A DNA stretch of 64,000 nt from positions 30,800 to 94,799 of the forward strand of contig NZ_RQVS01000003.1 of the NCBI RefSeq assembly GCF_003865375.1, written 5' to 3'. A model generated the notes under the pieces. It was not told the origin of the DNA and did no database searches. It was given only the letters and a program-made list of their open reading frames with translations. Made by a program: the position numbers and the translations under genes. Source of the DNA: Gulosibacter macacae. GTDB taxonomy: Bacteria > Actinomycetota > Actinomycetes > Actinomycetales > Microbacteriaceae. This document shows positions 1-64,000 of the stretch, one piece after another (positions within the stretch are counted from its first letter, which is position 1; each line of letters starts with the position of its first letter).

Positions 1-22
1 GAAGCCGTCGAATCAGCGACGG

Positions 23-250
23 CTAATTCAGCCAATCATCGTCATCGTCGTCCGCATTCGGGCCAATCGTGCCGTCGGCGCGGACGACGATGCGCGTCCC
101 ATTCTCGTGCTCGGCGACCGGGCGACCCTCTAGCCAGGTGAGCGTCCAGAACCCTTCGGGCACTGCGGCATCCTCCAGCTGCGAGACGAACGCTGGTGGC
201 AATCCAGCAGGTGCCGGGGTGCCGGTGCGCCATCGCGAGCCAATGCGCAT
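23..250 (-). CDS. Small acidic hypothetical protein (75 aa)
   Basis: I do not recognise a named family. The 75-residue product has a run of six aspartates just before its C-terminal WLN and shows no signal peptide or membrane segment. Its start codon overlaps the stop of the upstream GNAT-like gene as TAATG, so the two are almost certainly co-translated. Together with valS it forms a leftward unit. The tight coupling and ordinary codon use support a real gene. Function unknown; a role linked to the acetyltransferase neighbour is only a guess. Confidence 0.6.
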   Translation of the reverse strand: MRIGSRWRTGTPAPAGLPPAFVSQLEDAAVPEGFWTLTWLEGRPVAEHENGTRIVVRADGTIGPNADDDDDDWLN

Positions 251-798
251 TAGCGCTCTGCCGTCATCGACTGCACCGGCATCTCGTAGACGCCGTAGGG
301 CTGCGACTCGCCGAGTTCCTTACTGAACTTCACAGCTTTGCTCGCGCTTTCGGGGAGGAGCCAGCGCAGGCGCTCGGCTCCCGCGGCGGCGGCACGCTCG
401 TGCAGGGCAAGGATGATTGCCTCGAGCGCCTCACCGTCGTACTCCACTCGTTCGACGAAACAGGCGTGCACGTCGAGCAAACGCGAGCCATCGAGTGCCG
501 AGAACGTCGGCGACGAGATCGCGAAACCCACGAGGTTGCCCGAGCGCCCGACGACGATCGATTCGAGTCCGGCGATGGCGTGCGCATCCCCCGCGAAACC
601 GAGCTGATGCCAGGTGCGCAGCGCGACTTCATCGCGGTACGACATCCCAAGCTCCTCGAGCGAACCGGCGTAGAGGCCGACCCAATCGAAGAAGTCACCA
701 TCGGCCAGCGGCCGCACTTCTGGGGTGGCGCGCACCGCGCTCTCGCGCCGCAGGCTTCGCGCGCTTCGGCGTGAGAGTGGGGGAGGAGTTTGCGTCAT
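250..798 (-). CDS. GNAT-like acetyltransferase family protein
   Basis: The 182-residue protein has the layout of a GNAT N-acetyltransferase: an N-terminal strand and helix region, a central strand (LVGFAISSPTF), a segment starting LLDVHACFVE, then a helix after VEYDGEALEAIILALHERA, and a C-terminal half with YGVYEMPV. The canonical acetyl-CoA loop Q/RxxGxG/A is not obvious, so the assignment is by overall pattern. It starts 83 bases downstream of the valS stop, on the same strand, and overlaps the next small gene by TAATG. Substrate unknown. It may acetylate a small molecule or a protein N-terminus. Confidence 0.55.
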   Translation of the reverse strand: MTQTPPPLSRRSARSLRRESAVRATPEVRPLADGDFFDWVGLYAGSLEELGMSYRDEVALRTWHQLGFAGDAHAIAGLESIVVGRSGNLVGFAISSPTFSALDGSRLLDVHACFVERVEYDGEALEAIILALHERAAAAGAERLRWLLPESASKAVKFSKELGESQPYGVYEMPVQSMTAER

Positions 799-881
799 GC
801 TGTTCGTTCCATCTGGACGTGAGGCCGTCAGTGTACGTGCCGGTGCTTGGAGTTCGAAGAGGTATCGCCCAATCGATATCG

Positions 882-3476
882 CTACGCCTTGACCGGCGGT
901 TCGCCGAGCACGACGTCGCGCACCTCGAGGGCCTCGCCGGCGACCACGGTGAGCTGCTCGATGCGGCCCACCGCCTTGAGGTCGTCAGCAATGGCTTCGA
1001 CAAGTTCGATATCGGCCTCGGCGGCCGCGATGGTCACGCTGAGAATCGGGGTCTTCGGCGAAACCTTTTCGGCCGTCTTGGCACCACGAATTGAGGTGAG
1101 CGCCTCCGAGGCCAACGCGAGCGCGCGTGCATCCGACACCTCGGGCAACTCGGCAACCGTCGGCCACGCGGCCTGGTGCACCGAACCCTGCTGCCACCAC
1201 GACCACACTTCTTCGGTCGCAAACGGGATGAACGGGGCAAAGAGGCGTACGAGCGTCTTGATCGCGAGTCGGGTTGCGGCAACGGCCGACTGACGGGCTG
1301 CGTCATCGGTGCCGTACGCGCGCTCCTTGACGAGCTCGAGGTAGTCGTCACAGAACGCCCAGAAGAACGACTCGGTGGTCTCGAGTGCGCGAGCGTGATT
1401 GAACTCGTCGAGCGCACGCGTGGCCGACTCGACAACGCTGCGGAGTTCCGCGAGCATCGCGAGGTCGAGGGGATGCGTTACCGCCTCAGCCGTCGCGCCC
1501 TCAGCGTTGTAGCCGAGCACGAGCTTGGCGGCATTGAGCACCTTGATCGCGAGGCGACGGCCGATCTTGATCTGCGTCGGGCGCTGCGGGTCGAACGCCG
1601 CGTCGGTTCCGAGTCGGCTCGAGGCTGCCCAATAGCGAACTGCGTCGGAGCCGTGCTCATCGAGTAGCCCCGCGGGCGTCACCACATTGCCCTTCGACTT
1701 CGACATCTTCTTGCGGTCGGGGTCGACAATGAAGCCGGAGATCGTCGCGTGCTTCCAGGGCAGCTGGTCGTCTTCGAGCTGGCTGCGCAGCACGGTCGTG
1801 AACAGCCACGTGCGGATGATGTCCTGGCCCTGCGGGCGCACATCGAACGGCGACACGAGCTTCCAGAGCTCTTCGTCGCGCTCCCAACCACCAGCGAGCT
1901 GCGGGGTGAGCGATGAGGTCATCCAGGTGTCCATCACGTCGACCTCGCCGACGAATCCACCGGCCTCGCCTCGCTGCGACTCGTCGTAGCCGGTCGGAGC
2001 ATCCGACGACGGATCGACCGGCAGTTGTTCGGGCGACGCCACGATCGGTGCGTCAAAATTGGGCTCGCCGTGCTCGTCGATCGGGTACCAGATCGGAATC
2101 GGCACGCCGAAGAAGCGCTGGCGCGAAATGAGCCAGTCACCCGAGAGCCCCTCAACCCAATTTTCGTAGCGCACACGCATGAACTCGGGCACGAAATCGA
2201 GCTCAGCGCCGCGCTCGAGCAGCTTCGCTCGCAGGGCCTCGTCGGTCGCGCCGTTGCGCACGTACCACTGACGGGTCGACACGATCTCGAGCGGGCGGTC
2301 GCCCTTCTCGAAGAATTTCACCGGGCGCACCGTCTTCTTTGGCTCACCCTCGAGTTCGCCCGAGGCCCGCAGCGCCTCAACCACGGTCTGCTTGGCGCTG
2401 AACACGGTCTTGCCGACCATCTGCTCGAACACCTCGACACCACGCTCGTTCGTGATCACCTCAGGGCGCTCCGCGAGGATGCGGCCGTCTTCACCGAGAA
2501 TCGAGCGGTTCGGCAGCTTGAGTTCGCGCCACCACACCACATCGGTGACATCACCGAAGGTGCAGATCATGGCAATACCCGAACCCTTGTCTTTCTCGGC
2601 GAGGGGGTGCGCGAGCACCGGCACCTCAACGTCGAAGATCGGGGTGCGCACGGTCGTACCGAACAGCGGCTGGTAGCGCTCGTCATCGGGATGCGCGACC
2701 AACGCCACGCAGGCGGGCAACAGCTCGGGGCGGGTGGTCTCGATAAAGACATCACCGTCGTTACCGTGGAATGCAACGCGGTAGTAGGCGCCCTCTTGGT
2801 CGCGGTCTTCCAACTCTGCCTGGGCAACCGCGGTGCGGAAGGTGACGTCCCAAAGCGTCGGGGCCATGTCTTGGTAGGCCTCGCCGCGCTCAATATTGCG
2901 GATGAACGCGAGCTGCGAGGCGCGTCGGCTCGCATCGTCGATGGTGCGGTAGGTCTGGGTCCAGTCAACTGAGAGGCCGAGCTTGCGCCAGACATCCTCG
3001 AAGGTCTTCTCGTCTTCAATGGTCAGCGCTTCGCACAGCTCGATGAAGTTGCGGCGTGAGATTGGCTGCTGGTCGGCGGCCTTGATGCTCTTGCCGTCGC
3101 CGCCCTGGTGCGGCGGTTCGAAGCCCTCAACGTAGGGCAGCGTCGGGTCGACGCGCACACCGTAGTAGTTCTGCACTCGGCGTTCGGTCGGCAGGCCGTT
3201 GTCGTCCCAACCCATCGGGTAGAACACGCGCTTGCCCTGCATGCGCTGGTAGCGGCTGATGACATCGGTGTGGGTGTAGCTGAACACGTGGCCGATGTGC
3301 AGCGAACCGGATGCCGTGGGCGGGGGAGTGTCGACCGACCAGACATCTGCGCGGCTCGCGCCCTCGCGATCGAAGCGATAGGTGCCCTGGGTTTCCCAAG
3401 CCTCACCCCACTTGTCCTCTAGTCCCTCGAGTGCGGGACGATCGGGGAGGTTGGGCTGCTGGTTGGCGTGGGTCAT
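882..3476 (-). CDS. valS: Valine--tRNA ligase
   Basis: This class Ia aminoacyl-tRNA synthetase charges tRNA-Val in the cytoplasm and edits misactivated threonine. The HIGH signature appears as GSLHIGH about 60 residues from the start and the KMSKS signature as KKMSKSKGN in the second half. Between them lies the CP1 editing insertion. The 864-residue length is normal for actinobacterial ValS. An in-frame ATG lies 20 codons upstream, but the ATG at 3476 is preceded by AAAGG at a good distance and gives the usual short N-terminus (MTHANQQ), so I chose it. It is the first gene of a leftward unit with the GNAT-like gene and the 75-residue ORF. No T-box is evident upstream, unlike ileS in this window. 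Confidence 0.97.
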   Translation of the reverse strand: MTHANQQPNLPDRPALEGLEDKWGEAWETQGTYRFDREGASRADVWSVDTPPPTASGSLHIGHVFSYTHTDVISRYQRMQGKRVFYPMGWDDNGLPTERRVQNYYGVRVDPTLPYVEGFEPPHQGGDGKSIKAADQQPISRRNFIELCEALTIEDEKTFEDVWRKLGLSVDWTQTYRTIDDASRRASQLAFIRNIERGEAYQDMAPTLWDVTFRTAVAQAELEDRDQEGAYYRVAFHGNDGDVFIETTRPELLPACVALVAHPDDERYQPLFGTTVRTPIFDVEVPVLAHPLAEKDKGSGIAMICTFGDVTDVVWWRELKLPNRSILGEDGRILAERPEVITNERGVEVFEQMVGKTVFSAKQTVVEALRASGELEGEPKKTVRPVKFFEKGDRPLEIVSTRQWYVRNGATDEALRAKLLERGAELDFVPEFMRVRYENWVEGLSGDWLISRQRFFGVPIPIWYPIDEHGEPNFDAPIVASPEQLPVDPSSDAPTGYDESQRGEAGGFVGEVDVMDTWMTSSLTPQLAGGWERDEELWKLVSPFDVRPQGQDIIRTWLFTTVLRSQLEDDQLPWKHATISGFIVDPDRKKMSKSKGNVVTPAGLLDEHGSDAVRYWAASSRLGTDAAFDPQRPTQIKIGRRLAIKVLNAAKLVLGYNAEGATAEAVTHPLDLAMLAELRSVVESATRALDEFNHARALETTESFFWAFCDDYLELVKERAYGTDDAARQSAVAATRLAIKTLVRLFAPFIPFATEEVWSWWQQGSVHQAAWPTVAELPEVSDARALALASEALTSIRGAKTAEKVSPKTPILSVTIAAAEADIELVEAIADDLKAVGRIEQLTVVAGEALEVRDVVLGEPPVKA

Positions 3477-3674
3477 CGTGGCCTTTCGCTGTGCGCGGCA
3501 CCGAGTCGAGGGTGCCTTAGATGTGAACCACATCATCCTAGCCGCCCCAGCACATTGGACGCGTACCGATTCTCGTCGGCAGAACGCGCATGCTCAGGGG
3601 GCTGTGAGGTTGGCTTAATACGGTCGGGCAAAGAGTCGAGTCGCAGTGTGGCGGCTCGCGCGTAGGAGGTCACC

Positions 3675-3959
3675 ATGCCGACGTACGAGTTCGTCTGCCC
3701 CGGGCGGCATCGCACCGATCGTGTGTTCAGCATGGCTGAAGTCCCCGGCACCATCGACTGTCCCGAGTGCAGCATCCGCGCACGCCGGGTCATTGGTGCC
3801 CCGCATCTGGGCCGCAGTGGCGCCGCGGGATTTGCCGCGATTGACACTGCCGCCAGATCGGCCCATGAGCCCGAAGTCGTGAGGTCCACGCATCCGGGCA
3901 CCTCTGCGGTGGCGAGTGTGACGCACAACCCACTGCATCAACGATTGCCGCGCGACTGA
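3675..3959 (+). CDS. fmdB: FmdB-type zinc-ribbon protein
   Basis: The 94-residue protein opens with MPTYEFVCPG and has a second cysteine pair at CPEC, the hallmark of the short FmdB/CxxC_CxxC_SSSS zinc-ribbon family. The first half of the ribbon has a single visible Cys (C8) followed by GRHRTD, so the first knuckle is CPGRH, possibly using His; that is slightly atypical. A strong GGAGG sits before the ATG. It lies 54 bases upstream of the formamidase gene, matching the fmdB-fmdA pairing described in Methylophilus, where FmdB was proposed to regulate amide use. The low-complexity tail after residue 50 carries no motif I recognise. Confidence 0.8.
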   Translation: MPTYEFVCPGRHRTDRVFSMAEVPGTIDCPECSIRARRVIGAPHLGRSGAAGFAAIDTAARSAHEPEVVRSTHPGTSAVASVTHNPLHQRLPRD

Positions 3960-4013
3960 GCGCGGCGTGCGGTCGAGCAACGATGCTCCACCGCCGAGAG
4001 GAGTTCTGCAACC

Positions 4014-5267
4014 ATGCCCATGAGTATCTTCCCGCTTGACTCGAACAAGCCCTTCACCGAGCAAGCGAAGCTCGGCCACAATCGGTGGCATCCCGAGATT
4101 CCACCGGTCGAAACGGTTCGCCCGGGCGACGTGTTTCGGGTCGACTGCCGCGAGTGGTTTGACGGCGCCATTCGCAATGACGACAGCGCCGACGACATCT
4201 TGAATGCACCGTTGCTCGGCGTGCACAAGCTCAGCGGACCAATTCGCGTCGAGGGTGCGAAGCCGGGTGACCTGCTCATCGTCGACATTCTTGACGTCGG
4301 ACCGATTCCACAGGAAGATTCCGGGCCGCTCGCGGGCCAGGGCTGGGGGTACACGGGCATTTTTGCGAAGCGCAATGGCGGCAGCTTCCTCACCGATCAG
4401 TTCCCAGATGCGTACAAGGCGATCTGGGACTTCACCGGACAGGTGGCGACGAGTCGGCACATCCCCGAGGTCGCGTTTGAGGGGATCATTCACCCGGGCC
4501 TCATGGGCACTGCTCCCTCAGCCGAACTGCTATCGAAGTGGAATGCACGCGAGGGCGCACTGATCGCAACAGATCCGCATCGGGTACCGCCTCTTGCCCT
4601 CCCGCCGGAACCGCAAGAAGCGGTGCTCGGCGGTATCCCCGAAAGCGACTTCGACCGGGTGGCTGGCGAGGCAGCTCGAACCGCCCCGCCGCGCGAGAAC
4701 GGTGGCAATCAGGACATCAAGAACCTGTCGAAAGGCACCCGGGTGTTCTACCCGGTGTTTGTCGACGGCGCGAATCTCTCGGTTGGTGACCTGCACTTTT
4801 CGCAGGGCGACGGTGAGATCACCTTCTGTGGCGCGATTGAGATGGGCGGGTTCATCGACCTGCGTGTTGATGTGCTCAAGAACGGAATGGAGACCTACGG
4901 CGTGGCAGAGAACGCGATCTTCATGCCGGGTCGGGTTGAACCGCAGTTCAGTGAGTGGCTGGCATTCTCAGGCACCTCGGTGACGCTCGAGGGGGAGCAG
5001 CGCTACCTCGATTCACACCTGGCTTATCAACGAGCCTGCCTGCATGCGATCGACTACCTCACGAAGTTCGGCTACAGCCCGGAACAGGCCTACCTCTTGC
5101 TTGGTGCAGCGCCGATCGAAGGCCGGCTCTCGGGCGTCGTCGATATTCCGAACGCCTGCGCGACGGTGTACTTGCCGACGGCGATGTTCGACTTCGATGT
5201 GCGCCCGAGCGCTTCGGGCCCGCATCAGGTGACCCAGGGCATCCCGGCACCGCACGCGCCAGCGTAA
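4014..5267 (+). CDS. fmdA: Formamidase / acetamidase family (FmdA)
   Basis: The 417-residue protein belongs to the FmdA_AmdA family, which hydrolyses formamide or short aliphatic amides to ammonia and the acid. Family features visible here are GHNRWHPEIPPV near residue 25, RVDCREWFDGAI, the segment HPGLMGTAPS about residue 165, DIKNLSKGTRVFYPVFV, the acidic strand GDLHFSQGDGEI, and a C-terminal CATVYLPTAMF. Length matches full-length formamidases. GAGGAG precedes the start. The gene follows fmdB with no terminator between them and ends at a strong hairpin shared with convergent pckG. The likely role is nitrogen scavenging from formamide. Confidence 0.92.
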   Translation: MPMSIFPLDSNKPFTEQAKLGHNRWHPEIPPVETVRPGDVFRVDCREWFDGAIRNDDSADDILNAPLLGVHKLSGPIRVEGAKPGDLLIVDILDVGPIPQEDSGPLAGQGWGYTGIFAKRNGGSFLTDQFPDAYKAIWDFTGQVATSRHIPEVAFEGIIHPGLMGTAPSAELLSKWNAREGALIATDPHRVPPLALPPEPQEAVLGGIPESDFDRVAGEAARTAPPRENGGNQDIKNLSKGTRVFYPVFVDGANLSVGDLHFSQGDGEITFCGAIEMGGFIDLRVDVLKNGMETYGVAENAIFMPGRVEPQFSEWLAFSGTSVTLEGEQRYLDSHLAYQRACLHAIDYLTKFGYSPEQAYLLLGAAPIEGRLSGVVDIPNACATVYLPTAMFDFDVRPSASGPHQVTQGIPAPHAPA

Positions 5268-5298
5268 CTCGCGCGGGCGACACGACTCACATAAACAC

Positions 5299-5328
5299 TT
5301 GGGGGCACCTCGTGCGAGGTGCCCCCAA
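5299..5328. terminator. Bidirectional hairpin terminator between fmdA and pckG
   Basis: A near-perfect inverted repeat (TTGGGGGCACCTC with its complement and a short loop) sits between two convergent genes whose stops are about 75 bases apart. The flanking T and A runs are short but present on both strands. It fits termination of both transcripts. Confidence 0.8.
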
Positions 5329-5341
5329 AGTGATTACGTGC

Positions 5342-7183
5342 TTAGTCGATTGCCTTGAAGCCACCGCGCACTTCACCGAGCTGGATGAGCAGCTCGAAGG
5401 GAACGCGCGAACCGATCTCCTTGAAGTAATCGGTGGTGGTGTTGAGTTCCGACTTCCAGCCCTCGACCGGCACCGAGAAGAGCCTCTCGAGTTGCTCCGG
5501 GGTGATCTCGAGGCCTTCGACGTCGAGGTCTTCGACCTTCGGCAGGTTGCCGATCGGCGACTCGACGTAGTCAACCTTGCCTTCGAGGCGACGGATTGCC
5601 CAGTCAATGGCGCGGATGTTCTCGCCGAAGCCCGGCCACAGGAACGAACCGTCGTCGTCGCGACGGAACCAGTTCACCTGGAAAATTGCCGGAGCCTTGT
5701 CGCCGAGCTGCTCGCCCATGTCGAGCCAGTGGTCCCAGTAGTCACCCATGTGGTAGCCCGCGAAGGGCTGCATGGCGAAGGGGTCGTGACGCAGCTCACC
5801 GAGCGTGCCCTCAGCAGCAGCGGTGCGCTCCGAGCCGAGGGTCGCGCCCATGAAGCAACCGTGGTCCCAGTCCTTCGACTGGTAGACGAGGGGCACATTG
5901 GTGCGGCGGCGGCCACCGAACAGGATGATGTCGACGGGCACACCGTCAGCAGCTTCCCAATCGGGTGAGATGGTCGGGCACTGGTCGGCGCGCACGGTGA
6001 AGCGAGCGTTCGGGTGCGCGGCGGGGGTCTCCGACTCGGGCGTCCAGTCGTTGCCCTGCCAGTCGATGAGGTGTGCGGGCGTCTCATCGGTCATGCCCTC
6101 CCACCAGACATCCCCGTCGTCGGTGAGCGCGACGTTCGTGAAGATGGTGTTCTTCGCAATCGTCTCCATGGCAACCGGGTTGGTTGACCAGCCGGTACCC
6201 GGGGCAACACCGAAGAAGCCGTATTCGGGGTTGATCGCGTAGAGGCGGCCGTCGTCACCGGGGCGCATCCAGACAATGTCGTCACCGACGGTCTCGACCT
6301 TCCAGCCGTCGACCTTCGGGCGCATCATTGCGAGGTTCGTCTTCCCGGTCGCCGACGGGAAGGCGCCGGTGATGGTGTACTTCTTGCCCTCGGGGCTCGT
6401 GGCCTGGATGAGGAGCATGTGCTCGGCCATCCAACCTTCGTCGCGGGCCATCACCGAGGCGATACGCAGGGCGAAGCACTTCTTGCCGAGGAGGGCGTTG
6501 CCACCGTAGCCCGAGCCGTACGACATGATTTCGCGGGTCTCGGGGAAGTGCGCGATGTACTTCGTGTAGTTACACGGCCACGCCACGTCGGGACGGTCGT
6601 TGCCATCGGCGTCGGTGAGCGGGTAGCCCACCGAGTGCAGTGCCGGCACCCACTGACGGTCGGGCGTGATGTAGTCGAGGGCAGCCTTACCCGAACGAGT
6701 CATCAGCGCCATCGACACGACAACGTAGGGCGAGTCGGTGATTTCGACACCGTACTGCGTGATCTTGCCGCCGAGCGGACCCATGGCGAACGGCACGACA
6801 TACATGGTGCGGCCGAGCATCGAGCCATCGAAGAGGCTCTTGAGTTCCTGGCGCATCTCAACCGGGTCGCGCCAATTGTTCGTGGGGCCAGCATCGGCCT
6901 CGATCTGCGAGCAGATGAAGGTGCGGCTCTCGACGCGGGCGACATCTGCGGCGTCGGAGCGAGCGAGGAACGAACCCGGACGAATATCTTCGTTGAGGCG
7001 GATGAGCGAACCCTGCTCCACCATCTCAGCGGTAAGGCGGTCAAACTCTTCCTGCGAGCCATCGCACCAGACCACGCGGTCGGGCTTGGTGAGCTGCGCC
7101 GTGGCCACCACCCAAGCGTTCACGTCGGCGTTCGCCGACAACTGGGGGATGTCGTCAATGTTCACGGGTGAGTGAGAAGTCAT
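5342..7183 (-). CDS. pckG: Phosphoenolpyruvate carboxykinase (GTP)
   Basis: This enzyme converts oxaloacetate plus GTP to PEP, CO2 and GDP, the first committed step of gluconeogenesis. The 613-residue length is that of the GTP family, as is the TNNWRDP segment. The P-loop reads [10 protein letters not shown] and the guanine and metal region includes [23 protein letters not shown] is also family-typical. In many GTP-type enzymes the P-loop residue before GKTN is a reactive cysteine; here it is threonine. A longer reading frame exists upstream, but the ATG at 7183 starts the conserved N-terminus. It is convergent with fmdA and divergent from the sensor kinase gene. Confidence 0.96.
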
Positions 7184-7398
7184 AGCGTGGCTGCTTTCAC
7201 GTTCGGGCGGGCTGGCGGCGGAAACCCCTAAGCCGATATGACGCGCGCATCGCTGCACGCGGTCGCATGGCGAAGTTATCTGTCAGTATCCCACGCGTTC
7301 ACTAACCCTTTCTCCACGGGATGCGTGGGGGATAGCCCCCGCACACGCTCCGGCGGGCCTCCTGCCACGGTGTTGCCCGCACTGACTAGCGTGAAGCT

Positions 7399-8628
7399 AT
7401 GTCCCATCGTTTCGTGCAGATTCTCGCTGCGATCCCGCAACTTGTGCTCTACGGGTTGGTCGCGTTGCCGATGCTGCTCGTCTGGGTCACGGTCGCAATA
7501 TTGGGCGTCAGCACGGCGCTCGTCGGCATCGGATTCGTGCTGCTCGCCATCAACGGATTCGTGCTGTTTGGCCTGGCCTGGCTCGAAGAGCGCCGGGTGG
7601 CGTGGACGTTCCGGCTCAATATTCCAGAGCATCGGATGCGTCGCTCGCAGCGCACCGACGGCTGGCGCGTCATCGACACCATCGGTCAGCAGTGGCTCGA
7701 TAGTCGCTCGTGGATCGCGCTCGTACACGGCAGCATCATCGGCATTCTTGGTGTGCTCTCGGTACTCGCCGTTATCGGCCTCGGCATGTCGGTGGGTTGG
7801 ATGACTGCGCCAATTCGCGGGGCAGATTTTTGGGTGGCGTTCTTCGATGTGCGCATCGCATCCTGGCAGGCGGGCCTGCTGGGCCTGCTCGGATTCGTAC
7901 TCGCCGGTGGCACGCTCTTTGGCCTTGGTGCCGCCCATCGCGCAATTTCGCGCCAGCTGCTCGAGCCGAATCTCGAAGGCGAGTTGCGCGCGGTGGCTAC
8001 TGAGCAATCGCAGCGTCGCACCCAGGCGATGAACGCCGCCGAAATCGAGCGCACGCGCATCGAGCGCGATCTCCACGACGGCGTGCAACCACGTCTGGTT
8101 GCGGTGGCGATGACGCTCGGTATGGCCAAGCGCAAGCTTCGTACCGACCCGGATGCGGCCGAGCGGCTCATCGACGAAGCGCACGCCTCGACGAAGACGG
8201 CGGTGACTGAACTTCGGCAACTTGTGCGGGGCATCCACCCCGCAGTGTTGCAGGACCGCGGGCTCGACGCGGCGCTCTCCGCGCTCGTTGGCCGCAGTGC
8301 CATTCCGGTCGAGATTCAGGTCGACCTGCACCGCCGTTACCCGAGCCAGGTCGAGGCGGCCATGTATTTCGCCGTCGCCGAGTCACTCACGAATGCCGCC
8401 AAGCACTCGGGGGCGAGCGCCGTGCGGGTACTCATCACTGAGCATGCGGGCAGTATCTGGGCGCGCATTGACGACAATGGCTGTGGCGGTGCGAGGATGC
8501 GACCAGGCGGCGGTCTTGACGGCGTGCAGAGTCGAATCACCGCGATTGGCGGCACGATCGAGGTGACGAGCCCCGAAGGCGGCCCCACCACTATTGATGT
8601 TTCGGTACCTATTGAAGGGATCAGCTGA
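7399..8628 (+). CDS. Two-component sensor histidine kinase (NarL-type partner)
   Basis: The N-terminal ~180 residues form four hydrophobic segments in two pairs, about 10-35, 38-62, 108-135 and 158-178, resembling the actinobacterial membrane sensor domain. A linker helix leads to a HisKA_3 dimerisation box, ERDLHDGVQ, whose phospho-acceptor is H226. The ATPase domain shows an N box (ESLTNAAKHS) and a G1 box (DDNGCGG). The stop codon overlaps the regulator ATG as TGATG, so kinase and regulator are translationally coupled. The signal is not evident; LiaS- and DesK-like envelope sensors have this architecture, so a cell-envelope stimulus is a reasonable inference. Confidence 0.93.
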   Translation: MSHRFVQILAAIPQLVLYGLVALPMLLVWVTVAILGVSTALVGIGFVLLAINGFVLFGLAWLEERRVAWTFRLNIPEHRMRRSQRTDGWRVIDTIGQQWLDSRSWIALVHGSIIGILGVLSVLAVIGLGMSVGWMTAPIRGADFWVAFFDVRIASWQAGLLGLLGFVLAGGTLFGLGAAHRAISRQLLEPNLEGELRAVATEQSQRRTQAMNAAEIERTRIERDLHDGVQPRLVAVAMTLGMAKRKLRTDPDAAERLIDEAHASTKTAVTELRQLVRGIHPAVLQDRGLDAALSALVGRSAIPVEIQVDLHRRYPSQVEAAMYFAVAESLTNAAKHSGASAVRVLITEHAGSIWARIDDNGCGGARMRPGGGLDGVQSRITAIGGTIEVTSPEGGPTTIDVSVPIEGIS

Positions 8629-9314
8629 TGCGCATCCTCATTTGTGAAGACAACGTGCTCCTGCGTGAGGGCCTGCAGCGCTTGCTGATTGAAGCCGATC
8701 ACGAGGTGGTCGCGGCGCTACCCGATACCCGAGGGCTCGGCGAAGCGGTGCGCGACCAGCGGCCCGATCTCGTCATCCTCGATGTGCGGCTCCCGCCCAC
8801 CTTTACCGATGAGGGCATTCGTGCGGCGCTCGCCCTGCGCAAACACTGGCAGCAACTCCCCATCCTGGTGCTCTCGCAATATGTCGAGGAGCGCTACGCC
8901 ACCGATCTCATTGCCCAGAGTGCTGGCGCGCTCGGCTACCTCCTCAAAGACCGCGTTGCTGATGTCGATGAGTTCCTCGACTCGATCGACGAGGTTGGTT
9001 CAGGTGGCACGGTGCTTGACCCCGAGGTCGTGAGCCAGTTGCTTGGCCGCCGTCAGCGCGATAGCCGCCTCGACGAACTCACCCCGCGTGAGCGTGAGGT
9101 GCTCGAACTCATGGCCGAGGGCCGCTCGAATGGGGCGATCGCGAAGCACATGTTTATCTCGGAAGGTTCGGTCGAAAAGCACATTTCGCAGGTGTTCCAA
9201 AAGCTTGGGCTGCAGCACGGCGCGAGCGGGAACCGTCGGGTACTTGCCGTGCTCGCGTTCCTCGGCGTGGAAATGCCCGAGGATGCGGACGACGCCGGGG
9301 GAGGAAGCGCATGA
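8628..9314 (+). CDS. NarL/FixJ-family response regulator
   Basis: The receiver domain has the acidic pair ED near the start, the phosphorylatable D52 in VILDVRLP, and the conserved lysine in YLLKDR. A LuxR-type helix-turn-helix follows (LTPREREVLELMAEG, then a recognition helix around SEGSVEKHISQVF). Between them is a short linker. The gene overlaps the kinase upstream (TGATG) and the next gene downstream (ATGA), placing the downstream surface protein in the same operon and making it a likely output or partner. It is 228 residues, normal for the family. Confidence 0.95.
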   Translation: MRILICEDNVLLREGLQRLLIEADHEVVAALPDTRGLGEAVRDQRPDLVILDVRLPPTFTDEGIRAALALRKHWQQLPILVLSQYVEERYATDLIAQSAGALGYLLKDRVADVDEFLDSIDEVGSGGTVLDPEVVSQLLGRRQRDSRLDELTPREREVLELMAEGRSNGAIAKHMFISEGSVEKHISQVFQKLGLQHGASGNRRVLAVLAFLGVEMPEDADDAGGGSA

Positions 9315-10294
9315 TGACGGCATCCACACTCGAAGCTGAAGCGCCGATCACCGCGACCGAACCGCCTCGCAATGACCTCGTGCCGCACCAGCCGCACAGT
9401 TGGGTCGCCATCCTGTGCATCGTGCTCGGTCTGTTCCTGGCCGTGGGACTCGGCATTGCCGCGTTCATGAACGTGGGGTTCAACTCGCAGCGCACCATGG
9501 TCTCGGCAACTGCCGTTACTGAAGCCACCGAGAAACTCCTCATCAGTGGTGGTCGCGGCGATCTCGTCGTGCAGTTCTCAGGCACCGAGAATGTTGCCTC
9601 GTTTACCTCAGAGTCGCGTTCGGCCACGGGTCAACCGATCATGGAGTTGATCACTGAAGGCGACACGATGGTGCTGCGTTCGACTGGGAATGACAGCGGA
9701 CTCGGCGGCGTATTCGATGCCGTGACCGGCACGCTCACGTTGCCAGCGACGCTCCAAGGCGTGCTTGACCTCCAAGTCGATCTCAACGGTGGTGCGGTCC
9801 TTATTGACGGCCCGGTTGCCGCGCTCCACGGCACGATGAACGCCGGTGTCCTGACTGTGCTCAATCATGTGCGTGACGTCAATCTCAGCACGAGCATGGG
9901 CACAGTCGACCTTGCTGGCGGCGGATCCAATGTCACGCTCGATATCTCGGCCGGATCGGCCTACCTGGATGGCGACTTTGACACCATCAACGTCACAGCA
10001 GATGCCGCCGACATCCACGTCGACGGACAAACGCACCTCGCGTTCACCGCGCAGATGAACCTCAGCGAACTCTCGTTGCGCCTGGGGCCCACCCCACCGG
10101 CTGACATCACCATCAGTTCTGAGACCGGATCGGCGTTTCTTGACCTGCCTCCGGGCACCTACCAGCTGGCGCACAACGAAGGCGCGGCAGTGACGACGAC
10201 CATCGATCCGTCGTTCAACGTGAATGGCGGCGCAGACTCACCGCGGATCACCCTTGAAACGTCGTGGTCCGACGTGACGATCATGCCCTGGTGA
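9311..10294 (+). CDS. Membrane-anchored putative adhesin (DUF4097-like)
   Basis: The 327-residue protein has one clear transmembrane segment at about residues 32-55 and a long extracytoplasmic part. That part is a series of short polar beta-strand repeats (for example GGAVLIDG, GVLTVLNHVRDVNLSTSMGTVDLAGG, AYLDGDFDTINVTADAADIHV), typical of DUF4097/putative auto-transporter adhesin beta-helices. Such proteins are often encoded beside LiaRS- or PspC-type envelope stress systems, which agrees with its ATGA overlap with the response regulator. It ends just before a convergent lipoprotein gene. The exact function is unknown; a structural or sensing role at the envelope is inferred. Confidence 0.7.
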   Translation: MMTASTLEAEAPITATEPPRNDLVPHQPHSWVAILCIVLGLFLAVGLGIAAFMNVGFNSQRTMVSATAVTEATEKLLISGGRGDLVVQFSGTENVASFTSESRSATGQPIMELITEGDTMVLRSTGNDSGLGGVFDAVTGTLTLPATLQGVLDLQVDLNGGAVLIDGPVAALHGTMNAGVLTVLNHVRDVNLSTSMGTVDLAGGGSNVTLDISAGSAYLDGDFDTINVTADAADIHVDGQTHLAFTAQMNLSELSLRLGPTPPADITISSETGSAFLDLPPGTYQLAHNEGAAVTTTIDPSFNVNGGADSPRITLETSWSDVTIMPW

Positions 10295-10316
10295 CCGCGG
10301 CTGACTGCCGCGGCGA

Positions 10317-10787
10317 TTACTGGCCGCGGCAGTAGTCGCTCACTGCGGTGAGCGCGTTTCCGATTTCGGTGACCTGCTCACTCAGCGGACCGAGCTGCTG
10401 CAGCAGCGAGTTGTCCTGAATCGCAGAGTTGAGCGTCGACAACAGCGTGTCGAATGCCGACTTCACCCCGTCGAGCTTGGTGCGCAACTCAGGGTCGCTC
10501 GTCGCATCCGCAAGCCCACCAATGCGGTTGACGAGCCCCGAAATGCGTTCCACCGCAGCCGGTGCATCCGTCGCGAACTGATTCGCCACCTCGCCGATCT
10601 CGTCACCAATCGCTTGCAACTCCGGCGTGATCGTCTCGCAGGTAATCGACCCCGAGGGCAACGGCGTGGCGGGAGCGGCCTGCGTGGTGCTGGTCGTCGT
10701 CCCTGGGCCCATGGGGGCGCATCCGGCCAAGAGCGCCGCGGTCACGAGCGCGGTGGTCATCAGGATGCTGGTGTGGCGAGTGCGCAT
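10317..10787 (-). CDS. Small secreted lipoprotein with helical domain
   Basis: From the ATG at 10787, which follows AGGAG, the 156-residue product begins with a charged MRTRHT stretch, a hydrophobic segment and a lipobox LLAGC, so it should be lipidated on Cys22. A Thr/Pro-rich linker is followed by about 100 residues that look entirely helical, with heptad-like spacing (GEVANQFATDAPAAVERISGL). Two cysteines, one before ETITPEL and one near the C-terminal YCRGQ, could form a disulfide. I recognise no catalytic domain. An upstream in-frame extension runs into the ileS leader and is not used. Confidence 0.65.
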   Translation of the reverse strand: MRTRHTSILMTTALVTAALLAGCAPMGPGTTTSTTQAAPATPLPSGSITCETITPELQAIGDEIGEVANQFATDAPAAVERISGLVNRIGGLADATSDPELRTKLDGVKSAFDTLLSTLNSAIQDNSLLQQLGPLSEQVTEIGNALTAVSDYCRGQ

Positions 10788-10911
10788 GAGATCTCCTGGT
10801 GCGTTCAAACTGCAGGGGCATTCAATCTGCAGGTGGTTCGGGCGTGCCCCGAGTCTTGTGCTCTCGGCTGAACCAAGCCTGACCAGGTGCCGAAAAGCTG
10901 CCGAAACGGCG

Positions 10912-11133
10912 TAAGATGTGCGCAGCGACGATGATCCGCCATCAACGGGGAGTCTTCGGAAGAACGGTGCCGCAGGGTGCTCAGTAGAACCGAACGGGGC
11001 TGGCCCGTCACAGCCAACGAACGAGCGGCCACCGGAAAAGGTGGCAATCGGGGTGGTACCGCGCGAAAGCGTCCCTGAACGAGACCACGCCCAGGGCCAA
11101 AGCCCGGGCACGAATCGCAGGAGCCCGCATCCC
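10912..11133 (+). promoter_or_regulatory. T-box riboswitch leader of ileS
   Basis: The 5' region of ileS contains the T-box signature GGGTGGTACCGCG at 11051-11063, which forms the bulge that reads the tRNA acceptor end. Upstream are stem I-like repeats with ATC triplets (isoleucine specifier candidates near 10933 and 10941). The AGGAG ribosome-binding site at 11119-11123 lies downstream inside GC-rich alternative pairings. Actinobacterial ileS T-boxes are known to act on translation: uncharged tRNA-Ile frees the ribosome site. A candidate -10 (TAAGAT) is at 10912-10917. Specifier position and pairings are read by eye. Confidence 0.85.
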
Positions 11134-14100
11134 ATGACCTACCCGAGAAGCGCGTTCGGACCCGGAGCCGACGCCGTCAACGCCTCGCCCTCGTTCCCGC
11201 GCCTCGAAGAGCAGGTGCTCGAATTCTGGCGCGCCGATGACACCTTCCAGGCGTCAATTGATCACCGCGAAGGTGACGACGAGTGGGTGTTCTACGACGG
11301 CCCACCCTTCGCCAACGGTCTGCCGCACTACGGCCACCTGCTCACCGGCTACGCAAAGGATGTCTTCCCGCGCTACAACACCATGCGCGGCAAGCAGGTC
11401 AAGCGCGTCTTCGGCTGGGACACCCACGGGCTGCCCGCCGAACTCGAGGCAATGAAGCAGCTCGGCATCAACACCAAGGACGAGATCGAGTCGATGGGCA
11501 TCGGCGAATTCAACGCCGCCGCCAAGGAATCGGTGCTCCGCTACACGCAGGAGTGGCGCGACTATGTCGAACGCCAGGGCCGCTGGGTCGACTTTGAGAA
11601 CGGCTACAAGACGCTCGACCTCGGCTACATGGAGTCGGTGATCTGGGCGTTCAAGCAGCTCTTCGACCAGGGTCTCGCCTATGAGGGCTTCCGTGTGCTG
11701 CCGTATTGCTGGCACGACGAGACGCCGCTGTCCAACCACGAACTGCGCATGGACGATGACGTCTACCAGGATCGTCAAGACAACACCGTCACGGTCGCCT
11801 TCCCGCTGCGCGGCGGTATCGCCGAAGAACTCGACCTTGAGGGCGTGCGCGCGCTCGCCTGGACGACCACGCCCTGGACGCTCCCGACGAACCTCGCGCT
11901 GGCTGTTGGGCCGCAGGTGGAGTACGCGCTCATCTACGCCGGCCCGAACGGTGCCGCCGACGGTGGCGAGGCCGGCCGCACCCGCTATCTGCTCGCGACC
12001 GAACGCATCCCTTCTTATGCGAAGGAACTCGGCTACGAGTCGGCCGACGCCGCCGGCGAAGCGATCCGCGACACGATCCGCGGCCGCGAACTCGAAAACC
12101 TCGAGTACGAGCCGCTCTGGGACTTCTTCACCGACGACGCGAAGTGGGGCACCGGCCGTGCCTTCCGCATCCTCGTTGATGACTACGTCACCACCTCGGA
12201 CGGTACCGGCATCGTGCACCAGGCCCCCGCCTACGGTGAAGACGATATGCGAGTGGCTTCGGCCGCTGGCATCCCGACCATCATCTCGGTGGATGCGGGT
12301 GGCCGCTTCCTCGACACCGTGCCGCCGGTCGCCGGGGTGCAGGTGTTCGAGGCGAACCGCACGCTCATCCAGCTGCTCAAGGCCGATGGTCGCCTGCTGC
12401 AGCAGAAGTCGTACGTGCACTCCTACCCGCACTGCTGGCGCTGCAAGAACCCGCTCATCTACAAGGCGGTGTCGAGCTGGTTCGTCAAGGTCACCGATTT
12501 CCGCGACGAGATGATTGAGCTCAACGAGCAGATCGAGTGGGTGCCCGAGAACGTCAAGCACGGCCAGTTTGGCAAGTGGCTTGAAGGTGCCCGCGACTGG
12601 TCGATCTCGCGCAACCGGTACTGGGGTTCGCCCATCCCGGTGTGGCGCAGTGACGACCCGAACTACCCGCGCGTCGATGTCTACGGCTCGCTTGACGAAC
12701 TCGAGCGCGATTTCGGTGTGCGCCCGACCGATCTGCACCGCCCCGCGATCGACGAGCTCGTGCGCCCGAATCCCGACGACCCAACCGGCAAGTCGATGAT
12801 GCGTCGCATCCCTGATGTGCTTGATGTCTGGTTCGACTCGGGTTCGATGCCGTTCGCGCAGGTGCACTATCCGTTCGAGAACGGCGAGTGGTTCGACACG
12901 CACTCGCCCGCCGACTTCATCGTCGAATACATCGGCCAGACCCGTGGCTGGTTCTACGTCATGCACGTGCTCTCGACCGCGCTTTTCCACCGTCCGGCCT
13001 ATCGCCGCGTGGTCTCACACGGCATTGTGCTCGGCTCCGACGGTCGCAAGATGTCGAAGTCGCTGCAGAACTACCCCGACGTCAACGAGGTCTTCGATCG
13101 CGATGGCTCGGATGCGATGCGCTGGTTCTTGCTCGCGAGCTCGGTGCTGCGCGGTGGCAACCTCGTCGTCACCGAAGAGGCGATTCGTGAATCCACGCGC
13201 CAGTTCCTGCTGCCGCTGTGGTCAACCTATTACTTCTTCACCACCTACGCGAATAGCGCCGGGGGCCCGGGGGAGAGCTACGAAGCCCAGTGGCGCACCG
13301 ATTCGACTCACCTGCTCGACCGCTACATCCTGGCGAAATTGCGCGACACGATCGAGGCGGTGACCGTCGACCTCGACGCTCTCGATGCCTCGAACGCCAC
13401 GGCGCGCCTGCGTGACTTCGCCGACCTCCTCACAAACTGGTACGTGCGTCGCTCGCGCGACCGCTTCTGGGTGGGCGTTGACGCCGAGGCCGATAGCCGC
13501 GACGCGTTCGACACGCTCTACACGGTGCTCGAAACGCTTTGCCGCATCGCCGCACCGCTCGCGCCGTTCGTCACCGAAACCGTGTGGCGCGGACTCACCG
13601 GCGAGCGCTCGGTGCATCTCGCCGATTGGCCGAACCCGGCCGACTTCCCGGCCGATGCTGAACTCGTTGCCGCCATGGACGGCGTGCGCGAGGTGGTGTC
13701 GGGCGGCCAGGCACTGCGCAAGCAGCACCACCTGCGGGTGCGGCTGCCGCTGCAGTCGCTCACCGTGATCACGACGCGGGCGGCCGAACTTGACCCGTTC
13801 GCGAGCATCGTGGCCGACGAACTCAACCTGCGCGAGGTGCGCTTCGTGCCGCGCACTGATGAGACCGCCGCCGAATACGGCGTCTCCAAGGTGCTGCAGG
13901 TCAACGCGCGTGCTGCGGGCCCCCGTCTCGGCAAGCAGGTGCAGCAGGCGATCAAGGGCTCGAAGTCGGGCGATTGGCAAGAGGTCGACGGCGTGGTGAC
14001 CGCCGGCGGCATTGTGCTCGAGCCGAGCGAATACGAACTGCGGCTCGAAATCGCCGATGCCCAGGGCGACGATGTGCTCGACCTCCTCGGCGACGGCTCG

Positions 14101-14406
14101 ATCCTCGTGCTCGACACTGCAGTCTCACCGGAACTTGCCGCCGAAGGCGTCGCTCGCGACGCGGTGCGCGCGGTGCAGGATGCGCGCAAGGCTGCTGGCC
14201 TGGAAGTGAGCGACCGCATCCGCCTCGCCCTGCGTGCCGACGACGCATCGGTCGCTGCGCTCGAATCGCAGGCTGCTCTCATCCAGGGCGAAACGCTTGC
14301 GCTCGAATATTCGGTGACCGGCGGTCTTGCCCCCGAAACTGAGCGAGCGGGCATCCCGCACTCGTATGGTGCGCTCGAAATTGAACTGGAAAAGGTGCAG
14401 GCATGA
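11134..14406 (+). CDS. ileS: Isoleucine--tRNA ligase
   Basis: IleS charges tRNA-Ile and edits valine. The HIGH motif is the HYGH variant in [11 protein letters not shown] and the KMSKS motif is KMSKSLQN. The 1,090-residue length and HYGH form are those of the eukaryote/archaeal-like IleS (often mupirocin-insensitive) found in many actinobacteria. The editing CP1 domain lies between them, and a C-terminal domain follows the anticodon-binding region. The ATG at 11134 follows AGGAG; an in-frame upstream extension covers the T-box and is not translated. The stop overlaps folC by ATGA. Confidence 0.97.
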
Positions 14407-16085
14407 GTGGTCGGGATGCATTCGGTCGCGACGACGAGCGCGACGAAGAATTTGACGGCAACGAGCGTGAGGGCGGAGCTGTTGACTCGAGCGAGATGAC
14501 GCCGGAGGAACTCATCGCGCTCCTCGGCGGCAGCCCCTTCGACCCGACGCTCGACCCGGAACTCGCTGAACTCGACGAACTCGACGACGACGATCTCAGC
14601 GAGTTCGGTGGCGCCGCGCCCGACGAGGCGCTCTCAGAGCGCGAACTCGCTGAACGCCGTCGCGCCCTCGACACCGATTGGGCAGCCGAGGCCGAGCGCG
14701 TCTATGACGAACTGCTCGAGCGCGTCGGCGAAGCACAGCCCGAGCCGCGCCTCGAAGCCACTCGGCGTGCTTGTGAACTCCTCGGCGATGTGCACGATGG
14801 CTGGTCGATGGTGCACATCACCGGTACGAACGGAAAGTCGTCAACGGCGCGCATCACCGAGTCGCTCGTGCGGGCCCACGGGTTGCGCACGGGACTCCTC
14901 ACGAGTCCGCACCTCGTGCGGGTCAACGAGCGCATCTGCCTCGACGGCGAGCCCATTTCCGACGAACGCCTCGTCACAGTTTGGCGCGATATCGAACCCA
15001 TCCTCGGGCTCGTCGACGCCGAACTCGAAGCTGCGGGTGACCCGCCGCTCACCTTCTTCGAAGCGCTCACGGCGCTCGCCTATGCGGCCTTCACCGACGC
15101 GACCATTGACATCGGCATCGTTGAGGTCGGCATGGGCGGCGAGTGGGATTCCACCAATATCGCCGATGGCGATGTGGCGGTGTTCGCACCGATCGCGCTC
15201 GACCACCAGGGCCGACTCGGTTCGACTCTGGCCGAGATTGCGCGCACGAAGGCCGGCATCATCAAACCGGGTGCCGAAGTGGTCACCGCCGAACAGGCCC
15301 CCGAAGTGCTCGACGAGCTTCGCCGTGCCTGCGAAATTCAGGCTGCAGAACTCTTCACCGAACCAACCGACTTTGGGGTCGCATCCGACCAACTCGCGGT
15401 CGGCGGGCGACTTGTCGAAGTGCGCGGCTTGCGCGGCACTTACCCGCCGTCGGCCGTGCGACTTTCTGGCGACTACCAGGCCCACAATGTCGCGCTCGCC
15501 GTCGCCGCCGTCGAGACGCTCCTTGGGGAGCGGCTGAACGACGAGGCGCTCGCGGCGGGCCTGCTTGACGCGAAGTCGCCCGGCCGCCTCGATCTCATTG
15601 GCACTGAGCCGAGCGTGCTCATCGACGCCGCCCACAACCCGCACGGTGCCGAGCACCTCGCCGTCGCCCTGCGTGAGTCGTTCGCATTCGACGACCTCGT
15701 CCTCGTGCTCGGTGTGCTGCGTGAAAAGAACGTCGAGGGCATCATCAAGCCGCTCGCTGAGATTGCCTCGCGCATCATCATTACCGAGTCAGACTCGCCG
15801 CGAGCGATTCCAGCGTGGGAGCTCGCCGAACTCGTTCGCGATGCCATCGGTGACGAGGCCGCCGAAGCGAAGCGTGTCGAGGTCGTGGAGCGTTCGTATG
15901 ACGCCTTCGACCTCGCGCGTCGCGAGGCCGTAGAACTTGGGATGCGAGGCTCAGCAGGTGTGCTCATCACTGGCTCAATCACCCTGATCGGTGAGGCCGC
16001 GGGGATCGCGGAAGAAGATGGCTGGCGCACTGGCGGGGGCGACTCACCGCTCTCAATCGGCGCTGGACCGGAGGGGAGCCAATGA
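14403..16085 (+). CDS. folC: Folylpolyglutamate / dihydrofolate synthase with acidic N-terminal extension
   Basis: FolC adds glutamate residues to folates (and may join dihydropteroate to glutamate). The Mur-ligase P-loop ITGTNGKSS is at about residue 139, followed by [14 protein letters not shown], the metal/ATP segment [13 protein letters not shown], and a C-terminal glutamate-ligase domain ([13 protein letters not shown]). Total length is 560 residues because about 90 very acidic residues ([11 protein letters not shown]) precede the usual family start near [17 protein letters not shown]. The start at 14403 overlaps the ileS stop as ATGA, which supports translation of the extension. The gene overlaps the next membrane gene by ATGA. 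Confidence 0.93.
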
Positions 16086-16522
16086 GCCGCCGCCGCTATC
16101 GCTCGATGATTGAACAGCTCGGTTCGATCCTGGTTGCGTTCGAACTCGTTGCTGTGCTCTGCGCTGGACTGGCACTGTTCGGATTGAGCGTCTTGCCGCC
16201 GGCACTTGCCCTCGGTGGCACCGCCGTGTTCATGCTGCTCCTCGTTATCAGTGTGCGCACGCTGCGTCAGCCCTGGGGTAAGTGGTTCCTGCTCGCGCTG
16301 CAGATCGCCCTCACGCTCACCGGTTTTCTCCACGGCTCGATGTGGTTTGTCGGCGGTGTCTTCCTCGCGGCGTGGATCTACTGCTTGCGCCACGGCATCC
16401 GCATTGATGCCGAACGCGCCCCGATCATTGCCGAATATGAGCGGGCGCTTGCCGCCGGCGAAATTGACGAGTCGGGTGCGCCGATGAGCGGCGCATCCGT
16501 TGATCACGACGACGCACGGTAG
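16082..16522 (+). CDS. DUF4233-type four-helix membrane protein
   Basis: The 146-residue protein has four hydrophobic segments at about 15-37, 40-60, 68-84 and 88-105 and an acidic, soluble C-terminus. This length, topology and position directly after folC are typical of DUF4233 proteins in actinobacteria. It overlaps folC by ATGA and so is part of the ileS-folC unit. ndk follows after about 50 bases. The function of this family is not established; the conserved neighbourhood suggests linkage with the folate/tRNA synthetase cluster only by co-transcription. Confidence 0.75.
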   Translation: MSRRRYRSMIEQLGSILVAFELVAVLCAGLALFGLSVLPPALALGGTAVFMLLLVISVRTLRQPWGKWFLLALQIALTLTGFLHGSMWFVGGVFLAAWIYCLRHGIRIDAERAPIIAEYERALAAGEIDESGAPMSGASVDHDDAR

Positions 16523-16569
16523 CGTCGTGGGTAGTGCGCCACGAGCGCCGCACTTAGATAGGAGCCACT

Positions 16570-16995
16570 ATGACTAACGCAGTCGAAGCCACCCTCGTAC
16601 TTGTAAAGCCTGACGGCGTTCGCCGTAACCTCACCGGCGAGGTGCTCGCCCGCATTGAGCGCAAGGGCTACACCGTCACCGGCCTCAAGATGGTCAACGC
16701 CGATCGTGCGCTGCTCGAGAAGCATTACGAAGAGCACATTGAGAAGCCGTTCTTTGGTGCCCTCTGCGACTTCATGGAGTCGGGCCCGATCGTCGCGGTG
16801 CGCGTTGAGGGCAACCGCGTGGTCGAGGGCTTCCGCTCGCTCGCTGGCGAGACGAACCCCACTGCGGCGCGTCCGGGCACCATCCGTGGCGACTTCGGCC
16901 GCGATTGGGGCACCGTCGCGATCGAAAACATCGTGCACGGTTCCGACTCGAGCCTCTCGGCTGAGCGCGAGCTCGGTATCTGGTTCGCCGAGTAG
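16570..16995 (+). CDS. ndk: Nucleoside diphosphate kinase
   Basis: Ndk moves the gamma-phosphate from ATP to other nucleoside diphosphates to balance the (d)NTP pools. The protein has the normal length of 141 residues. It opens with TLVLVKPDGVRRNL; the substrate loop contains ARPGTIRGDF and the phospho-histidine is in ENIVHGSDS. AGGAG precedes the ATG. It sits at the end of the ileS-folC-DUF4233 cluster and is closed by a strong hairpin terminator. Nothing unusual was seen. Confidence 0.98.
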   Translation: MTNAVEATLVLVKPDGVRRNLTGEVLARIERKGYTVTGLKMVNADRALLEKHYEEHIEKPFFGALCDFMESGPIVAVRVEGNRVVEGFRSLAGETNPTAARPGTIRGDFGRDWGTVAIENIVHGSDSSLSAERELGIWFAE

Positions 16996-17013
16996 ACGTA
17001 CCGGCCAACTGGA

Positions 17014-17064
17014 GCAAAAACGGGGGTCATCCGGCGCATAGCGCCGGATGACCCCAGTTTTTGC
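17014..17064. terminator. Bidirectional terminator after ndk
   Basis: A long inverted repeat (GCAAAAAC, then GGGGTCATCCGGCGC, and the complements) is flanked by A and T runs on the two sides. It lies between ndk and the convergent DUF559 gene and should terminate both. Confidence 0.9.
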
Positions 17065-17085
17065 ACCGATCGGCCGACGCATCGT

Positions 17086-17952
17086 TCACCAACGGTGCTT
17101 GCGCAGCTTGACGAACTCGAGAATCTCGCGTTCACACGCTTCCCAACGCTCCATGATGTCGCGCGAGGTAAACCGCAACACAATGTAGCCATTCGCGTGC
17201 AGGGTGCGATCCTTGCGCCGGTCGCGCTCATAGTCAGCCGGGCTCGAATGGTAGGCAAAGCCGTCGACTTCAATGATGAGACGATCGCCAATGAGGAAAT
17301 CGACGGGCCACCCACACACCCACTCTTGCTGGCGTACTGCAAGCCTTCGAGCCGCAAGTCGGAGCCGCACAAGTGTTTCGAGTCCGGATTCCGATTTCAA
17401 CTCCGGATCAACGAGGCGCAGCGCTTCGCGCAGCCGCGCGTTGCCGTACAGCCCGATCGCCAGCGCCTGCTCGTAGGTCATGCCACGACGCATCGCCGAT
17501 TCGATGGTGGCCACGAGGTCATCTCGTTCGAGACACTGCGCTGAAGTGAGAATTGCAACCGCGACGCTATCAATGGCACCGGTTGGTGGCGGTGCCGCAT
17601 GCGCCACATGCGCGACGCTGAGCGGTGCGAACTGTTTGCGCACCGTACTTGCGGCCCAATCAGCCATTCGCTTGCGACTCATGCGTAAATGAGCTCCCTC
17701 AGCGCGTTTCGGAATCCATAGTCCGTAGTGTTCGAGGGCAGAAATACAGGTCAAGTTGCTACCGGCCATGCGCGCGATGCTGAGTTGGCTGAGTGGGCGA
17801 TCGATTGCGCAGTACATGCCCTTGCGCATTCGAAGGAGGATTCCCTCGGAAACTGCCTGGGCAATAGCGTGCTTGGTGAGGCCCGCACGTGTGAGATGAC
17901 CGGTGCTGATGACGCCGTGGTGGTCGATGAGGAGTTGATGCAACTGATTCAC
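17086..17952 (-). CDS. AbiEi-type winged helix plus DUF559 (Vsr-like) nuclease-fold protein
   Basis: The first ~100 residues resemble the AbiEi antitoxin-like winged-helix module (HGVISTGHLTRAGLTKHAIAQAV, then MRKGMYCAI). The C-terminal half is a DUF559 domain related to Vsr/PD-(D/E)XK nucleases: VDFLIGDRLIIEVDGFAYH carries the candidate acidic residues, with YERDRRKDRTLHANGY and a final VLRFTSRDI strand. This two-domain protein is common in actinobacterial chromosomes and usually stands alone. No toxin partner is encoded next to it. It is convergent with ndk. Nuclease activity is plausible because the D...EVD residues are present, but a housekeeping or regulatory role is equally possible. 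Confidence 0.75.
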   Translation of the reverse strand: MNQLHQLLIDHHGVISTGHLTRAGLTKHAIAQAVSEGILLRMRKGMYCAIDRPLSQLSIARMAGSNLTCISALEHYGLWIPKRAEGAHLRMSRKRMADWAASTVRKQFAPLSVAHVAHAAPPPTGAIDSVAVAILTSAQCLERDDLVATIESAMRRGMTYEQALAIGLYGNARLREALRLVDPELKSESGLETLVRLRLAARRLAVRQQEWVCGWPVDFLIGDRLIIEVDGFAYHSSPADYERDRRKDRTLHANGYIVLRFTSRDIMERWEACEREILEFVKLRKHRW

Positions 17953-18039
17953 GGGTGGATATTGACTGCGCCAACCCGCTGAGGCATGGACACGCTCGTG
18001 AGTCTGTGGATATTCGACTTTCCACAGGGGGCGCGGTTG

Positions 18040-18429
18040 CTACGCGGTTGAAGCCCCGGTGCTCGGCCAGACTCGCGGCGTTCGCGGATCTACCGAGCGA
18101 AGAAGGCCGCCGACCGGCCAATCAAGCTCGTGGCGAACGAGCGCGGCGCCGACTGCATTGAGATCGTCCTCTTTCACGACGATCACCGGCGGCCGCACTT
18201 CGAGGATGTAGACGCGCCGCCACACGCCATCAATCAGTAGCTCGTACGGGTCGGCAAGGTAACCGATGCCAAGCTCCTCAAGCGTCGTTTCGGCGGTCAT
18301 CCAATCGACTGGCTCGGTGCGACGACGCCCGAGTAGGTCGATGACGCGGAAGTCGTCGCCTACAGGCTCGATCCAGCCGAGGAGTTCGCCGTCGATTCCG
18401 CGGCGGTGGGGGATGAGGTCGATCGACAT
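18040..18429 (-). CDS. Conserved hypothetical protein (129 aa)
   Basis: I do not recognise a characterised family. The product is soluble, acidic at the start, and mostly short beta-strands (GELLGWIEPVGDDFRVIDLLGR, WRRVYILEVRPPVIVVKEDDL). It has no signal peptide or membrane helix and no cysteine motif. It lies between the DUF559 gene and the rne leader, on the strand opposite rne. Codon use matches the chromosomal neighbours, which supports it being coding. Confidence 0.55.
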   Translation of the reverse strand: MSIDLIPHRRGIDGELLGWIEPVGDDFRVIDLLGRRRTEPVDWMTAETTLEELGIGYLADPYELLIDGVWRRVYILEVRPPVIVVKEDDLNAVGAALVRHELDWPVGGLLRSVDPRTPRVWPSTGASTA

Positions 18430-18731
18430 GCGTTGAGCCTACGAGGCATTGGTGGTGGTCTCGATCACCTCCGCTTGGCTCCGGCACTCGACCTCCCAGG
18501 TATGGCCGGGGATACAGATGACGCTCAGCGTCGACACCCAACGAGGATGCGTGGACCGTGAGATACTGTGACGGTGCGCGCAAGCGCATCAAGACTTTTG
18601 GGGCAGATGCCTCGACCTGCCGCACCTCGCGGCGACGCCGCCCAGCGGCGCACAGAATTCCCGCGGCGCGCCCGCGGCACAACATGATCGACCAGGACCG
18701 CTGAGCGACTGGTCGAAGTAGGAGAGCCGGA
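18430..18731. other. Intergenic region upstream of rne
   Basis: This roughly 300-base stretch between divergent genes must hold the rne promoter and leader. It ends in GGAG before the rne ATG. RNase E genes often control themselves through their 5' leader; several GC-rich inverted repeats are visible around 18640-18680, but I cannot support a specific regulatory element. I see no gene here. Confidence 0.4.
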
Positions 18732-21458
18732 ATGGCCACGACACCGAACGACCCCATGAACACCCCGGATGCACCTGCGGCAGACTCTGCGCCGCTTGCG
18801 TCGGCCGATCAGGTCGCTGAACAGCAGGATGCAGGAGCCGAATCTTCGGCGGCGGACCTGAACGAAGCTACCGAAGACAGCATCGAAGACGCAGCCACTG
18901 ATGGCGCCGCGGCGGAAGCCGAAGTAGCCGACTCCGACGCGGCCGACACCGACGCGGCCGACACCGACGCGACTAGCACCGACGCGACCGACGCAGACGC
19001 GACCAACACTGACGACGCCGCAAGTGACGAGCCCCAGGGCGACCCGCGCATCCCCGCGGTGATCACCACCCGCACGCTCTTCTTCCTCGCTCCCGACCTA
19101 CCCGAGCCGGTCGCACGCCCGCGCCAGCAGTACAGCGACGAGAGCGACGACGACCACGAGCCTCGCGGCCGTGGCCGCTCGCGCCGTGGCCGCCGCGGTG
19201 GCACCGCATCCCGTGAGCCGCAGCAGCACCAGCAGCGTCAGCAGCGTGAGGAAGAGCCGGAGGAAGAGCCCGAGCTCATCACCGAGCCGCAAAAGGTGCA
19301 CGGTTCAACCCGCCTCGCCGCGAAGCGTCAGCGCCGCCGCGACGGCCGTGACACCGGCCGCCGCCGCACCGTCGTCACCGAGAGCGAGTTCCAAGCTCGT
19401 CGCGAGGCGGTCGACCGCAAGATGCTCGTGCGTTCGCGCAATGGCAAGGTGCAGATCGGCGTGCTCGAAGACAATGTGCTCGTCGAGCACTACGTCGCCC
19501 GCAGCGAAGAGTCGTCGCTCATCGGCAATGTCTACCTTGGCCGTGTGCAGAACGTGCTGCCGAGCATGGAAGCCGCCTTCGTCGACATCGGTCGCGCCCG
19601 CAACGCCGTGCTCTACTCGGGTGAGGTTGATTGGGCCGCCGCCGAGATGGGTGCCAACCAGCCCCGCAAGATCGAGAACGCGCTGAAGCCCGGCGACAAG
19701 GTGCTCGTGCAGGTCACGAAGGATCCGATCGGCCACAAGGGTGCCCGCCTCACCAGCCAGGTTTCGCTGCCCGGCCGCTACCTCGTGTACGTGCCCGGCA
19801 ACACCATGAACGGCATTAGCCGCAAGCTCCCCGACACCGAGCGCAACCGCCTGAAGAAGATCCTCAAGGAAGTGCTGCCCCCGGGCGTCGGCGTCATCGT
19901 GCGCACCGCAGCCGAAGGCGCCACCAAGGAACAGCTGCAGCTTGATGTTGAGCGTCTTACCAAGCAGTGGGCCGACATTCAGGCGAAGTCGCAGGGTGGC
20001 AAGGCCCCGCAGACGCTGCACGCCGAACCCGACATGCTCATCAAGATCATCCGCGACGTCTTCAATGAAGACTTCGACAAGCTGATCATCCAGGGCCAAT
20101 CGGAACTCGACACCATCAAGCACTACCTCGGTCAGGTCGCTCCCGACCTGCTCGAGCGCGTCGAACGCTACGACGGTGGTGGCGACATCTTTGCCGACTT
20201 CCGCGCGAACGACATGATCGACAAGGCGCTCGCCCGCAAGGTGTGGCTGCCCTCGGGTGGTTCGCTCGTGATCGACCGCACTGAGGCGATGACCGTGGTC
20301 GATGTGAACACGGGTAAGTTCGTCGGCTCCGGCGGCAACCTCGAAGAAACCGTCACCAAGAACAACCTTGAGGCGGCCGAAGAGGTTGTGCGGCAGCTGC
20401 GCCTGCGCGATATCGGCGGCATCATCGTGATCGACTTCATCGATATGGTGCTCGAATCGAACCGTGACCTTGTGCTGCGACGACTCGTCGAGTGCCTGAG
20501 CCGTGACCGTACGAAGCACCAGGTCGCTGAGGTTACGAGCCTTGGCCTGGTGCAGATGACACGTAAGAAGATCGGCCTGGGCCTGCTCGAAACCTTCTCT
20601 GAGGGTTGCGACACCTGCGATGGCCGCGGCGTCGTCATCCAGAGCGAGCCGGTCAACCACGGCACCTCGTCAAACCGCAATAACCGCTCGAAGCGTGGCC
20701 GCGGTGGCCAGGAGCAGCAGTCGAACCAGCGTCAGCAGCCGCGCCAGCAGCAGTCGAACCAGCCACAAGCTTCGAAGCCAGCTAACGGTGGCACTCACGA
20801 GATCACCGAGGATGCACGCAACGCGCTCACGAAGATCGCCGCGTCGATCAATAGCGCCGCAAAGCCCGATGCTGAGCCGCTCGCCCTCGAAGCCGTGACC
20901 GAACGCCTCGCGATTGTCGCCGAAGCGGTGTCGGGGCCGGAACTTGCCGAAGAACTCACGCAGGTCGCGAACGCAGAGCCGAAGCCTGCGGACTCGGATG
21001 CTGGCGCTGAGTCGGCGAGCACGCCGGCGCCAAGCGACCAGAGCACCGAGGGCAACGAGGAATCGGGCTCGCGACGCTCGCGTCGCGGTCGTCGTGGCCG
21101 CGGTCGCGGCAACCGCAACGAGCAAGACCAGCGCCAGGATGCATCCCGTGACGACGCCCAGCAGTCAGGTGCCAAGCCCGACACTCCGCCTGCGGCACCC
21201 GCGGGGGAGCAACCGCAGGAGAAGCCGGCGGAGCGCACTCGCGAAGAACGTGCATCCGTGTCGATTGAGCTGCCTGAGCCGGTGACCGAGCGTCGTCAGG
21301 AGACGAAGTCGGCCGCCTCGCTCGGGGCGCTGGATGCCGCACTCGACTCGCTCGTGGCCGCGCCGCCACAGGAGCGTGCCGAGCGACGTACCCGCGGCGG
21401 CCGCCGCCGGGTGACTACTGGTCCGATCTCGACGGGGAACGAGAACGGGTCTGAATAA
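18732..21458 (+). CDS. rne: Ribonuclease E/G
   Basis: This endoribonuclease cleaves AU-rich single-stranded RNA in mRNA turnover and rRNA processing. The catalytic core runs from about residue 235 to 650: an S1 domain (SLIGNVYLGRVQNVLPSMEAAFVDIG), the 5'-sensor and DNase I-like part with VVDVNTGKF (metal-binding Asp) and IIVIDFIDM, and a CDTCDGRG zinc-link pair (CxxC) near residue 625. The N-terminal ~230 residues are an acidic ADTDA-type repeat followed by an RG-rich stretch. The C-terminus is disordered, with Q-rich and RRSRRGRRGRGRG blocks. Disordered tails on both sides are usual in actinobacterial RNase E. GGAG precedes the ATG. Confidence 0.95.
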   Translation: MATTPNDPMNTPDAPAADSAPLASADQVAEQQDAGAESSAADLNEATEDSIEDAATDGAAAEAEVADSDAADTDAADTDATSTDATDADATNTDDAASDEPQGDPRIPAVITTRTLFFLAPDLPEPVARPRQQYSDESDDDHEPRGRGRSRRGRRGGTASREPQQHQQRQQREEEPEEEPELITEPQKVHGSTRLAAKRQRRRDGRDTGRRRTVVTESEFQARREAVDRKMLVRSRNGKVQIGVLEDNVLVEHYVARSEESSLIGNVYLGRVQNVLPSMEAAFVDIGRARNAVLYSGEVDWAAAEMGANQPRKIENALKPGDKVLVQVTKDPIGHKGARLTSQVSLPGRYLVYVPGNTMNGISRKLPDTERNRLKKILKEVLPPGVGVIVRTAAEGATKEQLQLDVERLTKQWADIQAKSQGGKAPQTLHAEPDMLIKIIRDVFNEDFDKLIIQGQSELDTIKHYLGQVAPDLLERVERYDGGGDIFADFRANDMIDKALARKVWLPSGGSLVIDRTEAMTVVDVNTGKFVGSGGNLEETVTKNNLEAAEEVVRQLRLRDIGGIIVIDFIDMVLESNRDLVLRRLVECLSRDRTKHQVAEVTSLGLVQMTRKKIGLGLLETFSEGCDTCDGRGVVIQSEPVNHGTSSNRNNRSKRGRGGQEQQSNQRQQPRQQQSNQPQASKPANGGTHEITEDARNALTKIAASINSAAKPDAEPLALEAVTERLAIVAEAVSGPELAEELTQVANAEPKPADSDAGAESASTPAPSDQSTEGNEESGSRRSRRGRRGRGRGNRNEQDQRQDASRDDAQQSGAKPDTPPAAPAGEQPQEKPAERTREERASVSIELPEPVTERRQETKSAASLGALDAALDSLVAAPPQERAERRTRGGRRRVTTGPISTGNENGSE
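18929..19020 (+). repeat. Degenerate 15-base tandem repeat within rne
   Basis: About six copies of a GCCGACACCGACGCG-like unit encode repeats of Ala-Asp-Thr-Asp-Ala in the acidic N-terminal region of RNase E. The first copies are nearly identical and later ones diverge, so copy number may vary between strains. Confidence 0.75.
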
Positions 21459-21476
21459 ATCCGCGCGGCATCCTGG

Positions 21477-21506
21477 TTGACTCGACGCTCAGCGTTCGGG
21501 TAGAGT
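21477..21506 (+). promoter_or_regulatory. Sigma-70-type promoter for rplU-rpmA
   Basis: TTGACT at 21477-21482 and TAGAGT at 21501-21506 are separated by 18 bases, close to the housekeeping consensus. It lies just after the rne stop and about 140 bases before rplU, so rplU-rpmA has its own promoter and a leader of roughly 130 bases. Confidence 0.7.
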
Positions 21507-21642
21507 AGGGCGCTGTTGCACGTTCGCGTCGGTGGCATTCCGGTCGATGGAAAGCCCGAAGGGTCGGACGAAGTACTTCCTCGTCATTGAGACAGTTTGC
21601 TCAGGGCATCAGCTCGTGGGCACGAAGAAAAGGTAACTAGAA

Positions 21643-21951
21643 GTGGTATTCGCAGTTGTGCGCGCCGGAGGACGGCAAGAGAAGGTCGAGGTCGGCTCGA
21701 TCCTCGAAATGAACCGTGTCGTCGCAGACGACAACGGCAACGTGACGCTGCCTGCCGTGCTCCTCGTCGACGGTGACAAGATCACCTCCGACGCAGACAA
21801 GCTCGCGAAGGTCACCGTCACCGCTGAGGTCCTCGAAGACCTCCGCGGCCCCAAGATCAACATCATCAAGTACAAGAACAAGACCGGTTACCGCAAGCGC
21901 CAGGGCCACCGCCAGGAGCTCACGCGCGTCAAGGTCACCGACATCAAGTAG
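21643..21951 (+). CDS. rplU: 50S ribosomal protein L21
   Basis: The 102-residue protein has the L21 signature throughout: it begins [18 protein letters not shown] and ends [21 protein letters not shown]21 binds 23S rRNA in the large subunit, next to L20. The start is GTG at 21643 with AAAAGG upstream. It is followed after 21 bases by rpmA, the conserved L21-L27 order. Confidence 0.98.
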
Positions 21952-21972
21952 CACCTGAGGAGCTGAGAACTC

Positions 21973-22227
21973 ATGGCAACAAAGAAGGGCGCGAGCTCGA
22001 CCAAGAACGGTCGTGACTCGAACGCGAAGCGCCTCGGTGTGAAGCGCTTTGCTGGTCAGGTCGTCAATGCGGGCGAGATCCTCGTCCGCCAGCGCGGCAC
22101 CAAGCTCCACCCCGGCGTCAACGTCGGCCGTGGTGGCGACGACACGCTGTTCGCTCTCGCGGGCGGCACGGTTGAGTTCGGCGCGAAGGGCGGCCGCAAG
22201 GTCGTCAACATCGTCGCCGGCGAATAG
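21973..22227 (+). CDS. rpmA: 50S ribosomal protein L27
   Basis: The 84-residue protein shows the L27 pattern: [16 protein letters not shown], then [12 protein letters not shown] and [15 protein letters not shown]27 reaches the peptidyl transferase centre with its N-terminus. There is no N-terminal extension needing cleavage of the Firmicute type. TGAGGAG precedes the ATG. It ends before a terminator-like hairpin and obgE. Confidence 0.98.
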
Positions 22228-22266
22228 CCGGAAGACCGGGTTCATCCCGGAATCGACTTCACGAAG

Positions 22267-22294
22267 AGGGGCGGACAAGATCCGCCCCTTTTCG
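22267..22294 (+). terminator. Rho-independent terminator or attenuator between rpmA and obgE
   Basis: A nine-base-pair stem (AGGGGCGGA with TCCGCCCCT) with a five-base loop is followed by TTTTCG. It should reduce or end transcription after rpmA, while obgE begins only about 30 bases later and may be expressed by read-through. Confidence 0.75.
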
Positions 22295-22320
22295 CGTATC
22301 ACCACGAGGAGAGGACTGAC

Positions 22321-23832
22321 ATGACCACGTTCGTCGACGAGGTGACTCTGTACCTGCGAGCGGGCGACGGCGGCAATGGCTGCATGTCGATCCGCCGCGA
22401 GAAGTTCAAGCCGCTGGCTGGGCCCGATGGCGGCAATGGCGGCAATGGTGGCGACATTGTGCTCGTCACCGATCCGAATACGACGACCCTGCTCAGCTAC
22501 CACCACTCGCCGCACCGCCGTAGCGAGTCGGGCGGGTTCGGCATGGGCGACTATCGCAACGGCACGACCGGCGTCGAGCTTGAACTTCCGGTGCCCGTGG
22601 GCACGGTCGTGCGCGATGCTGACGGCAATCAAATCGCCGACCTCGACGAGCCCGGGATGCGCCTGGTCGTCGCCGAAGGCGGCCAGGGTGGCCTCGGCAA
22701 CAACTCGCTCGCCACATCGAAGCGCAAGGCTCCCGGTTTCGCCCTCCTCGGTACCCCGGGTGATGAGCTGCAGATCATCCTTGAACTCAAGTCGGTCGCC
22801 GACGTCGCACTCGTGGGCTACCCCTCGGCGGGCAAGTCGTCGCTGATTGCCGCGATGAGTGCGGCCAAACCGAAGATCGCCGACTATCCGTTCACGACCC
22901 TGCACCCGAACCTCGGCGTTGTCGAGACGCCCGCGAGCCGATACACGATCGCTGACGTGCCCGGCCTCATTGAAGGGGCCAGCGAGGGCCGCGGTCTTGG
23001 CCTCGACTTCCTGCGCCACGTTGAGCGCTGCTCGGCGCTTCTTCACGTGCTCGACTGCGCGACGCTCGAGCCGGGGCGTGACCCGATCAGCGACCTCGAC
23101 GTCATCCTCGCCGAGCTCGATGCCTACCCGGTGCCAGAGGGCCAGGTGCCGCTCACGCAGCGCCCGGCGCTCATCGCACTCAACAAGATCGACGTGCCCG
23201 AGGCGCGCGAGCTCGCCGAGTTTGTGAAGCCCGATCTTGAGGCTCGCGGCTTCCCCGTGTATCTCATTTCGGCGGTGGGTCACGAGGGTCTGCGCGAGCT
23301 CAAGTTTGCGCTGGGCGAGGTGGTCGAGCGCGATCGCGCCGAACGTGCCGAGGCTGAAGAGGTGCGCCCCCGCGTGGTCATTCGCCCGCGCGCGGTTGAC
23401 GAGAAGCCGTTCGAGATCAAGGTTGAGGGTGGCAGCTACGGCAACCTCTACCGCATCCTGGGCCGTAAGCCGGAGCGCTGGGTGCAACAGTGTGACTTCC
23501 AAAACGATGAGGCCGTGGGCTTCCTTGCCGACCGCCTCGCACGCATTGGCATCGAGGATGCACTGGTCAAGGCGGGTGCGCAGGCGGGCTCGACCGTCGT
23601 CATCGGCCCTGGCGATGGTGTGGTCTTCGATTGGGAGCCGACGCTCGCTTCGGCGGCAGAGGTGATGACGGCGCACGGCACCGACCCGCGTCTTGACGAG
23701 CGCACGCGCTCCACTCGTAAGGAAAAGCGCGAGGCGTATTACGACTGGATGGACGCCAAGGCTGAGGCTCGAGCCGAGTTGGAGCGCGAGCGTGAGGCTG
23801 GCCTTTGGCAGGACGACGACGCGGGCCAGTAG
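22321..23832 (+). CDS. obgE: GTPase ObgE/CgtA
   Basis: Obg is an essential GTPase for large-subunit assembly and stress control. Three parts are clear: the glycine-rich Obg fold at residues 1-155 ([13 protein letters not shown]), the G domain with P-loop GYPSAGKSS, switch [11 protein letters not shown] and the NKID base motif, and an OCT domain near residues 350-430. The last ~70 residues are charged and helical, common in actinobacteria. AGGAG precedes the ATG. It follows rplU-rpmA in the conserved order. Confidence 0.97.
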
Positions 23833-24029
23833 CCGTGTAGTGCATCTGATAATCATTCGCAATATGCATTTTTGGGCAGTATGGAAATATAGTCACAGTC
23901 TGAGAGCTTGGTGGGGATCATCGCGGAAGCTCCAACAATGGACGTTGTTTAGCCGGCGGGGGTAGGGTTAGTAATCGGTAGCGCGGCCATTGGCCGGAAT
24001 GCAAAAACGATTCATCAAGGTGACAACAA
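23833..24029. other. AT-rich intergenic region with operator-like sequence
   Basis: This 197-base region is clearly more AT-rich than its surroundings. It contains an imperfect dyad, TGATAATCATTCGCA at 23847-23861, resembling Fur/Zur-family boxes, and CAAGGTGA before the TetR GTG start. No gene was found. The role of the dyad is not supported by a neighbouring metal gene. Confidence 0.35.
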
Positions 24030-24665
24030 GTGATTGAAGACGGGGCGAATATCGGCCTTCGAGAGTTGAAGCGGCGGGCAACGGAGAACGCGATCGAAGA
24101 GTCCGCGATCCGAATCGCACTCGAAGAGGGCCCTGACGCAGTTACGGTCGAGCGCATCTGCCACGAGGCATTCATCTCGCGCAGCACATTCTTCAACTAT
24201 TTCCCGACTCGTGACGCTGCGATCTTCGGCCGCCCACTCACTTTCGAGTCGTCCCCACGGGTCGACGAAATCTTCAACGCGTGGGGACACGACCTCATGG
24301 TCGGCATTGCCCTCGCGGTGCTCGAATCGTTGGGCGCTGAGCTCGTGAATACGGATGTGGCGCGCAAGCGCATGGCGCTCTACGCGAAGTACCCAGACAC
24401 TGCCGATCGCATTTCGTGGGAGATTGGTGCCGCCCGTCGCAACGTGGAAGCGGTCGTGTCGGATTGGCTCGTGCGTCACCCCGAACATCAGAAGCTTGAT
24501 GACCCGTACGAAGAGGCGCACGTCGTCGTCACTATGTCGGCGATGGTCGGCGAGGAGTTGTTCAAGATCTGGATGCAGCGCGAGAACGACCTCGTCATCA
24601 CGCTGGAGGACATTGTCGGGGCCCGCGAACGCGTGCGGGAATTGACCCGTCCCTATAGCGGCTAG
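24030..24665 (+). CDS. TetR-family transcriptional regulator
   Basis: The N-terminal ~60 residues form a TetR helix-turn-helix (ENAIEESAIRIALEEG, then TVERICHEAFISRSTFFNYFPTRDAAIF); the rest is an all-helical ligand/dimer domain of about 150 residues. The start is GTG at 24030. No efflux or metabolic gene is adjacent: the next genes are a small membrane protein, nadD and rsfS, so its target is not evident. Ligand unknown. Confidence 0.9.
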   Translation: MIEDGANIGLRELKRRATENAIEESAIRIALEEGPDAVTVERICHEAFISRSTFFNYFPTRDAAIFGRPLTFESSPRVDEIFNAWGHDLMVGIALAVLESLGAELVNTDVARKRMALYAKYPDTADRISWEIGAARRNVEAVVSDWLVRHPEHQKLDDPYEEAHVVVTMSAMVGEELFKIWMQRENDLVITLEDIVGARERVRELTRPYSG

Positions 24666-24675
24666 GATGGTCGCT

Positions 24676-24918
24676 ATGTTCGAACTCTCCAGCGCAATCC
24701 AGGCGGCCGAAGAAATGATCATCACCCCCGGGCCGATGGTCTTTCCGCCGATCGTGTTCGGTCTGCTCACGCTCGTGATCCTCGTGGCTCTCGTCGGTCT
24801 CACCTTCTCGTTCCGCAACATGTCTGCGGCACACACAGAGCACAACAAGGTGATTCAGGCAGAGCCGGTTGGTCACCCGGGTCAGCCGATCATCGAATCA
24901 GGTCACAGCGCGCACTAG
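24676..24918 (+). CDS. Small single-pass membrane protein
   Basis: The 80-residue protein starts [13 protein letters not shown]; one transmembrane helix spans about residues 24-43 ([21 protein letters not shown]). The cytoplasmic tail is polar and histidine-containing. An ATG three codons earlier is possible, but spacing from TAGGAT favours 24676. The position just upstream of nadD is a known actinobacterial arrangement for a small hypothetical membrane protein. Function unknown. Confidence 0.7.
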
Positions 24919-24928
24919 GCGCCACTGC

Positions 24929-25561
24929 GTGAGCGCTTCTGATTCCACGCCGACGCCGCCGCCACGACGGCGGCGCATCGGCATCATGGGTGGCACCTTC
25001 GACCCCATCCACAATGGTCACCTCGTAGCTGGCAGCGAGGTTGCCCAGCACTGCGAGCTCGACGAGGTCTACTTCGTCCCGACCGGCAACCCCTACATGA
25101 AGTCAGGGGTGTCGGCCGCCGAAGACCGCTACTTGATGACCGTCATTGCCACGGCGTCGAACCCGCGGTTCAAGGTCAGCCGCGTCGATATTGATCGACC
25201 GGGGCCGACCTACACCATTGACACACTGCGCGACTTTCGCGAGAAGCTGCCGGATGCAGAACTCTTCTTCATCACCGGAGCCGACGCGATTGCGCAGATT
25301 CTCGAGTGGAAAGATGCCGCCGAGATGTTTGAGATTGCGCAGTTTGTCGCCGTTTCGCGTCCTGGACACGAGATGGATCTCGCGAAACTGCCGAGTGAGC
25401 ACGTGTCGGCGCTCGAGATTCCGGCGCTGGCCATCTCGTCTACTGATTGCCGCGCGCGCGTTCGTGGCGGTAGCCAAGTTTGGTATCTCGTGCCCGATGG
25501 TGTCGTGCAGTACATCGCCAAGAATCGCCTCTATCGACCGGATGAGCAGCCTGCGCTGTAG
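24929..25561 (+). CDS. nadD: Nicotinate-nucleotide adenylyltransferase
   Basis: NadD makes nicotinate adenine dinucleotide from NaMN and ATP in NAD synthesis. The nucleotidyltransferase motif is [11 protein letters not shown], followed by [10 protein letters not shown] and, near the C-terminus, the [12 protein letters not shown] segment equivalent to the usual ISSTxIR. The longer upstream reading overlaps the small membrane gene, so I prefer the GTG at 24929, giving about 210 residues with a Pro/Arg-rich lead. The gene order nadD-rsfS is conserved in bacteria. Confidence 0.93.
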
Positions 25562-25594
25562 CGGTCACCCAACCTTCAAGGAGACCCTCCCCAC

Positions 25595-26005
25595 ATGACG
25601 GCAACTGACGACGCTCTCAACCTCATCCGCCTCGCCGCGAAGGCGGCCGACGACCGGAGTGGTTTCGACCAGGTCGGACTCGACGTGAGCGAAACGATGC
25701 CGCTCACCGACGCTTTTCTCATCGTGTCGGGACGCAACGAGCGCATGGTGCTCTCGATCGCTGAAGAAATCGAAGACCGCCTGCGTGAGGAGCTTGGCGT
25801 CAAGGCGCTTCGCCGCGAGGGTCGCGATCTGGGGCGCTGGGTGCTCATCGATTTCGGTGACCTTGTCGTGCACGTTTTCCACGAAGAGGACCGGCTCTAC
25901 TACAGCCTCGAGCGCATCTGGCGCGATGCTCCCGTCATTGACCTGCAGCTCGAGTCGGCCGGCGAAGAATCAGCCAGTGATGCGGCTGGTGCCTCCGACG
26001 AGTAG
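25595..26005 (+). CDS. rsfS: Ribosomal silencing factor RsfS
   Basis: RsfS (Iojap/DUF143) binds L14 on the 50S subunit and blocks subunit joining during starvation. Conserved blocks are KAADDRSGFDQVGLDVSET, DAFLIVSGRNERMVLSIAEEIEDRL and GRDLGRWVLIDFGDLVVHVFHEEDRLYYSLERIW. Length is 136 residues with a short acidic tail. AAGGAG precedes the ATG. It is co-transcribed with nadD, from which it is separated by 33 bases. Confidence 0.96.
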   Translation: MTATDDALNLIRLAAKAADDRSGFDQVGLDVSETMPLTDAFLIVSGRNERMVLSIAEEIEDRLREELGVKALRREGRDLGRWVLIDFGDLVVHVFHEEDRLYYSLERIWRDAPVIDLQLESAGEESASDAAGASDE

Positions 26006-26009
26006 CGTC

Positions 26010-26029
26010 ATATACCCCTAGGGGTATAT
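26010..26029. promoter_or_regulatory. CsoR/CstR-like operator palindrome
   Basis: A perfect 20-base palindrome, ATATACCCCTAGGGGTATAT, lies 22 bases before the start of the TauE/SafE gene. Runs of C then G within an AT frame match operators of the CsoR family; CstR, the persulfide-sensing member in Staphylococcus, controls a tauE gene. No CsoR-family gene is in the window. Confidence 0.7.
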
Positions 26030-26051
26030 TCTCGAGGGTGAAGGGAGTCTC

Positions 26052-26837
26052 GTGACTACTGCATCCGCGCCCTCGCGCAACTGGTTTGCCCTGATTGCCA
26101 TTGGCCTCGCTGTGGGCCTGGCGTCAGGGCTTTTCGGTATCGGTGGGGGACTACTCATCGTGCCGGCGCTCGTCTATCTGCTCAAGTATGAGCAGCGGCT
26201 TGCGTCGGGTACTTCGCTCCTTGCCATCGTTGCGCCATCGATCGCCGGTGTGATCTCGTATGCGCTCGCCGGTTATGTGGATGCGTTGCTCGCGGCCATT
26301 CTTGCCGCCGGGTCAATGCTCGGGGCACCGATCGGCACGTGGCTGCTCGCGCGGCTGTCGAAGCGCGCCCTGCAGTGGTCGTTCATCGGCTTCCTCGTTG
26401 TTGTCATCGTGATGCTCTTCATCGTTGTGCCGAATCGCGACTCAGTGGTGCACATCACCTGGGTGAGTGGGCCGCTACTTGGTCTCGTGGGGTTGTTTGC
26501 CGGGATGCTCGCGGGACTGCTCGGCGTCGGCGGCGGTGTCGTCGTTGTGCCCGCGCTCGTGTTGCTTTTTGGGGCGAGCGATCTGGTGGCGAAGGGAACG
26601 TCGTTACTCATGATTATCGCGACTGGTTTTGCGGGCACAATCAGCAACCTGCGTCGTGGCAATGTCGACCTGCTTGCCGCGGCGATTATCGGCGTGAGTG
26701 CCGCCCTGCTCACGCCGCTCGGGGCGTGGATCGCGCAGGCGCTTGATCCCTTTGCTGCGAATGTGGCATTTGCCGTGTTCCTCGTCTTTGTCATCGTGCG
26801 CATGGCCGTCGACGCTTGGCCCCGCCGCCGCAAGTAG
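26052..26837 (+). CDS. TauE/SafE-family sulfite/sulfur-anion exporter
   Basis: The 261-residue membrane protein has about eight hydrophobic segments and the two glycine-rich family motifs GLFGIGGGLLIVPAL and LLGVGGGVVVVPALV in its two halves. Members move sulfite, sulfoacetate or related sulfur compounds across the membrane. The GTG start follows GAAGGGAG. The CsoR/CstR-like palindrome upstream suggests repression relieved by copper or, given the gene, by persulfides or sulfite. It ends before tRNA-Ala and is the last chromosomal protein gene before the element. Confidence 0.88.
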   Translation: MTTASAPSRNWFALIAIGLAVGLASGLFGIGGGLLIVPALVYLLKYEQRLASGTSLLAIVAPSIAGVISYALAGYVDALLAAILAAGSMLGAPIGTWLLARLSKRALQWSFIGFLVVVIVMLFIVVPNRDSVVHITWVSGPLLGLVGLFAGMLAGLLGVGGGVVVVPALVLLFGASDLVAKGTSLLMIIATGFAGTISNLRRGNVDLLAAAIIGVSAALLTPLGAWIAQALDPFAANVAFAVFLVFVIVRMAVDAWPRRRK

Positions 26838-26915
26838 CCGCACTCTCGCTGGGCGAGCGGTGCACTGAGGCTCTCGAAGTGCAGGCCGTGGGCCGCATCG
26901 AGACCATCGCGCACC

Positions 26916-28730
26916 TCAGCGATTTGCACCCACCCAGAGATCCGCGCTATGCTCTTCAAGTTGCTTAAAGCACGGGGCTATGGCGCAGCTGGTAGCGCAC
27001 CTGCATGGCATGCAGGGGGTCAGGGGTTCGAGTCCCCTTAGCTCCACGTAAGATGAGAAAATCGAAACTTGCCCCGCCTGATGGCGGGGCAGTTTTGTTT
27101 CTGCGGTGACGTGGGCCGGGGCATCGATGTTGGTGTGGGCGAGGACGCTGGCGGTGGTCTCGTCGGGGGTGTAGGTGGCGTTCTCTTCGTCGTCGATGGT
27201 GATGCGGGTGAACAGGGCGCGGTTGAGGATGCGTCGTTCGGCGGGTTCGCACTTGTTGTAGAGGTCGTCTAGGTCGACCAGGAGTTCGGTGAGCTGGTCC
27301 AAGCCTGTTCGGGCCTCGGCGTAGGTGTCGGTGAGGTTGTCGAGCCGGGTGGTGATCTGGTCGAGGCTGGCGCGGATGCGGTCTTGTTCGCTTTTGAGGA
27401 GGTCGAGTGGGATCGCGTCGGCGTAGTGGGCTTGGACGAGTTTGAGGCGTTCGGCTTCGAGCTTGTCGCGCTGGGCGGTCAGGAGCTTGCGTTCGTCCTC
27501 GCTGGATCCTTCGAGCTGGTCGAACACGTCGTTGAGCACTTTCCGGACGTGCTCAGCCTGGGCTGGATTCAGGGAGTTGCGCTGGTAGGTGCGTTCGATC
27601 TCGGCTTCGGCGCGTTCGGCGAGGATCGCGGAGCGAGTGCAGTTGGTGGTCTTGCGGCGTCGTCCGGAGCAGGTGAAGTACTCGTAGCGGTCCCCGGCCT
27701 TGTCGCGGGGGCGTTCGATCATGAGCTTGGCTCCGCAGGCGCAGTACAGCGTGCCTTTGAGGTAGTGGTCGTACTTCTGTGGCCGTTCGCCGCGGGCGTT
27801 GTTGGCGTCCAGGTTAGTTTGGACGCGCAGCCAGGTCTCTGCGTCGACGAGGGGCTGGTGGGTGCCGTCGTAGGTGACGCCGCGGAAGGTGACGGTGCCC
27901 TGGTAGTAGGGGTTGGTCAGGATCTTGTGCAGCCCGGTGGTGGTGACCGGTTTGGCCGGCTGCGAAGGGGTGGGCCGGGTGGTCAGGCCGCGGGCTGTGA
28001 GTTCCTTGGCCAGGCGCGACAGGGACCAGTCTCCGGTGGCGTAGGCGGTGAAGGCGAAACGGACGAGGTCGGCGCGTTCGGGGTCGATCTCGATCTCGCG
28101 GGACTCGCGTCCTCGGGCGTCGGTGGTGCGGACGTTGAGGTAGCCCAGAGGCGCTTTGGTGGGGGTGCCGCCGATCGCGGCCTTCTGGGTCATGCCTTTG
28201 AGGACTTCCTGGGCCAGGTTCAGCGAGTAGAACTCGGCCATGGAGGCCAGGATGCCGTGCATGAGCATCCCCGAGGGGGTCTCGTCGATGTTCTCGGTGA
28301 CCGAGACCAAGCTGATGTTCGCATCCCGCAGCGCGGCGTGGATCTTGGCGTCATCGAGCCGGTTGCGGGCGAGGCGATCGACCTTGTTGATGATGCAGTA
28401 CCGCACCGGGTGCGTGGTGGCGTAGTCGAGCATCTCTTGGAGCGCGCGTCGTTGGGCGGTCTTGGCTGACTCGCCGGGCTCGATGAACTCCTTGACGATG
28501 ACCGCACCGAGCTGTTCGGCCTTGCGCTGCGCGGCTTCGCGCTGGGCCGGGATCGACAGGCCCTCTTCCAGCCCGTTGCGGGTGGCCTGATCCTTGGTCG
28601 AGACCCGCAGGTAGCTGATCGCCGCCAGCTTCCCGTCACCCGTAGGCGCTGTGGCGTCTGGGCGTGGTGTGGTGCGGGCGAGCCGTCGAAGGCCTGAGAT
28701 ATCGAGGCCGGAGAGCTGATCGAGTGTCAT
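26916..28730 (-). CDS. Large serine recombinase (element integrase)
   Basis: The 604-residue protein has a resolvase domain (YLRVSTKDQ, catalytic S44), a recombinase domain (about 185-290, ending in LTNPYYQGTV), a zinc ribbon (CACG then CSG...NC, about 338-372) and a long coiled coil (about 385-490). It would excise and insert the element. The last ~45 residues cross the tRNA terminator, tRNA-Ala and chromosomal flank, so the C-terminus depends on the insertion site and the native one may differ. About 36 residues precede the catalytic domain. AAAGG lies before the ATG, and a GCCCCCA hairpin lies in the leader at 28749-28768. Confidence 0.93.
   Translation of the reverse strand: MTLDQLSGLDISGLRRLARTTPRPDATAPTGDGKLAAISYLRVSTKDQATRNGLEEGLSIPAQREAAQRKAEQLGAVIVKEFIEPGESAKTAQRRALQEMLDYATTHPVRYCIINKVDRLARNRLDDAKIHAALRDANISLVSVTENIDETPSGMLMHGILASMAEFYSLNLAQEVLKGMTQKAAIGGTPTKAPLGYLNVRTTDARGRESREIEIDPERADLVRFAFTAYATGDWSLSRLAKELTARGLTTRPTPSQPAKPVTTTGLHKILTNPYYQGTVTFRGVTYDGTHQPLVDAETWLRVQTNLDANNARGERPQKYDHYLKGTLYCACGAKLMIERPRDKAGDRYEYFTCSGRRRKTTNCTRSAILAERAEAEIERTYQRNSLNPAQAEHVRKVLNDVFDQLEGSSEDERKLLTAQRDKLEAERLKLVQAHYADAIPLDLLKSEQDRIRASLDQITTRLDNLTDTYAEARTGLDQLTELLVDLDDLYNKCEPAERRILNRALFTRITIDDEENATYTPDETTASVLAHTNIDAPAHVTAETKLPRHQAGQVSIFSSYVELRGLEPLTPCMPCRCATSCAIAPCFKQLEEHSADLWVGANR
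26974..27046 (+). tRNA. tRNA-Ala (anticodon GGC)
   Basis: A full cloverleaf can be drawn: acceptor GGGGCTA with TAGCTCC, anticodon stem CCTGC/GCAGG with loop ATGGCAT placing anticodon GGC at 27007-27009, and a T arm containing GGTTCGAGTCC. CCA is not encoded. The serine recombinase gene of the mobile element overlaps it on the other strand, marking it as the integration target. Confidence 0.95.
26974..27046. other. Putative left attachment junction (attL) in tRNA-Ala
   Basis: The recombinase reading frame runs across the whole tRNA gene in antisense, giving the sequence RGLEPLTPCMPCR, a tail often seen in integrases of elements inserted in this tRNA. The crossover should therefore be in or just after the tRNA, but the core cannot be fixed without the right end or an empty site. 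Confidence 0.6.
27070..27100 (+). terminator. Terminator of tRNA-Ala, inside the recombinase reading frame
   Basis: TGCCCCGCC and its complement form a nine-base stem with a TGAT loop, followed by GTTTTGTTT on the plus strand. It lies 24 bases after the tRNA and also codes, on the other strand, for recombinase residues near the C-terminus. Confidence 0.8.
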
Positions 28731-28748
28731 GGTGACCGCCTTTCACAA

Positions 28749-28768
28749 GCCCCCACACAACTGGGGGC
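28749..28768. other. Hairpin in the recombinase leader
   Basis: GCCCCCA and TGGGGGC are separated by six bases, just upstream of the recombinase ribosome-binding site on the minus strand and downstream of the small coupled genes. It could be a partial terminator separating recombinase expression from the tra operon. Confidence 0.5.
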
Positions 28769-28873
28769 GGGTGGGGCGCCGGAGGCGGTCACGTCAGAGT
28801 CGAAAAGAACACCCCGCGAACGGGGCTTAGCAAGGCAGGTGCCAACAGCGCCGAAACTTGATGTGGACCCAGT

Positions 28874-29077
28874 CTAGCGATCGGCTACGAGCAGGCGACG
28901 AAGATGGGCACCGGACTGCCCCACGGGCTGGTCGCCAGCGGTGCGCAGCGCGATCCGGATCAACACCTCGGCAACCTTCGCGACATCGATCTCCTCGCGC
29001 GGCTCATACCGCACGCGCAGGGGCCGATCCGCTTCGACCCGGGCGGTGGTGCGGTGATACCTGCGCACCATCCTCAT
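28874..29077 (-). CDS. Small basic conserved protein of the element (67 aa)
   Basis: The product begins MRMVRRYHRTTARVEADRPL and has one amphipathic block (EEIDVAKVAEVLIRIAL). Its start overlaps the stop of the DUF4913 gene as ATGA, which is the main reason to accept it. It is the last small gene of the leftward tra operon, just upstream of the recombinase. No family recognised; function unknown. Confidence 0.6.
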   Translation of the reverse strand: MRMVRRYHRTTARVEADRPLRVRYEPREEIDVAKVAEVLIRIALRTAGDQPVGQSGAHLRRLLVADR

Positions 29078-29694
29078 CCACCCTCAGGACCCAGAACATC
29101 GTCACGAACCTCACCGGTCGCCGGGTCGATCCGGTCATCCAGACTCGCGTAGAAGGCGTCTTCGGCAGCCTGTCGTTGGCTGACTTGGTCGAGGACGTAT
29201 TGGACGAAGTCGGCGTCTCGGTCGGTGATGACGGTCTCGTCGTGGGTTGGTTGGGGTTCTTCGCCGGGCCAGGTGGTCTGTCGGGTGGGTCGGTCGCGGT
29301 CGAGGCGGGTGCCGGAGGCGGTGACCCAGTCGCGCAGGCGGTGGCGGGCGTCGGCGAAGTCGCGGTGCCAGCCCAGGGGTGCGGAGCCGTTTTGTTCGGG
29401 GTCGTAGGCGCATAGCCAGTGCAGGTGCAGCGCGGACAGCTCCCACAGAAGTTCGGGGTGGCGGTGCCAGTAGGGCGGGATGACTGAGGCGGGTAGGCCG
29501 TAGGTGTGGCGGAGCCAGTCGACCCACCGGTTCAGCTCCAGCAGTTCTGCTTCCAGATCCTGCGCCGATAGCAGGTTCCAGTTGATCGGGTGCGGTGGTT
29601 CTGGCAGCGCGCTGGTGTCGGGGAGGTGGGGGTGGTCGTCGAGGATGCCGGGGTCCTCGTACTGGTCGTCGGGCTCGGGGCCGTGAGTGCTCAT
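29074..29694 (-). CDS. DUF4913 protein
   Basis: The 206-residue protein carries the DUF4913 pattern WVDWLRHTYGL, IPPYWHRHPELLWELSAL, and PLGWHRDFADARHRLRDW, found in actinobacterial conjugative elements. An acidic N-terminus and a charged C-terminal helix flank it. The open frame extends 130 codons upstream through the ssb gene in another frame, but that part is a low-complexity artefact; the ATG at 29694 starts the real protein, just after the ssb stop. Biochemical role unknown, but it is regularly encoded near the coupling protein and SSB. Confidence 0.85.
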   Translation of the reverse strand: MSTHGPEPDDQYEDPGILDDHPHLPDTSALPEPPHPINWNLLSAQDLEAELLELNRWVDWLRHTYGLPASVIPPYWHRHPELLWELSALHLHWLCAYDPEQNGSAPLGWHRDFADARHRLRDWVTASGTRLDRDRPTRQTTWPGEEPQPTHDETVITDRDADFVQYVLDQVSQRQAAEDAFYASLDDRIDPATGEVRDDVLGPEGG

Positions 29695-29710
29695 AACAGG
29701 TACCCCCGGG

Positions 29711-30160
29711 TCACATGCTGAGGCTGTCGGCGGCCGGTGCGGTTTGCTGCTGCTGGGGTGGTTCGAAGGCCTGCCCAGCCGCCTGGCGTTCGAGTGCGTG
29801 GCGGGGTGTGCGGTCGACGTCGTAGCGGGTGCGGGCGGTGTCGTGGCCGATCTTCTTGGCGACGAACTCTTCGCCGGCGATGCGTTGGCCGTCGCGTTCG
29901 TAGGTGTAGTCGTGGGCGTAGCCTTCGGCGACGAACTGGTCGCCTTTGGTGAAGCGTTCGAAGGCGCGTTCGGCGGTGGCGCGGTAGAGCACGAGGTTGC
30001 CGAAGGAGGGCTCCAGTTTGGTGAAGGTGCCGTCTTCCTCGCGCTGGAAGTTCTCCTGGCCGTAGCGGGCGTAGAAGCGGGCATCGCCGCGTTCGGTGTA
30101 GGTCAGCTGCGGGTCGGATGCGATGAACCCGGACAGGGATTCCTGGGTGCGGATGGCCAT
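29711..30160 (-). CDS. ssb: Single-stranded DNA-binding protein
   Basis: The 149-residue protein has an OB-fold SSB pattern: the N-terminal strand ESLSGFIASDPQLTYTERGDARFYARYG, the middle NLVLYRATAERAFERFTKGDQFVAEGYAHDYTYERDG, and a disordered Gln-rich tail. The canonical acidic DDDIPF tip is absent; the tail ends in ADSLSM. It presumably coats the transferred strand. The first 58 bases overlap the end of the VirD4-like gene. AGGTACC precedes the ATG. Confidence 0.85.
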   Translation of the reverse strand: MAIRTQESLSGFIASDPQLTYTERGDARFYARYGQENFQREEDGTFTKLEPSFGNLVLYRATAERAFERFTKGDQFVAEGYAHDYTYERDGQRIAGEEFVAKKIGHDTARTRYDVDRTPRHALERQAAGQAFEPPQQQQTAPAADSLSM

Positions 30161-32025
30161 GACGCGGTACCTCTCAACTCGTGGACTGCAGCCCGCTCGT
30201 GGTGTGGGGTGCTGGTACCGGTCAGGTGCACCCCGCGACCCCGGTCACGCACGGGGGTCTGCAGGAGCTGTTCCAGTTCGCGGCGGTCGTGTTTGAGGGT
30301 GTCGGCGTCGGGTCGGGTGGGCCAGGCGGTGAGGTCGGTGATGATCGGTGGGGCGGAGCGGAGCAGGGTGACGCCGGTGCCGAAGCGGAGGGTGCGGATG
30401 CGGTCGGGTGGCAGGATCGGCACCCTCCGCACGGAGCGCTGGTTCGACCGGGTGCCGTGGTCACCGAGCGTGATCGAGTCGGTGTATTCGTCGCGTTCCC
30501 CGATGAGGGTGGTGAGGTCTTGGAGGTCGCGACTGTTGGAGGCGCCACCGAGGATGAGTTTCACGATGGCGGCGTCCCAGATCGCTCCGGCTTGGTGTTC
30601 GGACCACTTGTCGCGTGCCTGGGCAAGTGATTGGAGGACGGGCAGGGTGGTGATGCCGGTGCCGCCACCTTCGGCCATCAACGTCGGCAGGGACGGCAGC
30701 GGCGCGAGGTTCCCGATCTCATCTAGGGCGAGCAGCAGGGGTGGGTCGAGACGGGCGCCGGGTGAGCGGGCGGCGAGACGCCGGGCGGTTTCGATGAGGT
30801 CTTCGATGAACGCCGCCACCAACGCCGCGGACGCCCCAGCTCCTGCACCTGTGGCGAGCAGGTAGAGGGTCCCGGACTTGCGCAGGAAGGTCTCGGGGTC
30901 GAAGGGGGTCTCGTTGTCGCGGGGCGTGACTGCGTCGAGGACGCGGGGGTCGGCGAGGGCGCCGAGGGCGAGGGCGACGCCTTGCCAGATGGAGTCGCGG
31001 GTTTTGGGGTCGGCGTCGATCATCGCCCCCAGCGAGTCGGCCCACCCGGCGGCCGCATCTGGGTGGTTGGTGAGGATCGCGACGGCTTCGGCTGCGGCGG
31101 CGGGGTCGAGGGTCCAACGGAACAAGTCCGCCGGCTTTCGAGAGTCCAACGCGGCGGCGTGGAGGAGGGCTTGGAGGGCGGTGCGGGTCTTGCCTTCCCA
31201 GAACCCACCCGATTCGACTCCGCCGGCTGACAAGCCGGTGGCAGAAGCCAGTCCCGTGGCGCGGATCATCGCCGTCAGCGGGTCTTCACAGCCGCGGACG
31301 GGTGACCAGCGCATCCCCGCCGGGAGCCCTTCGGCCAGGTGCTGGGGATCGAACACCGCCACCGGGCCACGACGTTGCCGGGCGCGCAGGGTGGCGGTGA
31401 GGTTGTCGGGGCGCGTGCTGGTGGTGACGACGGGGCCGGGGGCGTCGAGGATGGCGGGGATGACGACGTGCAGTCCTTTGCCGGAGCGGGGCGGGCCGAT
31501 CAGCAGGATCGAGTCCTCCACACTCGCCCACACCCCGACACCCTTCGAGGTCCCGAGCCGATACCCCACCTCACCCGGCTTCGGGTCCTTCAGCGACGGC
31601 CGCAACGTGGATGCCCGTTTCAGGAGAGTTTTGTCGGAGGCGACCTGGGCGACCTCGTGCCGTGTCGCCGTGCCCGCCAACCGATGCGGATCCACCTCCT
31701 GAGCGTGAGAACGGCGCCGCCAGGCGACCCATCCCCAGCCCGCGAGTGCGACCAGCCCGCCCAGAGCGACGATGGTGGTGACCCAATAGGCGACGGGGCT
31801 GAGACCAGGCGCCCCCAACGCGACTGCGGGGTTACCGGGGTTGAACAACACCCCGGCACCGGCGGCCCAGCTCGCTGTCGGTTGCGGTGTTCCGGTGAGG
31901 AACGCGGCGACCGACCCGGCCGCGCGGAGGACGATGGTGAGGAGGAACAAGGCGATGAGGCCGATGAGGGCGGCGTTGGTCAGTTCCTCACCCATCGACC
32001 CACTCTGCCGCTGCGAGGTACTCAT
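30103..32025 (-). CDS. VirD4/TraG-type coupling ATPase
   Basis: The coupling protein joins the relaxase-DNA complex to the secretion channel. Residues 1-130 contain two to three transmembrane helices. The Walker A motif is LLIGPPRSGKG (about 178-188), followed by a TSTRPDNL segment; the Walker B motif is LLALDEIGNLAPLPSLP, and then TTLPVLQSLAQARDKW matches the TraG family. At 640 residues it is of normal size. Start overlaps the upstream gene by ATGA and the end overlaps ssb by 58 bases. It is in the leftward tra operon. Confidence 0.92.
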   Translation of the reverse strand: MSTSQRQSGSMGEELTNAALIGLIALFLLTIVLRAAGSVAAFLTGTPQPTASWAAGAGVLFNPGNPAVALGAPGLSPVAYWVTTIVALGGLVALAGWGWVAWRRRSHAQEVDPHRLAGTATRHEVAQVASDKTLLKRASTLRPSLKDPKPGEVGYRLGTSKGVGVWASVEDSILLIGPPRSGKGLHVVIPAILDAPGPVVTTSTRPDNLTATLRARQRRGPVAVFDPQHLAEGLPAGMRWSPVRGCEDPLTAMIRATGLASATGLSAGGVESGGFWEGKTRTALQALLHAAALDSRKPADLFRWTLDPAAAAEAVAILTNHPDAAAGWADSLGAMIDADPKTRDSIWQGVALALGALADPRVLDAVTPRDNETPFDPETFLRKSGTLYLLATGAGAGASAALVAAFIEDLIETARRLAARSPGARLDPPLLLALDEIGNLAPLPSLPTLMAEGGGTGITTLPVLQSLAQARDKWSEHQAGAIWDAAIVKLILGGASNSRDLQDLTTLIGERDEYTDSITLGDHGTRSNQRSVRRVPILPPDRIRTLRFGTGVTLLRSAPPIITDLTAWPTRPDADTLKHDRRELEQLLQTPVRDRGRGVHLTGTSTPHHERAAVHELRGTASWPSAPRNPCPGSSHPTRS

Positions 32026-32558
32026 CGCGTCTCCTGCACGATGACGGTTCCGGAGGCCCGTCCGACCACCACCACCGGCCCCGTGCTCGTGTGGGGTGGG
32101 GTGATGGTGCCGTTCTCATCCGCCGCCACTTCTTCAACGATCTGGCCGAGGAACACCGTCTCACCGGGCAAGAACCCCACCAGCCGGCCCGAATCATCTG
32201 TCGGGGGCGCTGGAGTGTCCGCGGCGGCTTCCTCGTCGGCAGGGGCCGGGACGTCCGGCTCGGGTTCGGGGGCGCGGCGTGGTCGGTGGGCGTGGATGAT
32301 GTCGGTGAAGTGACTCCCGTCGGACTCATACACATCCACCCGCACGGGAATACGGCGCTGCTCGGTCAGGTCATCAAGGATCGCTCCGAAGTCACCCCGA
32401 CCCCACACCTCACCCGCCGGCGGAAGATGCGGTTGCTGGTCGACGGTCACCGTCAGGGTGCCGGTGATGTCGACGGTGATGACCACGTGCCGCAACACCA
32501 CCGGCACCGTCTCGCTCGTGTCGTTGCGGCGGTGTCGCAGGGCGGGAAGCTTGGGCAT
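32022..32558 (-). CDS. Conserved unknown protein of the tra operon (178 aa)
   Basis: From the ATG at 32558, which forms TAATG with the VirB4-like stop, the product has an N-terminal strand-rich domain (VVLRHVVITVDITGTLTVTVD), an acidic Pro-rich linker and a short C-terminal strand region (PVVVVGRASGTVIVQE). The stop overlaps the VirD4-like gene by ATGA. No signal peptide or membrane segment. Its tight fit between two transfer ATPases suggests an accessory role in transfer. Family not recognised. Confidence 0.65.
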   Translation of the reverse strand: MPKLPALRHRRNDTSETVPVVLRHVVITVDITGTLTVTVDQQPHLPPAGEVWGRGDFGAILDDLTEQRRIPVRVDVYESDGSHFTDIIHAHRPRRAPEPEPDVPAPADEEAAADTPAPPTDDSGRLVGFLPGETVFLGQIVEEVAADENGTITPPHTSTGPVVVVGRASGTVIVQETR

Positions 32559-34042
32559 TACTTGACTCCTGCGGTGAGGCGGCTGCTGGTGTCGAACAGC
32601 TCCAGCTCGCCGGGGTGGAGCTGGTGCTGGATCACGAACGAGCGGTTCTTGATCCGCCACAGCCCCTGACCCACCCCGAGGTTCGGTAGCAGGGTCTGTT
32701 CGGTTCCGGTCAGGCCGAGGGCGGTGGCGGTGGGGCCGAGCTGGTCGGATTCCTGGCGGTAGACGATCCGCGTCTCCGCATTCGCCAACAGACTGTTGGC
32801 CAGCGAGCGCATGGCGGAGCCTTCGTCGCCGACGTTGTCGAGGTCGGAGAGTTTGTGGAAGATCAGCATGTTCGCGATCCCGTAATGCCGGGCCAGACGC
32901 CAATGCGCATCCATCCGCTTCAACAACGCCGGATGGGACATCAGCCGCCAGGCCTCGTCATAGATCACCCACCGCTGCCCACCATTGGGGTCAAGCAGCG
33001 CCGATTCCATCCACGCCGAGCTACACGTCATCAACACACTGATGAGGGTGGAGTTCTCGGTCACCCGGGACAGGTCGAGGCTGATCATCGGTAGATCCGG
33101 ATCGAACGCCACGGTTGAGGGGCCGTCGAACAACCCGGCGAGGTCGCCGGCGACCAGACGCCGCAAGGCGTGTCCGACCAGGCGTCCGTCTTCAGCCAGG
33201 CGCCCGCCGGGGTCGTGGCTGGGGGTGAGGATGTGGTCGACGACCATGGGCAGGATCGGCACCTCGTTCTCCGCCACGGTGGCGGTGAGGGCGAGGTCGA
33301 TGGCGGTGTGCTCCAACGGCGTGAGCCCCCGCGCCAGCACTGTTTCGGCCAGCGCGCCGATCAGGTCCCGGCGCCGGGAGGCGACGGTGCTCGCCCACTC
33401 TTGGTCTGTGAGTCCGCCGGGGCGGTGTCCCTCATCGAGCGGGTTCAGGCGGGTGTGGAGGCCGTGGCCGAGCACGATCGCCTTCCCACCCACCGCTTCG
33501 GCCACCACCGTGTGTTCGCCCTTGGGGTCGCCGGGAACATAAACGCGGCGCCCGAACGGCAACGACCGCGTATACAGCGATTTCGCCAACGACGACTTCC
33601 CCGACCCGACGATCCCCGCCAGCACCAGGTTCGGGGCGGTGATGACCCCGCGGGCATACAGGACCCACGGGTCGTAAACGAAACTGCCACCCGAGTACAT
33701 GTCCTGCCCGACGAACACCCCATCCGACCCCAGGCCCCCTTCGGCCATGAACGGATACGCCCCAGCCAACGTGGCCGAGGTGTCCTGATGCCGCGGCACC
33801 CGCAACCGGCCAGGCGACCGCAACGCCGCCGGCCCCGCCTCACCCGCCGCCGGCAGAAACGTCGTCGCCTTCCGTTCCTCCCGTTCCGCCGAAGCTTTCG
33901 CCTTCGCAGCCTCCCGCTCAGCCCTGACCTGCTCAGCCTGCAGCCGCGCAGCAGCCTGCCGACGAGCCTTACGCGCCGTGCGCCGCTCCGCAGCCGGGGA
34001 GACCAGCACCGCAGCGTGCAGGCGTTCCTTCTCGCCACTCAC
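32558..34042 (-). CDS. VirB4/TraC-type conjugative ATPase
   Basis: This cytoplasmic ATPase powers the type IV channel. The N-terminal ~60 residues are an Ala/Arg/Glu-rich coiled coil. The ATPase core has Walker A GIVGSGKSS (about 145-153), DPKGEHTVVAEA, Walker B RWVIYDEAWRL and a following ARHYGIANMLIFHKLSDL, all VirB4-like. I chose GTG at 34042 because it makes a GTGA overlap with the upstream gene; an ATG 18 codons earlier would overlap that gene by 57 bases. It is about 494 residues, shorter than classic VirB4 because the N-terminal domain is carried separately, probably by the SCO6880-like protein. Confidence 0.88.
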   Translation of the reverse strand: MSGEKERLHAAVLVSPAAERRTARKARRQAAARLQAEQVRAEREAAKAKASAEREERKATTFLPAAGEAGPAALRSPGRLRVPRHQDTSATLAGAYPFMAEGGLGSDGVFVGQDMYSGGSFVYDPWVLYARGVITAPNLVLAGIVGSGKSSLAKSLYTRSLPFGRRVYVPGDPKGEHTVVAEAVGGKAIVLGHGLHTRLNPLDEGHRPGGLTDQEWASTVASRRRDLIGALAETVLARGLTPLEHTAIDLALTATVAENEVPILPMVVDHILTPSHDPGGRLAEDGRLVGHALRRLVAGDLAGLFDGPSTVAFDPDLPMISLDLSRVTENSTLISVLMTCSSAWMESALLDPNGGQRWVIYDEAWRLMSHPALLKRMDAHWRLARHYGIANMLIFHKLSDLDNVGDEGSAMRSLANSLLANAETRIVYRQESDQLGPTATALGLTGTEQTLLPNLGVGQGLWRIKNRSFVIQHQLHPGELELFDTSSRLTAGVK

Positions 34043-34827
34043 AGCGACCGCCCCACCGAAGACGACGCCCCATGGGCCGAAGTTGGTGCGAACCAATCCG
34101 TGCCCTCAGCTGCACGAGGCGGAGACTCAGAGGTGACACCGCTGAAAGCGTCCCGTGCAGCGACGACCTCCTCCTCGTCGGGTGTGGGTGTGGTGTCGGG
34201 GTGTTCGCGGACCAGTCCGACATACCCCATCTGCGGGTTGTAGGTCAGCACATACCCGTCGGCCTCGAAGCTGCGATCCCACTGCCCGGCCGGTAGCTCG
34301 TCGTACACCTCACCGTTCACGAACGCCGCGCCAGTGGTTTCGTCGCCGAAGTCCCACTGCGCCAGATGCGCGATCCCCGCCTGCACCCCCTCCACATCAA
34401 TCAGGTCCAGTACCTCATCGGCCTCACTGCCCTGGAGGAACACCACATTCACCCACCGCCGCGAACGCTCGGGCTCAGGGATGGTGTGGGTGTGCCAGGC
34501 GATCCGACCGGAGGCTTCGTGCGCGCGCATCACCCGGTCAGCGACCTCATCCAGTCCGTCGGCGGCCTGATGCAACTCATCCGCCGCCGCCAACGCCACC
34601 GCCTCCGCCGGCACGCGGTCATCGATGAACGCGATATCGCGGTGATCAGCATGAGCACGAGACAGCTGGTCCAGCACCTGCCGCAACAGCCGCACCGACC
34701 CCGACACCTCGCCCAACACCCGGTACATGTCAGCCGGATCCTCAAAGGCCCGGGTCGCGTGCGCCAACCCACGCAAACCCTCACAGGCCTCAGCAGCATC
34801 AGCAACCGGATCAACAAACGTCGCCAT
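34039..34827 (-). CDS. Conserved unknown protein upstream of the VirB4-like gene (262 aa)
   Basis: The product is a soluble, acidic protein. Residues 1-110 are helical, with repeated Ala/Asp/Leu heptads (VLGEVSGSVRLLRQVLDQLSRAHADHRDIAFIDD), and residues 110-215 are mixed. It overlaps the VirB4-like gene by GTGA, so it belongs to the tra operon. Upstream of it, on the plus strand, lie cargo genes that separate it from the SCO6880-like gene. No family recognised. Confidence 0.6.
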   Translation of the reverse strand: MATFVDPVADAAEACEGLRGLAHATRAFEDPADMYRVLGEVSGSVRLLRQVLDQLSRAHADHRDIAFIDDRVPAEAVALAAADELHQAADGLDEVADRVMRAHEASGRIAWHTHTIPEPERSRRWVNVVFLQGSEADEVLDLIDVEGVQAGIAHLAQWDFGDETTGAAFVNGEVYDELPAGQWDRSFEADGYVLTYNPQMGYVGLVREHPDTTPTPDEEEVVAARDAFSGVTSESPPRAAEGTDWFAPTSAHGASSSVGRSL

Positions 34828-34936
34828 CCCAACAGTCCTCTCTACCTAGCGGCGGTACGCCTATGAGGGAGGTGTGCGATGGTGTCCTCTAATGGCTGTA
34901 ATGGAGGAGAGCCGAATCGACGGATGCGAGGTGCTC

Positions 34937-35533
34937 ATGGAGTTGTCAGTTCCTGTGTGGATGCCCGCGTTCTGGTGGAGGGGTGCAGCGCAGCATGTCC
35001 GAGAATGGGTGCTCGAAGACCCGGACCAGGAGGATCACCGTGAACCTCGTTGGAGTGACACTTCCGAGCAGCGCTGGAGACTGATTGCCTCTGCCGTTGC
35101 CGTCGTTGGAGACGAGCTTGCCGCGGGGCGGTGGACCATCGATGAAGATGACGACACGTACTACGGCATGGTGGCGGCTCCGGTACCGGAACCACTGACG
35201 AAGACTGAGCGGCACATCGTGACCTCATGGTTCTCTGCCGGCGAAGCAGTGTGCGTCGACCCCTGGTTCGAGCCCATCACCAACGGGCGGCACCGTCTCT
35301 GGAACACGTTGACGCACTTTGGCGATCGGTTGGTTCCCGTCGCCAGCGATGCACTGGGATACGCGACACCGACCAACACCGAAGTTCTTGGCGAAGCGTG
35401 GCCTGAGCTGTATCGAGCGCACGTCGACGACCTCGCAGCGATCGAGTGGTTCGACCTGCACGACCCGATGAACTCCCGCTTTGCCCATGCGATCGATCAG
35501 GCAGCACGCGGTGAGCACCCTGCACCCCGATAG
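34937..35533 (+). CDS. Hypothetical cargo protein (198 aa)
   Basis: I do not recognise a family. It is on the plus strand, opposite to the tra genes. The product is acidic with several Trp-rich patches (VWMPAFWWRG, WSDTSEQRWRL) and the segment TKTERHIVTSWFSAGEAVCVD. There is no membrane segment. I chose ATG 34937 because GAGG lies eight bases upstream; earlier starts (GTG 34874, ATG 34892, ATG 34901) are possible. It may form a unit with the VOC gene 41 bases downstream. Confidence 0.55.
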   Translation: MELSVPVWMPAFWWRGAAQHVREWVLEDPDQEDHREPRWSDTSEQRWRLIASAVAVVGDELAAGRWTIDEDDDTYYGMVAAPVPEPLTKTERHIVTSWFSAGEAVCVDPWFEPITNGRHRLWNTLTHFGDRLVPVASDALGYATPTNTEVLGEAWPELYRAHVDDLAAIEWFDLHDPMNSRFAHAIDQAARGEHPAPR

Positions 35534-35574
35534 AACCGTTCGGCTGGTCAGGTAATGCGTCCTAGCATGGAGAG

Positions 35575-35952
35575 ATGCCAGCAATCGGACGCTTCACGCA
35601 ACTCGTCTTTGAGTGCAAGGACCCCACAGCGGAAGCACTCTTCTGGCAGAAAGTCCTGGATCTTGCACCGGCCACCGGTGATGACCAGTGGTTGACGCTG
35701 GAGTGGGAGCCTGTTGGACGCCTCTCTTTCCATCGCGTCTCCGATTACGAACCCCCGCAGTGGCCGGGCCACAGAGGCGAGCTGCAGGTTCACCTTGACC
35801 TGCTAGTCGATGACCTCTCGGAGGCATGTGCCGCCGTCGAGGCAGCAGGCGGCCACCCACTCACTGACGTCTTGGACCAAGGCCCGAAAGCCTGGCGCAT
35901 CTACGCTGACCCCGCAGGCCATCCCTTTTGCCTCGTCACAGTGCCCGAATGA
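35575..35952 (+). CDS. VOC-family (glyoxalase/bleomycin-resistance fold) protein
   Basis: The 125-residue protein is one VOC module: FTQLVFECKDPTAEALFWQKVL, then LEWEPVGRLSFHRV, VHLDLLVDDLSEACAAVEAAGG and a final strand YADPAGHPFCLVTV. VOC proteins isomerise methylglyoxal adducts, cleave aromatics or sequester antibiotics; this subgroup (Glyoxalase_6-like) is mostly uncharacterised. It follows the hypothetical gene on the plus strand and faces the SCO6880-like gene end-to-end 18 bases away. Confidence 0.82.
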   Translation: MPAIGRFTQLVFECKDPTAEALFWQKVLDLAPATGDDQWLTLEWEPVGRLSFHRVSDYEPPQWPGHRGELQVHLDLLVDDLSEACAAVEAAGGHPLTDVLDQGPKAWRIYADPAGHPFCLVTVPE

Positions 35953-35969
35953 CCCCTTCCTAGTCGTCG

Positions 35970-37457
35970 TCAGACCTGGCGGCAGAGTGGGAGGGCTGCG
36001 GCGGTGAAGGCTTTGGCTTGTTGTCCGGCGAGGAGTCGGGTTTCGCAGTTGGCTTGGATGGCGGCTTGTTCGAGGGCGGCGACGTGGGCGTCGAGGTCTT
36101 CGATCGTGGTGGCGGTGACGGTGATCAGGCCGGTGTAGCGCAGAATGCCGTGGCCGGCGGTGAGGTCGGCTTCTTGCTGGAGGACATCGTGGTACTCAGC
36201 CGTCTGGGAAGCGTCCTCGATCTGCCCGATTTTGGCGCGTTGGGCTTGGTCGGAGATGTGCTCGACCTTCTTCTTGCGGATGTCGCGGGCGGCCTGGTCG
36301 GACCGCATGGGAGTGCAGATCAGGGAGAACGATCGTTGGATTCCGCTGGAGAGCAGGATGGGTGAGAGGAAACCTGGGTAGACCATGGAACGGGGCCATT
36401 CGCTGATCCACAGCACAGCGTGGTGGGCGGAGTCGGTGCGGATACGACCCCAGGTCTCGTTGACCGCGACCGGTCCGGCGGTGGCGAGCTGGTGGCCGAT
36501 CTGGCCGTGGCGTTCCAAAGTGGCGGCGATGGCGGGGTCGTAGGCCGAGCGCAGGATCACCGCAATCTGTCCGGGGGTAAGCCAACCGGACGGGGTGAGG
36601 TCGGCCGAGCGGAGCGCGGCGGTAAGGGTGTTCATCTCTTGACGCAGGACGGCGGCGGCGCCGCGGATACCGCCGCCCGCGGTGCGGATCTGCCTCGCCG
36701 CGTTCTTCATGTCGAGGGAGATGGACAGTGTGGTGGCGTGGCGTTCGCCGGCGGGTCCGGCGCGGTCGATGAGTTCGGCGTAGGTGGTGGCAGCCCAGCT
36801 CGTGTCATCAGGGTGGCCGTGGGTGGTCCACCATTCGGCCAGTCCGGTGCCGGAGTCGGGCAGGGTGCGTTCCAGAATCTGCAGGGTGGCGATCCTGCCG
36901 GAGCGGCAGACGGTGGCCAGGACGCGGCCCCAGGCGGTGACGCGTCGTTCTTGTTCGGCGGGGTCGAGGAGCACGAATGCGGGGTGGGTGATCTCGCAGA
37001 CCACCGTGAGCGTGTTCTGGTGGGGGTCGTGGATCATGCCCGCCCCGGTGGTCGGGTCCTCGTATTCGCGGAGTCGGGCTTGGTCGCCGGGTAGGGCGAG
37101 GGTTCCGGCGGGGCGTGGGGTGACGATGCGACGCCGGTAGAGGAGTTGGCCGATGGTGGTGCGGTAGACCCACCAGCCGGCCACGGGCACCCACTCGATG
37201 ACCGGGCGTCCAGCGACAGGGACCCAGGTGAGCAGGGCGGCGGTGGCCCAGATGGGGGCGGTGTAGGCCAGCCACATCCCGCCGCCGGCGTAGAGTGCGG
37301 TGATGATGGTGGCGATCGCGATCCCGACGGTGACCAGCTGGGCCGAGGACAGGCCAAGCAGGATGCCGCGGCGGGTGAGCCGGGAGAACTTCACCGGCAC
37401 CAGCTCCGAACCGGTCGCATCCGGTTCGTGGCTGTTGTTCTTGTTGCGGCGGCTCAT
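35970..37457 (-). CDS. SCO6880-like conjugation protein
   Basis: The 495-residue protein has two or three transmembrane helices in its first ~90 residues, with the VPVAGRPVIEWVPVAGWWVYR segment, then a long cytoplasmic domain. These are the features of SCO6880-like proteins, found in actinobacterial integrative elements directly beside VirB4-like ATPases; they may supply the N-terminal part missing in those ATPases. The start overlaps the TrbL-like gene by ATGA. The C-terminus points to the VOC cargo gene. Confidence 0.8.
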   Translation of the reverse strand: MSRRNKNNSHEPDATGSELVPVKFSRLTRRGILLGLSSAQLVTVGIAIATIITALYAGGGMWLAYTAPIWATAALLTWVPVAGRPVIEWVPVAGWWVYRTTIGQLLYRRRIVTPRPAGTLALPGDQARLREYEDPTTGAGMIHDPHQNTLTVVCEITHPAFVLLDPAEQERRVTAWGRVLATVCRSGRIATLQILERTLPDSGTGLAEWWTTHGHPDDTSWAATTYAELIDRAGPAGERHATTLSISLDMKNAARQIRTAGGGIRGAAAVLRQEMNTLTAALRSADLTPSGWLTPGQIAVILRSAYDPAIAATLERHGQIGHQLATAGPVAVNETWGRIRTDSAHHAVLWISEWPRSMVYPGFLSPILLSSGIQRSFSLICTPMRSDQAARDIRKKKVEHISDQAQRAKIGQIEDASQTAEYHDVLQQEADLTAGHGILRYTGLITVTATTIEDLDAHVAALEQAAIQANCETRLLAGQQAKAFTAAALPLCRQV

Positions 37458-38962
37458 GACTGCGGCTCCTTCCCTGCACTCGACGGCGGTGGCGGATTGT
37501 CGGCTGGGGGCGGGTTCGGCACCGGGGCGGACGGCGCGACCTGCTCACCCGCGCCCGGTGAGGACGACCCCGCGGGTGCCTGCGGCTGTGACCCCGGTGT
37601 GGGCTCCGCACCGGCCGACGGAGTGCCCTGCTGTGGCGGCGTCCCACCGGGCGCAGACGCCGGCGGAGTACTCCCACCATTGCCACCGCCTCCGTTGGGG
37701 CTTGGGGTGTGGTCGGCGGCGTCTGCCGCGGTCTCGGCCTGCTGACCGAGTTCGGCGCCGGCTTTCGGGCCCGCGGTGGCAGCGTCCTTGGCCACCTGCA
37801 CCCCGATCACTGCCGCGGCCGCAGGACCCGCAGCGGCAGCAGACCCACCCGATGCGGCACCCGACCCGGAGGCCCCAGATCCTGCTGCTCCGCCAGTGCC
37901 AGCTCCGGCCTCGGTTCCGCCCTGGGAGGCCGAGGGGTTCGGGCTGCTGGGTTTCGGCGGCTGCTTCCCGCCACCACCGCCGTTGCCGCTGTTGTTACCG
38001 TCGAGGACCTGTTGGGGGTTGCCCGGCTGGCGGTCGGGGAGGGGGATGGGGCGGTTGAGGGAATTCTTGGCGTCTTGTTCGGCGCCGATCGCGTGGTACA
38101 TGTCGAACCCGACGAAGCTGATGAACCGGTAGGTCAGGTAGGGGGCGAACGCGGCCATCGCCATGAGCACCACCCCGGCCAGCGGGTCGCTGATCGAGGA
38201 TAGGTCTCCATCGATCGGGGCGGCGACTTGGGTGATCGCGACCAGGAACATCACGACCAGCACGAGCTTGGAACAGATCAGCGCGACCACGAACATCGCC
38301 CACTTGCTGATCCACCCCCTGGTGGCGTCCCACGACGAGCCCGACAGGGCCAGGGGTGCGAACACGATCGCGACCAGCAGCAGCGCCTTGCGCACCAGCA
38401 GCGATAGCCACACGATCGCCGCGGAGGTGATCGCGAGCCCGGCGAGGAAGATCGTGATGATCGCCCCCACCCCGGGGGCGGCGATGTTGATCGCGGTCAG
38501 TCCGCCGGCGAGGATCGTGATCTTCTCGCCCATCGATTCGGTGGTCTCGCCGGCGGCTTGGACGATCCCGACACACAGCTGGTCGACCACCTCCAACAGC
38601 AGCCCGGTCAGGGTGATCACCACGAACGACCCCAACACGCTCTTGGCGAGGCCGAGGGCGGCCCGGGTGAGGGCCGTGGGGTCACGTCTGATGAGGCCGG
38701 TGATGAGTTGGAGGCAGAAGAACAGCAGCATCACGAACACCGCGATGCCGAACAGCAGGTTGTAGACCGACAGGTATCCGTCACTGGTGATGTCGACCAG
38801 GGTGGTGGCGTCGAAGACGTTCCACACGGCCTCGAACAACCAGCCCGCGGCTGAGCCCATGGCTTGGGCGAGCCAGTCGAACGGAGCCGACACCAGTGAG
38901 GCGGCTGCTTCGCCAGCGGTTTCGCAGACACCTGAGATGACGGGCAGATCGCACACACCCAC
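37454..38962 (-). CDS. TrbL/VirB6-like channel membrane protein
   Basis: The protein has six or more transmembrane helices between residues 60 and 300 (for example LLFGIAVFVMLLFFCLQLITG and ALLLVAIVFAPLAL), an extracellular N-terminus with cysteines (C4 and C13), and a roughly 170-residue low-complexity C-terminus rich in Gly, Ala, Pro and Ser. This is the profile of TrbL/VirB6 inner-membrane channel proteins. I chose GTG at 38962, with GAGGAG eight bases upstream; a GTG three codons earlier overlaps the ribosome site. The end overlaps the SCO6880-like gene by ATGA. Confidence 0.85.
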   Translation of the reverse strand: MGVCDLPVISGVCETAGEAAASLVSAPFDWLAQAMGSAAGWLFEAVWNVFDATTLVDITSDGYLSVYNLLFGIAVFVMLLFFCLQLITGLIRRDPTALTRAALGLAKSVLGSFVVITLTGLLLEVVDQLCVGIVQAAGETTESMGEKITILAGGLTAINIAAPGVGAIITIFLAGLAITSAAIVWLSLLVRKALLLVAIVFAPLALSGSSWDATRGWISKWAMFVVALICSKLVLVVMFLVAITQVAAPIDGDLSSISDPLAGVVLMAMAAFAPYLTYRFISFVGFDMYHAIGAEQDAKNSLNRPIPLPDRQPGNPQQVLDGNNSGNGGGGGKQPPKPSSPNPSASQGGTEAGAGTGGAAGSGASGSGAASGGSAAAAGPAAAAVIGVQVAKDAATAGPKAGAELGQQAETAADAADHTPSPNGGGGNGGSTPPASAPGGTPPQQGTPSAGAEPTPGSQPQAPAGSSSPGAGEQVAPSAPVPNPPPADNPPPPSSAGKEPQS

Positions 38963-39006
38963 CGCAATCACTCCTCACACGTGGGGTTGGAACGGTTGGG
39001 TAGGGG

Positions 39007-39330
39007 TTAGACGGACTGGCCGACGTTCCAGAAGAAGTTGATCAGCGTGACCGCGGCACCGCAGATGATCGCTGCCCCGCAGGAGACCAGGACACCGACC
39101 TTGCCGCGGCCGGCCAGGTGCGGGTTGGAGGAGTTCGCGCCGAAGCCCCACACGATCGCGGAGATGATCAGCGCCAGCACCGACAGGATCAGCCCGATCG
39201 TCATCACCGCCCCCACGATGTTGCGCAGCTGCGCGATCCCCGGCAGCCCATCATCGTTCGGCGTGATGTCCACCTCCATCGGCAGCATCATCGGCAGCGT
39301 GGGCAGGACAGACGTCATCAGATCAAGCAC
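39007..39330 (-). CDS. DUF6112-like two-helix membrane protein (copy A)
   Basis: The 107-residue protein has two transmembrane helices (IVGAVMTIGLILSVLALIIS and VGVLVSCGAAIICGAAVTLI), with an ANSSNPHLAGRGK loop between them. This matches DUF6112/VirB2-like small subunits in actinobacterial type IV systems and is similar to copy B at 40522-40788. The GTG at 39330 follows AGGAG at six bases; ATG 39318 is the alternative. It sits directly upstream of the TrbL-like gene. Confidence 0.78.
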   Translation of the reverse strand: MLDLMTSVLPTLPMMLPMEVDITPNDDGLPGIAQLRNIVGAVMTIGLILSVLALIISAIVWGFGANSSNPHLAGRGKVGVLVSCGAAIICGAAVTLINFFWNVGQSV

Positions 39331-39477
39331 AGCAAGCTCCTCACAGACAGAAGGACGAAAGGGACCCGCCCCCGGGACGACCGGGAGGGCAGGCAACCAG
39401 GGGAGGTCTGCCTGTCAGGTGTGCAGCCTGCTCCTGTTGTGATCGACGGCCCTCGGTGCTGCTGCGATACTTCGAGG

Positions 39478-40503
39478 GTGAAGTTCAAGCGCAGGAATCT
39501 GGTCGCGTTGGCTGACTTGGTGGTCGGTAACGTGGGACGTGACGATGCCGAGACCGAGGATGAGGCCAAGTACTTTCCCTACCGGTCGAGTTCCCGGATT
39601 ACGGAGTTCTTTCAGGACCTTGATACCGAGTATCGACACGACGGCTCGACGCGCAGGGAGTGGGTTGCGGACGTTCTCGACGACATTTTGGCTCAACCGC
39701 ACGAAGGTCCGAGCCATCCTCCGGAGTTGTTCTGCCGCTTGATCGATCAGCTCATGAGTCCCGCTGATCGCCTCAACGAAGGACCTGACCGGCCCCGCGC
39801 TCTGGCTCTCCTCAACGCTGTTCTGGAGCGCGAGGGGTTTCACGCGTTCTACGCGGAGGACAACCACTGCTACCTCCGGCACATGGGTACCCAGTCAGTG
39901 ACCGTGCTGGCCGCCAACCCGCATCGGCCGTTCAGCAAGGCAGAGCAGGAGCGCCGCAAACTCCTTGCTGCCTATCTGGACTCGTGTAGCGAGGACGACC
40001 TCATCGAGAAGATCCTGCTCCCGATGTTCAGACAACTCGGCTACCACCGCATCACTGCGGCAGGGCACAAGGACAAATCGTTGGAGTATGGCAAGGACGT
40101 GTGGATGCGTTACACGCTGCCTACGCAACACGTCTTGTACTTCGGCCTTCAGGCCAAGAAGGGCAAGCTTGATGCCTCGGGCGTCACCAAGGCTGGCAAT
40201 GCGAATATGGCCGAGATCCATAACCAGGCCCTCATGATGCTCGCCCACGAGATCTTCGATCCCGAAGTCAACCGTCGAGTGCTGGTCGATCACGCGTTCA
40301 TCGTGGCTGGCGGCGAAATCACCAAGTCAGCTCGAAACTGGCTGGGCAACGCCCTTGACGCATCCAAACGTAGCCAGATCATGTTCTTGGACCGTGACGA
40401 CATCTTGAACCTGTACGTCGTCAGCACCCTCCCGTTGCCGGATGAAGCACAGCCGTCCTCGCCACCCAACCCTTGGCTGAAGACCGACGAACCACCGTTC
40501 TGA
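39478..40503 (+). CDS. AbiJ-NTD-like plus Mrr-type PD-(D/E)XK nuclease (candidate defence gene)
   Basis: The 341-residue product has two parts. Residues ~30-140 (YFPYRSSSRITEFFQDLDTEYRHDGSTRREWVADVL, then LLNAVLEREGFHAF) resemble the AbiJ N-terminal domains seen in abortive infection proteins. Residues ~170-315 look like an Mrr-type nuclease: DDLIEKILLPMFRQLGY, then GKDVWMRY with D207 and YFGLQAKKGK with Q225-A-K227, the D...QxK pattern. It is alone, on the plus strand, set between two tra genes read the other way. GTG 39478 is preceded by CGAGG. Predicted to cleave DNA or RNA on phage or plasmid entry; domain calls are by eye. Confidence 0.72.
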   Translation: MKFKRRNLVALADLVVGNVGRDDAETEDEAKYFPYRSSSRITEFFQDLDTEYRHDGSTRREWVADVLDDILAQPHEGPSHPPELFCRLIDQLMSPADRLNEGPDRPRALALLNAVLEREGFHAFYAEDNHCYLRHMGTQSVTVLAANPHRPFSKAEQERRKLLAAYLDSCSEDDLIEKILLPMFRQLGYHRITAAGHKDKSLEYGKDVWMRYTLPTQHVLYFGLQAKKGKLDASGVTKAGNANMAEIHNQALMMLAHEIFDPEVNRRVLVDHAFIVAGGEITKSARNWLGNALDASKRSQIMFLDRDDILNLYVVSTLPLPDEAQPSSPPNPWLKTDEPPF

Positions 40504-40521
40504 CAGCTGTCTTCGAGCTGC

Positions 40522-40788
40522 TCACAGCTGGTCGCCGAGGTTGATGAGCCAGTTGAGCCAGGTGATGCCGACGCCGGCGAGGGTGGCTGTGCCGAGGGCG
40601 ACGAGGAGTCCGGTGCGGGCTTTGGTGGCGGTGGTGTGGTTGCCGTTCGCTGTGGCGATGGCCCAGGTGATGCCGCTGATGAGCATGGTGAGGACGGCGG
40701 TGACGAGGACGAACGTCAAGAGGGCGCCGATCACGGTGTGGAGGGTGGTGTTGTCGCCGAAGGCGCCGAAGTCGGGGTAGATGTTCAC
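40522..40788 (-). CDS. DUF6112-like two-helix membrane protein (copy B)
   Basis: The 88-residue protein has the DUF6112 pattern: NIYPDFGAFGDNTTLHTVIGALLTFVLV, then ITWAIATANGNHTTATKARTGLLVALGTATLAGVGITWLNWLINLGDQL. Two transmembrane helices flank a basic loop, as in small pilin/VirB2-like components. It is closer to the family consensus than copy A. GTG 40788 starts five bases after the M23 gene stop. The defence-type gene on the plus strand separates it from copy A. Confidence 0.85.
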   Translation of the reverse strand: MNIYPDFGAFGDNTTLHTVIGALLTFVLVTAVLTMLISGITWAIATANGNHTTATKARTGLLVALGTATLAGVGITWLNWLINLGDQL

Positions 40789-40793
40789 GGGTA

Positions 40794-42410
40794 TCAGCTG
40801 CCTTCTTTGACGGTGATGTGGACGTGGTCGTAGTGGCCGCCGGTGACGTCGGTGGGGTCGTGCATGCCACCGCCGTTGTAGGGGCGCCAGCCCTCGGCAT
40901 CGCGAGCGAGGGACCAGATCTGGCCTTGCCAGATCAGGTACTCGACGCCGAGGGTTTCGGCGTTGTCTTGGAGCCAGTTCGTCAGCGCCCATCCGGCTTC
41001 GAGCTGCTGGGGTGTGGGTCGGGAGCCGATGGCGTTGCCGAAGGTGACGTCACAGGCTCGTCCGACGGGGTGTTCGGATTTGGTGCCGGGGCGGGGTGAG
41101 TAGCAGGCCCAGGAGCTGTCGGGGTAGGCGGTGAGGGCTTGGGTGTAGACGTGGAGCATGCGGGCGGTGATCTGTCCGTCGGTGGTGGGGTCATCGACCT
41201 TGCGGTCCGGGTCTCCGGCATCGGGCCCTTGGGGCGGCGCGGGCTGGGTCGCGGCCGGGTTGCAGCCTTCCTGCTCGACCGGTGTGGTGGGGGCTGGAAG
41301 GTTGCCGCTGGTGTGTTGGTCGAGCCAGGGCTGGGGGTCGGTGAACTCGCCGTCGCTGCCGCCTTGGCGGAGTTCGAAGTGCAGGTGTGCGCCGGTGGAG
41401 TAGCCGGCCGAGCCGACATCGCCGATGTGTTGTCCGGCGGTGACTTGGTCGCCGACATTGACGTGGATGCCGGTCTCCCACAGGTGGGCGTAGGCGGTGG
41501 CGATCTTCTGCCCGCCGATGGTGTGTTCGATGATGATCAGCCCGCCGTACCCGCCGGACATCGAGGCGTGGGTGACGATGCCGTCGGCGGCGGCGAGGAT
41601 GGGGGTGCCGTCGGGGGCGGAGTAGTCCGCGCCGGTGTGGAGCTTGTTCTCCCCGGTGATGGGATGGACCCGCATCCCAAATGGCGAGGTGGCGACCCAG
41701 GTGCCCTCGGGCAGCGGGAAGACCACACGCCCGGTCTCGGGCAGCTGGGGGCTGTCGGCTGTGGGGGTGGTGAGGGTGGTGAGGATGTGTTCGGCGACGG
41801 GCTCGTAGTTCGCATACCGGTCGGGGTAGGCCGACACCTCGACGGCTTGGGCGGCTTCGCCCTTGGACAGGGTCTGCCAGCCGGGGATGTCGAGCAGTCC
41901 GCGGGGTGAGGGGTGGTTGGGGCCGGTGGGTCCGCCGAAGAACGCGCGCGCCTGGTAGCCAGGGTCCATGAGGTCAGGGACGGTGCCCCATCCGGCTTGG
42001 GGTCGCATCTGGAACAGACCGAGGCTGTCGTGGTCGGAGGCGTCCCCGTCATTGGGGTGATTCCCGGAGTCGGGGTAGACGCTGGTGTTGGCCAGCATCC
42101 GCAGATTCGACTCGGTGAGCGCGGCCATGAGCGCGATCTGCAGCCCGTCACGCGTGACGCCCTCGATCTGGGATCCGGTCTGGATGATGGTGGCGGCATG
42201 GGTGAGCTGGGTGGTGTTCAGCGTGAAAGTCTGCCCGTCAGCGGTCGTCACTTCCAGCGAGTCCGGCACCGGCCCCACCACTGACGGGCCAGTGGTGCTG
42301 GTGGTGCAGGAGGCGTTGGCGCCGGGGCTGAACATCATCCCAACCCCCAAGAGCAGGAGGGCGGGGCTGAACAGCACGAGTACGGTAGCGAGAACGGCGA
42401 GCTTCTTCAC
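40794..42410 (-). CDS. Secreted cell-wall hydrolase with M23 peptidase and terminal D-Ala-D-Ala peptidase-like domains
   Basis: The 538-residue protein has an N-terminal membrane or signal segment, a lysozyme/transglycosylase-like domain (around 75-150, GLQIALMAALTESNLRMLANT and SLGLFQMRPQ), an M23 domain (around 240-345, HTGADYS and HLHFE zinc motifs) and a C-terminal domain resembling ARB_07466/VanY (SEHPVGRACDV and HYDHVHI). It should open peptidoglycan for the conjugation channel, the VirB1/TcpG role. GTG 42410 starts seven bases after the upstream gene. Three hydrolase-like modules in one protein is typical for these elements. Confidence 0.9.
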   Translation of the reverse strand: MKKLAVLATVLVLFSPALLLLGVGMMFSPGANASCTTSTTGPSVVGPVPDSLEVTTADGQTFTLNTTQLTHAATIIQTGSQIEGVTRDGLQIALMAALTESNLRMLANTSVYPDSGNHPNDGDASDHDSLGLFQMRPQAGWGTVPDLMDPGYQARAFFGGPTGPNHPSPRGLLDIPGWQTLSKGEAAQAVEVSAYPDRYANYEPVAEHILTTLTTPTADSPQLPETGRVVFPLPEGTWVATSPFGMRVHPITGENKLHTGADYSAPDGTPILAAADGIVTHASMSGGYGGLIIIEHTIGGQKIATAYAHLWETGIHVNVGDQVTAGQHIGDVGSAGYSTGAHLHFELRQGGSDGEFTDPQPWLDQHTSGNLPAPTTPVEQEGCNPAATQPAPPQGPDAGDPDRKVDDPTTDGQITARMLHVYTQALTAYPDSSWACYSPRPGTKSEHPVGRACDVTFGNAIGSRPTPQQLEAGWALTNWLQDNAETLGVEYLIWQGQIWSLARDAEGWRPYNGGGMHDPTDVTGGHYDHVHITVKEGS

Positions 42411-42417
42411 GACCAGG

Positions 42418-43110
42418 TCACCGCAGCGGGTTGTCCAGCTGCGACAGGCGCAGCAGATGGCAGGTGTCGTAGGTCGGCGCGCAGACCACGAACACCGTGA
42501 ACTCCACCTTGTGGGCCGAGGTGACCGGTTCCCCGTTCCAGGTCCCGGCGCGGTGCCGGGTGCCCTCGATGGTGTAGGCGACCGTTCCTGGTGCGAGCTG
42601 CCCCTCGGGTGCCTGGGCGACCGCGTCCCCCCACTGGTCGGGGATGTAGGCGCTGTCGATCGTCAGATGCTGACTGGTGCTATAGGTGCGCAGGTCCTGC
42701 CAGGCGGTCCGCGAGGGCAGGTAGGCGGCGACGTCGGTGGCGAGGCCGGCTTGTTCGGCGCCGCTGGGGTCCCCGACGGCGAGGATCGCCGAGGTGTAGT
42801 CCAGCGGCAGGAGCCCGGTGGTGGTGTCCCACGCGAATAGCGTGGTTGCGACATTGCGAGCGAACTGCTCCGGATCAGCACTGCGCGCCACCGGTGGCAC
42901 TGCCGGCGCCCCCGAGGCCGAAGGCTTGGCGGTGGTGGGTGCGGAGGGTGACGGGCTGGTGGTGATGGTCGGTGACGTGCCCGGGGTGCTGGTGGGAGTG
43001 TGGGGGCCGGTAGCGAGGCCGTAGATCCCGACCCCACACACCAGGGTCGTGACGGAGCCGGCAGCGATCAGCACGAGCCGGCGACGCGACGAACGATCAG
43101 AAGTGTCCAT
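42418..43110 (-). CDS. Membrane-anchored extracytoplasmic protein of the tra operon (VirB8/TcpC position)
   Basis: The 230-residue product has one N-terminal helix (LVLIAAGSVTTLVCGVGIYGLA), a Pro/Ser/Thr linker of about 50 residues and a soluble domain with an FTVFVVCAPTYDTCHLL end carrying two cysteines. This topology and gene position correspond to the VirB8/TcpC-like channel component, but sequence motifs are weak. I chose ATG 43110; an ATG eight codons upstream is possible. A cargo pair separates it from the ParB-like gene. Confidence 0.6.
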   Translation of the reverse strand: MDTSDRSSRRRLVLIAAGSVTTLVCGVGIYGLATGPHTPTSTPGTSPTITTSPSPSAPTTAKPSASGAPAVPPVARSADPEQFARNVATTLFAWDTTTGLLPLDYTSAILAVGDPSGAEQAGLATDVAAYLPSRTAWQDLRTYSTSQHLTIDSAYIPDQWGDAVAQAPEGQLAPGTVAYTIEGTRHRAGTWNGEPVTSAHKVEFTVFVVCAPTYDTCHLLRLSQLDNPLR

Positions 43111-43196
43111 GCCCAGCAGGTGCACCCACCACAAACACCGGCGGGCGATTTCCAGAAGGAGACCGCCCGCTGAGGGACGTTGACGAGTCTTTGGAA

Positions 43197-44066
43197 TCAG
43201 AGCACCGGGATTAGTTCCTCGTGGATCCAGCTGGTCAGAGTTGTGGGTGTGGTCGTTGCCAGAGTTCTCCGCTGTTCGGGGCGGAAGCCATCGCGCAGTC
43301 CGGTACTCATGCCGAGGACGGCGTCGGCCATCATTGGAGGCATCCCTACGGCGAGGTAGCGCTGGAGCATCTCGGTGTCAGTGATTTGCTCCGCGTGGAC
43401 CGGGTGACCGACATGGGCAGTCAAGGTCTCGGCCACCTGACGCCAGGACAGGTCCTGTGGTCCGTGGACGGCCTGGACTCGGCGGCCGCGCCACTGCGTG
43501 TTGAGCAGCGTGAGGCTGGCGACCTCGGCGATATCGCGTGGGGCTACCCAGCTCATCGGCTGGTCGAGTGGCAGCACTGTCGTCACTTGCCCCTGCCGAA
43601 CGGCATCAATGTCCAGCAGCAAATTGGTGAAGAAATAGCCGCACCGCAGGTGGGTGACATCCACATCGAGGGCATCAAGCGCGACCTCGGTGACTGCCAG
43701 GCCGTCAATCTCGCCGACACCGTGACGCTTCTCGGCACCGATGCTGCTTTGGAACACGACACGGCCGATTCCGTTGGCGGTAACCGCCTTCACCAGAGCT
43801 TTCGTGGCTAGGGTGTAGTCGGCCACGGGATCAGACGACATCACACTGGGATCGACCCAATAGATTGCGTCTACGCCCTGTGTCGCCGCGGTGACCTGCG
43901 CAGGATCAGTGGAGTTCGCCTCGACGATGTCAGCGTGTTCCCACAGCTCAGGGGCGACGTTCGTGGGCTTTCGTGCCAGGAGGAGTGGGCGCACTCCTGA
44001 TCTGATCAGCATGGATGTGACGTGCCGCCCGACGTGACCCATCGGCGTCGTGACCGCAATGCGCAT
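43197..44066 (-). CDS. NmrA-like NAD(P)-binding protein
   Basis: The 289-residue protein has a Rossmann fold start (MRIAVTTPMGHVGRHVTSML) with the glycine-rich GHVGR, then ANSTDPAQVTAATQGVDAIYWV and a VVFQSSIGA strand. This is the NmrA/atypical short-chain dehydrogenase pattern; such proteins reduce quinones or sense NADP. It lies divergent from the WYL regulator gene with about 85 bases between, so the regulator probably controls it. The pair is not part of the transfer machinery. Confidence 0.82.
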   Translation of the reverse strand: MRIAVTTPMGHVGRHVTSMLIRSGVRPLLLARKPTNVAPELWEHADIVEANSTDPAQVTAATQGVDAIYWVDPSVMSSDPVADYTLATKALVKAVTANGIGRVVFQSSIGAEKRHGVGEIDGLAVTEVALDALDVDVTHLRCGYFFTNLLLDIDAVRQGQVTTVLPLDQPMSWVAPRDIAEVASLTLLNTQWRGRRVQAVHGPQDLSWRQVAETLTAHVGHPVHAEQITDTEMLQRYLAVGMPPMMADAVLGMSTGLRDGFRPEQRRTLATTTPTTLTSWIHEELIPVL

Positions 44067-44151
44067 GTGATCTCCTTTCGTGAAGTCTTACACGGCACGC
44101 TAACGACAGATCCGGCCTGTCTTGGTCCTCATCTTGGTTGATAATGGCCTT

Positions 44152-44868
44152 GTGGAGAGTCCTTCATCACGCGCCCTGCTCCTGCTGTCACTGTTACAGA
44201 CCGGACGCGCCTGGACGGCAGCCGACCTCGCCCAGCGACTCGATATAGCAGATCGGACGGTGCGCCGGGACGTCGCCAGGTTGCGATACCTGGGATACGA
44301 CATTCGGTCCGTGCCCGGACCTGGCGGAACATATCGACTGGTGCCGAGCGTGAAGATCCCGCCCCTGTTGCTAGACGCAGACGAGGTCTGCTCACTCGTC
44401 ACCGGGCTGCTCCTCCTGGAAGCCGGCGGCGTAGATGAGGCAGTGACGACGGTGCGCACCAAGCTGGAACAGCTTCTCCCGCCGAAGCTGCGTCAACAGG
44501 CAGCAGCGACGGCATTGGCGACCCAAGTGATCACTCCCGTCGCCGAGCCGGTTGATTGGCGGCTGCTCGGCGTGCTGGCAGAGGCCGTGGCCCAGGGGCA
44601 GGACCTGCGCTTCACCTACACAGACCAGCATGGCAAGGTGAGCGAACGCCACGTACGCCCCTACCGGCACGCGCTGCGCCAAGGCGCCTGGTACCTGATC
44701 GCCTACGACATTCTCCGCACTGACTGGCGACTGTTTCGGCTCGACGGCATTCAACGCGCCACTCCCGAGCCGGCTGCCGCCGGCATCGACGTCCCCGACT
44801 TCCCCAGCCCCTCTATCGAGGACTGGCTCACCACTGATTTTGGACGAGTTCGGGTCTCAAACGGCTAA
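44152..44868 (+). CDS. HTH-WYL transcriptional regulator (YafY/DeoR-like)
   Basis: The 238-residue protein begins ESPSSRALLLLSLLQTGRAWTAADLAQRLDIADRTVRRDVARL, the HTH_11 winged helix, and contains a WYL domain (RFTYTDQHGKVSERHVRPY and GAWYLIAYD, with R-F and W-Y-L core residues). WYL domains bind ligands, often nucleic acids or nucleotides. GTG 44152 begins the domain; a TTG start ten codons upstream is weaker. It probably regulates the divergent NmrA-like gene. The WYL motif is near intact. Confidence 0.88.
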   Translation: MESPSSRALLLLSLLQTGRAWTAADLAQRLDIADRTVRRDVARLRYLGYDIRSVPGPGGTYRLVPSVKIPPLLLDADEVCSLVTGLLLLEAGGVDEAVTTVRTKLEQLLPPKLRQQAAATALATQVITPVAEPVDWRLLGVLAEAVAQGQDLRFTYTDQHGKVSERHVRPYRHALRQGAWYLIAYDILRTDWRLFRLDGIQRATPEPAAAGIDVPDFPSPSIEDWLTTDFGRVRVSNG

Positions 44869-44946
44869 CACGTCCGGCCAGTGCGTCCAGATCAAACGGC
44901 TGTCCCGCGTCCTGCGCTGCTCAACGAACATCCACGGCTTGGTCAA

Positions 44947-45996
44947 CTAGACCGCTCGTAACTGCGGACGCCCATCCGCAGCCTCCTCGTTCCTCTCGTC
45001 GTCGACGTCTACAGGGCCGGAGGCGGTGGTGGTCTCGTCGGGGTTGGTGAGGGCGGCTTGGAGGGCGTCGGCGAACGCGACCGTCTGTTCGATCACGCGC
45101 AGGAACGTGGCGACCTGTTCGTCGGTGAGTTCGGCGGCGAGCACGGCCGGGTCGTAGTGGGTCCACCACTGATCCAGTTCGGTCCACGTCACCACGAACG
45201 CCCGCACCGGGTACTGCACCGGCCCGCTCTCGGGGGTGCTGTTGGGTTTCTTGGCCGGGGCGGGCTTCGGTTTGCCACTGGATTGGATGCGGGCGAGGGC
45301 GTCGGCCGCGGCCTGATGCAACGCCTCATCGCCAGCATCGGGGCTGGCGGTGTGGTTGCGGATGGTCTCGTAGATCGGATGGATCGGGCTGCCCGCGTCG
45401 ATCTGCTCCAACCCCCGCTGTGCCGCGGCCCTCACGTGATCGGGCAGCGCCTCGTCGGTGGCGGCCTGTTCGAGGAAGCCGATCTTGTCCAGCGTCTTGT
45501 ACGAGGTCCCACCGGGAATCATTCCGGCAGCCTGCTCACGAGCCTCACCGGCGGCTCCCGACGGTTCCGGAAATTTTCCGGGACCGTCGGTTCCGGGCTG
45601 ATTGTCACTGCGGAACTGGGTCGCGGCCTTGCGACGCGCAGCATCCTCGGCCATGAGGGATTTCAGTTCGCGGTAGAGGGCGGCAGCTTCCAGCGCGGTC
45701 AGTGGCTTGTGCAGGACGTTGTCGTCTTGTTCGGCCAGCAGGTGGCCGAGCCGGTCGGAGATGCCGGAGCGGACCCACACGTTGACGGTGCGCCAGCCGA
45801 GCTGCTTGATCGCCGCCAGCCGGCGTGCCCCACAGATCAGCACCCCGTCAGGGCTGACCGTCAACGGCTGCAACAACCCGTCGCGCTCAATCGAGGCCGC
45901 CAGCGCGTCGATGTCGCCCAGATCGGCACGGTGACGTCGGCCCACATGCAGGGAGTCGACGGCGCGGTCCAGCTCGATGTGCCCCGGGGTACTCAT
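44947..45996 (-). CDS. ParB/Spo0J-like nuclease-fold partition protein
   Basis: The 349-residue protein starts with a ParB N-terminal domain (ADLGDIDALAASIERDGLLQPLTVSPDGVLICGARRLAAIKQLGW, the GxRR-like CTP-binding motif in ICGARRL), then a helical region and a long charged tail. It acts in partition or in regulating the element. The first bases overlap the upstream gene by ATGA. No ParA is encoded beside it in the window. The start agrees with the conserved domain edge. Confidence 0.88.
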   Translation of the reverse strand: MSTPGHIELDRAVDSLHVGRRHRADLGDIDALAASIERDGLLQPLTVSPDGVLICGARRLAAIKQLGWRTVNVWVRSGISDRLGHLLAEQDDNVLHKPLTALEAAALYRELKSLMAEDAARRKAATQFRSDNQPGTDGPGKFPEPSGAAGEAREQAAGMIPGGTSYKTLDKIGFLEQAATDEALPDHVRAAAQRGLEQIDAGSPIHPIYETIRNHTASPDAGDEALHQAAADALARIQSSGKPKPAPAKKPNSTPESGPVQYPVRAFVVTWTELDQWWTHYDPAVLAAELTDEQVATFLRVIEQTVAFADALQAALTNPDETTTASGPVDVDDERNEEAADGRPQLRAV

Positions 45997-46889
45997 GACC
46001 GCACCCGTTCCCGTCCCGGTGTGGCACGAACGATGGAGGCCACCAGGGCGTCATCACCCAACAGGTCCGGCAGGGACTCCCCGAGCAACAGACGCAGCAG
46101 GATCCCGCGCCCGGCCGTCGTGGTGGCGTAGGCAGGTTCGGGATGTCCCAGCAGAACCCTCAGCAGACACGTCCAGGCCGGGGCGGGGAGGTCGAGCAGG
46201 GCGCGGGCGTGTTTGTCGCGCCGCAAGGCTTCGTAAGTGCCGCGCCGGGACCCGATCCGGGCCAGGGCGTTGGTGACGTGATCCACCCCTGCCCGGGCGG
46301 AGGCTTCGGGCCAGCCCAGCAGCACGAACAAACGAGTCGCATCCGCGACTGCTGCCTGCACGCTCGCATCCACATCCGCGCTTGGCTTCGCATCCTCACG
46401 GTGGTGGGGGTCGGTGAGCTGGAACGCGGGGTGGTATTCGTACAGGGGTGTTTCGCGGTCGGAGAACCGTTCGGGGTCGTGGTGGGCGGAGATGTGGGCG
46501 CGGCGGGCTTGGTGGACTGAACACAGGAGCCCTTGGGCGCGTTCTTCGTAGATGCAGGTGATCCGCACCGCATGCGTGACCACCGCCCATGGGTCTGCGG
46601 CCTTCCTTGCCGCAGGCGTTCGCATCACATCAAACGCCGCCGACGCGGCCTCCCACACATCCAGGCCGTGCTTGCGCGCCAACGGTGCGAACCGCTCCGC
46701 CGCGAACTCCAACAGCTCACTGGCTTGGGGGTTGTTGCGCCATCCGTGCTCGGCCAGATGCTCCAGCAAGGCCCGCAGCCCCTCGCTGGTTCTGAAGTCA
46801 GCCCTGTCGGGGCGGGGTGTCGACGGCGTTGTCGACGAGCTCCCGGTCTCAGTGGCGGTGCCGGTGGTTGGTGTTGTGGTGTGGGTCAT
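45993..46889 (-). CDS. Conserved element protein upstream of parB-like gene (298 aa)
   Basis: From the ATG at 46889 (AGGAGG upstream) the product has a Thr/Ser/Pro-rich N-terminal ~45 residues and a long helical domain (LRALLEHLAEHGWRNNPQASELLEFAAERF, then WAVVTHAVRITCIYEERAQGLLCSVHQARRAHI). The stop overlaps the ParB-like gene by ATGA. I believe this protein recurs in actinobacterial elements of this type next to ParB, but cannot name a family. No membrane segment; function unknown. Confidence 0.65.
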   Translation of the reverse strand: MTHTTTPTTGTATETGSSSTTPSTPRPDRADFRTSEGLRALLEHLAEHGWRNNPQASELLEFAAERFAPLARKHGLDVWEAASAAFDVMRTPAARKAADPWAVVTHAVRITCIYEERAQGLLCSVHQARRAHISAHHDPERFSDRETPLYEYHPAFQLTDPHHREDAKPSADVDASVQAAVADATRLFVLLGWPEASARAGVDHVTNALARIGSRRGTYEALRRDKHARALLDLPAPAWTCLLRVLLGHPEPAYATTTAGRGILLRLLLGESLPDLLGDDALVASIVRATPGRERVRS

Positions 46890-46991
46890 GGTGGTGCCTC
46901 CTGACAAGCAGGTGCGCACCCCCACCCCAGACAGTGGCGGCAGCGGTGTCGTGGTGGTGCTGGCAAGTCGTGTCATTGCTGGTCACCACGC

Positions 46992-47528
46992 TCAACTCAT
47001 CCCCACCGCGGACCGACCCGACACCGACTGGCCTCGCCCGTGGCCGAACGCCGACAACGGCGCCAACCGCGCAGCCCGATCACCGACGCGCCGCGTACCT
47101 ACCGTGATGCCGTGGCGGGTCTTCTGGCTCAGTGCGGTCTGGAAGTGGATGCCGCGGCCAGCGACTGTGGCGCCACGCCGGGCCAGCAGATCGGTCGGAC
47201 GCACCCACTCCACACCCCGCCCCACCTGCCGACCCACAGGCCGGCCTGCGACCTGGGTGGTGCGGGCCTTGACCGCCTCAGGCACCCCCTCCGCACCCTC
47301 ATCCAGCTCCGGGAAGCCCGCGTCTGGTCCGTCGATGTCGGGGGCGAGCTGCTCGTTGAGTTCTTCCGCCGGAGTCTCGGGTGGGACAAGGTCGCCTCGC
47401 TCACTCACCGTCTCCTGGTCGAGGTTCTCGGCGTGGGCGCTCAGGGTGAGTTCTTCGGGATCGGGTGGGCCGTAGTCGTCGAGGACCGGCGGCTCCACCG
47501 GGTCGTGCTCGTGCTCGTGGGTGCTCAT
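46992..47528 (-). CDS. Acidic conserved element protein (178 aa)
   Basis: The protein opens with His/Glu-rich MSTHEHEHDPVEPPVL, stays very acidic to residue ~90, then turns basic (VGRQVGRGVEWVRPTDLLARRGATVAGRGIHFQ). Charge separation suggests DNA contact at the C-terminus. Its start overlaps the DUF2637 stop by ATGA. Family not recognised. Confidence 0.55.
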   Translation of the reverse strand: MSTHEHEHDPVEPPVLDDYGPPDPEELTLSAHAENLDQETVSERGDLVPPETPAEELNEQLAPDIDGPDAGFPELDEGAEGVPEAVKARTTQVAGRPVGRQVGRGVEWVRPTDLLARRGATVAGRGIHFQTALSQKTRHGITVGTRRVGDRAARLAPLSAFGHGRGQSVSGRSAVGMS

Positions 47529-48358
47529 GATTCCTCCTTCATCGATGGGCTGGTGTCAGGTTCAGAACTCCTCGTTGTTGGGGAGGTGAGCCAGCGGCCC
47601 ACCGTGGACGGATGCACGCCCAGCTCGGCGGCAATCTGCTTGTTCGACCACCCCTCACTCCGCAGCCCGGCAGCCCGCTCTCGCCGACCCACCCCAGCCG
47701 TCCCCGACGCGGAAACGTCAGGTCCGGTTGACCCTTCACAATCCGGCGGGGCGGATCGGTCGGCCTCGGGTGCTTCCTCGGCGTGCTCGGCAGCGGGATC
47801 TGGTGCAGGCGAAGTCACCGGTTCGTCGTCAGCGCCGATGGGATGGGCGCTGACGGTCCCCGGGAGTGCCGCCGGTGGCCGGCCTGACTCGATGCCCGGC
47901 CCTGGGCCGGGTGTGGGCCGGTCGTGCTGTTGGGTGACGGTCTGCCAGATCACCGGCTGTGAATCGGTGGTGCGGGTGAGGATGACGGTGAGGTGGGTGA
48001 TCGCCAGCAGCACCACGGGCGGAACCGCGGCAATCGCTGCCGCCAACAAGGCCGGGACGTCGGCATCAGCGGCGACGATGGCGTGCAGGGCGTTGGCGGT
48101 GACCGAGACGACGGCACCGCCGATCAGCAGGGCCCAGGGATACCAAGCGGCCTTCTGCCCAGCCAGAGCGACCACGGCGACGGTGGCGACCACGATGATG
48201 CCGTCGACGATCAAGGGCCATGCCCACGCCTGACCCGCCCCGATGCCCGAACGGGCCGCGAGATCAGCCAGAGAGGTGAAGGACAGCCAGAACGCCCCGA
48301 TCGCGATGAACACCGTCCCCGCGACCGCTGCCCGCACTGCCCACCACCGCGCCCTCAC
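47525..48358 (-). CDS. DUF2637 membrane protein with C-terminal helix-turn-helix
   Basis: Residues 1-135 hold four transmembrane helices in the DUF2637 pattern (GTVFIAIGAFWLSFTSLADLA, AWAWPLIVDGIIVVATVAVVAL, VPALLAAAIAAVPPVVLLAIT). A Pro-rich linker follows and then a helix-turn-helix (GRRERAAGLRSEGWSNKQIAAELGVHPSTVGRWL). DUF2637 proteins are common in actinobacterial plasmids and integrative elements (SpdB-like). GTG 48358 overlaps the primase stop as GTGA; a TTG four codons earlier is weaker. Membrane plus DNA-binding domain hints at localisation of element DNA. Confidence 0.82.
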   Translation of the reverse strand: MRARWWAVRAAVAGTVFIAIGAFWLSFTSLADLAARSGIGAGQAWAWPLIVDGIIVVATVAVVALAGQKAAWYPWALLIGGAVVSVTANALHAIVAADADVPALLAAAIAAVPPVVLLAITHLTVILTRTTDSQPVIWQTVTQQHDRPTPGPGPGIESGRPPAALPGTVSAHPIGADDEPVTSPAPDPAAEHAEEAPEADRSAPPDCEGSTGPDVSASGTAGVGRRERAAGLRSEGWSNKQIAAELGVHPSTVGRWLTSPTTRSSEPDTSPSMKEES

Positions 48359-49275
48359 GCCAGCCCCCAACCCGCACCCACCGGCACCCGCACCGGCGAT
48401 GCTGCCGCTGGTTCGGTGGGCCTGGGTGCTGTGGACGTGGTGGGGTGGGTGGTGCGGTAGGCCGACCGCACGGTGGCGGCGATCTCCCGCGGACCCAACC
48501 CCGCCTCAGCGGCAGCCGCGCCCAGCACATCTACCGCCGTGGCAGGTGCGATGTCGTGTTCCGCAGCCCGACAGGCCGCCCAGAACGACCCCCGATTCCG
48601 CTCGCCCTCACCCAAACCCGCCACCCACGCAGCCAGCCGCGACACCACCACCCCAGGCTCGCTCTGATCCATGCCGCGATCAGCAGCGCGCGGCTTCAGG
48701 GCGGGCCGGGGGTCGAGGAAGTCCCGCAGCGCGTCGCCGTCGATCCCGGCCGACGCCCCTTGCCGAACAGTGGCCAGCCGATACGACCCGGCAGCGGTGT
48801 GTGAGGGTGGGATGACGATGTAGCCACCATCCCCGCGGAAATCCACCCCGACCCGGGCAGCCTGCCACGACCGCTGCACCACGCCCGGTGTGGCCGGGTA
48901 GTAGCCATGCCGTCCACCAGAGGGGGAGACCACCGTGAACACCGGCACACCTGCCCGCCCCGCATCGAGGGCGCGGCGCATGCTCTCCCGGCCATCGACG
49001 TGCTCGCGGACATCGACATCCACGACCACGACACCGGAGACCGCCCCGGTCGGCAGCCCGAGATTCGCGTCGGGCCACCGCGTCCACCATTGCGTGATCT
49101 GGGCGAGGTCGGTGGTGGCGTCGTGGAACCCCCGGGCCGTGAGAGGGCGCTTCTGCCCGGGCACGCACGGAAACACCGGCACACCCGCCGAAGCAAGATC
49201 ACCCGCCACCCGCCCCAGCAGACGATCTTGGCGAGAGGCGAGAAGCCGGGCCAGGCGGTAGAGGTGCGGGCTCAT
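48355..49275 (-). CDS. Bifunctional DNA primase/polymerase (archaeo-eukaryotic type)
   Basis: Prim-Pol domain, about residues 20-200: AGVPVFPCVPGQKRPLT, then WPDANLGLPTGAVSGVVVVDVDV with the metal-binding DxD, GGRHGYY, and FRGDGGYIVIPPS. A helical C-terminus (about 205-270) follows. It primes or copies element DNA. Both edges overlap neighbours by ATGA or GTGA. The DVD catalytic residues are intact. At 306 residues it is of usual length for the actinobacterial plasmid family. Confidence 0.9.
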   Translation of the reverse strand: MSPHLYRLARLLASRQDRLLGRVAGDLASAGVPVFPCVPGQKRPLTARGFHDATTDLAQITQWWTRWPDANLGLPTGAVSGVVVVDVDVREHVDGRESMRRALDAGRAGVPVFTVVSPSGGRHGYYPATPGVVQRSWQAARVGVDFRGDGGYIVIPPSHTAAGSYRLATVRQGASAGIDGDALRDFLDPRPALKPRAADRGMDQSEPGVVVSRLAAWVAGLGEGERNRGSFWAACRAAEHDIAPATAVDVLGAAAAEAGLGPREIAATVRSAYRTTHPTTSTAPRPTEPAAASPVRVPVGAGWGLA

Positions 49276-50357
49276 AGCGCCACCGCCTCAGGCTCGGACA
49301 CCACCCGCTCCATCGACTCCGACACCGCCGGCGCCGTCGGGGCCTGCCGCGTTGCGGGGTCGTGAGCGGGGGTGTCGCGTTCCAGACCGGGCGGGGTGCC
49401 GTTGCCGACCTGGGTGGTGTCGAGCTGCTCCAAAATCCCCAGCGCGGCTTTGCGCACCCGTTCCCCGGTGGTCTTGACCACCTCGACCGGGTCCTGGCCC
49501 TCCACCCGGGCCGCCCACGTCGAGACATACGGGACGGTGTAACCGGAGGTGTCCATGCCATGCGCGGCACCCACCATCAACGCGACCGATTCGGCCTCCA
49601 CCTCACCGATCCCACGATGCTGCCGCGCATCACTGGAGTCCGGGCCATGCAGCAGGACGTGGCCGAGTTCATGGGCCAGGGTCTTCACCTGCGCAGCCGG
49701 ATCCATGTCACTACGCACCGACACCACCCGACTGCCGTAATCGGTCAGCCCATTCGCCCCGAAAATCTCCGACGCATCCGCAACCAGCCGCAGCTCGAAC
49801 CCGGCCTTCGCGACCTGGGCGGCGAGGCCCTCCCACAACCCGGCAGGAGCCTGCCCCTCCAACAACCGCGGCGCCGGCGGCTCAGGAATCGGCTCACCGG
49901 TGGTCTGTGAGGCGTCCCAGACGTAGGCGGGGCGGACGCCGACCATCTTCGTGCGCACCGTCTCACCCGCACGCGGCTTCTCACCCTTACCCAGCCTCCG
50001 CCACGACTCAGCATCCTGCGGGGTCGCCGAGGCGAACCGTCCCGTCACCGGCGCCAGAATCTGATACCCCGGCTGCCCCTTCGACACCTGGCGACCCAAC
50101 TGCTGCCACTGCCGATACCCGGCGACATGCGACGGCACCGGGTCCGGCACCAGACCCAGCCCGTAGGCCTCCTGGTGCTGGGTGAAGATCAGAATCGTGT
50201 TCGCGAACGACCGCGCGCGGAACCGGGCCGCGAACGCCAACGCCCGGGCCCAATCCTCACCCGAGACCAGCTCCTCGACCGCACCAGTCAGCCGGTCATG
50301 CAGCGCATCAAGCTTCGCCTCCCGATCCGCCCGAGCATCCTTGCCCGACGTCGCCAT
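49272..50357 (-). CDS. ArdC-like ssDNA-binding plus IrrE-type zinc peptidase protein
   Basis: The 361-residue protein has an ArdC N-terminal domain (residues ~15-150, LVSGEDWARALAFAARFRARSFANTILIF and QPGYQILAPV) and a zinc-peptidase helix HELGHVLLHG (HExxH) around residue 230. ArdC proteins protect incoming single-stranded DNA from restriction; the HExxH half resembles ImmA/IrrE, which degrade repressors. It is the first gene of the leftward tra operon, with AAGGAG before the ATG. It may act early after transfer. The start overlaps nothing upstream. Confidence 0.85.
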   Translation of the reverse strand: MATSGKDARADREAKLDALHDRLTGAVEELVSGEDWARALAFAARFRARSFANTILIFTQHQEAYGLGLVPDPVPSHVAGYRQWQQLGRQVSKGQPGYQILAPVTGRFASATPQDAESWRRLGKGEKPRAGETVRTKMVGVRPAYVWDASQTTGEPIPEPPAPRLLEGQAPAGLWEGLAAQVAKAGFELRLVADASEIFGANGLTDYGSRVVSVRSDMDPAAQVKTLAHELGHVLLHGPDSSDARQHRGIGEVEAESVALMVGAAHGMDTSGYTVPYVSTWAARVEGQDPVEVVKTTGERVRKAALGILEQLDTTQVGNGTPPGLERDTPAHDPATRQAPTAPAVSESMERVVSEPEAVAL

Positions 50358-50588
50358 GCCGGTCTCCTTCCGCGAACCTGCCCACCGGGTCGAAGAACCG
50401 ACCCGGTGACCATCAGGTACGCCGGAACCACCAGCACTAGAAGACGGACAACAAGGAACCCCTACAGTGACCGCCAGGAACTCCTGCGAACCTGACGTGT
50501 CATACCGGACCTACCAAACCTCACCTGGCAGGGTCCAGAAAATGCGGCAGATCAGCGCAGATCGCAGTGACGTTCTGTCATATCACCG
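50358..50588. other. Promoter region of the leftward tra operon
   Basis: About 230 bases between the ArdC-like gene (whose minus-strand start lies at its left edge) and the end of the AraC gene, on the same strand. It must contain the operon promoter. I see no strong -10/-35 pair, and several short inverted GC repeats only. Confidence 0.35.
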
Positions 50589-51041
50589 TCACAGCGCGTG
50601 CGAATCCTCCATCAGCTGCCCGCACCACAAACACACCACCACAGCCGCCTGACGGACCTCGCTTCGGTACTCGGTCGGGCTCCGTCCGGTGAGCTTGCGG
50701 AACTGCTGCGCTGCGTGGGCTTGATTGGTCCAGCCGACGGCTCGGGCGATGTCACGCACGGGTTGATGGGTCTCGCGTAGAAGCTGGGTCATCATTCGGA
50801 CACGTCGGTGGATTAGCCATTCGATCGGGCTGACTCCTAGTGCGTCGTGGAAGACACGGTTCAGGCGTGACGGCGAGAGCTTGGCGGTGGTTGCGAGATC
50901 ACGCAGCGACCACGGCCGGGACAGGTCATGCTCCATCGCGTTCATCGCCACGATGACCTCTTCTCGTAAAGCGGGTCCAGCGGAGATCCGCTGGCTCTCC
51001 CTGGAGCGGCCTTGAGGGAACGGCCGCGGTGCCTGAGCCAA
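50589..51041 (-). CDS. HTH-only AraC-family regulator, downstream of the MFS gene
   Basis: The 150-residue reading frame is little more than a double AraC helix-turn-helix (SLRDLATTAKLSPSRLNRVFHDALG, then VRDIARAVGWTNQAHAAQQFRKLTGRSPTEYR); the usual sensing N-terminus is absent. It is 12 bases downstream of the MFS gene on the same strand. The listed TTG start is the largest extent; an ATG at 50945 with AGAGG upstream is likely the true start (118 residues). It probably regulates the exporter in the same unit. A similar protein follows the erm gene. Confidence 0.8.
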   Translation of the reverse strand: MAQAPRPFPQGRSRESQRISAGPALREEVIVAMNAMEHDLSRPWSLRDLATTAKLSPSRLNRVFHDALGVSPIEWLIHRRVRMMTQLLRETHQPVRDIARAVGWTNQAHAAQQFRKLTGRSPTEYRSEVRQAAVVVCLWCGQLMEDSHAL

Positions 51042-51053
51042 GATCCGGCTCGC

Positions 51054-52472
51054 TCAATGCCCGTTCCCGGCGACCGCTGAGGCGCGGGAAGGGAGAAGCC
51101 AAGCGATGCTGATGAGTCCGAGTACCGCAGCGGTGACCCCCATCAGCAGAATGGTTCGGTAGCTTGACTCAGTGCCGAGGGGAGTGAGGGCCACGGAAGC
51201 GTAGGCGCTTCCGAGGATGGTGACTGACAGCAAGCTGCCGAATTCGTAGGCGACCTCTTCGACTCCGGATGCCATGCCGGCACGTTCCGGGGAAACGTTG
51301 GTGATGATGGTGGAAGAAGCCACCGTGATCAGGACACCGATGCCAGCCCCAGCTGCGACAAGGGCGATTGTGAATACCCCGAGGCTCACCGGGAGGAGGA
51401 GCGCCCCAACCGCGTAGCCAACGGCAGCAAGACCTGCCCCGCCAAGCAACATCGGGCGTGGGCCGATGCGGGAGAGCAGCGAACCACTCAGCAGCGATGT
51501 GACTGTCGCTCCGACAGCGATACACCCCACCAAGAGCCCACTGTGTAGCGGTGAGTATCCCTCGGCTGTTTGGAAGTGCTGAGAGGTTACGGCTCCGACT
51601 CCGGCGAAAACGAAGGTGCTCAGCCCGGCCGCCACCACTCCCGCGGACACGCCGCGGTTACTGAAGATGCGGAAGTCCAGGAGCGGTGTCTTCAGCCGTG
51701 CTTGTCGCCGGGCGAACAGAGTAAAGCTCACCGCGGAGACCAGAATCGCGCCAACAAGCAGGACCGCGGACGGATCCGGCAGCGTGACCTCCTTGATCGC
51801 AGCAACCATCCCGGTCAGACCAGCGAGCGCGAGCAGCGACGAGAGCAGGTCCCAGGGCACCGCCCCCGACTCCTGAGCCTTTGGCGCATAGAGCCCTGTC
51901 AGCACAAAGGTGGCGATCACGATGGGCACATTGATCAGAAACACAGAGCCCCACCAGAACCACTCCAAGAGCAGTCCGCCCACAAGCGGCCCGAACGCGA
52001 TCCCGCCGATCGACACGCTTGACCACACGGCGATAGCGAAGTTCCGTTCCTTCTCATCACCAAACGTGACTCTGATGATCGCCAGGGTCGCGGGAAGCAT
52101 GAGCGCCGCTCCCACTGCCAAAAGCCCTCGCGCGAAGATCAACACACCGGGGCTCGGTGAGAAGGCCGCAACCAGCGACGCCACTCCAAACAAGACGATT
52201 CCATACTGGAAGACCCGCTTATGGCCATACCGATCGCCGAGAGTCCCGGTTCCCAAGAGCAGCCCAGTCATCACCAACGGGTACGTGTTGATGATCCAGA
52301 GCGACTCACTCGTGGTCGCACCCAGATCCACAGTCAACGGTGGGACTGCGATGTACAGGATCGAAGTGTCGAGCGTTGCCAGCAGCAGTCCAAGTGAGAC
52401 CGCTGTCAGCACCAGCCAGCGCCCGTCGGGACGAACCGCAGCATCTGCCGCGGCGGTGTTTCGTGAGGTCAT
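51054..52472 (-). CDS. MFS drug exporter, 14-helix (DHA2/EmrB-QacA type)
   Basis: The 471-residue membrane protein has about 14 hydrophobic helices. Motif A-like GTLGDRYGHKRVFQYG, motif B-like IFARGLLAVGAALMLPATLA, and the early TLDTSILYIAVPPL motif (D/N-x(1,2)-Ala-like) place it in the EmrB/QacA group; proton antiport of drugs. ATG 52472 follows AAAGGA; the reading frame continues 21 codons upstream, without a good ribosome site. It precedes the HTH-only AraC gene. Substrate cannot be inferred. Confidence 0.92.
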   Translation of the reverse strand: MTSRNTAAADAAVRPDGRWLVLTAVSLGLLLATLDTSILYIAVPPLTVDLGATTSESLWIINTYPLVMTGLLLGTGTLGDRYGHKRVFQYGIVLFGVASLVAAFSPSPGVLIFARGLLAVGAALMLPATLAIIRVTFGDEKERNFAIAVWSSVSIGGIAFGPLVGGLLLEWFWWGSVFLINVPIVIATFVLTGLYAPKAQESGAVPWDLLSSLLALAGLTGMVAAIKEVTLPDPSAVLLVGAILVSAVSFTLFARRQARLKTPLLDFRIFSNRGVSAGVVAAGLSTFVFAGVGAVTSQHFQTAEGYSPLHSGLLVGCIAVGATVTSLLSGSLLSRIGPRPMLLGGAGLAAVGYAVGALLLPVSLGVFTIALVAAGAGIGVLITVASSTIITNVSPERAGMASGVEEVAYEFGSLLSVTILGSAYASVALTPLGTESSYRTILLMGVTAAVLGLISIAWLLPSRASAVAGNGH

Positions 52473-52580
52473 CCGATCGTGGGTCCTTTCTCCGCGTGGA
52501 GGAAGTCGGCATGTCATGACTGCCGAGACGGCCAAGAAGCAGCCCCCGCCGCAGCATCGTTCTGCGTAGCGCTTATCTCG

Positions 52581-53684
52581 TTACGTGGGTCGATTCACGT
52601 CGAAAACCGGCGGACGAGGGTCGTCCAGGAGAGAGGCAAAGACGAGTGTGTCGGTCCATTCGCCCTTGTTCCACCAGTCCAGACGCAGGTGGGCCTCCTG
52701 CTGCATGCCCACGGCAGAGGCGAGCCTCGCTGAGGCCTTGTTGCGGGCATCCATCTGAGCGACCACGCGGTGCAGTTGGTGGTGCTCGAAAGCAATGCGG
52801 AGGACCTCGGCGACCGCCTCGCGCGCGAAACCATGGCCGCCGTGGGCTGGATGGAGTACCCAGCCGATTTCCGCGACGCGGCGTTCCTTGTCGGTCAGCC
52901 ACAGCAGGACGTCCCCGATCGGGACGCCGCCATGCTCGATGACCAGCGCAAGCGCATTAGTCTCGCCATCGAGGCCGGTCTTGCTCAGGCGCTCGGCGAG
53001 CTTGTCGCGGGTGACTTCCGCGGTCCACGGCTCATCCAGCAGGTAGCGGGCAACGTCAGGTCGCGAGTACAGCTCATGAAGCCACTCGGCATCGCCTGTC
53101 CCATGCAGACGGAGCCGAAGCCGCTCCGTCGCCAACGGCCCCTGGGCGCTGAGCACGAGATCGCGCCGGTAATGGAACAACTCCTCGTGCTGTCCTGCGG
53201 GCGTGGTCCCGACGGCTCGCTCGACCTCACGGAACCCCGCGTTGGTCAAGCACCGCTGGGAGTCCTCGTTCTCCGGAAGTGTGCGTGCCGTCAAGGTTCG
53301 AAGTCCACTGTTGCGCGCGAAGCGCGCTGCCAGCTCCAGGCCCCGACGAGCGTGCCCTGCTCCGCGTGCATCGGGATGAATCCAGAACCCGACCTCGGCA
53401 GCCTCAGAGCTGACGTCGAAGAGCACCAAAGAGCCCACAAACCGGTCCGTCTCGGCGTCGGCAAGTGCAAGGACTGCCAACGTGCCCGACGACAGACCCT
53501 CAGCAACCTCGTCACGGATCATCCGTCGCACGGACTCGGGGGTGTAGTCCGGCTCCGGCAGGTGGCCGAAGCGCCGCACAGCCTCATCCTTGGTGCCGGC
53601 TGCATACGCTTCCGCGTCCAGCTCAGAGAGGGGGCGTAGGCGAGTGTCCTCAAAGGTGATCGGAAGGGTGGTGGCATCCAACAT
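52581..53684 (-). CDS. Tandem double-GNAT acetyltransferase
   Basis: Two GNAT modules are fused: residues 1-180 (FVGSLVLFDVSSEAAEVGFWIHPDARGAGHARRGLELAARFARNSG) and 185-355 (PIGDVLLWLTDKERRVAEIGWVLHPAHGGHGFAREAVAEVLRIAF), both with an acetyl-CoA loop (RGAGHARRG; HGGHGFAREA) of the RimJ/RimL style. One half could acylate an antibiotic or a ribosomal or other small-molecule amine. It is divergent from a TetR gene with 59 bases between, so it is a likely target of that regulator. Confidence 0.85.
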   Translation of the reverse strand: MLDATTLPITFEDTRLRPLSELDAEAYAAGTKDEAVRRFGHLPEPDYTPESVRRMIRDEVAEGLSSGTLAVLALADAETDRFVGSLVLFDVSSEAAEVGFWIHPDARGAGHARRGLELAARFARNSGLRTLTARTLPENEDSQRCLTNAGFREVERAVGTTPAGQHEELFHYRRDLVLSAQGPLATERLRLRLHGTGDAEWLHELYSRPDVARYLLDEPWTAEVTRDKLAERLSKTGLDGETNALALVIEHGGVPIGDVLLWLTDKERRVAEIGWVLHPAHGGHGFAREAVAEVLRIAFEHHQLHRVVAQMDARNKASARLASAVGMQQEAHLRLDWWNKGEWTDTLVFASLLDDPRPPVFDVNRPT

Positions 53685-53743
53685 GCGCTAAACCTAACAT
53701 AGAATGGATAGCTAACTGAAGCGTGTTTGGTTAGGCTGGTGGG
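53685..53743. promoter_or_regulatory. Divergent promoter/operator between GNAT and TetR genes
   Basis: A 59-base region with short inverted repeats (CCTAAC at 53693 and GTTAGG at 53730, and the palindrome TAGCTA at 53709). TetR-family repressors usually bind such a spot; the half-sites here are short, so exact operator is uncertain. Confidence 0.45.
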
Positions 53744-54340
53744 GTGAGCTACTGGGAACACCGAAAACCTGTGCAACGCCTCCGCGCAGTGGACATCGTG
53801 GAGGTTGCGAGGGCATCGGTGAGGCTGCTGGACGAAGGCGGGTTGAGGGCCCTCACCCTGCGATCTGTGGCGCAACAGGTGGGTGTCGCTCCAGCCAGCC
53901 TGTACTCCCGCGTCGAATCCGTCGACGATCTGTTCGACCTCGCCCTCGACACAGCGCTTGCAGACGATCCCGTGATGTCCGAGTCGATCCGCAACGCCGA
54001 CCTGCCTGCCCTGATGCACGCCTTCTTCGCGCACCTCACGACCCACCGGTGGGCCGGTCAGGTCATCGGTATGCGCGCTCCCAGGGGCCCGGCGTACCTG
54101 GCCCTTTCCGAGCGGATGTGCGTCCTGCTGGAACAAGCGGGTACCCCGGATCCGCTGGGAACTGCCTACCGATTGTCCAACCTGGTGATTGGCGCCTCGC
54201 TGACCGCACCCATGGCGTCTGACGAGAAGCGCGTCGCCATTGACCCTGACCAAGCTCCTACCTATGCGCGGCTACACGCGACGCACCACATCAGCCCACG
54301 CGAGATTCTCTCCGACGGCATCACGGCACTCCTGTCGTGA
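53744..54340 (+). CDS. TetR-family transcriptional regulator
   Basis: The 198-residue protein has the helix-turn-helix at ~residues 22-65 (VRLLDEGGLRALTLRSVAQQVGVAPASLYSRVESVDDLFDLA) and a TetR C-terminal helical domain. GTG 53744 starts it. The C-terminal region fits TetR_C_11-type domains (as in tetracycline repressors), with no recognisable ligand specificity. It is divergent from the double-GNAT gene, which it probably represses, and convergent with the AraC gene, whose end overlaps by 20 bases. Confidence 0.9.
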   Translation: MSYWEHRKPVQRLRAVDIVEVARASVRLLDEGGLRALTLRSVAQQVGVAPASLYSRVESVDDLFDLALDTALADDPVMSESIRNADLPALMHAFFAHLTTHRWAGQVIGMRAPRGPAYLALSERMCVLLEQAGTPDPLGTAYRLSNLVIGASLTAPMASDEKRVAIDPDQAPTYARLHATHHISPREILSDGITALLS

Positions 54341-54800
54341 GGGGGCCTTTTGATTCGGGGCTGCCCTGCGTTGCTGATGGCCACGGGCTGGTCTCCGTGA
54401 GAGTGCGCCCAATCGCAGTGCGCCGATATTCGGACGGGCTGATCCCGACGAAGTCGGTGAACTGCCGTGCGGCATGCCCACGGCTGCGCCACCCGACTTT
54501 TGTCATGGCGACGCCGATTGGAAGATCAGTCTCGACCAGGAGCTCAGCCAGCCGATGGGCCCGAATGTGAGCCAGGTACCGCATGGGCGGCATCCCGAAT
54601 CGTTGTGTGAACGCTCTGCCCAGCTGTGACACCGAGAGGTGAACCAGCGCGGCAAGTTCACGGAGCCGCCAATCCCGTTGAGGTGCTTCTGCGAGCAGCC
54701 GCGCTGCCAGTTCTGTGGATGTTTCACCGGAACGGTGCTCCGTGGCACTCCTAGCTGTTGACGTGTAGCGGCAGGCTTGATGCCGCGCAGCGATGGTCAT
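54321..54800 (-). CDS. HTH-only AraC-family regulator, coupled to erm
   Basis: The 159-residue protein has a leading ~55-residue tail and an AraC double helix-turn-helix (RLRELAALVHLSVSQLGRAFTQRFG, then VAMTKVGWRSRGHAARQFTDFVGISPSEYRR). The sensing domain is absent. Start ATG 54800 overlaps the erm stop (ATGA), preceded by GGAGG, so it is in the erm operon. It resembles the AraC protein after the MFS gene. Its target may be erm or other resistance genes. Its end overlaps the convergent TetR gene. Confidence 0.85.
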   Translation of the reverse strand: MTIAARHQACRYTSTARSATEHRSGETSTELAARLLAEAPQRDWRLRELAALVHLSVSQLGRAFTQRFGMPPMRYLAHIRAHRLAELLVETDLPIGVAMTKVGWRSRGHAARQFTDFVGISPSEYRRTAIGRTLTETSPWPSATQGSPESKGPLTTGVP

Positions 54801-55624
54801 CGACGGCGCCTCCTCGACTTCACCTGCTGCGTCTGCGCACGGTGCGCAGGCGGTGAAGAACCGGTGGTCTTGAACAAGTCCACCCATGCCTCGACGGGCA
54901 TGTCCTTCGGGAGTCCTGCAGCGGTCATGCCGTGGCGTGTCAGCCACGCCTGTGCGGTCTGTGGTGACCCGAGTGAGGTGTTGCGTGCGAGGATCTGGGC
55001 CAGCCCGCGGCCGGGGCCGGTGTAGACGCGGTGGACTAGGGCATGGAACTGGCGTCGCCGTGTCGGGGACAGCAGCGGGTGTTCGCGGCGGTGGATGGTG
55101 AGGATTCCGCCGTCGACGCCCGGACGTGGGGTGAACGCGCGAGCGGGAACACGACTTTGCAGCGTGAACTCGTACCAGGGCGCCCATTGCGCGGTCATCA
55201 ACGTGGCACCGCCGACGCCTGCTCTGCGCCGCGCGACTTCCCATTGCACGAGCACGATGGCATCGGTCCATGCCGGGGAGTGCAGGATGCGGCGCAGTAT
55301 GGCTGTGGTCTGGTGAAACGGCAGGTTGCCGACGAGCACATGCGCAGATGTTGGAAGCCGGTAGGTCAGGAAGTCGTCGGCGACGACCTCCACGTGCGAC
55401 GGGAGACGTTGGGCCAAGCGTTGGGCGAGCCTGGTGTCGATCTCGACGGCAGTCACCGGTCGCCCGAGCTGGGCCAGCGGGGTGGTGAGTGCTCCGTCAC
55501 CGGGGCCGATCTCGATGATCGGGCCCTCGGTGGCAGCCACGAGCCGTGTGATCGTGGCAATGGTGGATGGGTCAGTCAGGAAGTTCTGGCCGTGCTCATG
55601 ACGGCCACCTCGATAGGTAGGCAC
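54797..55624 (-). CDS. erm: 23S rRNA adenine-N6 methyltransferase (Erm, erm(X)-like)
   Basis: Erm methylates A2058 of 23S rRNA, giving resistance to macrolides, lincosamides and streptogramin B. The RHEHGQNFL start, SAM motif IIEIGPGDGALT, AVEID, VVADDFL and the NLPFHQTT catalytic motif are all present and typical; RPGVDGG is also family-like. Length from GTG 55624 is 275 residues, with GGAG seven bases upstream; a longer frame (GTG 55657) lies in the attenuator. It has a basic Arg/Ser tail. The leader peptide MLFYGTASLRLRSR and pairing pattern are those of erm(X). Coupled to an AraC gene downstream. Confidence 0.93.
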   Translation of the reverse strand: MPTYRGGRHEHGQNFLTDPSTIATITRLVAATEGPIIEIGPGDGALTTPLAQLGRPVTAVEIDTRLAQRLAQRLPSHVEVVADDFLTYRLPTSAHVLVGNLPFHQTTAILRRILHSPAWTDAIVLVQWEVARRRAGVGGATLMTAQWAPWYEFTLQSRVPARAFTPRPGVDGGILTIHRREHPLLSPTRRRQFHALVHRVYTGPGRGLAQILARNTSLGSPQTAQAWLTRHGMTAAGLPKDMPVEAWVDLFKTTGSSPPAHRAQTQQVKSRRRRR

Positions 55625-55771
55625 TGTTTGCTCCGTGGTTGTTGCGGAGCCGGGCACGCTGAAAGAGCCGCCCGGCCGTGATCATCGGGTGCGGGAGCAA
55701 CAACCTGTGGAGGGTGCCCGCCGCTGTTAGCGGCTGCGCAGACGCAGCGAAGCAGTGCCGTAGAACAACAT
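55622..55771 (-). promoter_or_regulatory. erm translational attenuator
   Basis: The segment GGTTGTTGCTCC (minus strand, 55694-55705) can pair with GCAACAACC (55637-55645) or with GGAGCAA at the erm ribosome site (55628-55634), which would hide the GGAG. A further hairpin (GCCGCT/AGCGGC, 55720-55734) overlaps the leader stop. Macrolide-stalled ribosomes on the leader should shift the pairing and open the erm ribosome site. Confidence 0.82.
55727..55771 (-). CDS. erm leader peptide (14 aa)
   Basis: An ATG at 55771 opens a 14-codon ORF, MLFYGTASLRLRSR, ending at 55727. It contains the RLR sequence near its end, as in erm(X)-type leaders (MLISGTAFLRLRTNR), which arrest ribosomes in the presence of macrolides. 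It lies about 100 bases before the erm start. The ribosome site before it is weak (GGTGGGC). Confidence 0.85.
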   Translation of the reverse strand: MLFYGTASLRLRSR

Positions 55772-56037
55772 GCCCACCAGCGTAGGTGACCCCGCTGCCG
55801 GTCAGCGACTCAATATCCCGCCTCTGCCCAAAGACGCGGAGATCCGTATCAATGCTGGCCAGTACCAATCCCGAGCTAACCCACGGCCGCAGAGCCTCGG
55901 CATCATCGAGATTCGTTCCGTGAGAGACCTCGACAGATCTGCCACGCCTCTTGCAGATCGAGGCTTGCTTGGGTTGCCGGGTCGGTACTCTGACTGCGCG
56001 ACGTAGTGAACGTCGCGCCCAAAAGGAGGTGGTCGGC
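55772..56037. other. Intergenic region between the erm leader and the relaxase leader
   Basis: About 265 bases carrying the promoters of the leftward erm unit and of the rightward relaxase unit. A perfect inverted repeat GCGCGACGT (55996-56004) and ACGTCGCGC (56010-56018) with a five-base loop lies just before AAAAGGAGGT. No further gene was found. Confidence 0.45.
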
Positions 56038-56088
56038 ATGCCGACGCTTTCTCTGCTGGACGACGCCTGCGGCATGTGGGAGTCGTAA
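56038..56088 (+). CDS. Short well-translated ORF upstream of the relaxase (16 aa)
   Basis: A 16-codon ORF, MPTLSLLDDACGMWES, sits seven bases after the strong ribosome site AAAAGGAGGT (56021-56030) and just after a perfect hairpin. Its ATG lies within the palindrome GTCGGCATGCCGAC (56032-56045). The good ribosome site makes it unlikely to be noise. It may be a leader peptide controlling the relaxase gene 265 bases downstream. No homologue known to me. Confidence 0.45.
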   Translation: MPTLSLLDDACGMWES

Positions 56089-56230
56089 AACGCTTGTGGA
56101 GGGGCCGTAGGTCCGTGGATAACCTCGCGGCTGGAACCCTGAGAAGCGAGAAGCGCGTCGCGGCGTAGCCACGTGGCGCATTCCATCCTGGCAACGGGGT
56201 GGCGTTCCCGAGACTTCGGTGAACGGCAAA

Positions 56231-56340
56231 ACCTCCAGAGTGCGAAAAGATCCAGGAGGTTGGCGGCGACGCCGCCGAGGGGGTGGCCGTATAGGTCACC
56301 CCCTCTCTCGCATCTAGGACGTGAGCACCTTTCGGTGAGA
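56231..56340 (+). other. Structured region before the relaxase (candidate oriT or leader)
   Basis: Several inverted repeats follow each other: ACCTCC/GGAGGT (56231-56260), GGCGGC/GCCGCC (56262-56276), GAGGGGGTGGCC/GGTCACCCCCTC (56277-56305, 12 pairs with a GTATA loop) and CACC/GGTG (56326-56337). MobF relaxases nick at an oriT near their gene, so this is a good place for oriT; a translational or termination leader is also possible. Confidence 0.5.
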
Positions 56341-56353
56341 GAGGTGGTTCGTC

Positions 56354-59300
56354 TTGACGGTGTCGATGCGGGTGATGTCGGCTGGCGACGGCTACACGTA
56401 CCTGCTGCGCACTGTGGCGGCTGGTGATGGTGACCGGTCGCTGTCGACTCCGTTGACCCGCTACTACGCCGAGGCTGGCACCCCACCTGGACGCTGGCTT
56501 GGTTCCGGTGTCACTGCTTTGGGTAATGGTGAAATCGCCCCTGGAGCGCAGGTGTCGGAGGCGCAGCTTCAGTTGCTGGTGGGGATGGGGCGGGATCCGA
56601 TTACTGGTGTGCCTTTGGGGCGGGCGTATCCGGTGTACAGCTCGACGGCGGAGCGGGTCGCGGACCGTGTCGCGCAGCTGGACCCTGCCCTGGGGGCGGT
56701 GGGGCGGGGGCGGGTCGTTGCGCAGATTGAGGCGGAGGAGGCTGCGCGGGGGTCGCGGCGTGCGGTGGCGGGGTTTGATTTCACGTTCAGTGTGCCGAAG
56801 TCTGCGTCGGTGTTGTGGGCGGTTGCGGACGCGGGGACGCAGGCGTTGATTGCGCAAGCCCATCATGAGGCGGTTGCGGCGGTGGTTGCGTTCATGGAGC
56901 GCGAGGTTGCAGCCACCCGCACGGGCGCAACTGCTGGGGATGGTGCGGTTGCACAGGTCGACGTCACGGGTTTGATCGCGACGGTGTTTGATCACTTTGA
57001 TTCCCGTGCTGGGGACCCGCACTTGCATACGCATGTGGTGATCAGCAACAAGGCCCAAACGGTGTTGGATGGGAAGTGGCGGAGTCTGGATGGGCGTCCG
57101 ATGCATGCCGCGGTTGTCGCGTTGTCGGAGCTGCACGAGGCTGTGTTCGCCGATCACATGACCCGCACCTTCGGCGTGAGCTGGGAGCCGCGGGAGATGG
57201 GCCGGGACCGGAACCCGTCATGGGCGATCACCGACGTCCCCGAGGAACTGGTGGCGGAGTTCTCGACCCGCTCCCGGCACATCAACGAGGCGACCGACGC
57301 GCTGATTGCTGACTACGTGACCCAGCACGGCAGGCGCCCGTCGCCGGCGACCGTCATGAAACTGCGCGCCCAGGCCACGCTCGCGACGCGTCCGGAGAAG
57401 CAGGTCCGATCCTTGGCGGAACTGACGGCCGAGTGGCGCACCCGCGCCAGCAGACTCTTGGGCAGTGATGCGACGGTGTGGGCGCGGACCGTCACCGGCG
57501 GGGACCGTCCGTTGCTGTTGCGGGCTGATGATGTGCCGTTGGATCTGATCGGGCAGGTGGGGCGCTCGGTGGTCGAGGTGGTCGGGGAGAAGCGTTCGAC
57601 GTGGCGGCGCTGGAACCTGATGGCCGAAGCCGCCCGCCAAACGATGGGGTGGCGGTTCGCCACCGTCGAGGACCGCGAAGCCATCACCGCGATGGTCGCC
57701 GACGCCGCCGAACAGGCCTCGCTACGCCTGACCCCACCCGAACTGACCACGAGCCCGGTGGAGTTCCGCCGCCTGGACGGAACCAGCGTGTTCCGGCCGA
57801 AGCACTCGACCGTGTTCTCCTCCGACACCCTCCTCGCCGCCGAAGACCGCCTCCTGCAACGGGCCCGCACCACCACCGGGCCGAGCATCGACCTCGCCAC
57901 CGTCGAAACGATCACGAGCAAGCCTGACGCCGAGGGTCGGGTGCTCGGTCCCGACCAGGCTGAAGCTTTGGCGTCGGTCGCCGTCTCGGGCCGGGTGGTG
58001 GATGTGTTGGTGGGGCCGGCGGGAGCCGGGAAGACAACGGCAATGAATGCGCTGCGCCGGGCATGGGAAACCGAGCATGGCGCCGGGTCTGTGGTGGGGT
58101 TGGCCCCGTCTGCGGTGGCGGCGCAGGTGCTGGCCGACGATCTGGGCATTCAGACGGAGAACACGGCGAAGTGGTGGACCACCTACCAACACACCGGCGC
58201 CACCTTCCAGGCCGGGCAGCTGGTTATCATCGACGAAGCCTCCCTCGCCGGCACCCTCTCCTTGGACCGGATCACGCAGGCAGCGGAGGAGGCGGGGGCG
58301 AAGGTGCTGCTGGTCGGTGACTACGCCCAGCTCCAGTCCGTCGACGCTGGCGGTGCGTTCAGCCTGGTGATCCACGACCGTGACGATGCTCCCGAGCTGG
58401 TCGATGTCCACCGCTTCACGAATGCTTGGGAGAAGACCGCGTCCCTGGAACTACGGCACGGCCGCACCCCGGTCATCGACACCTACCTGGCACGCGATCG
58501 CATCCACGACGGCGACGCCGAGGCCATGACCGATGCCGCCTACACCGCCTGGCGACACGACCGCCAGGCGGGATTGGCGTCGGTGCTGATCGCCGAAACC
58601 CGCGAGAACGTCACCGCCCTCAACGTCCGCGCCCGCGCTGACCTCATCCTGGACGGCACGCTGAAGCCCGGCCCCGAAATCACCCTGTCCGACGGATCGG
58701 CAGCGGGCGTGGGGGACACGATCATCACCCGCCACAACGACCGGCGGCTACGGAACCGGCACGGCTGGATCCGCAACGGCCAAACCTGGACCATCAGCCA
58801 GGTTCGGGGCGATGGGTCGGTCACGATCCGCCCACCCGGGGCCAGGTTCGGAAACAGCATCGTCCTACCCGCCGACTACGTGGCCGAGCACGTCGACCTC
58901 GGCTACGCCGTCACCGCCCACCGCGCCCAAGGCATCACCACCGACACCGCCCACGTCCTCGTCGAACCCACCACCACGCGGGAGAACCTGTACGTCGCGA
59001 TGACGCGCGGACGGGAGTCGAATCAGGCGTACGTCGTCCTCGACCGTCCCGATGATCACGCCACTGCGCATCCGGGTGACAATCCTGACGCCACCGCCCG
59101 CACGGTCCTCTACGGCGTGCTCCAACACAGCGGTGCTGAGCTGTCGGCGCACGAGACCATCACCGCCGAGCAGGACCGGTGGGGCTCGATCGCCCAACTC
59201 GCCGCCGAATACGAAACCATCGCCGCCGCAGCCCAACACGACCGCTGGACCACCCTCATCACCAGCAGTGGCCTGACCACCGACCAAGCAGACGCCGTCA

Positions 59301-59896
59301 TCGACTCCGACGCTTTCGGCGCCCTGACTGCGGAACTGCGCCGAGCCGAAGCCAAGCACCACAACGTCGACACCCTCCTGCCACGCCTCATCAAGGCGCG
59401 CGGGTTCGCCGACGCCGACGACATCGCCTCCGTCATCCACCACCGCCTCGCCAACGCCACCACCCGACCCGCCGGCTCCGGCCGCGCACGACGGGCGCCG
59501 CGTCTCATCGCCGGACTGATCCCCGAAGCCGCCGGCCCCATGACCCCCGACATGCAGCAAGCCCTGACCGAACGCCGCCACCTCATCGAAACCCGAGCAG
59601 AAGCCATCCTCGACACCGCCCTGCAGACGCAAGAACCATGGGCTATGGCACTCGGTCCGATACCCGCCAGTGGGCGGGAGCGGCAGCAGTGGCGACGCCG
59701 CGCTGTGGTTGTCGCCGCCTACCGTGACCGCTACCAGATCACCGACCCCACCCCGCTCGGCACCGAGCCCGAGGGCGCGGCGCAGAGGATCGACCGTGCC
59801 CGGGCCGAAACCGCGCTCCGGACGTTGCCCCGCCCGACCATCCACGACGAGCGTCATCGCCCCGCTGCCCAGGCGACGCGGTACCTCGACCTGTAA
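56354..59896 (+). CDS. MobF relaxase-helicase (TrwC/TraA-type)
   Basis: This 1,180-residue enzyme nicks oriT and unwinds the DNA for transfer. The N-terminal relaxase has catalytic Tyr candidates (Y14 and Y16 and the YYAE pair at 37-38) and the metal-binding histidine triad HxHxH at 223-227 (PHLHTHVV). The helicase domain has Walker A GPAGAGKT at about 554-561, then DEASLAG and a TraA/RecD-like C-terminal motif HRAQGITTD. The TTG start follows AGAGAGGTGG; GTG 56360 is an alternative. The plus-strand gene faces the tra operon and ends at a strong terminator. Confidence 0.93.
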   Translation: MTVSMRVMSAGDGYTYLLRTVAAGDGDRSLSTPLTRYYAEAGTPPGRWLGSGVTALGNGEIAPGAQVSEAQLQLLVGMGRDPITGVPLGRAYPVYSSTAERVADRVAQLDPALGAVGRGRVVAQIEAEEAARGSRRAVAGFDFTFSVPKSASVLWAVADAGTQALIAQAHHEAVAAVVAFMEREVAATRTGATAGDGAVAQVDVTGLIATVFDHFDSRAGDPHLHTHVVISNKAQTVLDGKWRSLDGRPMHAAVVALSELHEAVFADHMTRTFGVSWEPREMGRDRNPSWAITDVPEELVAEFSTRSRHINEATDALIADYVTQHGRRPSPATVMKLRAQATLATRPEKQVRSLAELTAEWRTRASRLLGSDATVWARTVTGGDRPLLLRADDVPLDLIGQVGRSVVEVVGEKRSTWRRWNLMAEAARQTMGWRFATVEDREAITAMVADAAEQASLRLTPPELTTSPVEFRRLDGTSVFRPKHSTVFSSDTLLAAEDRLLQRARTTTGPSIDLATVETITSKPDAEGRVLGPDQAEALASVAVSGRVVDVLVGPAGAGKTTAMNALRRAWETEHGAGSVVGLAPSAVAAQVLADDLGIQTENTAKWWTTYQHTGATFQAGQLVIIDEASLAGTLSLDRITQAAEEAGAKVLLVGDYAQLQSVDAGGAFSLVIHDRDDAPELVDVHRFTNAWEKTASLELRHGRTPVIDTYLARDRIHDGDAEAMTDAAYTAWRHDRQAGLASVLIAETRENVTALNVRARADLILDGTLKPGPEITLSDGSAAGVGDTIITRHNDRRLRNRHGWIRNGQTWTISQVRGDGSVTIRPPGARFGNSIVLPADYVAEHVDLGYAVTAHRAQGITTDTAHVLVEPTTTRENLYVAMTRGRESNQAYVVLDRPDDHATAHPGDNPDATARTVLYGVLQHSGAELSAHETITAEQDRWGSIAQLAAEYETIAAAAQHDRWTTLITSSGLTTDQADAVIDSDAFGALTAELRRAEAKHHNVDTLLPRLIKARGFADADDIASVIHHRLANATTRPAGSGRARRAPRLIAGLIPEAAGPMTPDMQQALTERRHLIETRAEAILDTALQTQEPWAMALGPIPASGRERQQWRRRAVVVAAYRDRYQITDPTPLGTEPEGAAQRIDRARAETALRTLPRPTIHDERHRPAAQATRYLDL

Positions 59897-59909
59897 GGGG
59901 CACAAAGAA

Positions 59910-59945
59910 GGGGCTCGCACCGTCCAGAGGGATGGTGCGAGCCCC
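59910..59945. terminator. Terminator between relaxase and dprA-like gene
   Basis: GGGGCTCGCACC pairs with GGTGCGAGCCCC around a 12-base loop. It lies 14 bases after the relaxase stop and 18 bases after it on the other side begins the convergent dprA-like end. It should serve both. Confidence 0.85.
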
Positions 59946-59962
59946 ACTATCTGTCGACCGGG

Positions 59963-60958
59963 CTAAAGAGATCGCTCCTGCGGTCCAGCCGCCGGCGCCG
60001 TGTGCCGTGTGAACTCGGCTGACAGCCCCGGACAATGGGTTGTGCGGTCGGCGGTGAGTTCTTCGACGTCGGCAGCGGAGGTGACCAGGTGTGCGTGGCC
60101 GGTGCGGAGTAGCTCGTGCGGACCATGACTGGTGGCGCTGGTGACCGGCCCCGGCACTGCACCGACCTGGCGTCCGAGCTGGCGGGCCTCGGACGCCACG
60201 CGCAGTGCCCCCGACCGCGCACCGGCCTCCACGACCACCGTCGCCGCTGACATGGCCCCCAGCAGTCGGGAGCGGGCCAGGAACCGATGCCTCGTCGGCA
60301 CCGCTCCGAGAGGAAGCTCGCTGACCAGCGCACCCACATCACCCACCCGATCCAGCAAGTCACTGTGCCCGCTCGGGTAGGGGCGGTCCACGCCACCGGC
60401 GAGCACCGCGATCGTGTCCCCACCGGCCGCCAATGCCGCGCGGTGCACGGCAGCTTCGACACCATAGGCGCCACCGGCCACCAGCACGCGTTCACGGTTC
60501 GCGAGGTCGGCAGCCAGTTCGCCCGCGACATGCTCCCCATACGCAGAGGCCGCCCGAGACCCCGTGACCGTCACCAGATCGTTCAACGGTCGCGCCAGGA
60601 ACGACGTCGCCCCGCGCACGAAGAGAACATACGGAGCGCGTTCGTCGAGATCATCCAGCGCTCGGGGCCAGTGCGCATCCCCCGGGACCAGAGTGGCGAT
60701 CCCGCTCTCCTCAACCATGCGCAGCCGCTGGTCAAGCCCATCCAGCCTGCCCGGTGAGGTGAGGCGGTCACGCCACACCTGACCATCGACCCGGGCCAAA
60801 CCCGGCACGGTCGTGTCGGTGTCGAGCAGCCCGAGCGTCTCAACGGCACCCACGCGGCGCATCAGCCCACCGGTGACGGGATCATCAGGCTCCGCCAGCA
60901 TGGCCAGCACCACTCGGGCACGACGCTCATCAACACCAAGACCAGTAACACCAGACAT
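59963..60958 (-). CDS. dprA: DprA/Smf-like DNA-processing protein
   Basis: The 331-residue protein has a helical N-terminus and a Rossmann-like DprA domain: PRALDDLDERAPYVLFVRG, VTGSRAASAYGEHVA, GGAYGVEAAVHRAALAAGG, then AVLAGGVDRPYPSGHSDLL and a RFLARSRLLGAMSAATVVVEAGARSGAL core. DprA binds ssDNA and loads RecA. In the usual GxARGID motif the Arg is replaced by Tyr (GAYGVE). GAGGAG precedes the ATG. On an element it may protect or process incoming single strands. It is convergent with the relaxase gene. Confidence 0.85.
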   Translation of the reverse strand: MSGVTGLGVDERRARVVLAMLAEPDDPVTGGLMRRVGAVETLGLLDTDTTVPGLARVDGQVWRDRLTSPGRLDGLDQRLRMVEESGIATLVPGDAHWPRALDDLDERAPYVLFVRGATSFLARPLNDLVTVTGSRAASAYGEHVAGELAADLANRERVLVAGGAYGVEAAVHRAALAAGGDTIAVLAGGVDRPYPSGHSDLLDRVGDVGALVSELPLGAVPTRHRFLARSRLLGAMSAATVVVEAGARSGALRVASEARQLGRQVGAVPGPVTSATSHGPHELLRTGHAHLVTSAADVEELTADRTTHCPGLSAEFTRHTAPAAGPQERSL

Positions 60959-61027
60959 GACGCACCCTCCTCGAACAGACTCCGCCGAGTAGGTGCGCCA
61001 ACACAGCCCGCGAGCCTCGCGCGGCTG

Positions 61028-61372
61028 TCAGGCCGTGGGCACCGGCGAACGTGACAGCAGGCGCCGGTCGCGACGCTCAGTAGTGCGGGCACGCACCAAC
61101 AGCACCACGCTCACCGGCCCCATGACCAGGAACTTGAACGCGTTCCAGATGCACAGCAGCACCAGCAGGTGGAACCAACCAGGCGCACCGCGGCCGATGA
61201 GAATCGTCAGGATGTTCGCGCCCGCGAGATACGGGATGGCCAGCAACATCGCCGGCACGCCCCACTTCAGCCCCCGCCGCGTGCGGAGCCTGTCCAAGAC
61301 GATGTTGGTCGGCATGTAGCGGTGCAGGAAGTCCCGCGTGTGGATGCTGGCGATCCAGATCAGGCGAAACAT
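61028..61372 (-). CDS. Small membrane protein, conserved in actinobacterial elements
   Basis: The 114-residue product has two or three hydrophobic helices (GVPAMLLAIPYLAGANILTILI and LLVLLCIWNAFKFLVMGPVSVVLLV) and a basic N-terminal and C-terminal rim. I believe it occurs next to conjugation genes in other actinobacterial elements, sometimes annotated as a sulfate permease fragment, but no function is established. ATG 61372 follows GGAGAGG; a GTG two codons upstream is the alternative. It is upstream of dprA on the same strand. Confidence 0.65.
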   Translation of the reverse strand: MFRLIWIASIHTRDFLHRYMPTNIVLDRLRTRRGLKWGVPAMLLAIPYLAGANILTILIGRGAPGWFHLLVLLCIWNAFKFLVMGPVSVVLLVRARTTERRDRRLLSRSPVPTA

Positions 61373-61639
61373 GAGCACAGTCCTCTCCTCGTCACCGGCG
61401 ACAAGGAAACAAGAGGACCACTCCGACCGAAGCCATCAGGTCAACCACCGCATCCAACGGTGGGCCACGCAGGTAGAGGCCGCCTACAGGCAACCATACT
61501 GCCTGGCAGTCGCGAGGGAAGTGAACCCGCCGCTGTCGCGCGGGGACCGGGGTGTCCACGGCGGCGAGGCTCTCTCGGTTCCCGGTGCTCGCCGCTAAGA
61601 TGGAGCAAGGGTAACGGCTAGCGGTTCAAGGAGGCAGAG

Positions 61640-62596
61640 ATGGCGCGTGCTGACCTGCTACTTGACCTCGTCGAAGCGGAGAGACGTGGTGACCGAGACC
61701 GATTTCGCGTTCTCGTCGAAGCTGTAATCGCTGAGGAGCGAGCTAACCAGCATCACCTTGTCGCTGACCGCTTGTCCGAGCTGATTACCACTACTGGGCA
61801 GAGCGCTCCGCGTGACGACCATGCGGCAGCTATGCGCGACCTGATCCAGGAGATCGTTCCTCAACGCCGCTTGGAAGAGCTAGAGCTTGCACCGGTCCCT
61901 CGTCGGGTCGTCGCTGAGTTGATTGAAGAGCAAAAGCGTTCCGAGCTGCTCCGCAGCTACGGAATCGAGCCCCGCAACCGACTCCTGTTGTCTGGTCCGC
62001 CGGGTAACGGCAAGACCAGCGTCGCCGAGGCGATCGCCTCAGAACTGATGCTGCCCTTCTACGTCATCCGTTATGAAGGAGTGGTCTCAAGCTTCTTGGG
62101 CGAAACCGCTGCACGGCTCGACAATGCCTTCGAGTTCGCACGGACGCGCCGTTGCGTCCTGTTTTTCGACGAACTTGACACCATCGCTAAAGAGCGATCG
62201 GACGAGCACGAGACAGGAGAGATCAAGCGCGTGGTCTCGACACTGCTGCTCCAGATCGACCGGCTGCCTCCGCATGTCCTTCTAGTCGGGGCGACAAACC
62301 ACAGCGAGCTTCTCGACCGGGCAGCATGGCGACGCTTCCAGATCCGCGCCGAACTCGAACCACCCAGCCGTGCTCAAGCGACGCGCTTTCTCGAACGCCT
62401 CGCCGCCCGGCTGGGCGGTGATCTCGGATTTGCCCCGCGCACTCTGGCGGACAAACTTGCGGGAGCTAGCTTCTCCGAACTGGAAGAGTTCGCTCTCGAC
62501 GTGCGTCGCAGAGCAGTCCTCGAACTCCCCGACAGCAACCTCCGGAAGATTGTCCAAGAACGTCTGGAGCACAGACGAGATCAGGCAACGGGATGA
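61640..62596 (+). CDS. AAA+ ATPase of an IetAS-like pair
   Basis: The 318-residue protein has an N-terminal helical part (1-110) and an AAA+ domain: Walker A GPPGNGKT (119-126), Walker B VLFFDELD (173-180), sensor 1 GATN (217-220) and an AWRRF arginine pair (231-232). The AAA module resembles IetA, the ATPase of the IetAS anti-phage system. AAGGAGG precedes the ATG. The stop overlaps the protease start as ATGA, so the two are translated together. The pair was first described in a Ti-plasmid maintenance context and later as defence. Confidence 0.85.
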   Translation: MARADLLLDLVEAERRGDRDRFRVLVEAVIAEERANQHHLVADRLSELITTTGQSAPRDDHAAAMRDLIQEIVPQRRLEELELAPVPRRVVAELIEEQKRSELLRSYGIEPRNRLLLSGPPGNGKTSVAEAIASELMLPFYVIRYEGVVSSFLGETAARLDNAFEFARTRRCVLFFDELDTIAKERSDEHETGEIKRVVSTLLLQIDRLPPHVLLVGATNHSELLDRAAWRRFQIRAELEPPSRAQATRFLERLAARLGGDLGFAPRTLADKLAGASFSELEEFALDVRRRAVLELPDSNLRKIVQERLEHRRDQATG

Positions 62597-64000
62597 CGGC
62601 CGAGCCTCGGCCCCTCCTGGCATTCGGGGCACCGAAGGTTGCAGGCCGACCAAAACAAAAGGCACGCGATCTGCCACGCTTGTCCAAACCAACCAGCGGC
62701 AGGCAGGGCGCACGCCTGACACCGCAATTTGGTGAACTGCGCTCGGCGTTCGATGCCGAGCGCGCACGTCTCTCGCCTGACGCGCGGGATGAGGTAGATC
62801 CGGCCTTGGTAGTGGTCTTTGACCTCGCCGGCAGCGTCACGGATTTCCGCAACGCGATTGACAAAGTCGACGGGCTGGAGTTCTTGTCTGAATTGATCGG
62901 GGAGCAATCTGACCCTGACGACGATTTCCACATGGTGGAGTCCAAGAGCGGCCGTACGGACAAGCCCGTTCAGCACTCCCTGTACCTGATGCTGTCGAAC
63001 GCAAGAGCGATTGATCAACTCCGCAGCTTGTTCAAGACTTGGCAAACAGACCCAACAACAAAGTTTGCTCGTGGCCTCGGCAGGTTCAAGACAGCGTTCG
63101 AACAGCTCACCTCAATCAGACGCTGGGGGCCAGAGGATCGCATCCGAGAGACCGGCCTTCGCGAACAGTGGCAAGAGACGCTCGACCTCGTCGGCCAATC
63201 CGTGAGCACTGTGATGGTTGAAATCGAGCTGTGGTACCGCTCCGATGCTAGACAGCGCGCCACCGCGCAAGCGCACGTCGAGCAAGTCATCGCCGACAGT
63301 GGCGGGCGTGTGCTCGATCGCTCTCAGATCGGGGAGATCAGCTACCACGCCCTGCTTGCCGAACTGCCGATTCAACAGGTTCATTCACTGACCACCGAGG
63401 GTGCCGAGTCGATCCAACTGCTGGCCACAGACGAAGTCATGTTTGTCAGCCCGTTCACCCCTATGCACGTCGCACCGCCGACCACGGAAACGAGTATTCA
63501 GTTCGACCTGGAACCCCGAAGAGGTGCCCCTTCTGAGTTGCCTAGGGTCGCCTTGCTGGATGGGTTGCCGTTCGCCAACCATGACGCCCTCGCAGGTCGA
63601 CTGGTAGTCGATGATCCTGATGGTCTTGGCGAGGACTACCCGCTGGCCTCTCGTTACCACGGCACGGCGATGGCGTCCTTGATCATTCATGGAGACCTTG
63701 CCACCCGCAGTGAACCGATCGACCGGCCCCTTTATGTGCGTCCAATCATGCAACCCCACGAGTTCATGTCAGGACACGAACAGACCCTGCCAGACAGGCT
63801 GTTCCCTGACCTGCTACACCGCGCGGTCAAGCGAATCGTTGAAGGTGATGCCGGCCACGACCCTGTCGCACCCAGCGTGCGCGTCATCAACCTCTCCATC
63901 GGGTCCCAAGCACGAGCGCTCGTGAGAAGGATGAGCCCTGTTGGCCGACTACTCGACTGGCTAGCTCACTCCTACAACCTGCTGTTCATCGTCAGCGCTG
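62593..64000 (+). CDS. Subtilisin-like serine protease of the IetAS-like pair (cut by window edge)
   Basis: At least 469 residues are visible; no stop is seen. Residues 1-310 are a charged N-terminal domain of unknown fold. The peptidase S8 domain starts near 315: VALLDGLP with catalytic D323, then YHGTAMASLI with H356, and VINLSIGS and FIVSA before the edge. The catalytic Ser (GTSxAxP) must lie beyond 64000. It overlaps the ATPase gene by ATGA. In IetAS systems a subtilase is paired with an AAA+ ATPase; the likely mode is protease release after infection. Confidence 0.85.
   Translation, partial: MTAEPRPLLAFGAPKVAGRPKQKARDLPRLSKPTSGRQGARLTPQFGELRSAFDAERARLSPDARDEVDPALVVVFDLAGSVTDFRNAIDKVDGLEFLSELIGEQSDPDDDFHMVESKSGRTDKPVQHSLYLMLSNARAIDQLRSLFKTWQTDPTTKFARGLGRFKTAFEQLTSIRRWGPEDRIRETGLREQWQETLDLVGQSVSTVMVEIELWYRSDARQRATAQAHVEQVIADSGGRVLDRSQIGEISYHALLAELPIQQVHSLTTEGAESIQLLATDEVMFVSPFTPMHVAPPTTETSIQFDLEPRRGAPSELPRVALLDGLPFANHDALAGRLVVDDPDGLGEDYPLASRYHGTAMASLIIHGDLATRSEPIDRPLYVRPIMQPHEFMSGHEQTLPDRLFPDLLHRAVKRIVEGDAGHDPVAPSVRVINLSIGSQARALVRRMSPVGRLLDWLAHSYNLLFIVSA

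What the first reader, a model, noticed from the sequence alone, without database searches (positions are those of the whole stretch)
61640..64000. IetAS-like AAA+ ATPase and subtilase pair on a conjugative element
An AAA+ ATPase gene overlaps a subtilisin-like protease gene (ATGA). The ATPase has intact Walker A, Walker B and sensor 1 motifs; the protease shows catalytic Asp and His before the window edge. The only system I know with this two-gene form is IetAS. It sits beside dprA and the relaxase, on an element with erm. The protease carries a large charged N-terminal part I do not recognise, which may be the sensor. Substrate and trigger are unknown in the family.
Basis: partly seen in the sequence, partly recalled or inferred. 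Interest (0 to 1): 0.75.

Follow-up and report, generated by a model that had tools for sequence, protein, structure and literature searches.

The report
Protease-ATPase toxin-antitoxin pair on mobile element
Two overlapping genes at the end of a mobile DNA element in an actinobacterium encode a protein-cutting enzyme and the ATPase that probably restrains it, a known kind of addiction and defence module that likely helps keep the element in its host.

Summary
IetA (61640-62596) and IetS (62593 to 65211, past the window edge) overlap by ATGA. Both match PADLOC IetA/IetS models very strongly, but NCBIfam's IteA/IteS anti-phage equivalogs only far below cut-off: a divergent subfamily in which I know of no bench-tested member. 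The pair is the last cargo of a 38.7-kb conjugative-type element (27039-65742) at tRNA-Ala with a MOBF relaxase, transfer genes and an Erm-type gene. Best reading: an element-maintenance toxin-antitoxin, possibly also anti-phage. ICE-borne IetAS is already in print. The 'sensor' idea is untested. A side finding may be more novel: the element's serine integrase gene contains its own attachment site, so integration swaps its C-terminal helix-turn-helix-like tail for tRNA-antisense sequence; one review calls self-disrupting recombinases exclusively archaeal.

The parts
61596..61601 (+). -10-like hexamer TAAGAT, 38 bp before the IetA start
   Evidence: TA[AG][ACG]NT within -55..-29 of IetA in 35 of 36 loci (window included) against 6.1% of shuffles and 13 of 919 other upstream windows; the pattern was chosen after looking at the alignment and the loci are related, so this is not a probability
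61628..61634 (+). ribosome-binding site AAGGAGG of ietA
61640..62596 (+). ietA, AAA+ ATPase, 318 aa; probable antitoxin / control subunit
   Evidence: PADLOC PDLC04232 1.1e-145; Pfam AAA; motifs
62593..64000 (+). ietS, S8 subtilase, window part (residues 1-469 of 872); the gene continues to coordinate 65211 in the same contig
   Evidence: PADLOC PDLC04233; full ORF L002:3393-6011
59963..60958 (-). DprA-like gene, element neighbour
   Evidence: Pfam DNA_processg_A 1.6e-55; TIGR00732 182.3, just under its cut-off 191; PADLOC ShosA 1.1e-41
61028..61378 (-). 116-aa probable membrane ORF, found with dprA in related elements
   Evidence: no Pfam, PADLOC, NCBIfam or PHROGs hit
56354..59896 (+). MOBF relaxase-helicase
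   Evidence: Pfam TrwC 5.6e-91; NCBIfam MobF 234 vs 100
54797..55657 (-). Erm-type 23S rRNA methyltransferase
   Evidence: NF000499 271 vs cut-off 212
30103..32025 (-). VirD4/TraG coupling protein of the element
   Evidence: Pfam TraG-D_C 3.9e-25
26916..28730 (-). large serine integrase; ORF crosses the left end of the element into tRNA-Ala
   Evidence: Pfam Resolvase and Recombinase; PHROG 95 integrase 3e-96; frame
26974..27047 (+). tRNA-Ala(GGC); its last 9 bases (27039-27047, TAGCTCCAC) are the proposed left att core
   Evidence: ARAGORN; homology stops at 27047 in 7 of 10 other genomes of the genus; right core TAGGTCCAC at coordinates 65734-65742, outside the window

Best explanation
A member of a divergent subfamily of IetAS (sgiAT-like) two-gene toxin-antitoxin systems, carried as end cargo of an integrated conjugative-type element. 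IetS is an intracellular subtilase that harms the cell when free; IetA, a single-domain CDC48-like AAA+ ATPase whose gene comes first in the operon behind its own promoter, binds and restrains or remodels IetS. If the element is excised and lost, or another event disturbs the balance, IetS is released and cleaves cell proteins, so cells keeping the element are favoured; the same release could abort a phage infection. Shown here: gene identity, catalytic and ATPase residues, overlap, a recurrent -10-like box, purifying selection, position inside the element, and spread across families. Inferred from experiments on relatives: toxicity and neutralisation. Not shown by anything seen: the substrate, the trigger, direct IetA-IetS binding.
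For: PADLOC IetA/IetS. 4-bp overlap in 33 of the 35 loci that hold IetA. Walker A in 35 of 35 and GATN in 34 of 35 IetA; Asp, His, Asn and Ser invariant in the 26 aligned IetS. Median pairwise dN/dS 0.038 (IetA) and 0.112 (IetS), 32 sequences (dS near saturation). -10-like box in 35 of 36. No export-type hydrophobic segment in IetS. IetS tblastn matches on 98 of 72,556 plasmid records, 60 of them over at least 80% of the protein, and on 0 of 50,697 phage records. Inside the element: similarity to L036, L037 and L065 ends at 65742-65745. Corynebacterium mucifaciens (L038) keeps both genes in a remnant at tRNA-Ala where relaxase, transfer genes of my panel and all but 49 codons of the integrase have no match in the 18.6 kb held. 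IetS is damaged with IetA intact in 3 of 35 loci (L047, L061, L062), the reverse in 0. Relatives: sgiAT is a functional TA (protease toxin) and keeps SGI1 in its host when it can be excised (PMC5006074, abstract and section 4); mycoplasma pair, loss of the ATPase alone lethal (PMC6755753, PMC8562856, passages).
Against: No experiment on this subfamily was found. Databases label the family anti-phage, and PHROGs holds virus-derived relatives (phrog_3964 5.3e-52, phrog_3757 6.7e-77), so it is not purely plasmid or ICE cargo. The 3-to-0 decay asymmetry is not significant (two-sided sign test 0.25, by hand), and L061 or L062 could be sequencing errors. IetA is more conserved than IetS, unlike the usual fast-changing antitoxin; a defensome survey reports positive selection in parts of ietA, AAA+ domain included (PMC10924106, passage). 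sgiAT showed no post-segregational killing from its own promoter.
Confidence: 0.65

Rival explanations
1. Primarily an anti-phage abortive-infection system: IetA or the IetS N-terminal part senses a phage product and switches the protease on, protecting the element's host.
For: PADLOC and NCBIfam class the family as anti-phage; it is counted as a defence system in hotspot and survey papers (PMC12629846, PMC9958689, PMC12755874, PMC12479173, passages); the first plating screen (Gao et al. 2020) is recalled, not read. Residues 1-160 lie outside the match of the other eight IetS models or families hit. Variability is uneven on a fine scale: 25-residue windows range from 0.50 (476-500) to 0.87.
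Against: Far below the NCBIfam anti-phage equivalog cut-offs. No large fast-evolving segment of IetS (0.72-0.78 in all eight regions; the 0.50 window lies in the protease part, not the N-terminus). Little defence company: of 8 other element ORFs scanned with PADLOC, dprA hits ShosA and PsyrA models and two others give weak hits (a ninth ORF scanned, 21637-23862, lies outside the element); the remaining element ORFs were not scanned.
Confidence: 0.25
2. A conjugation-linked or entry-exclusion module: the pair acts with the MOBF relaxase during transfer, for example killing recipients that lose the element or donors holding a rival element.
For: Relaxase match on the same strand upstream in 17 of 36 loci, about 205-2303 bp from IetA; pTiC58 ietAS is titled a stability and incompatibility system (title seen through citations).
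Against: The 8 rows with a 205-231 bp gap form one clade of close sequences; 12 of the 26 loci with at least 4 kb upstream show no relaxase there; the pair has its own -10-like box.
Confidence: 0.07
3. A housekeeping AAA+/protease pair or decayed cargo with no present function.
For: The AAA+ domain resembles CDC48/PAN; IetS is damaged in 3 of 35 loci.
Against: IetS model matches in 0 of 14 control genomes and 11 of 396 genomes of the order, the window's own included; purifying selection; motifs intact.
Confidence: 0.03

Closest known systems
sgiAT of Salmonella genomic island 1 (PMC5006074)
   Same: AAA-ATPase antitoxin gene before subtilase toxin gene, on an integrative mobile element with resistance genes; ATPase better conserved than protease (50% vs 36% to pTiC58 there; 93% vs 79-82% mean column identity here)
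   Different: SGI1 sits in trmE and needs an IncA/C helper; here a serine integrase at tRNA-Ala with transfer genes on the element. sgiAT was not compared by sequence here
ietAS of Ti plasmid pTiC58 (Yamamoto 2009; not held, seen through citations)
   Same: Founding pair: AAA-ATPase and serine protease, plasmid stability and incompatibility
   Different: Its sequence was not fetched or identified here; the two Agrobacterium plasmid matches listed (of 3 counted) are weak, 23% from residue 132 and 30% from residue 366
IteA/IteS anti-phage equivalogs (NF042959, NF042956)
   Same: Same two domains; hits 1.3e-60 and 4.6e-21
   Different: 205.5 vs cut-off 510 and 74.8 vs 900; N-terminal 173 residues of IetS not matched
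Plasmid pairs annotated S8 peptidase / ATP-binding protein in Rhizobium, Bradyrhizobium, Paracoccus and others
   Same: IetS relatives of about 28-35% identity over most of its length, many with an adjacent ATPase annotated
   Different: Proteobacterial plasmids; no function known to me
Mycoplasma AAA-ATPase/subtilase TA (PMC6755753, PMC8562856)
   Same: Two-gene operon; ATPase loss alone lethal; protease toxic
   Different: Chromosomal in mycoplasmas; not compared by sequence here

Membership tests
IetAS as modelled by PADLOC | IetA model match | tested here: met
   PDLC04232 1.1e-145, 483 bits, residues 1-316
IetAS as modelled by PADLOC | IetS model match over full length | tested here: met
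   PDLC04233 E=0, 1070 bits, residues 1-865
IetAS as modelled by PADLOC | adjacent genes, ATPase first | tested here: met
   ATGA overlap; 4-bp overlap in 33 of 35 loci
IetAS as modelled by PADLOC | complete subtilase active site | tested here: met
   D323, H356, N471, S619; invariant in 26 aligned sequences
NCBIfam IteA/IteS anti-phage equivalogs | score above curated cut-off | tested here: not met
   205.5 vs 510 and 74.8 vs 900; so not filed as these equivalogs
Type II toxin-antitoxin (IetAS/sgiAT kind) | protease toxic alone, neutralised by the ATPase | not testable with these tools
   needs expression; shown for relatives
Type II toxin-antitoxin (IetAS/sgiAT kind) | antitoxin gene upstream and overlapping the toxin gene | tested here: met
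   order and overlap; -10-like box; the transcript itself not tested
Anti-phage defence system | reduces phage plating | not testable with these tools
   needs plating
ShosTA (considered for the neighbouring dprA) | ShosT partner beside ShosA | tested here: inconclusive
   dprA matches ShosA 1.1e-41; the neighbours 61028-61378 and IetA match no ShosT model; the relaxase on the other side was not scanned with PADLOC

The most novel reading that the evidence does not exclude
The element belongs to a bacterial family of self-splitting serine-integrase elements: attP lies inside the integrase gene, so integration at tRNA-Ala replaces the enzyme's C-terminal helix-turn-helix-like tail by a tRNA-antisense tail and leaves the old tail at the far end, 102 bp past ietS. 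The swap would act as a built-in direction switch, and IetAS, beside that end in several such elements, as the lock that punishes loss after excision. The split layout is well supported; the switch and the coupling to IetAS are conjecture, and of 23 genomes with a tail match only 4 (one an IetS fragment) are among the IetS-positive genomes.
Probability: 0.3. Interest if true: 0.7.

Novelty: new member of a known kind. Interest (0 to 1): 0.35.

Why it matters
It places IetAS in an actinobacterial clade that has moved between families on elements of this kind, one of them erm-bearing, and that persists in a stripped remnant element, as a maintenance module would. It gives a clean place to ask whether the 'anti-phage' and 'toxin-antitoxin' labels of this family describe one mechanism. 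The self-splitting serine integrase, if confirmed, would extend to bacteria and to serine recombinases a layout that a 2021 review (PMC8371274, passages) calls exclusively archaeal.

Tried and rejected
Housekeeping FtsH/PAN/CDC48-type reading rejected: those are the nearest solved structures of the AAA+ domain but score below NCBIfam cut-offs. ShosTA was considered for dprA and no ShosT was seen in what was scanned. A hypervariable sensor in IetS was looked for; no large one was found, though one 25-residue window in the protease part (476-500) falls to 0.50 identity. Homologues in viral contigs: none (no pattern match, 67 pattern matches, none confirmed). IetS fold by sequence: single-sequence search 0 hits at 0.01; profile search only two weak subtilase hits, best E 0.087. 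A first search for direct repeats of 18 bases or more between the element's ends found nothing; the 9-base core with one mismatch came from relatives. IetA model PDLC04232 at 1e-30 rings in 11 of 14 controls, so only the 7 genomes at 1e-137 or better were used; all 7 also carry IetS. One search flagged one TGA in the IetA match of G051; its frame is open for 335 codons and the aligned part holds no stop. No conserved operator upstream of IetA was noticed beyond the -10-like box (by eye). Consensus promoter/terminator scan uninformative. Tail homologues on plasmids: none. No tRNA lies in the 28 tail loci, so those do not show tRNA use.
Full report
Observation. Searches confirm two + strand ORFs, 61640-62596 (318 aa) and one from 62593 that is open at the window edge, overlapping by ATGA. 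The window is G000:C23:30800-94799. The next stretch of the contig (L002) completes the second ORF: 872 aa, stop at window coordinate 65211. The catalytic residues, by motif, are Asp323, His356, Asn471 and Ser619.

Identity. PADLOC: IetA PDLC04232 1.1e-145 and IetS PDLC04233 8.1e-181 on the window part, E=0 with 1070 bits on full IetS. Pfam: AAA and Peptidase_S8 1.3e-10. NCBIfam's IteA and IteS anti-phage equivalogs are hit at 1.3e-60 and 4.6e-21 but score 205.5 against a cut-off of 510 and 74.8 against 900. So this is the IetAS family in PADLOC's sense, in a subfamily apart from the curated equivalogs. PDLC04233 and PDLC04234 match from residues 1 and 6; the other eight models or families hit (six PADLOC, NF042956, phrog_3964) start at residue 161 or later. 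The first 160 residues are thus specific to this subfamily, which is not only actinobacterial: plasmids of Paracoccus, Shewanella, Rhizobium, Bradyrhizobium and others match at about 28-35% identity, many from the first residues. That fits a structural or IetA-binding part at least as well as a sensor.

Relatives. One scan of genome contigs gave 33 loci, and three of the 98 plasmid records with a match were opened: 36 loci (L033-L068). IetA is found in 35 of them (L065 starts inside IetS). Overlap of 4 bp in 33 of 35. IetA is 318 or 321 aa, with Walker A in 35 and GATN in 34 of 35. IetS is damaged in three: L047 has an IS481-like insertion at its start (named by eye), L061 a frame break after 63 residues, L062 a shortened protein without the Asp and His motifs. 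No locus has damaged IetA with intact IetS. Three against none is in the direction expected if free IetS is toxic, but is not significant. Of 19 further loci from 396 order-level and 396 phylum-level genomes, 18 have IetA beside IetS with no stop inside the aligned parts (two of the IetA cut by an edge), and L015 is only an IetS C-terminal fragment; L005 and L007 are the same genomes as L037 and L060. IetA mean column identity is 93% and IetS 79-82%; median dN/dS is 0.038 and 0.112 over 32 sequences (L043, L047, L061, L062 and L065 left out; dS near saturation).

Mobility. The IetS tree (34 rows) mixes families: the window's protein is nearest [Zimmermannella] alba, Helcobacillus massiliensis (Dermabacteraceae), Corynebacterium mucifaciens (Corynebacteriaceae) and Rothia nasisuis (Micrococcaceae), at 92-100% identity. 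By tblastn IetS matches 98 of 72,556 plasmid records, 60 of them over at least 80% of its length (the weak partial ones may be other S8 proteases), and 0 of 50,697 phage records; more distant virus-derived relatives exist in PHROGs. In 396 genomes of the order 11, the window's own included, hit the IetS model at 1e-20 or better, with 0 of 14 controls.

The element. Left end: tRNA-Ala(GGC) 26974-27047; homology to the left flank stops at 27047 in 7 of 10 other genomes of the genus, and a few bases before or after in the other 3. Right end: similarity to L036, L037 and L065 stops at 65742-65745. Another genome of the genus (G405, L017) has the right end joined to left-end sequence. The cores are TAGCTCCAC (27039-27047) and TAGGTCCAC (65734-65742). 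Between them: serine integrase (26916-28730), VirD4/TraG, an SCO6880-family gene (472 vs 60) and weaker VirB4-like (64 vs 325) and SCO6881-like (126 vs 325) matches, ArdC-like, Prim-Pol, MFS, GNAT and AraC genes, Erm-type methyltransferase (NF000499 271 vs 212), MOBF relaxase, dprA, and IetAS last. Whether it still transfers is not known. In C. mucifaciens (L038) a remnant holds two tRNA-Ala genes, the left end, the GNAT region and intact IetAS; the relaxase, the transfer genes of my panel, and all but 49 codons of the integrase find no match in the 18.6 kb held. The relaxase lies upstream on the same strand in 17 of 36 loci, in 14 of the 26 with at least 4 kb upstream held; eight of the 17 are one close clade. 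Similarity between loci in different contexts mostly begins within about 20 bp of the ietA start, but a -10-like hexamer recurs at nearly the same spacing in 35 of 36 (window included) against 6.1% of shuffles and 13 of 919 other upstream windows (pattern chosen after seeing the sequences). The pair looks like a cassette with its own promoter.

Mechanism. The literature seen supports a toxin-antitoxin. PMC5006074 (abstract and section 4 read, other passages): sgiAT of SGI1, related to pTiC58 ietAS, cuts transformation 100- to 1000-fold when the protease is induced, the ATPase cancels this, and the pair is critical for keeping SGI1 when an IncA/C plasmid is present; no post-segregational killing was seen from its own promoter. 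PMC6755753 and PMC8562856 (passages): the mycoplasma pair, where knocking out the ATPase alone is lethal and the double knockout is viable. Yamamoto 2009 on pTiC58 is not held and is known here only through citations. Survey papers list ietAS among defence systems (PMC12629846, PMC12479173; passages), two of them saying that its mechanism is not yet described or fully elucidated (PMC9958689, PMC12755874); PMC9958689 ties it to an ICE integrase in 91% of cases. PMC10924106 (passages) reports positive selection in parts of ietA, which my pairwise averages would not show. I rank element maintenance by toxin-antitoxin first (0.65), phage defence as the main role second (0.25). Substrate and trigger stay unknown. 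Literature searches on IetAS: 23 of 23 listed; 40 of 831; 13 of 13; 2 of 2; 12 of 28; 4 of 4.

Side finding. The integrase ORF crosses the left core at codon 562, codon position 1; its last 43 codons are the core, tRNA-Ala antisense and flank. At the right end an open frame starting at the core, also codon position 1, encodes 142 residues with weak helix-turn-helix matches (HTH_58 1.2e-5), ending 102 bp from the IetS stop. In three other genomes the integrase C-terminus runs naturally through the core into such a tail: Brevibacterium sp. CS2 (L060), G405 (L017) and G072 (L116, L137); in all three the integrase N-terminus is missing or cut off. A more distant integrase in the IetAS-bearing Aeromicrobium locus L053 is whole (787 aa stop to stop); its C-terminus looks helix-turn-helix-like by eye but gave no tail match at 1e-8. 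G402 (L108) shows the split state again at tRNA-Ala(CGC): the match to codons 254-561 ends at the base next to the tRNA, and a tail match lies 13.3 kb away. Tail matches occur in 23 of 386 genomes of the order, some at 31-40% identity that may be other helix-turn-helix proteins; of 28 tail loci read (two pairs overlap), an integrase match adjoins the tail in 3 (L116, L118, and L133 with the frame broken). Four of the 23 genomes (G000, G265, G301, and G086 with only an IetS fragment) are among the 11 IetS-positive ones, so IetAS is optional cargo. [quoted passage not shown] Searches (12 of 192 listed; 6 of 6; 1 of 1; none) listed no paper that, from title and start of abstract, describes a serine-integrase case; apart from PMC8371274 these papers were not opened, so this is a limited search. 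Unlike the archaeal case, the catalytic part here stays whole in the integrated state.

Verdict. A real, intact, well-conserved IetAS; the family and its presence on ICEs are known. New member of a known kind, interest 0.35, with a side finding that may deserve its own study.

Noticed in passing
window 26916-28730 (-), 26974-27047, and L002:6114-6542 (= window coordinates 65314-65742): attP appears to lie inside the serine integrase gene: integration swaps a 142-aa helix-turn-helix-like tail for 43 codons of core, tRNA-Ala antisense and flank. Natural contiguous integrase-tail copies in L060, L017 and L137; split state also in L108.
   Followed up: partly
L038:4303-11055 (Corynebacterium mucifaciens): A stripped remnant of the element between tRNA-Ala and near the right end: left end, GNAT region and intact IetAS kept; relaxase and most of the integrase not found in the 18.6 kb held.
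   Followed up: partly
L002:6641-7465 (just outside the right end): An APH(6)/hydroxyurea-kinase-family gene (Pfam 1.8e-75) directly beyond the right end; the flank from the core to L002:7500 is not found in the other 10 genomes of the genus except one short weak match, so it may belong to another inserted stretch.
   Followed up: no
window 61028-61378 (-): A 116-aa probable membrane ORF of unknown family, found next to dprA in many related elements, in some with IetAS between the relaxase and this pair.
   Followed up: partly
L047:5966-8001 (Microbacterium lacticum): An IS481-like insertion (named by eye) separates ietS from its start and from ietA, while ietA stays intact.
   Followed up: partly
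window 51054-55657 (-): An MFS efflux-like gene, an ORF with GNAT acetyltransferase domains, an AraC-type regulator and the Erm-type gene lie together as one cargo block.
   Followed up: no
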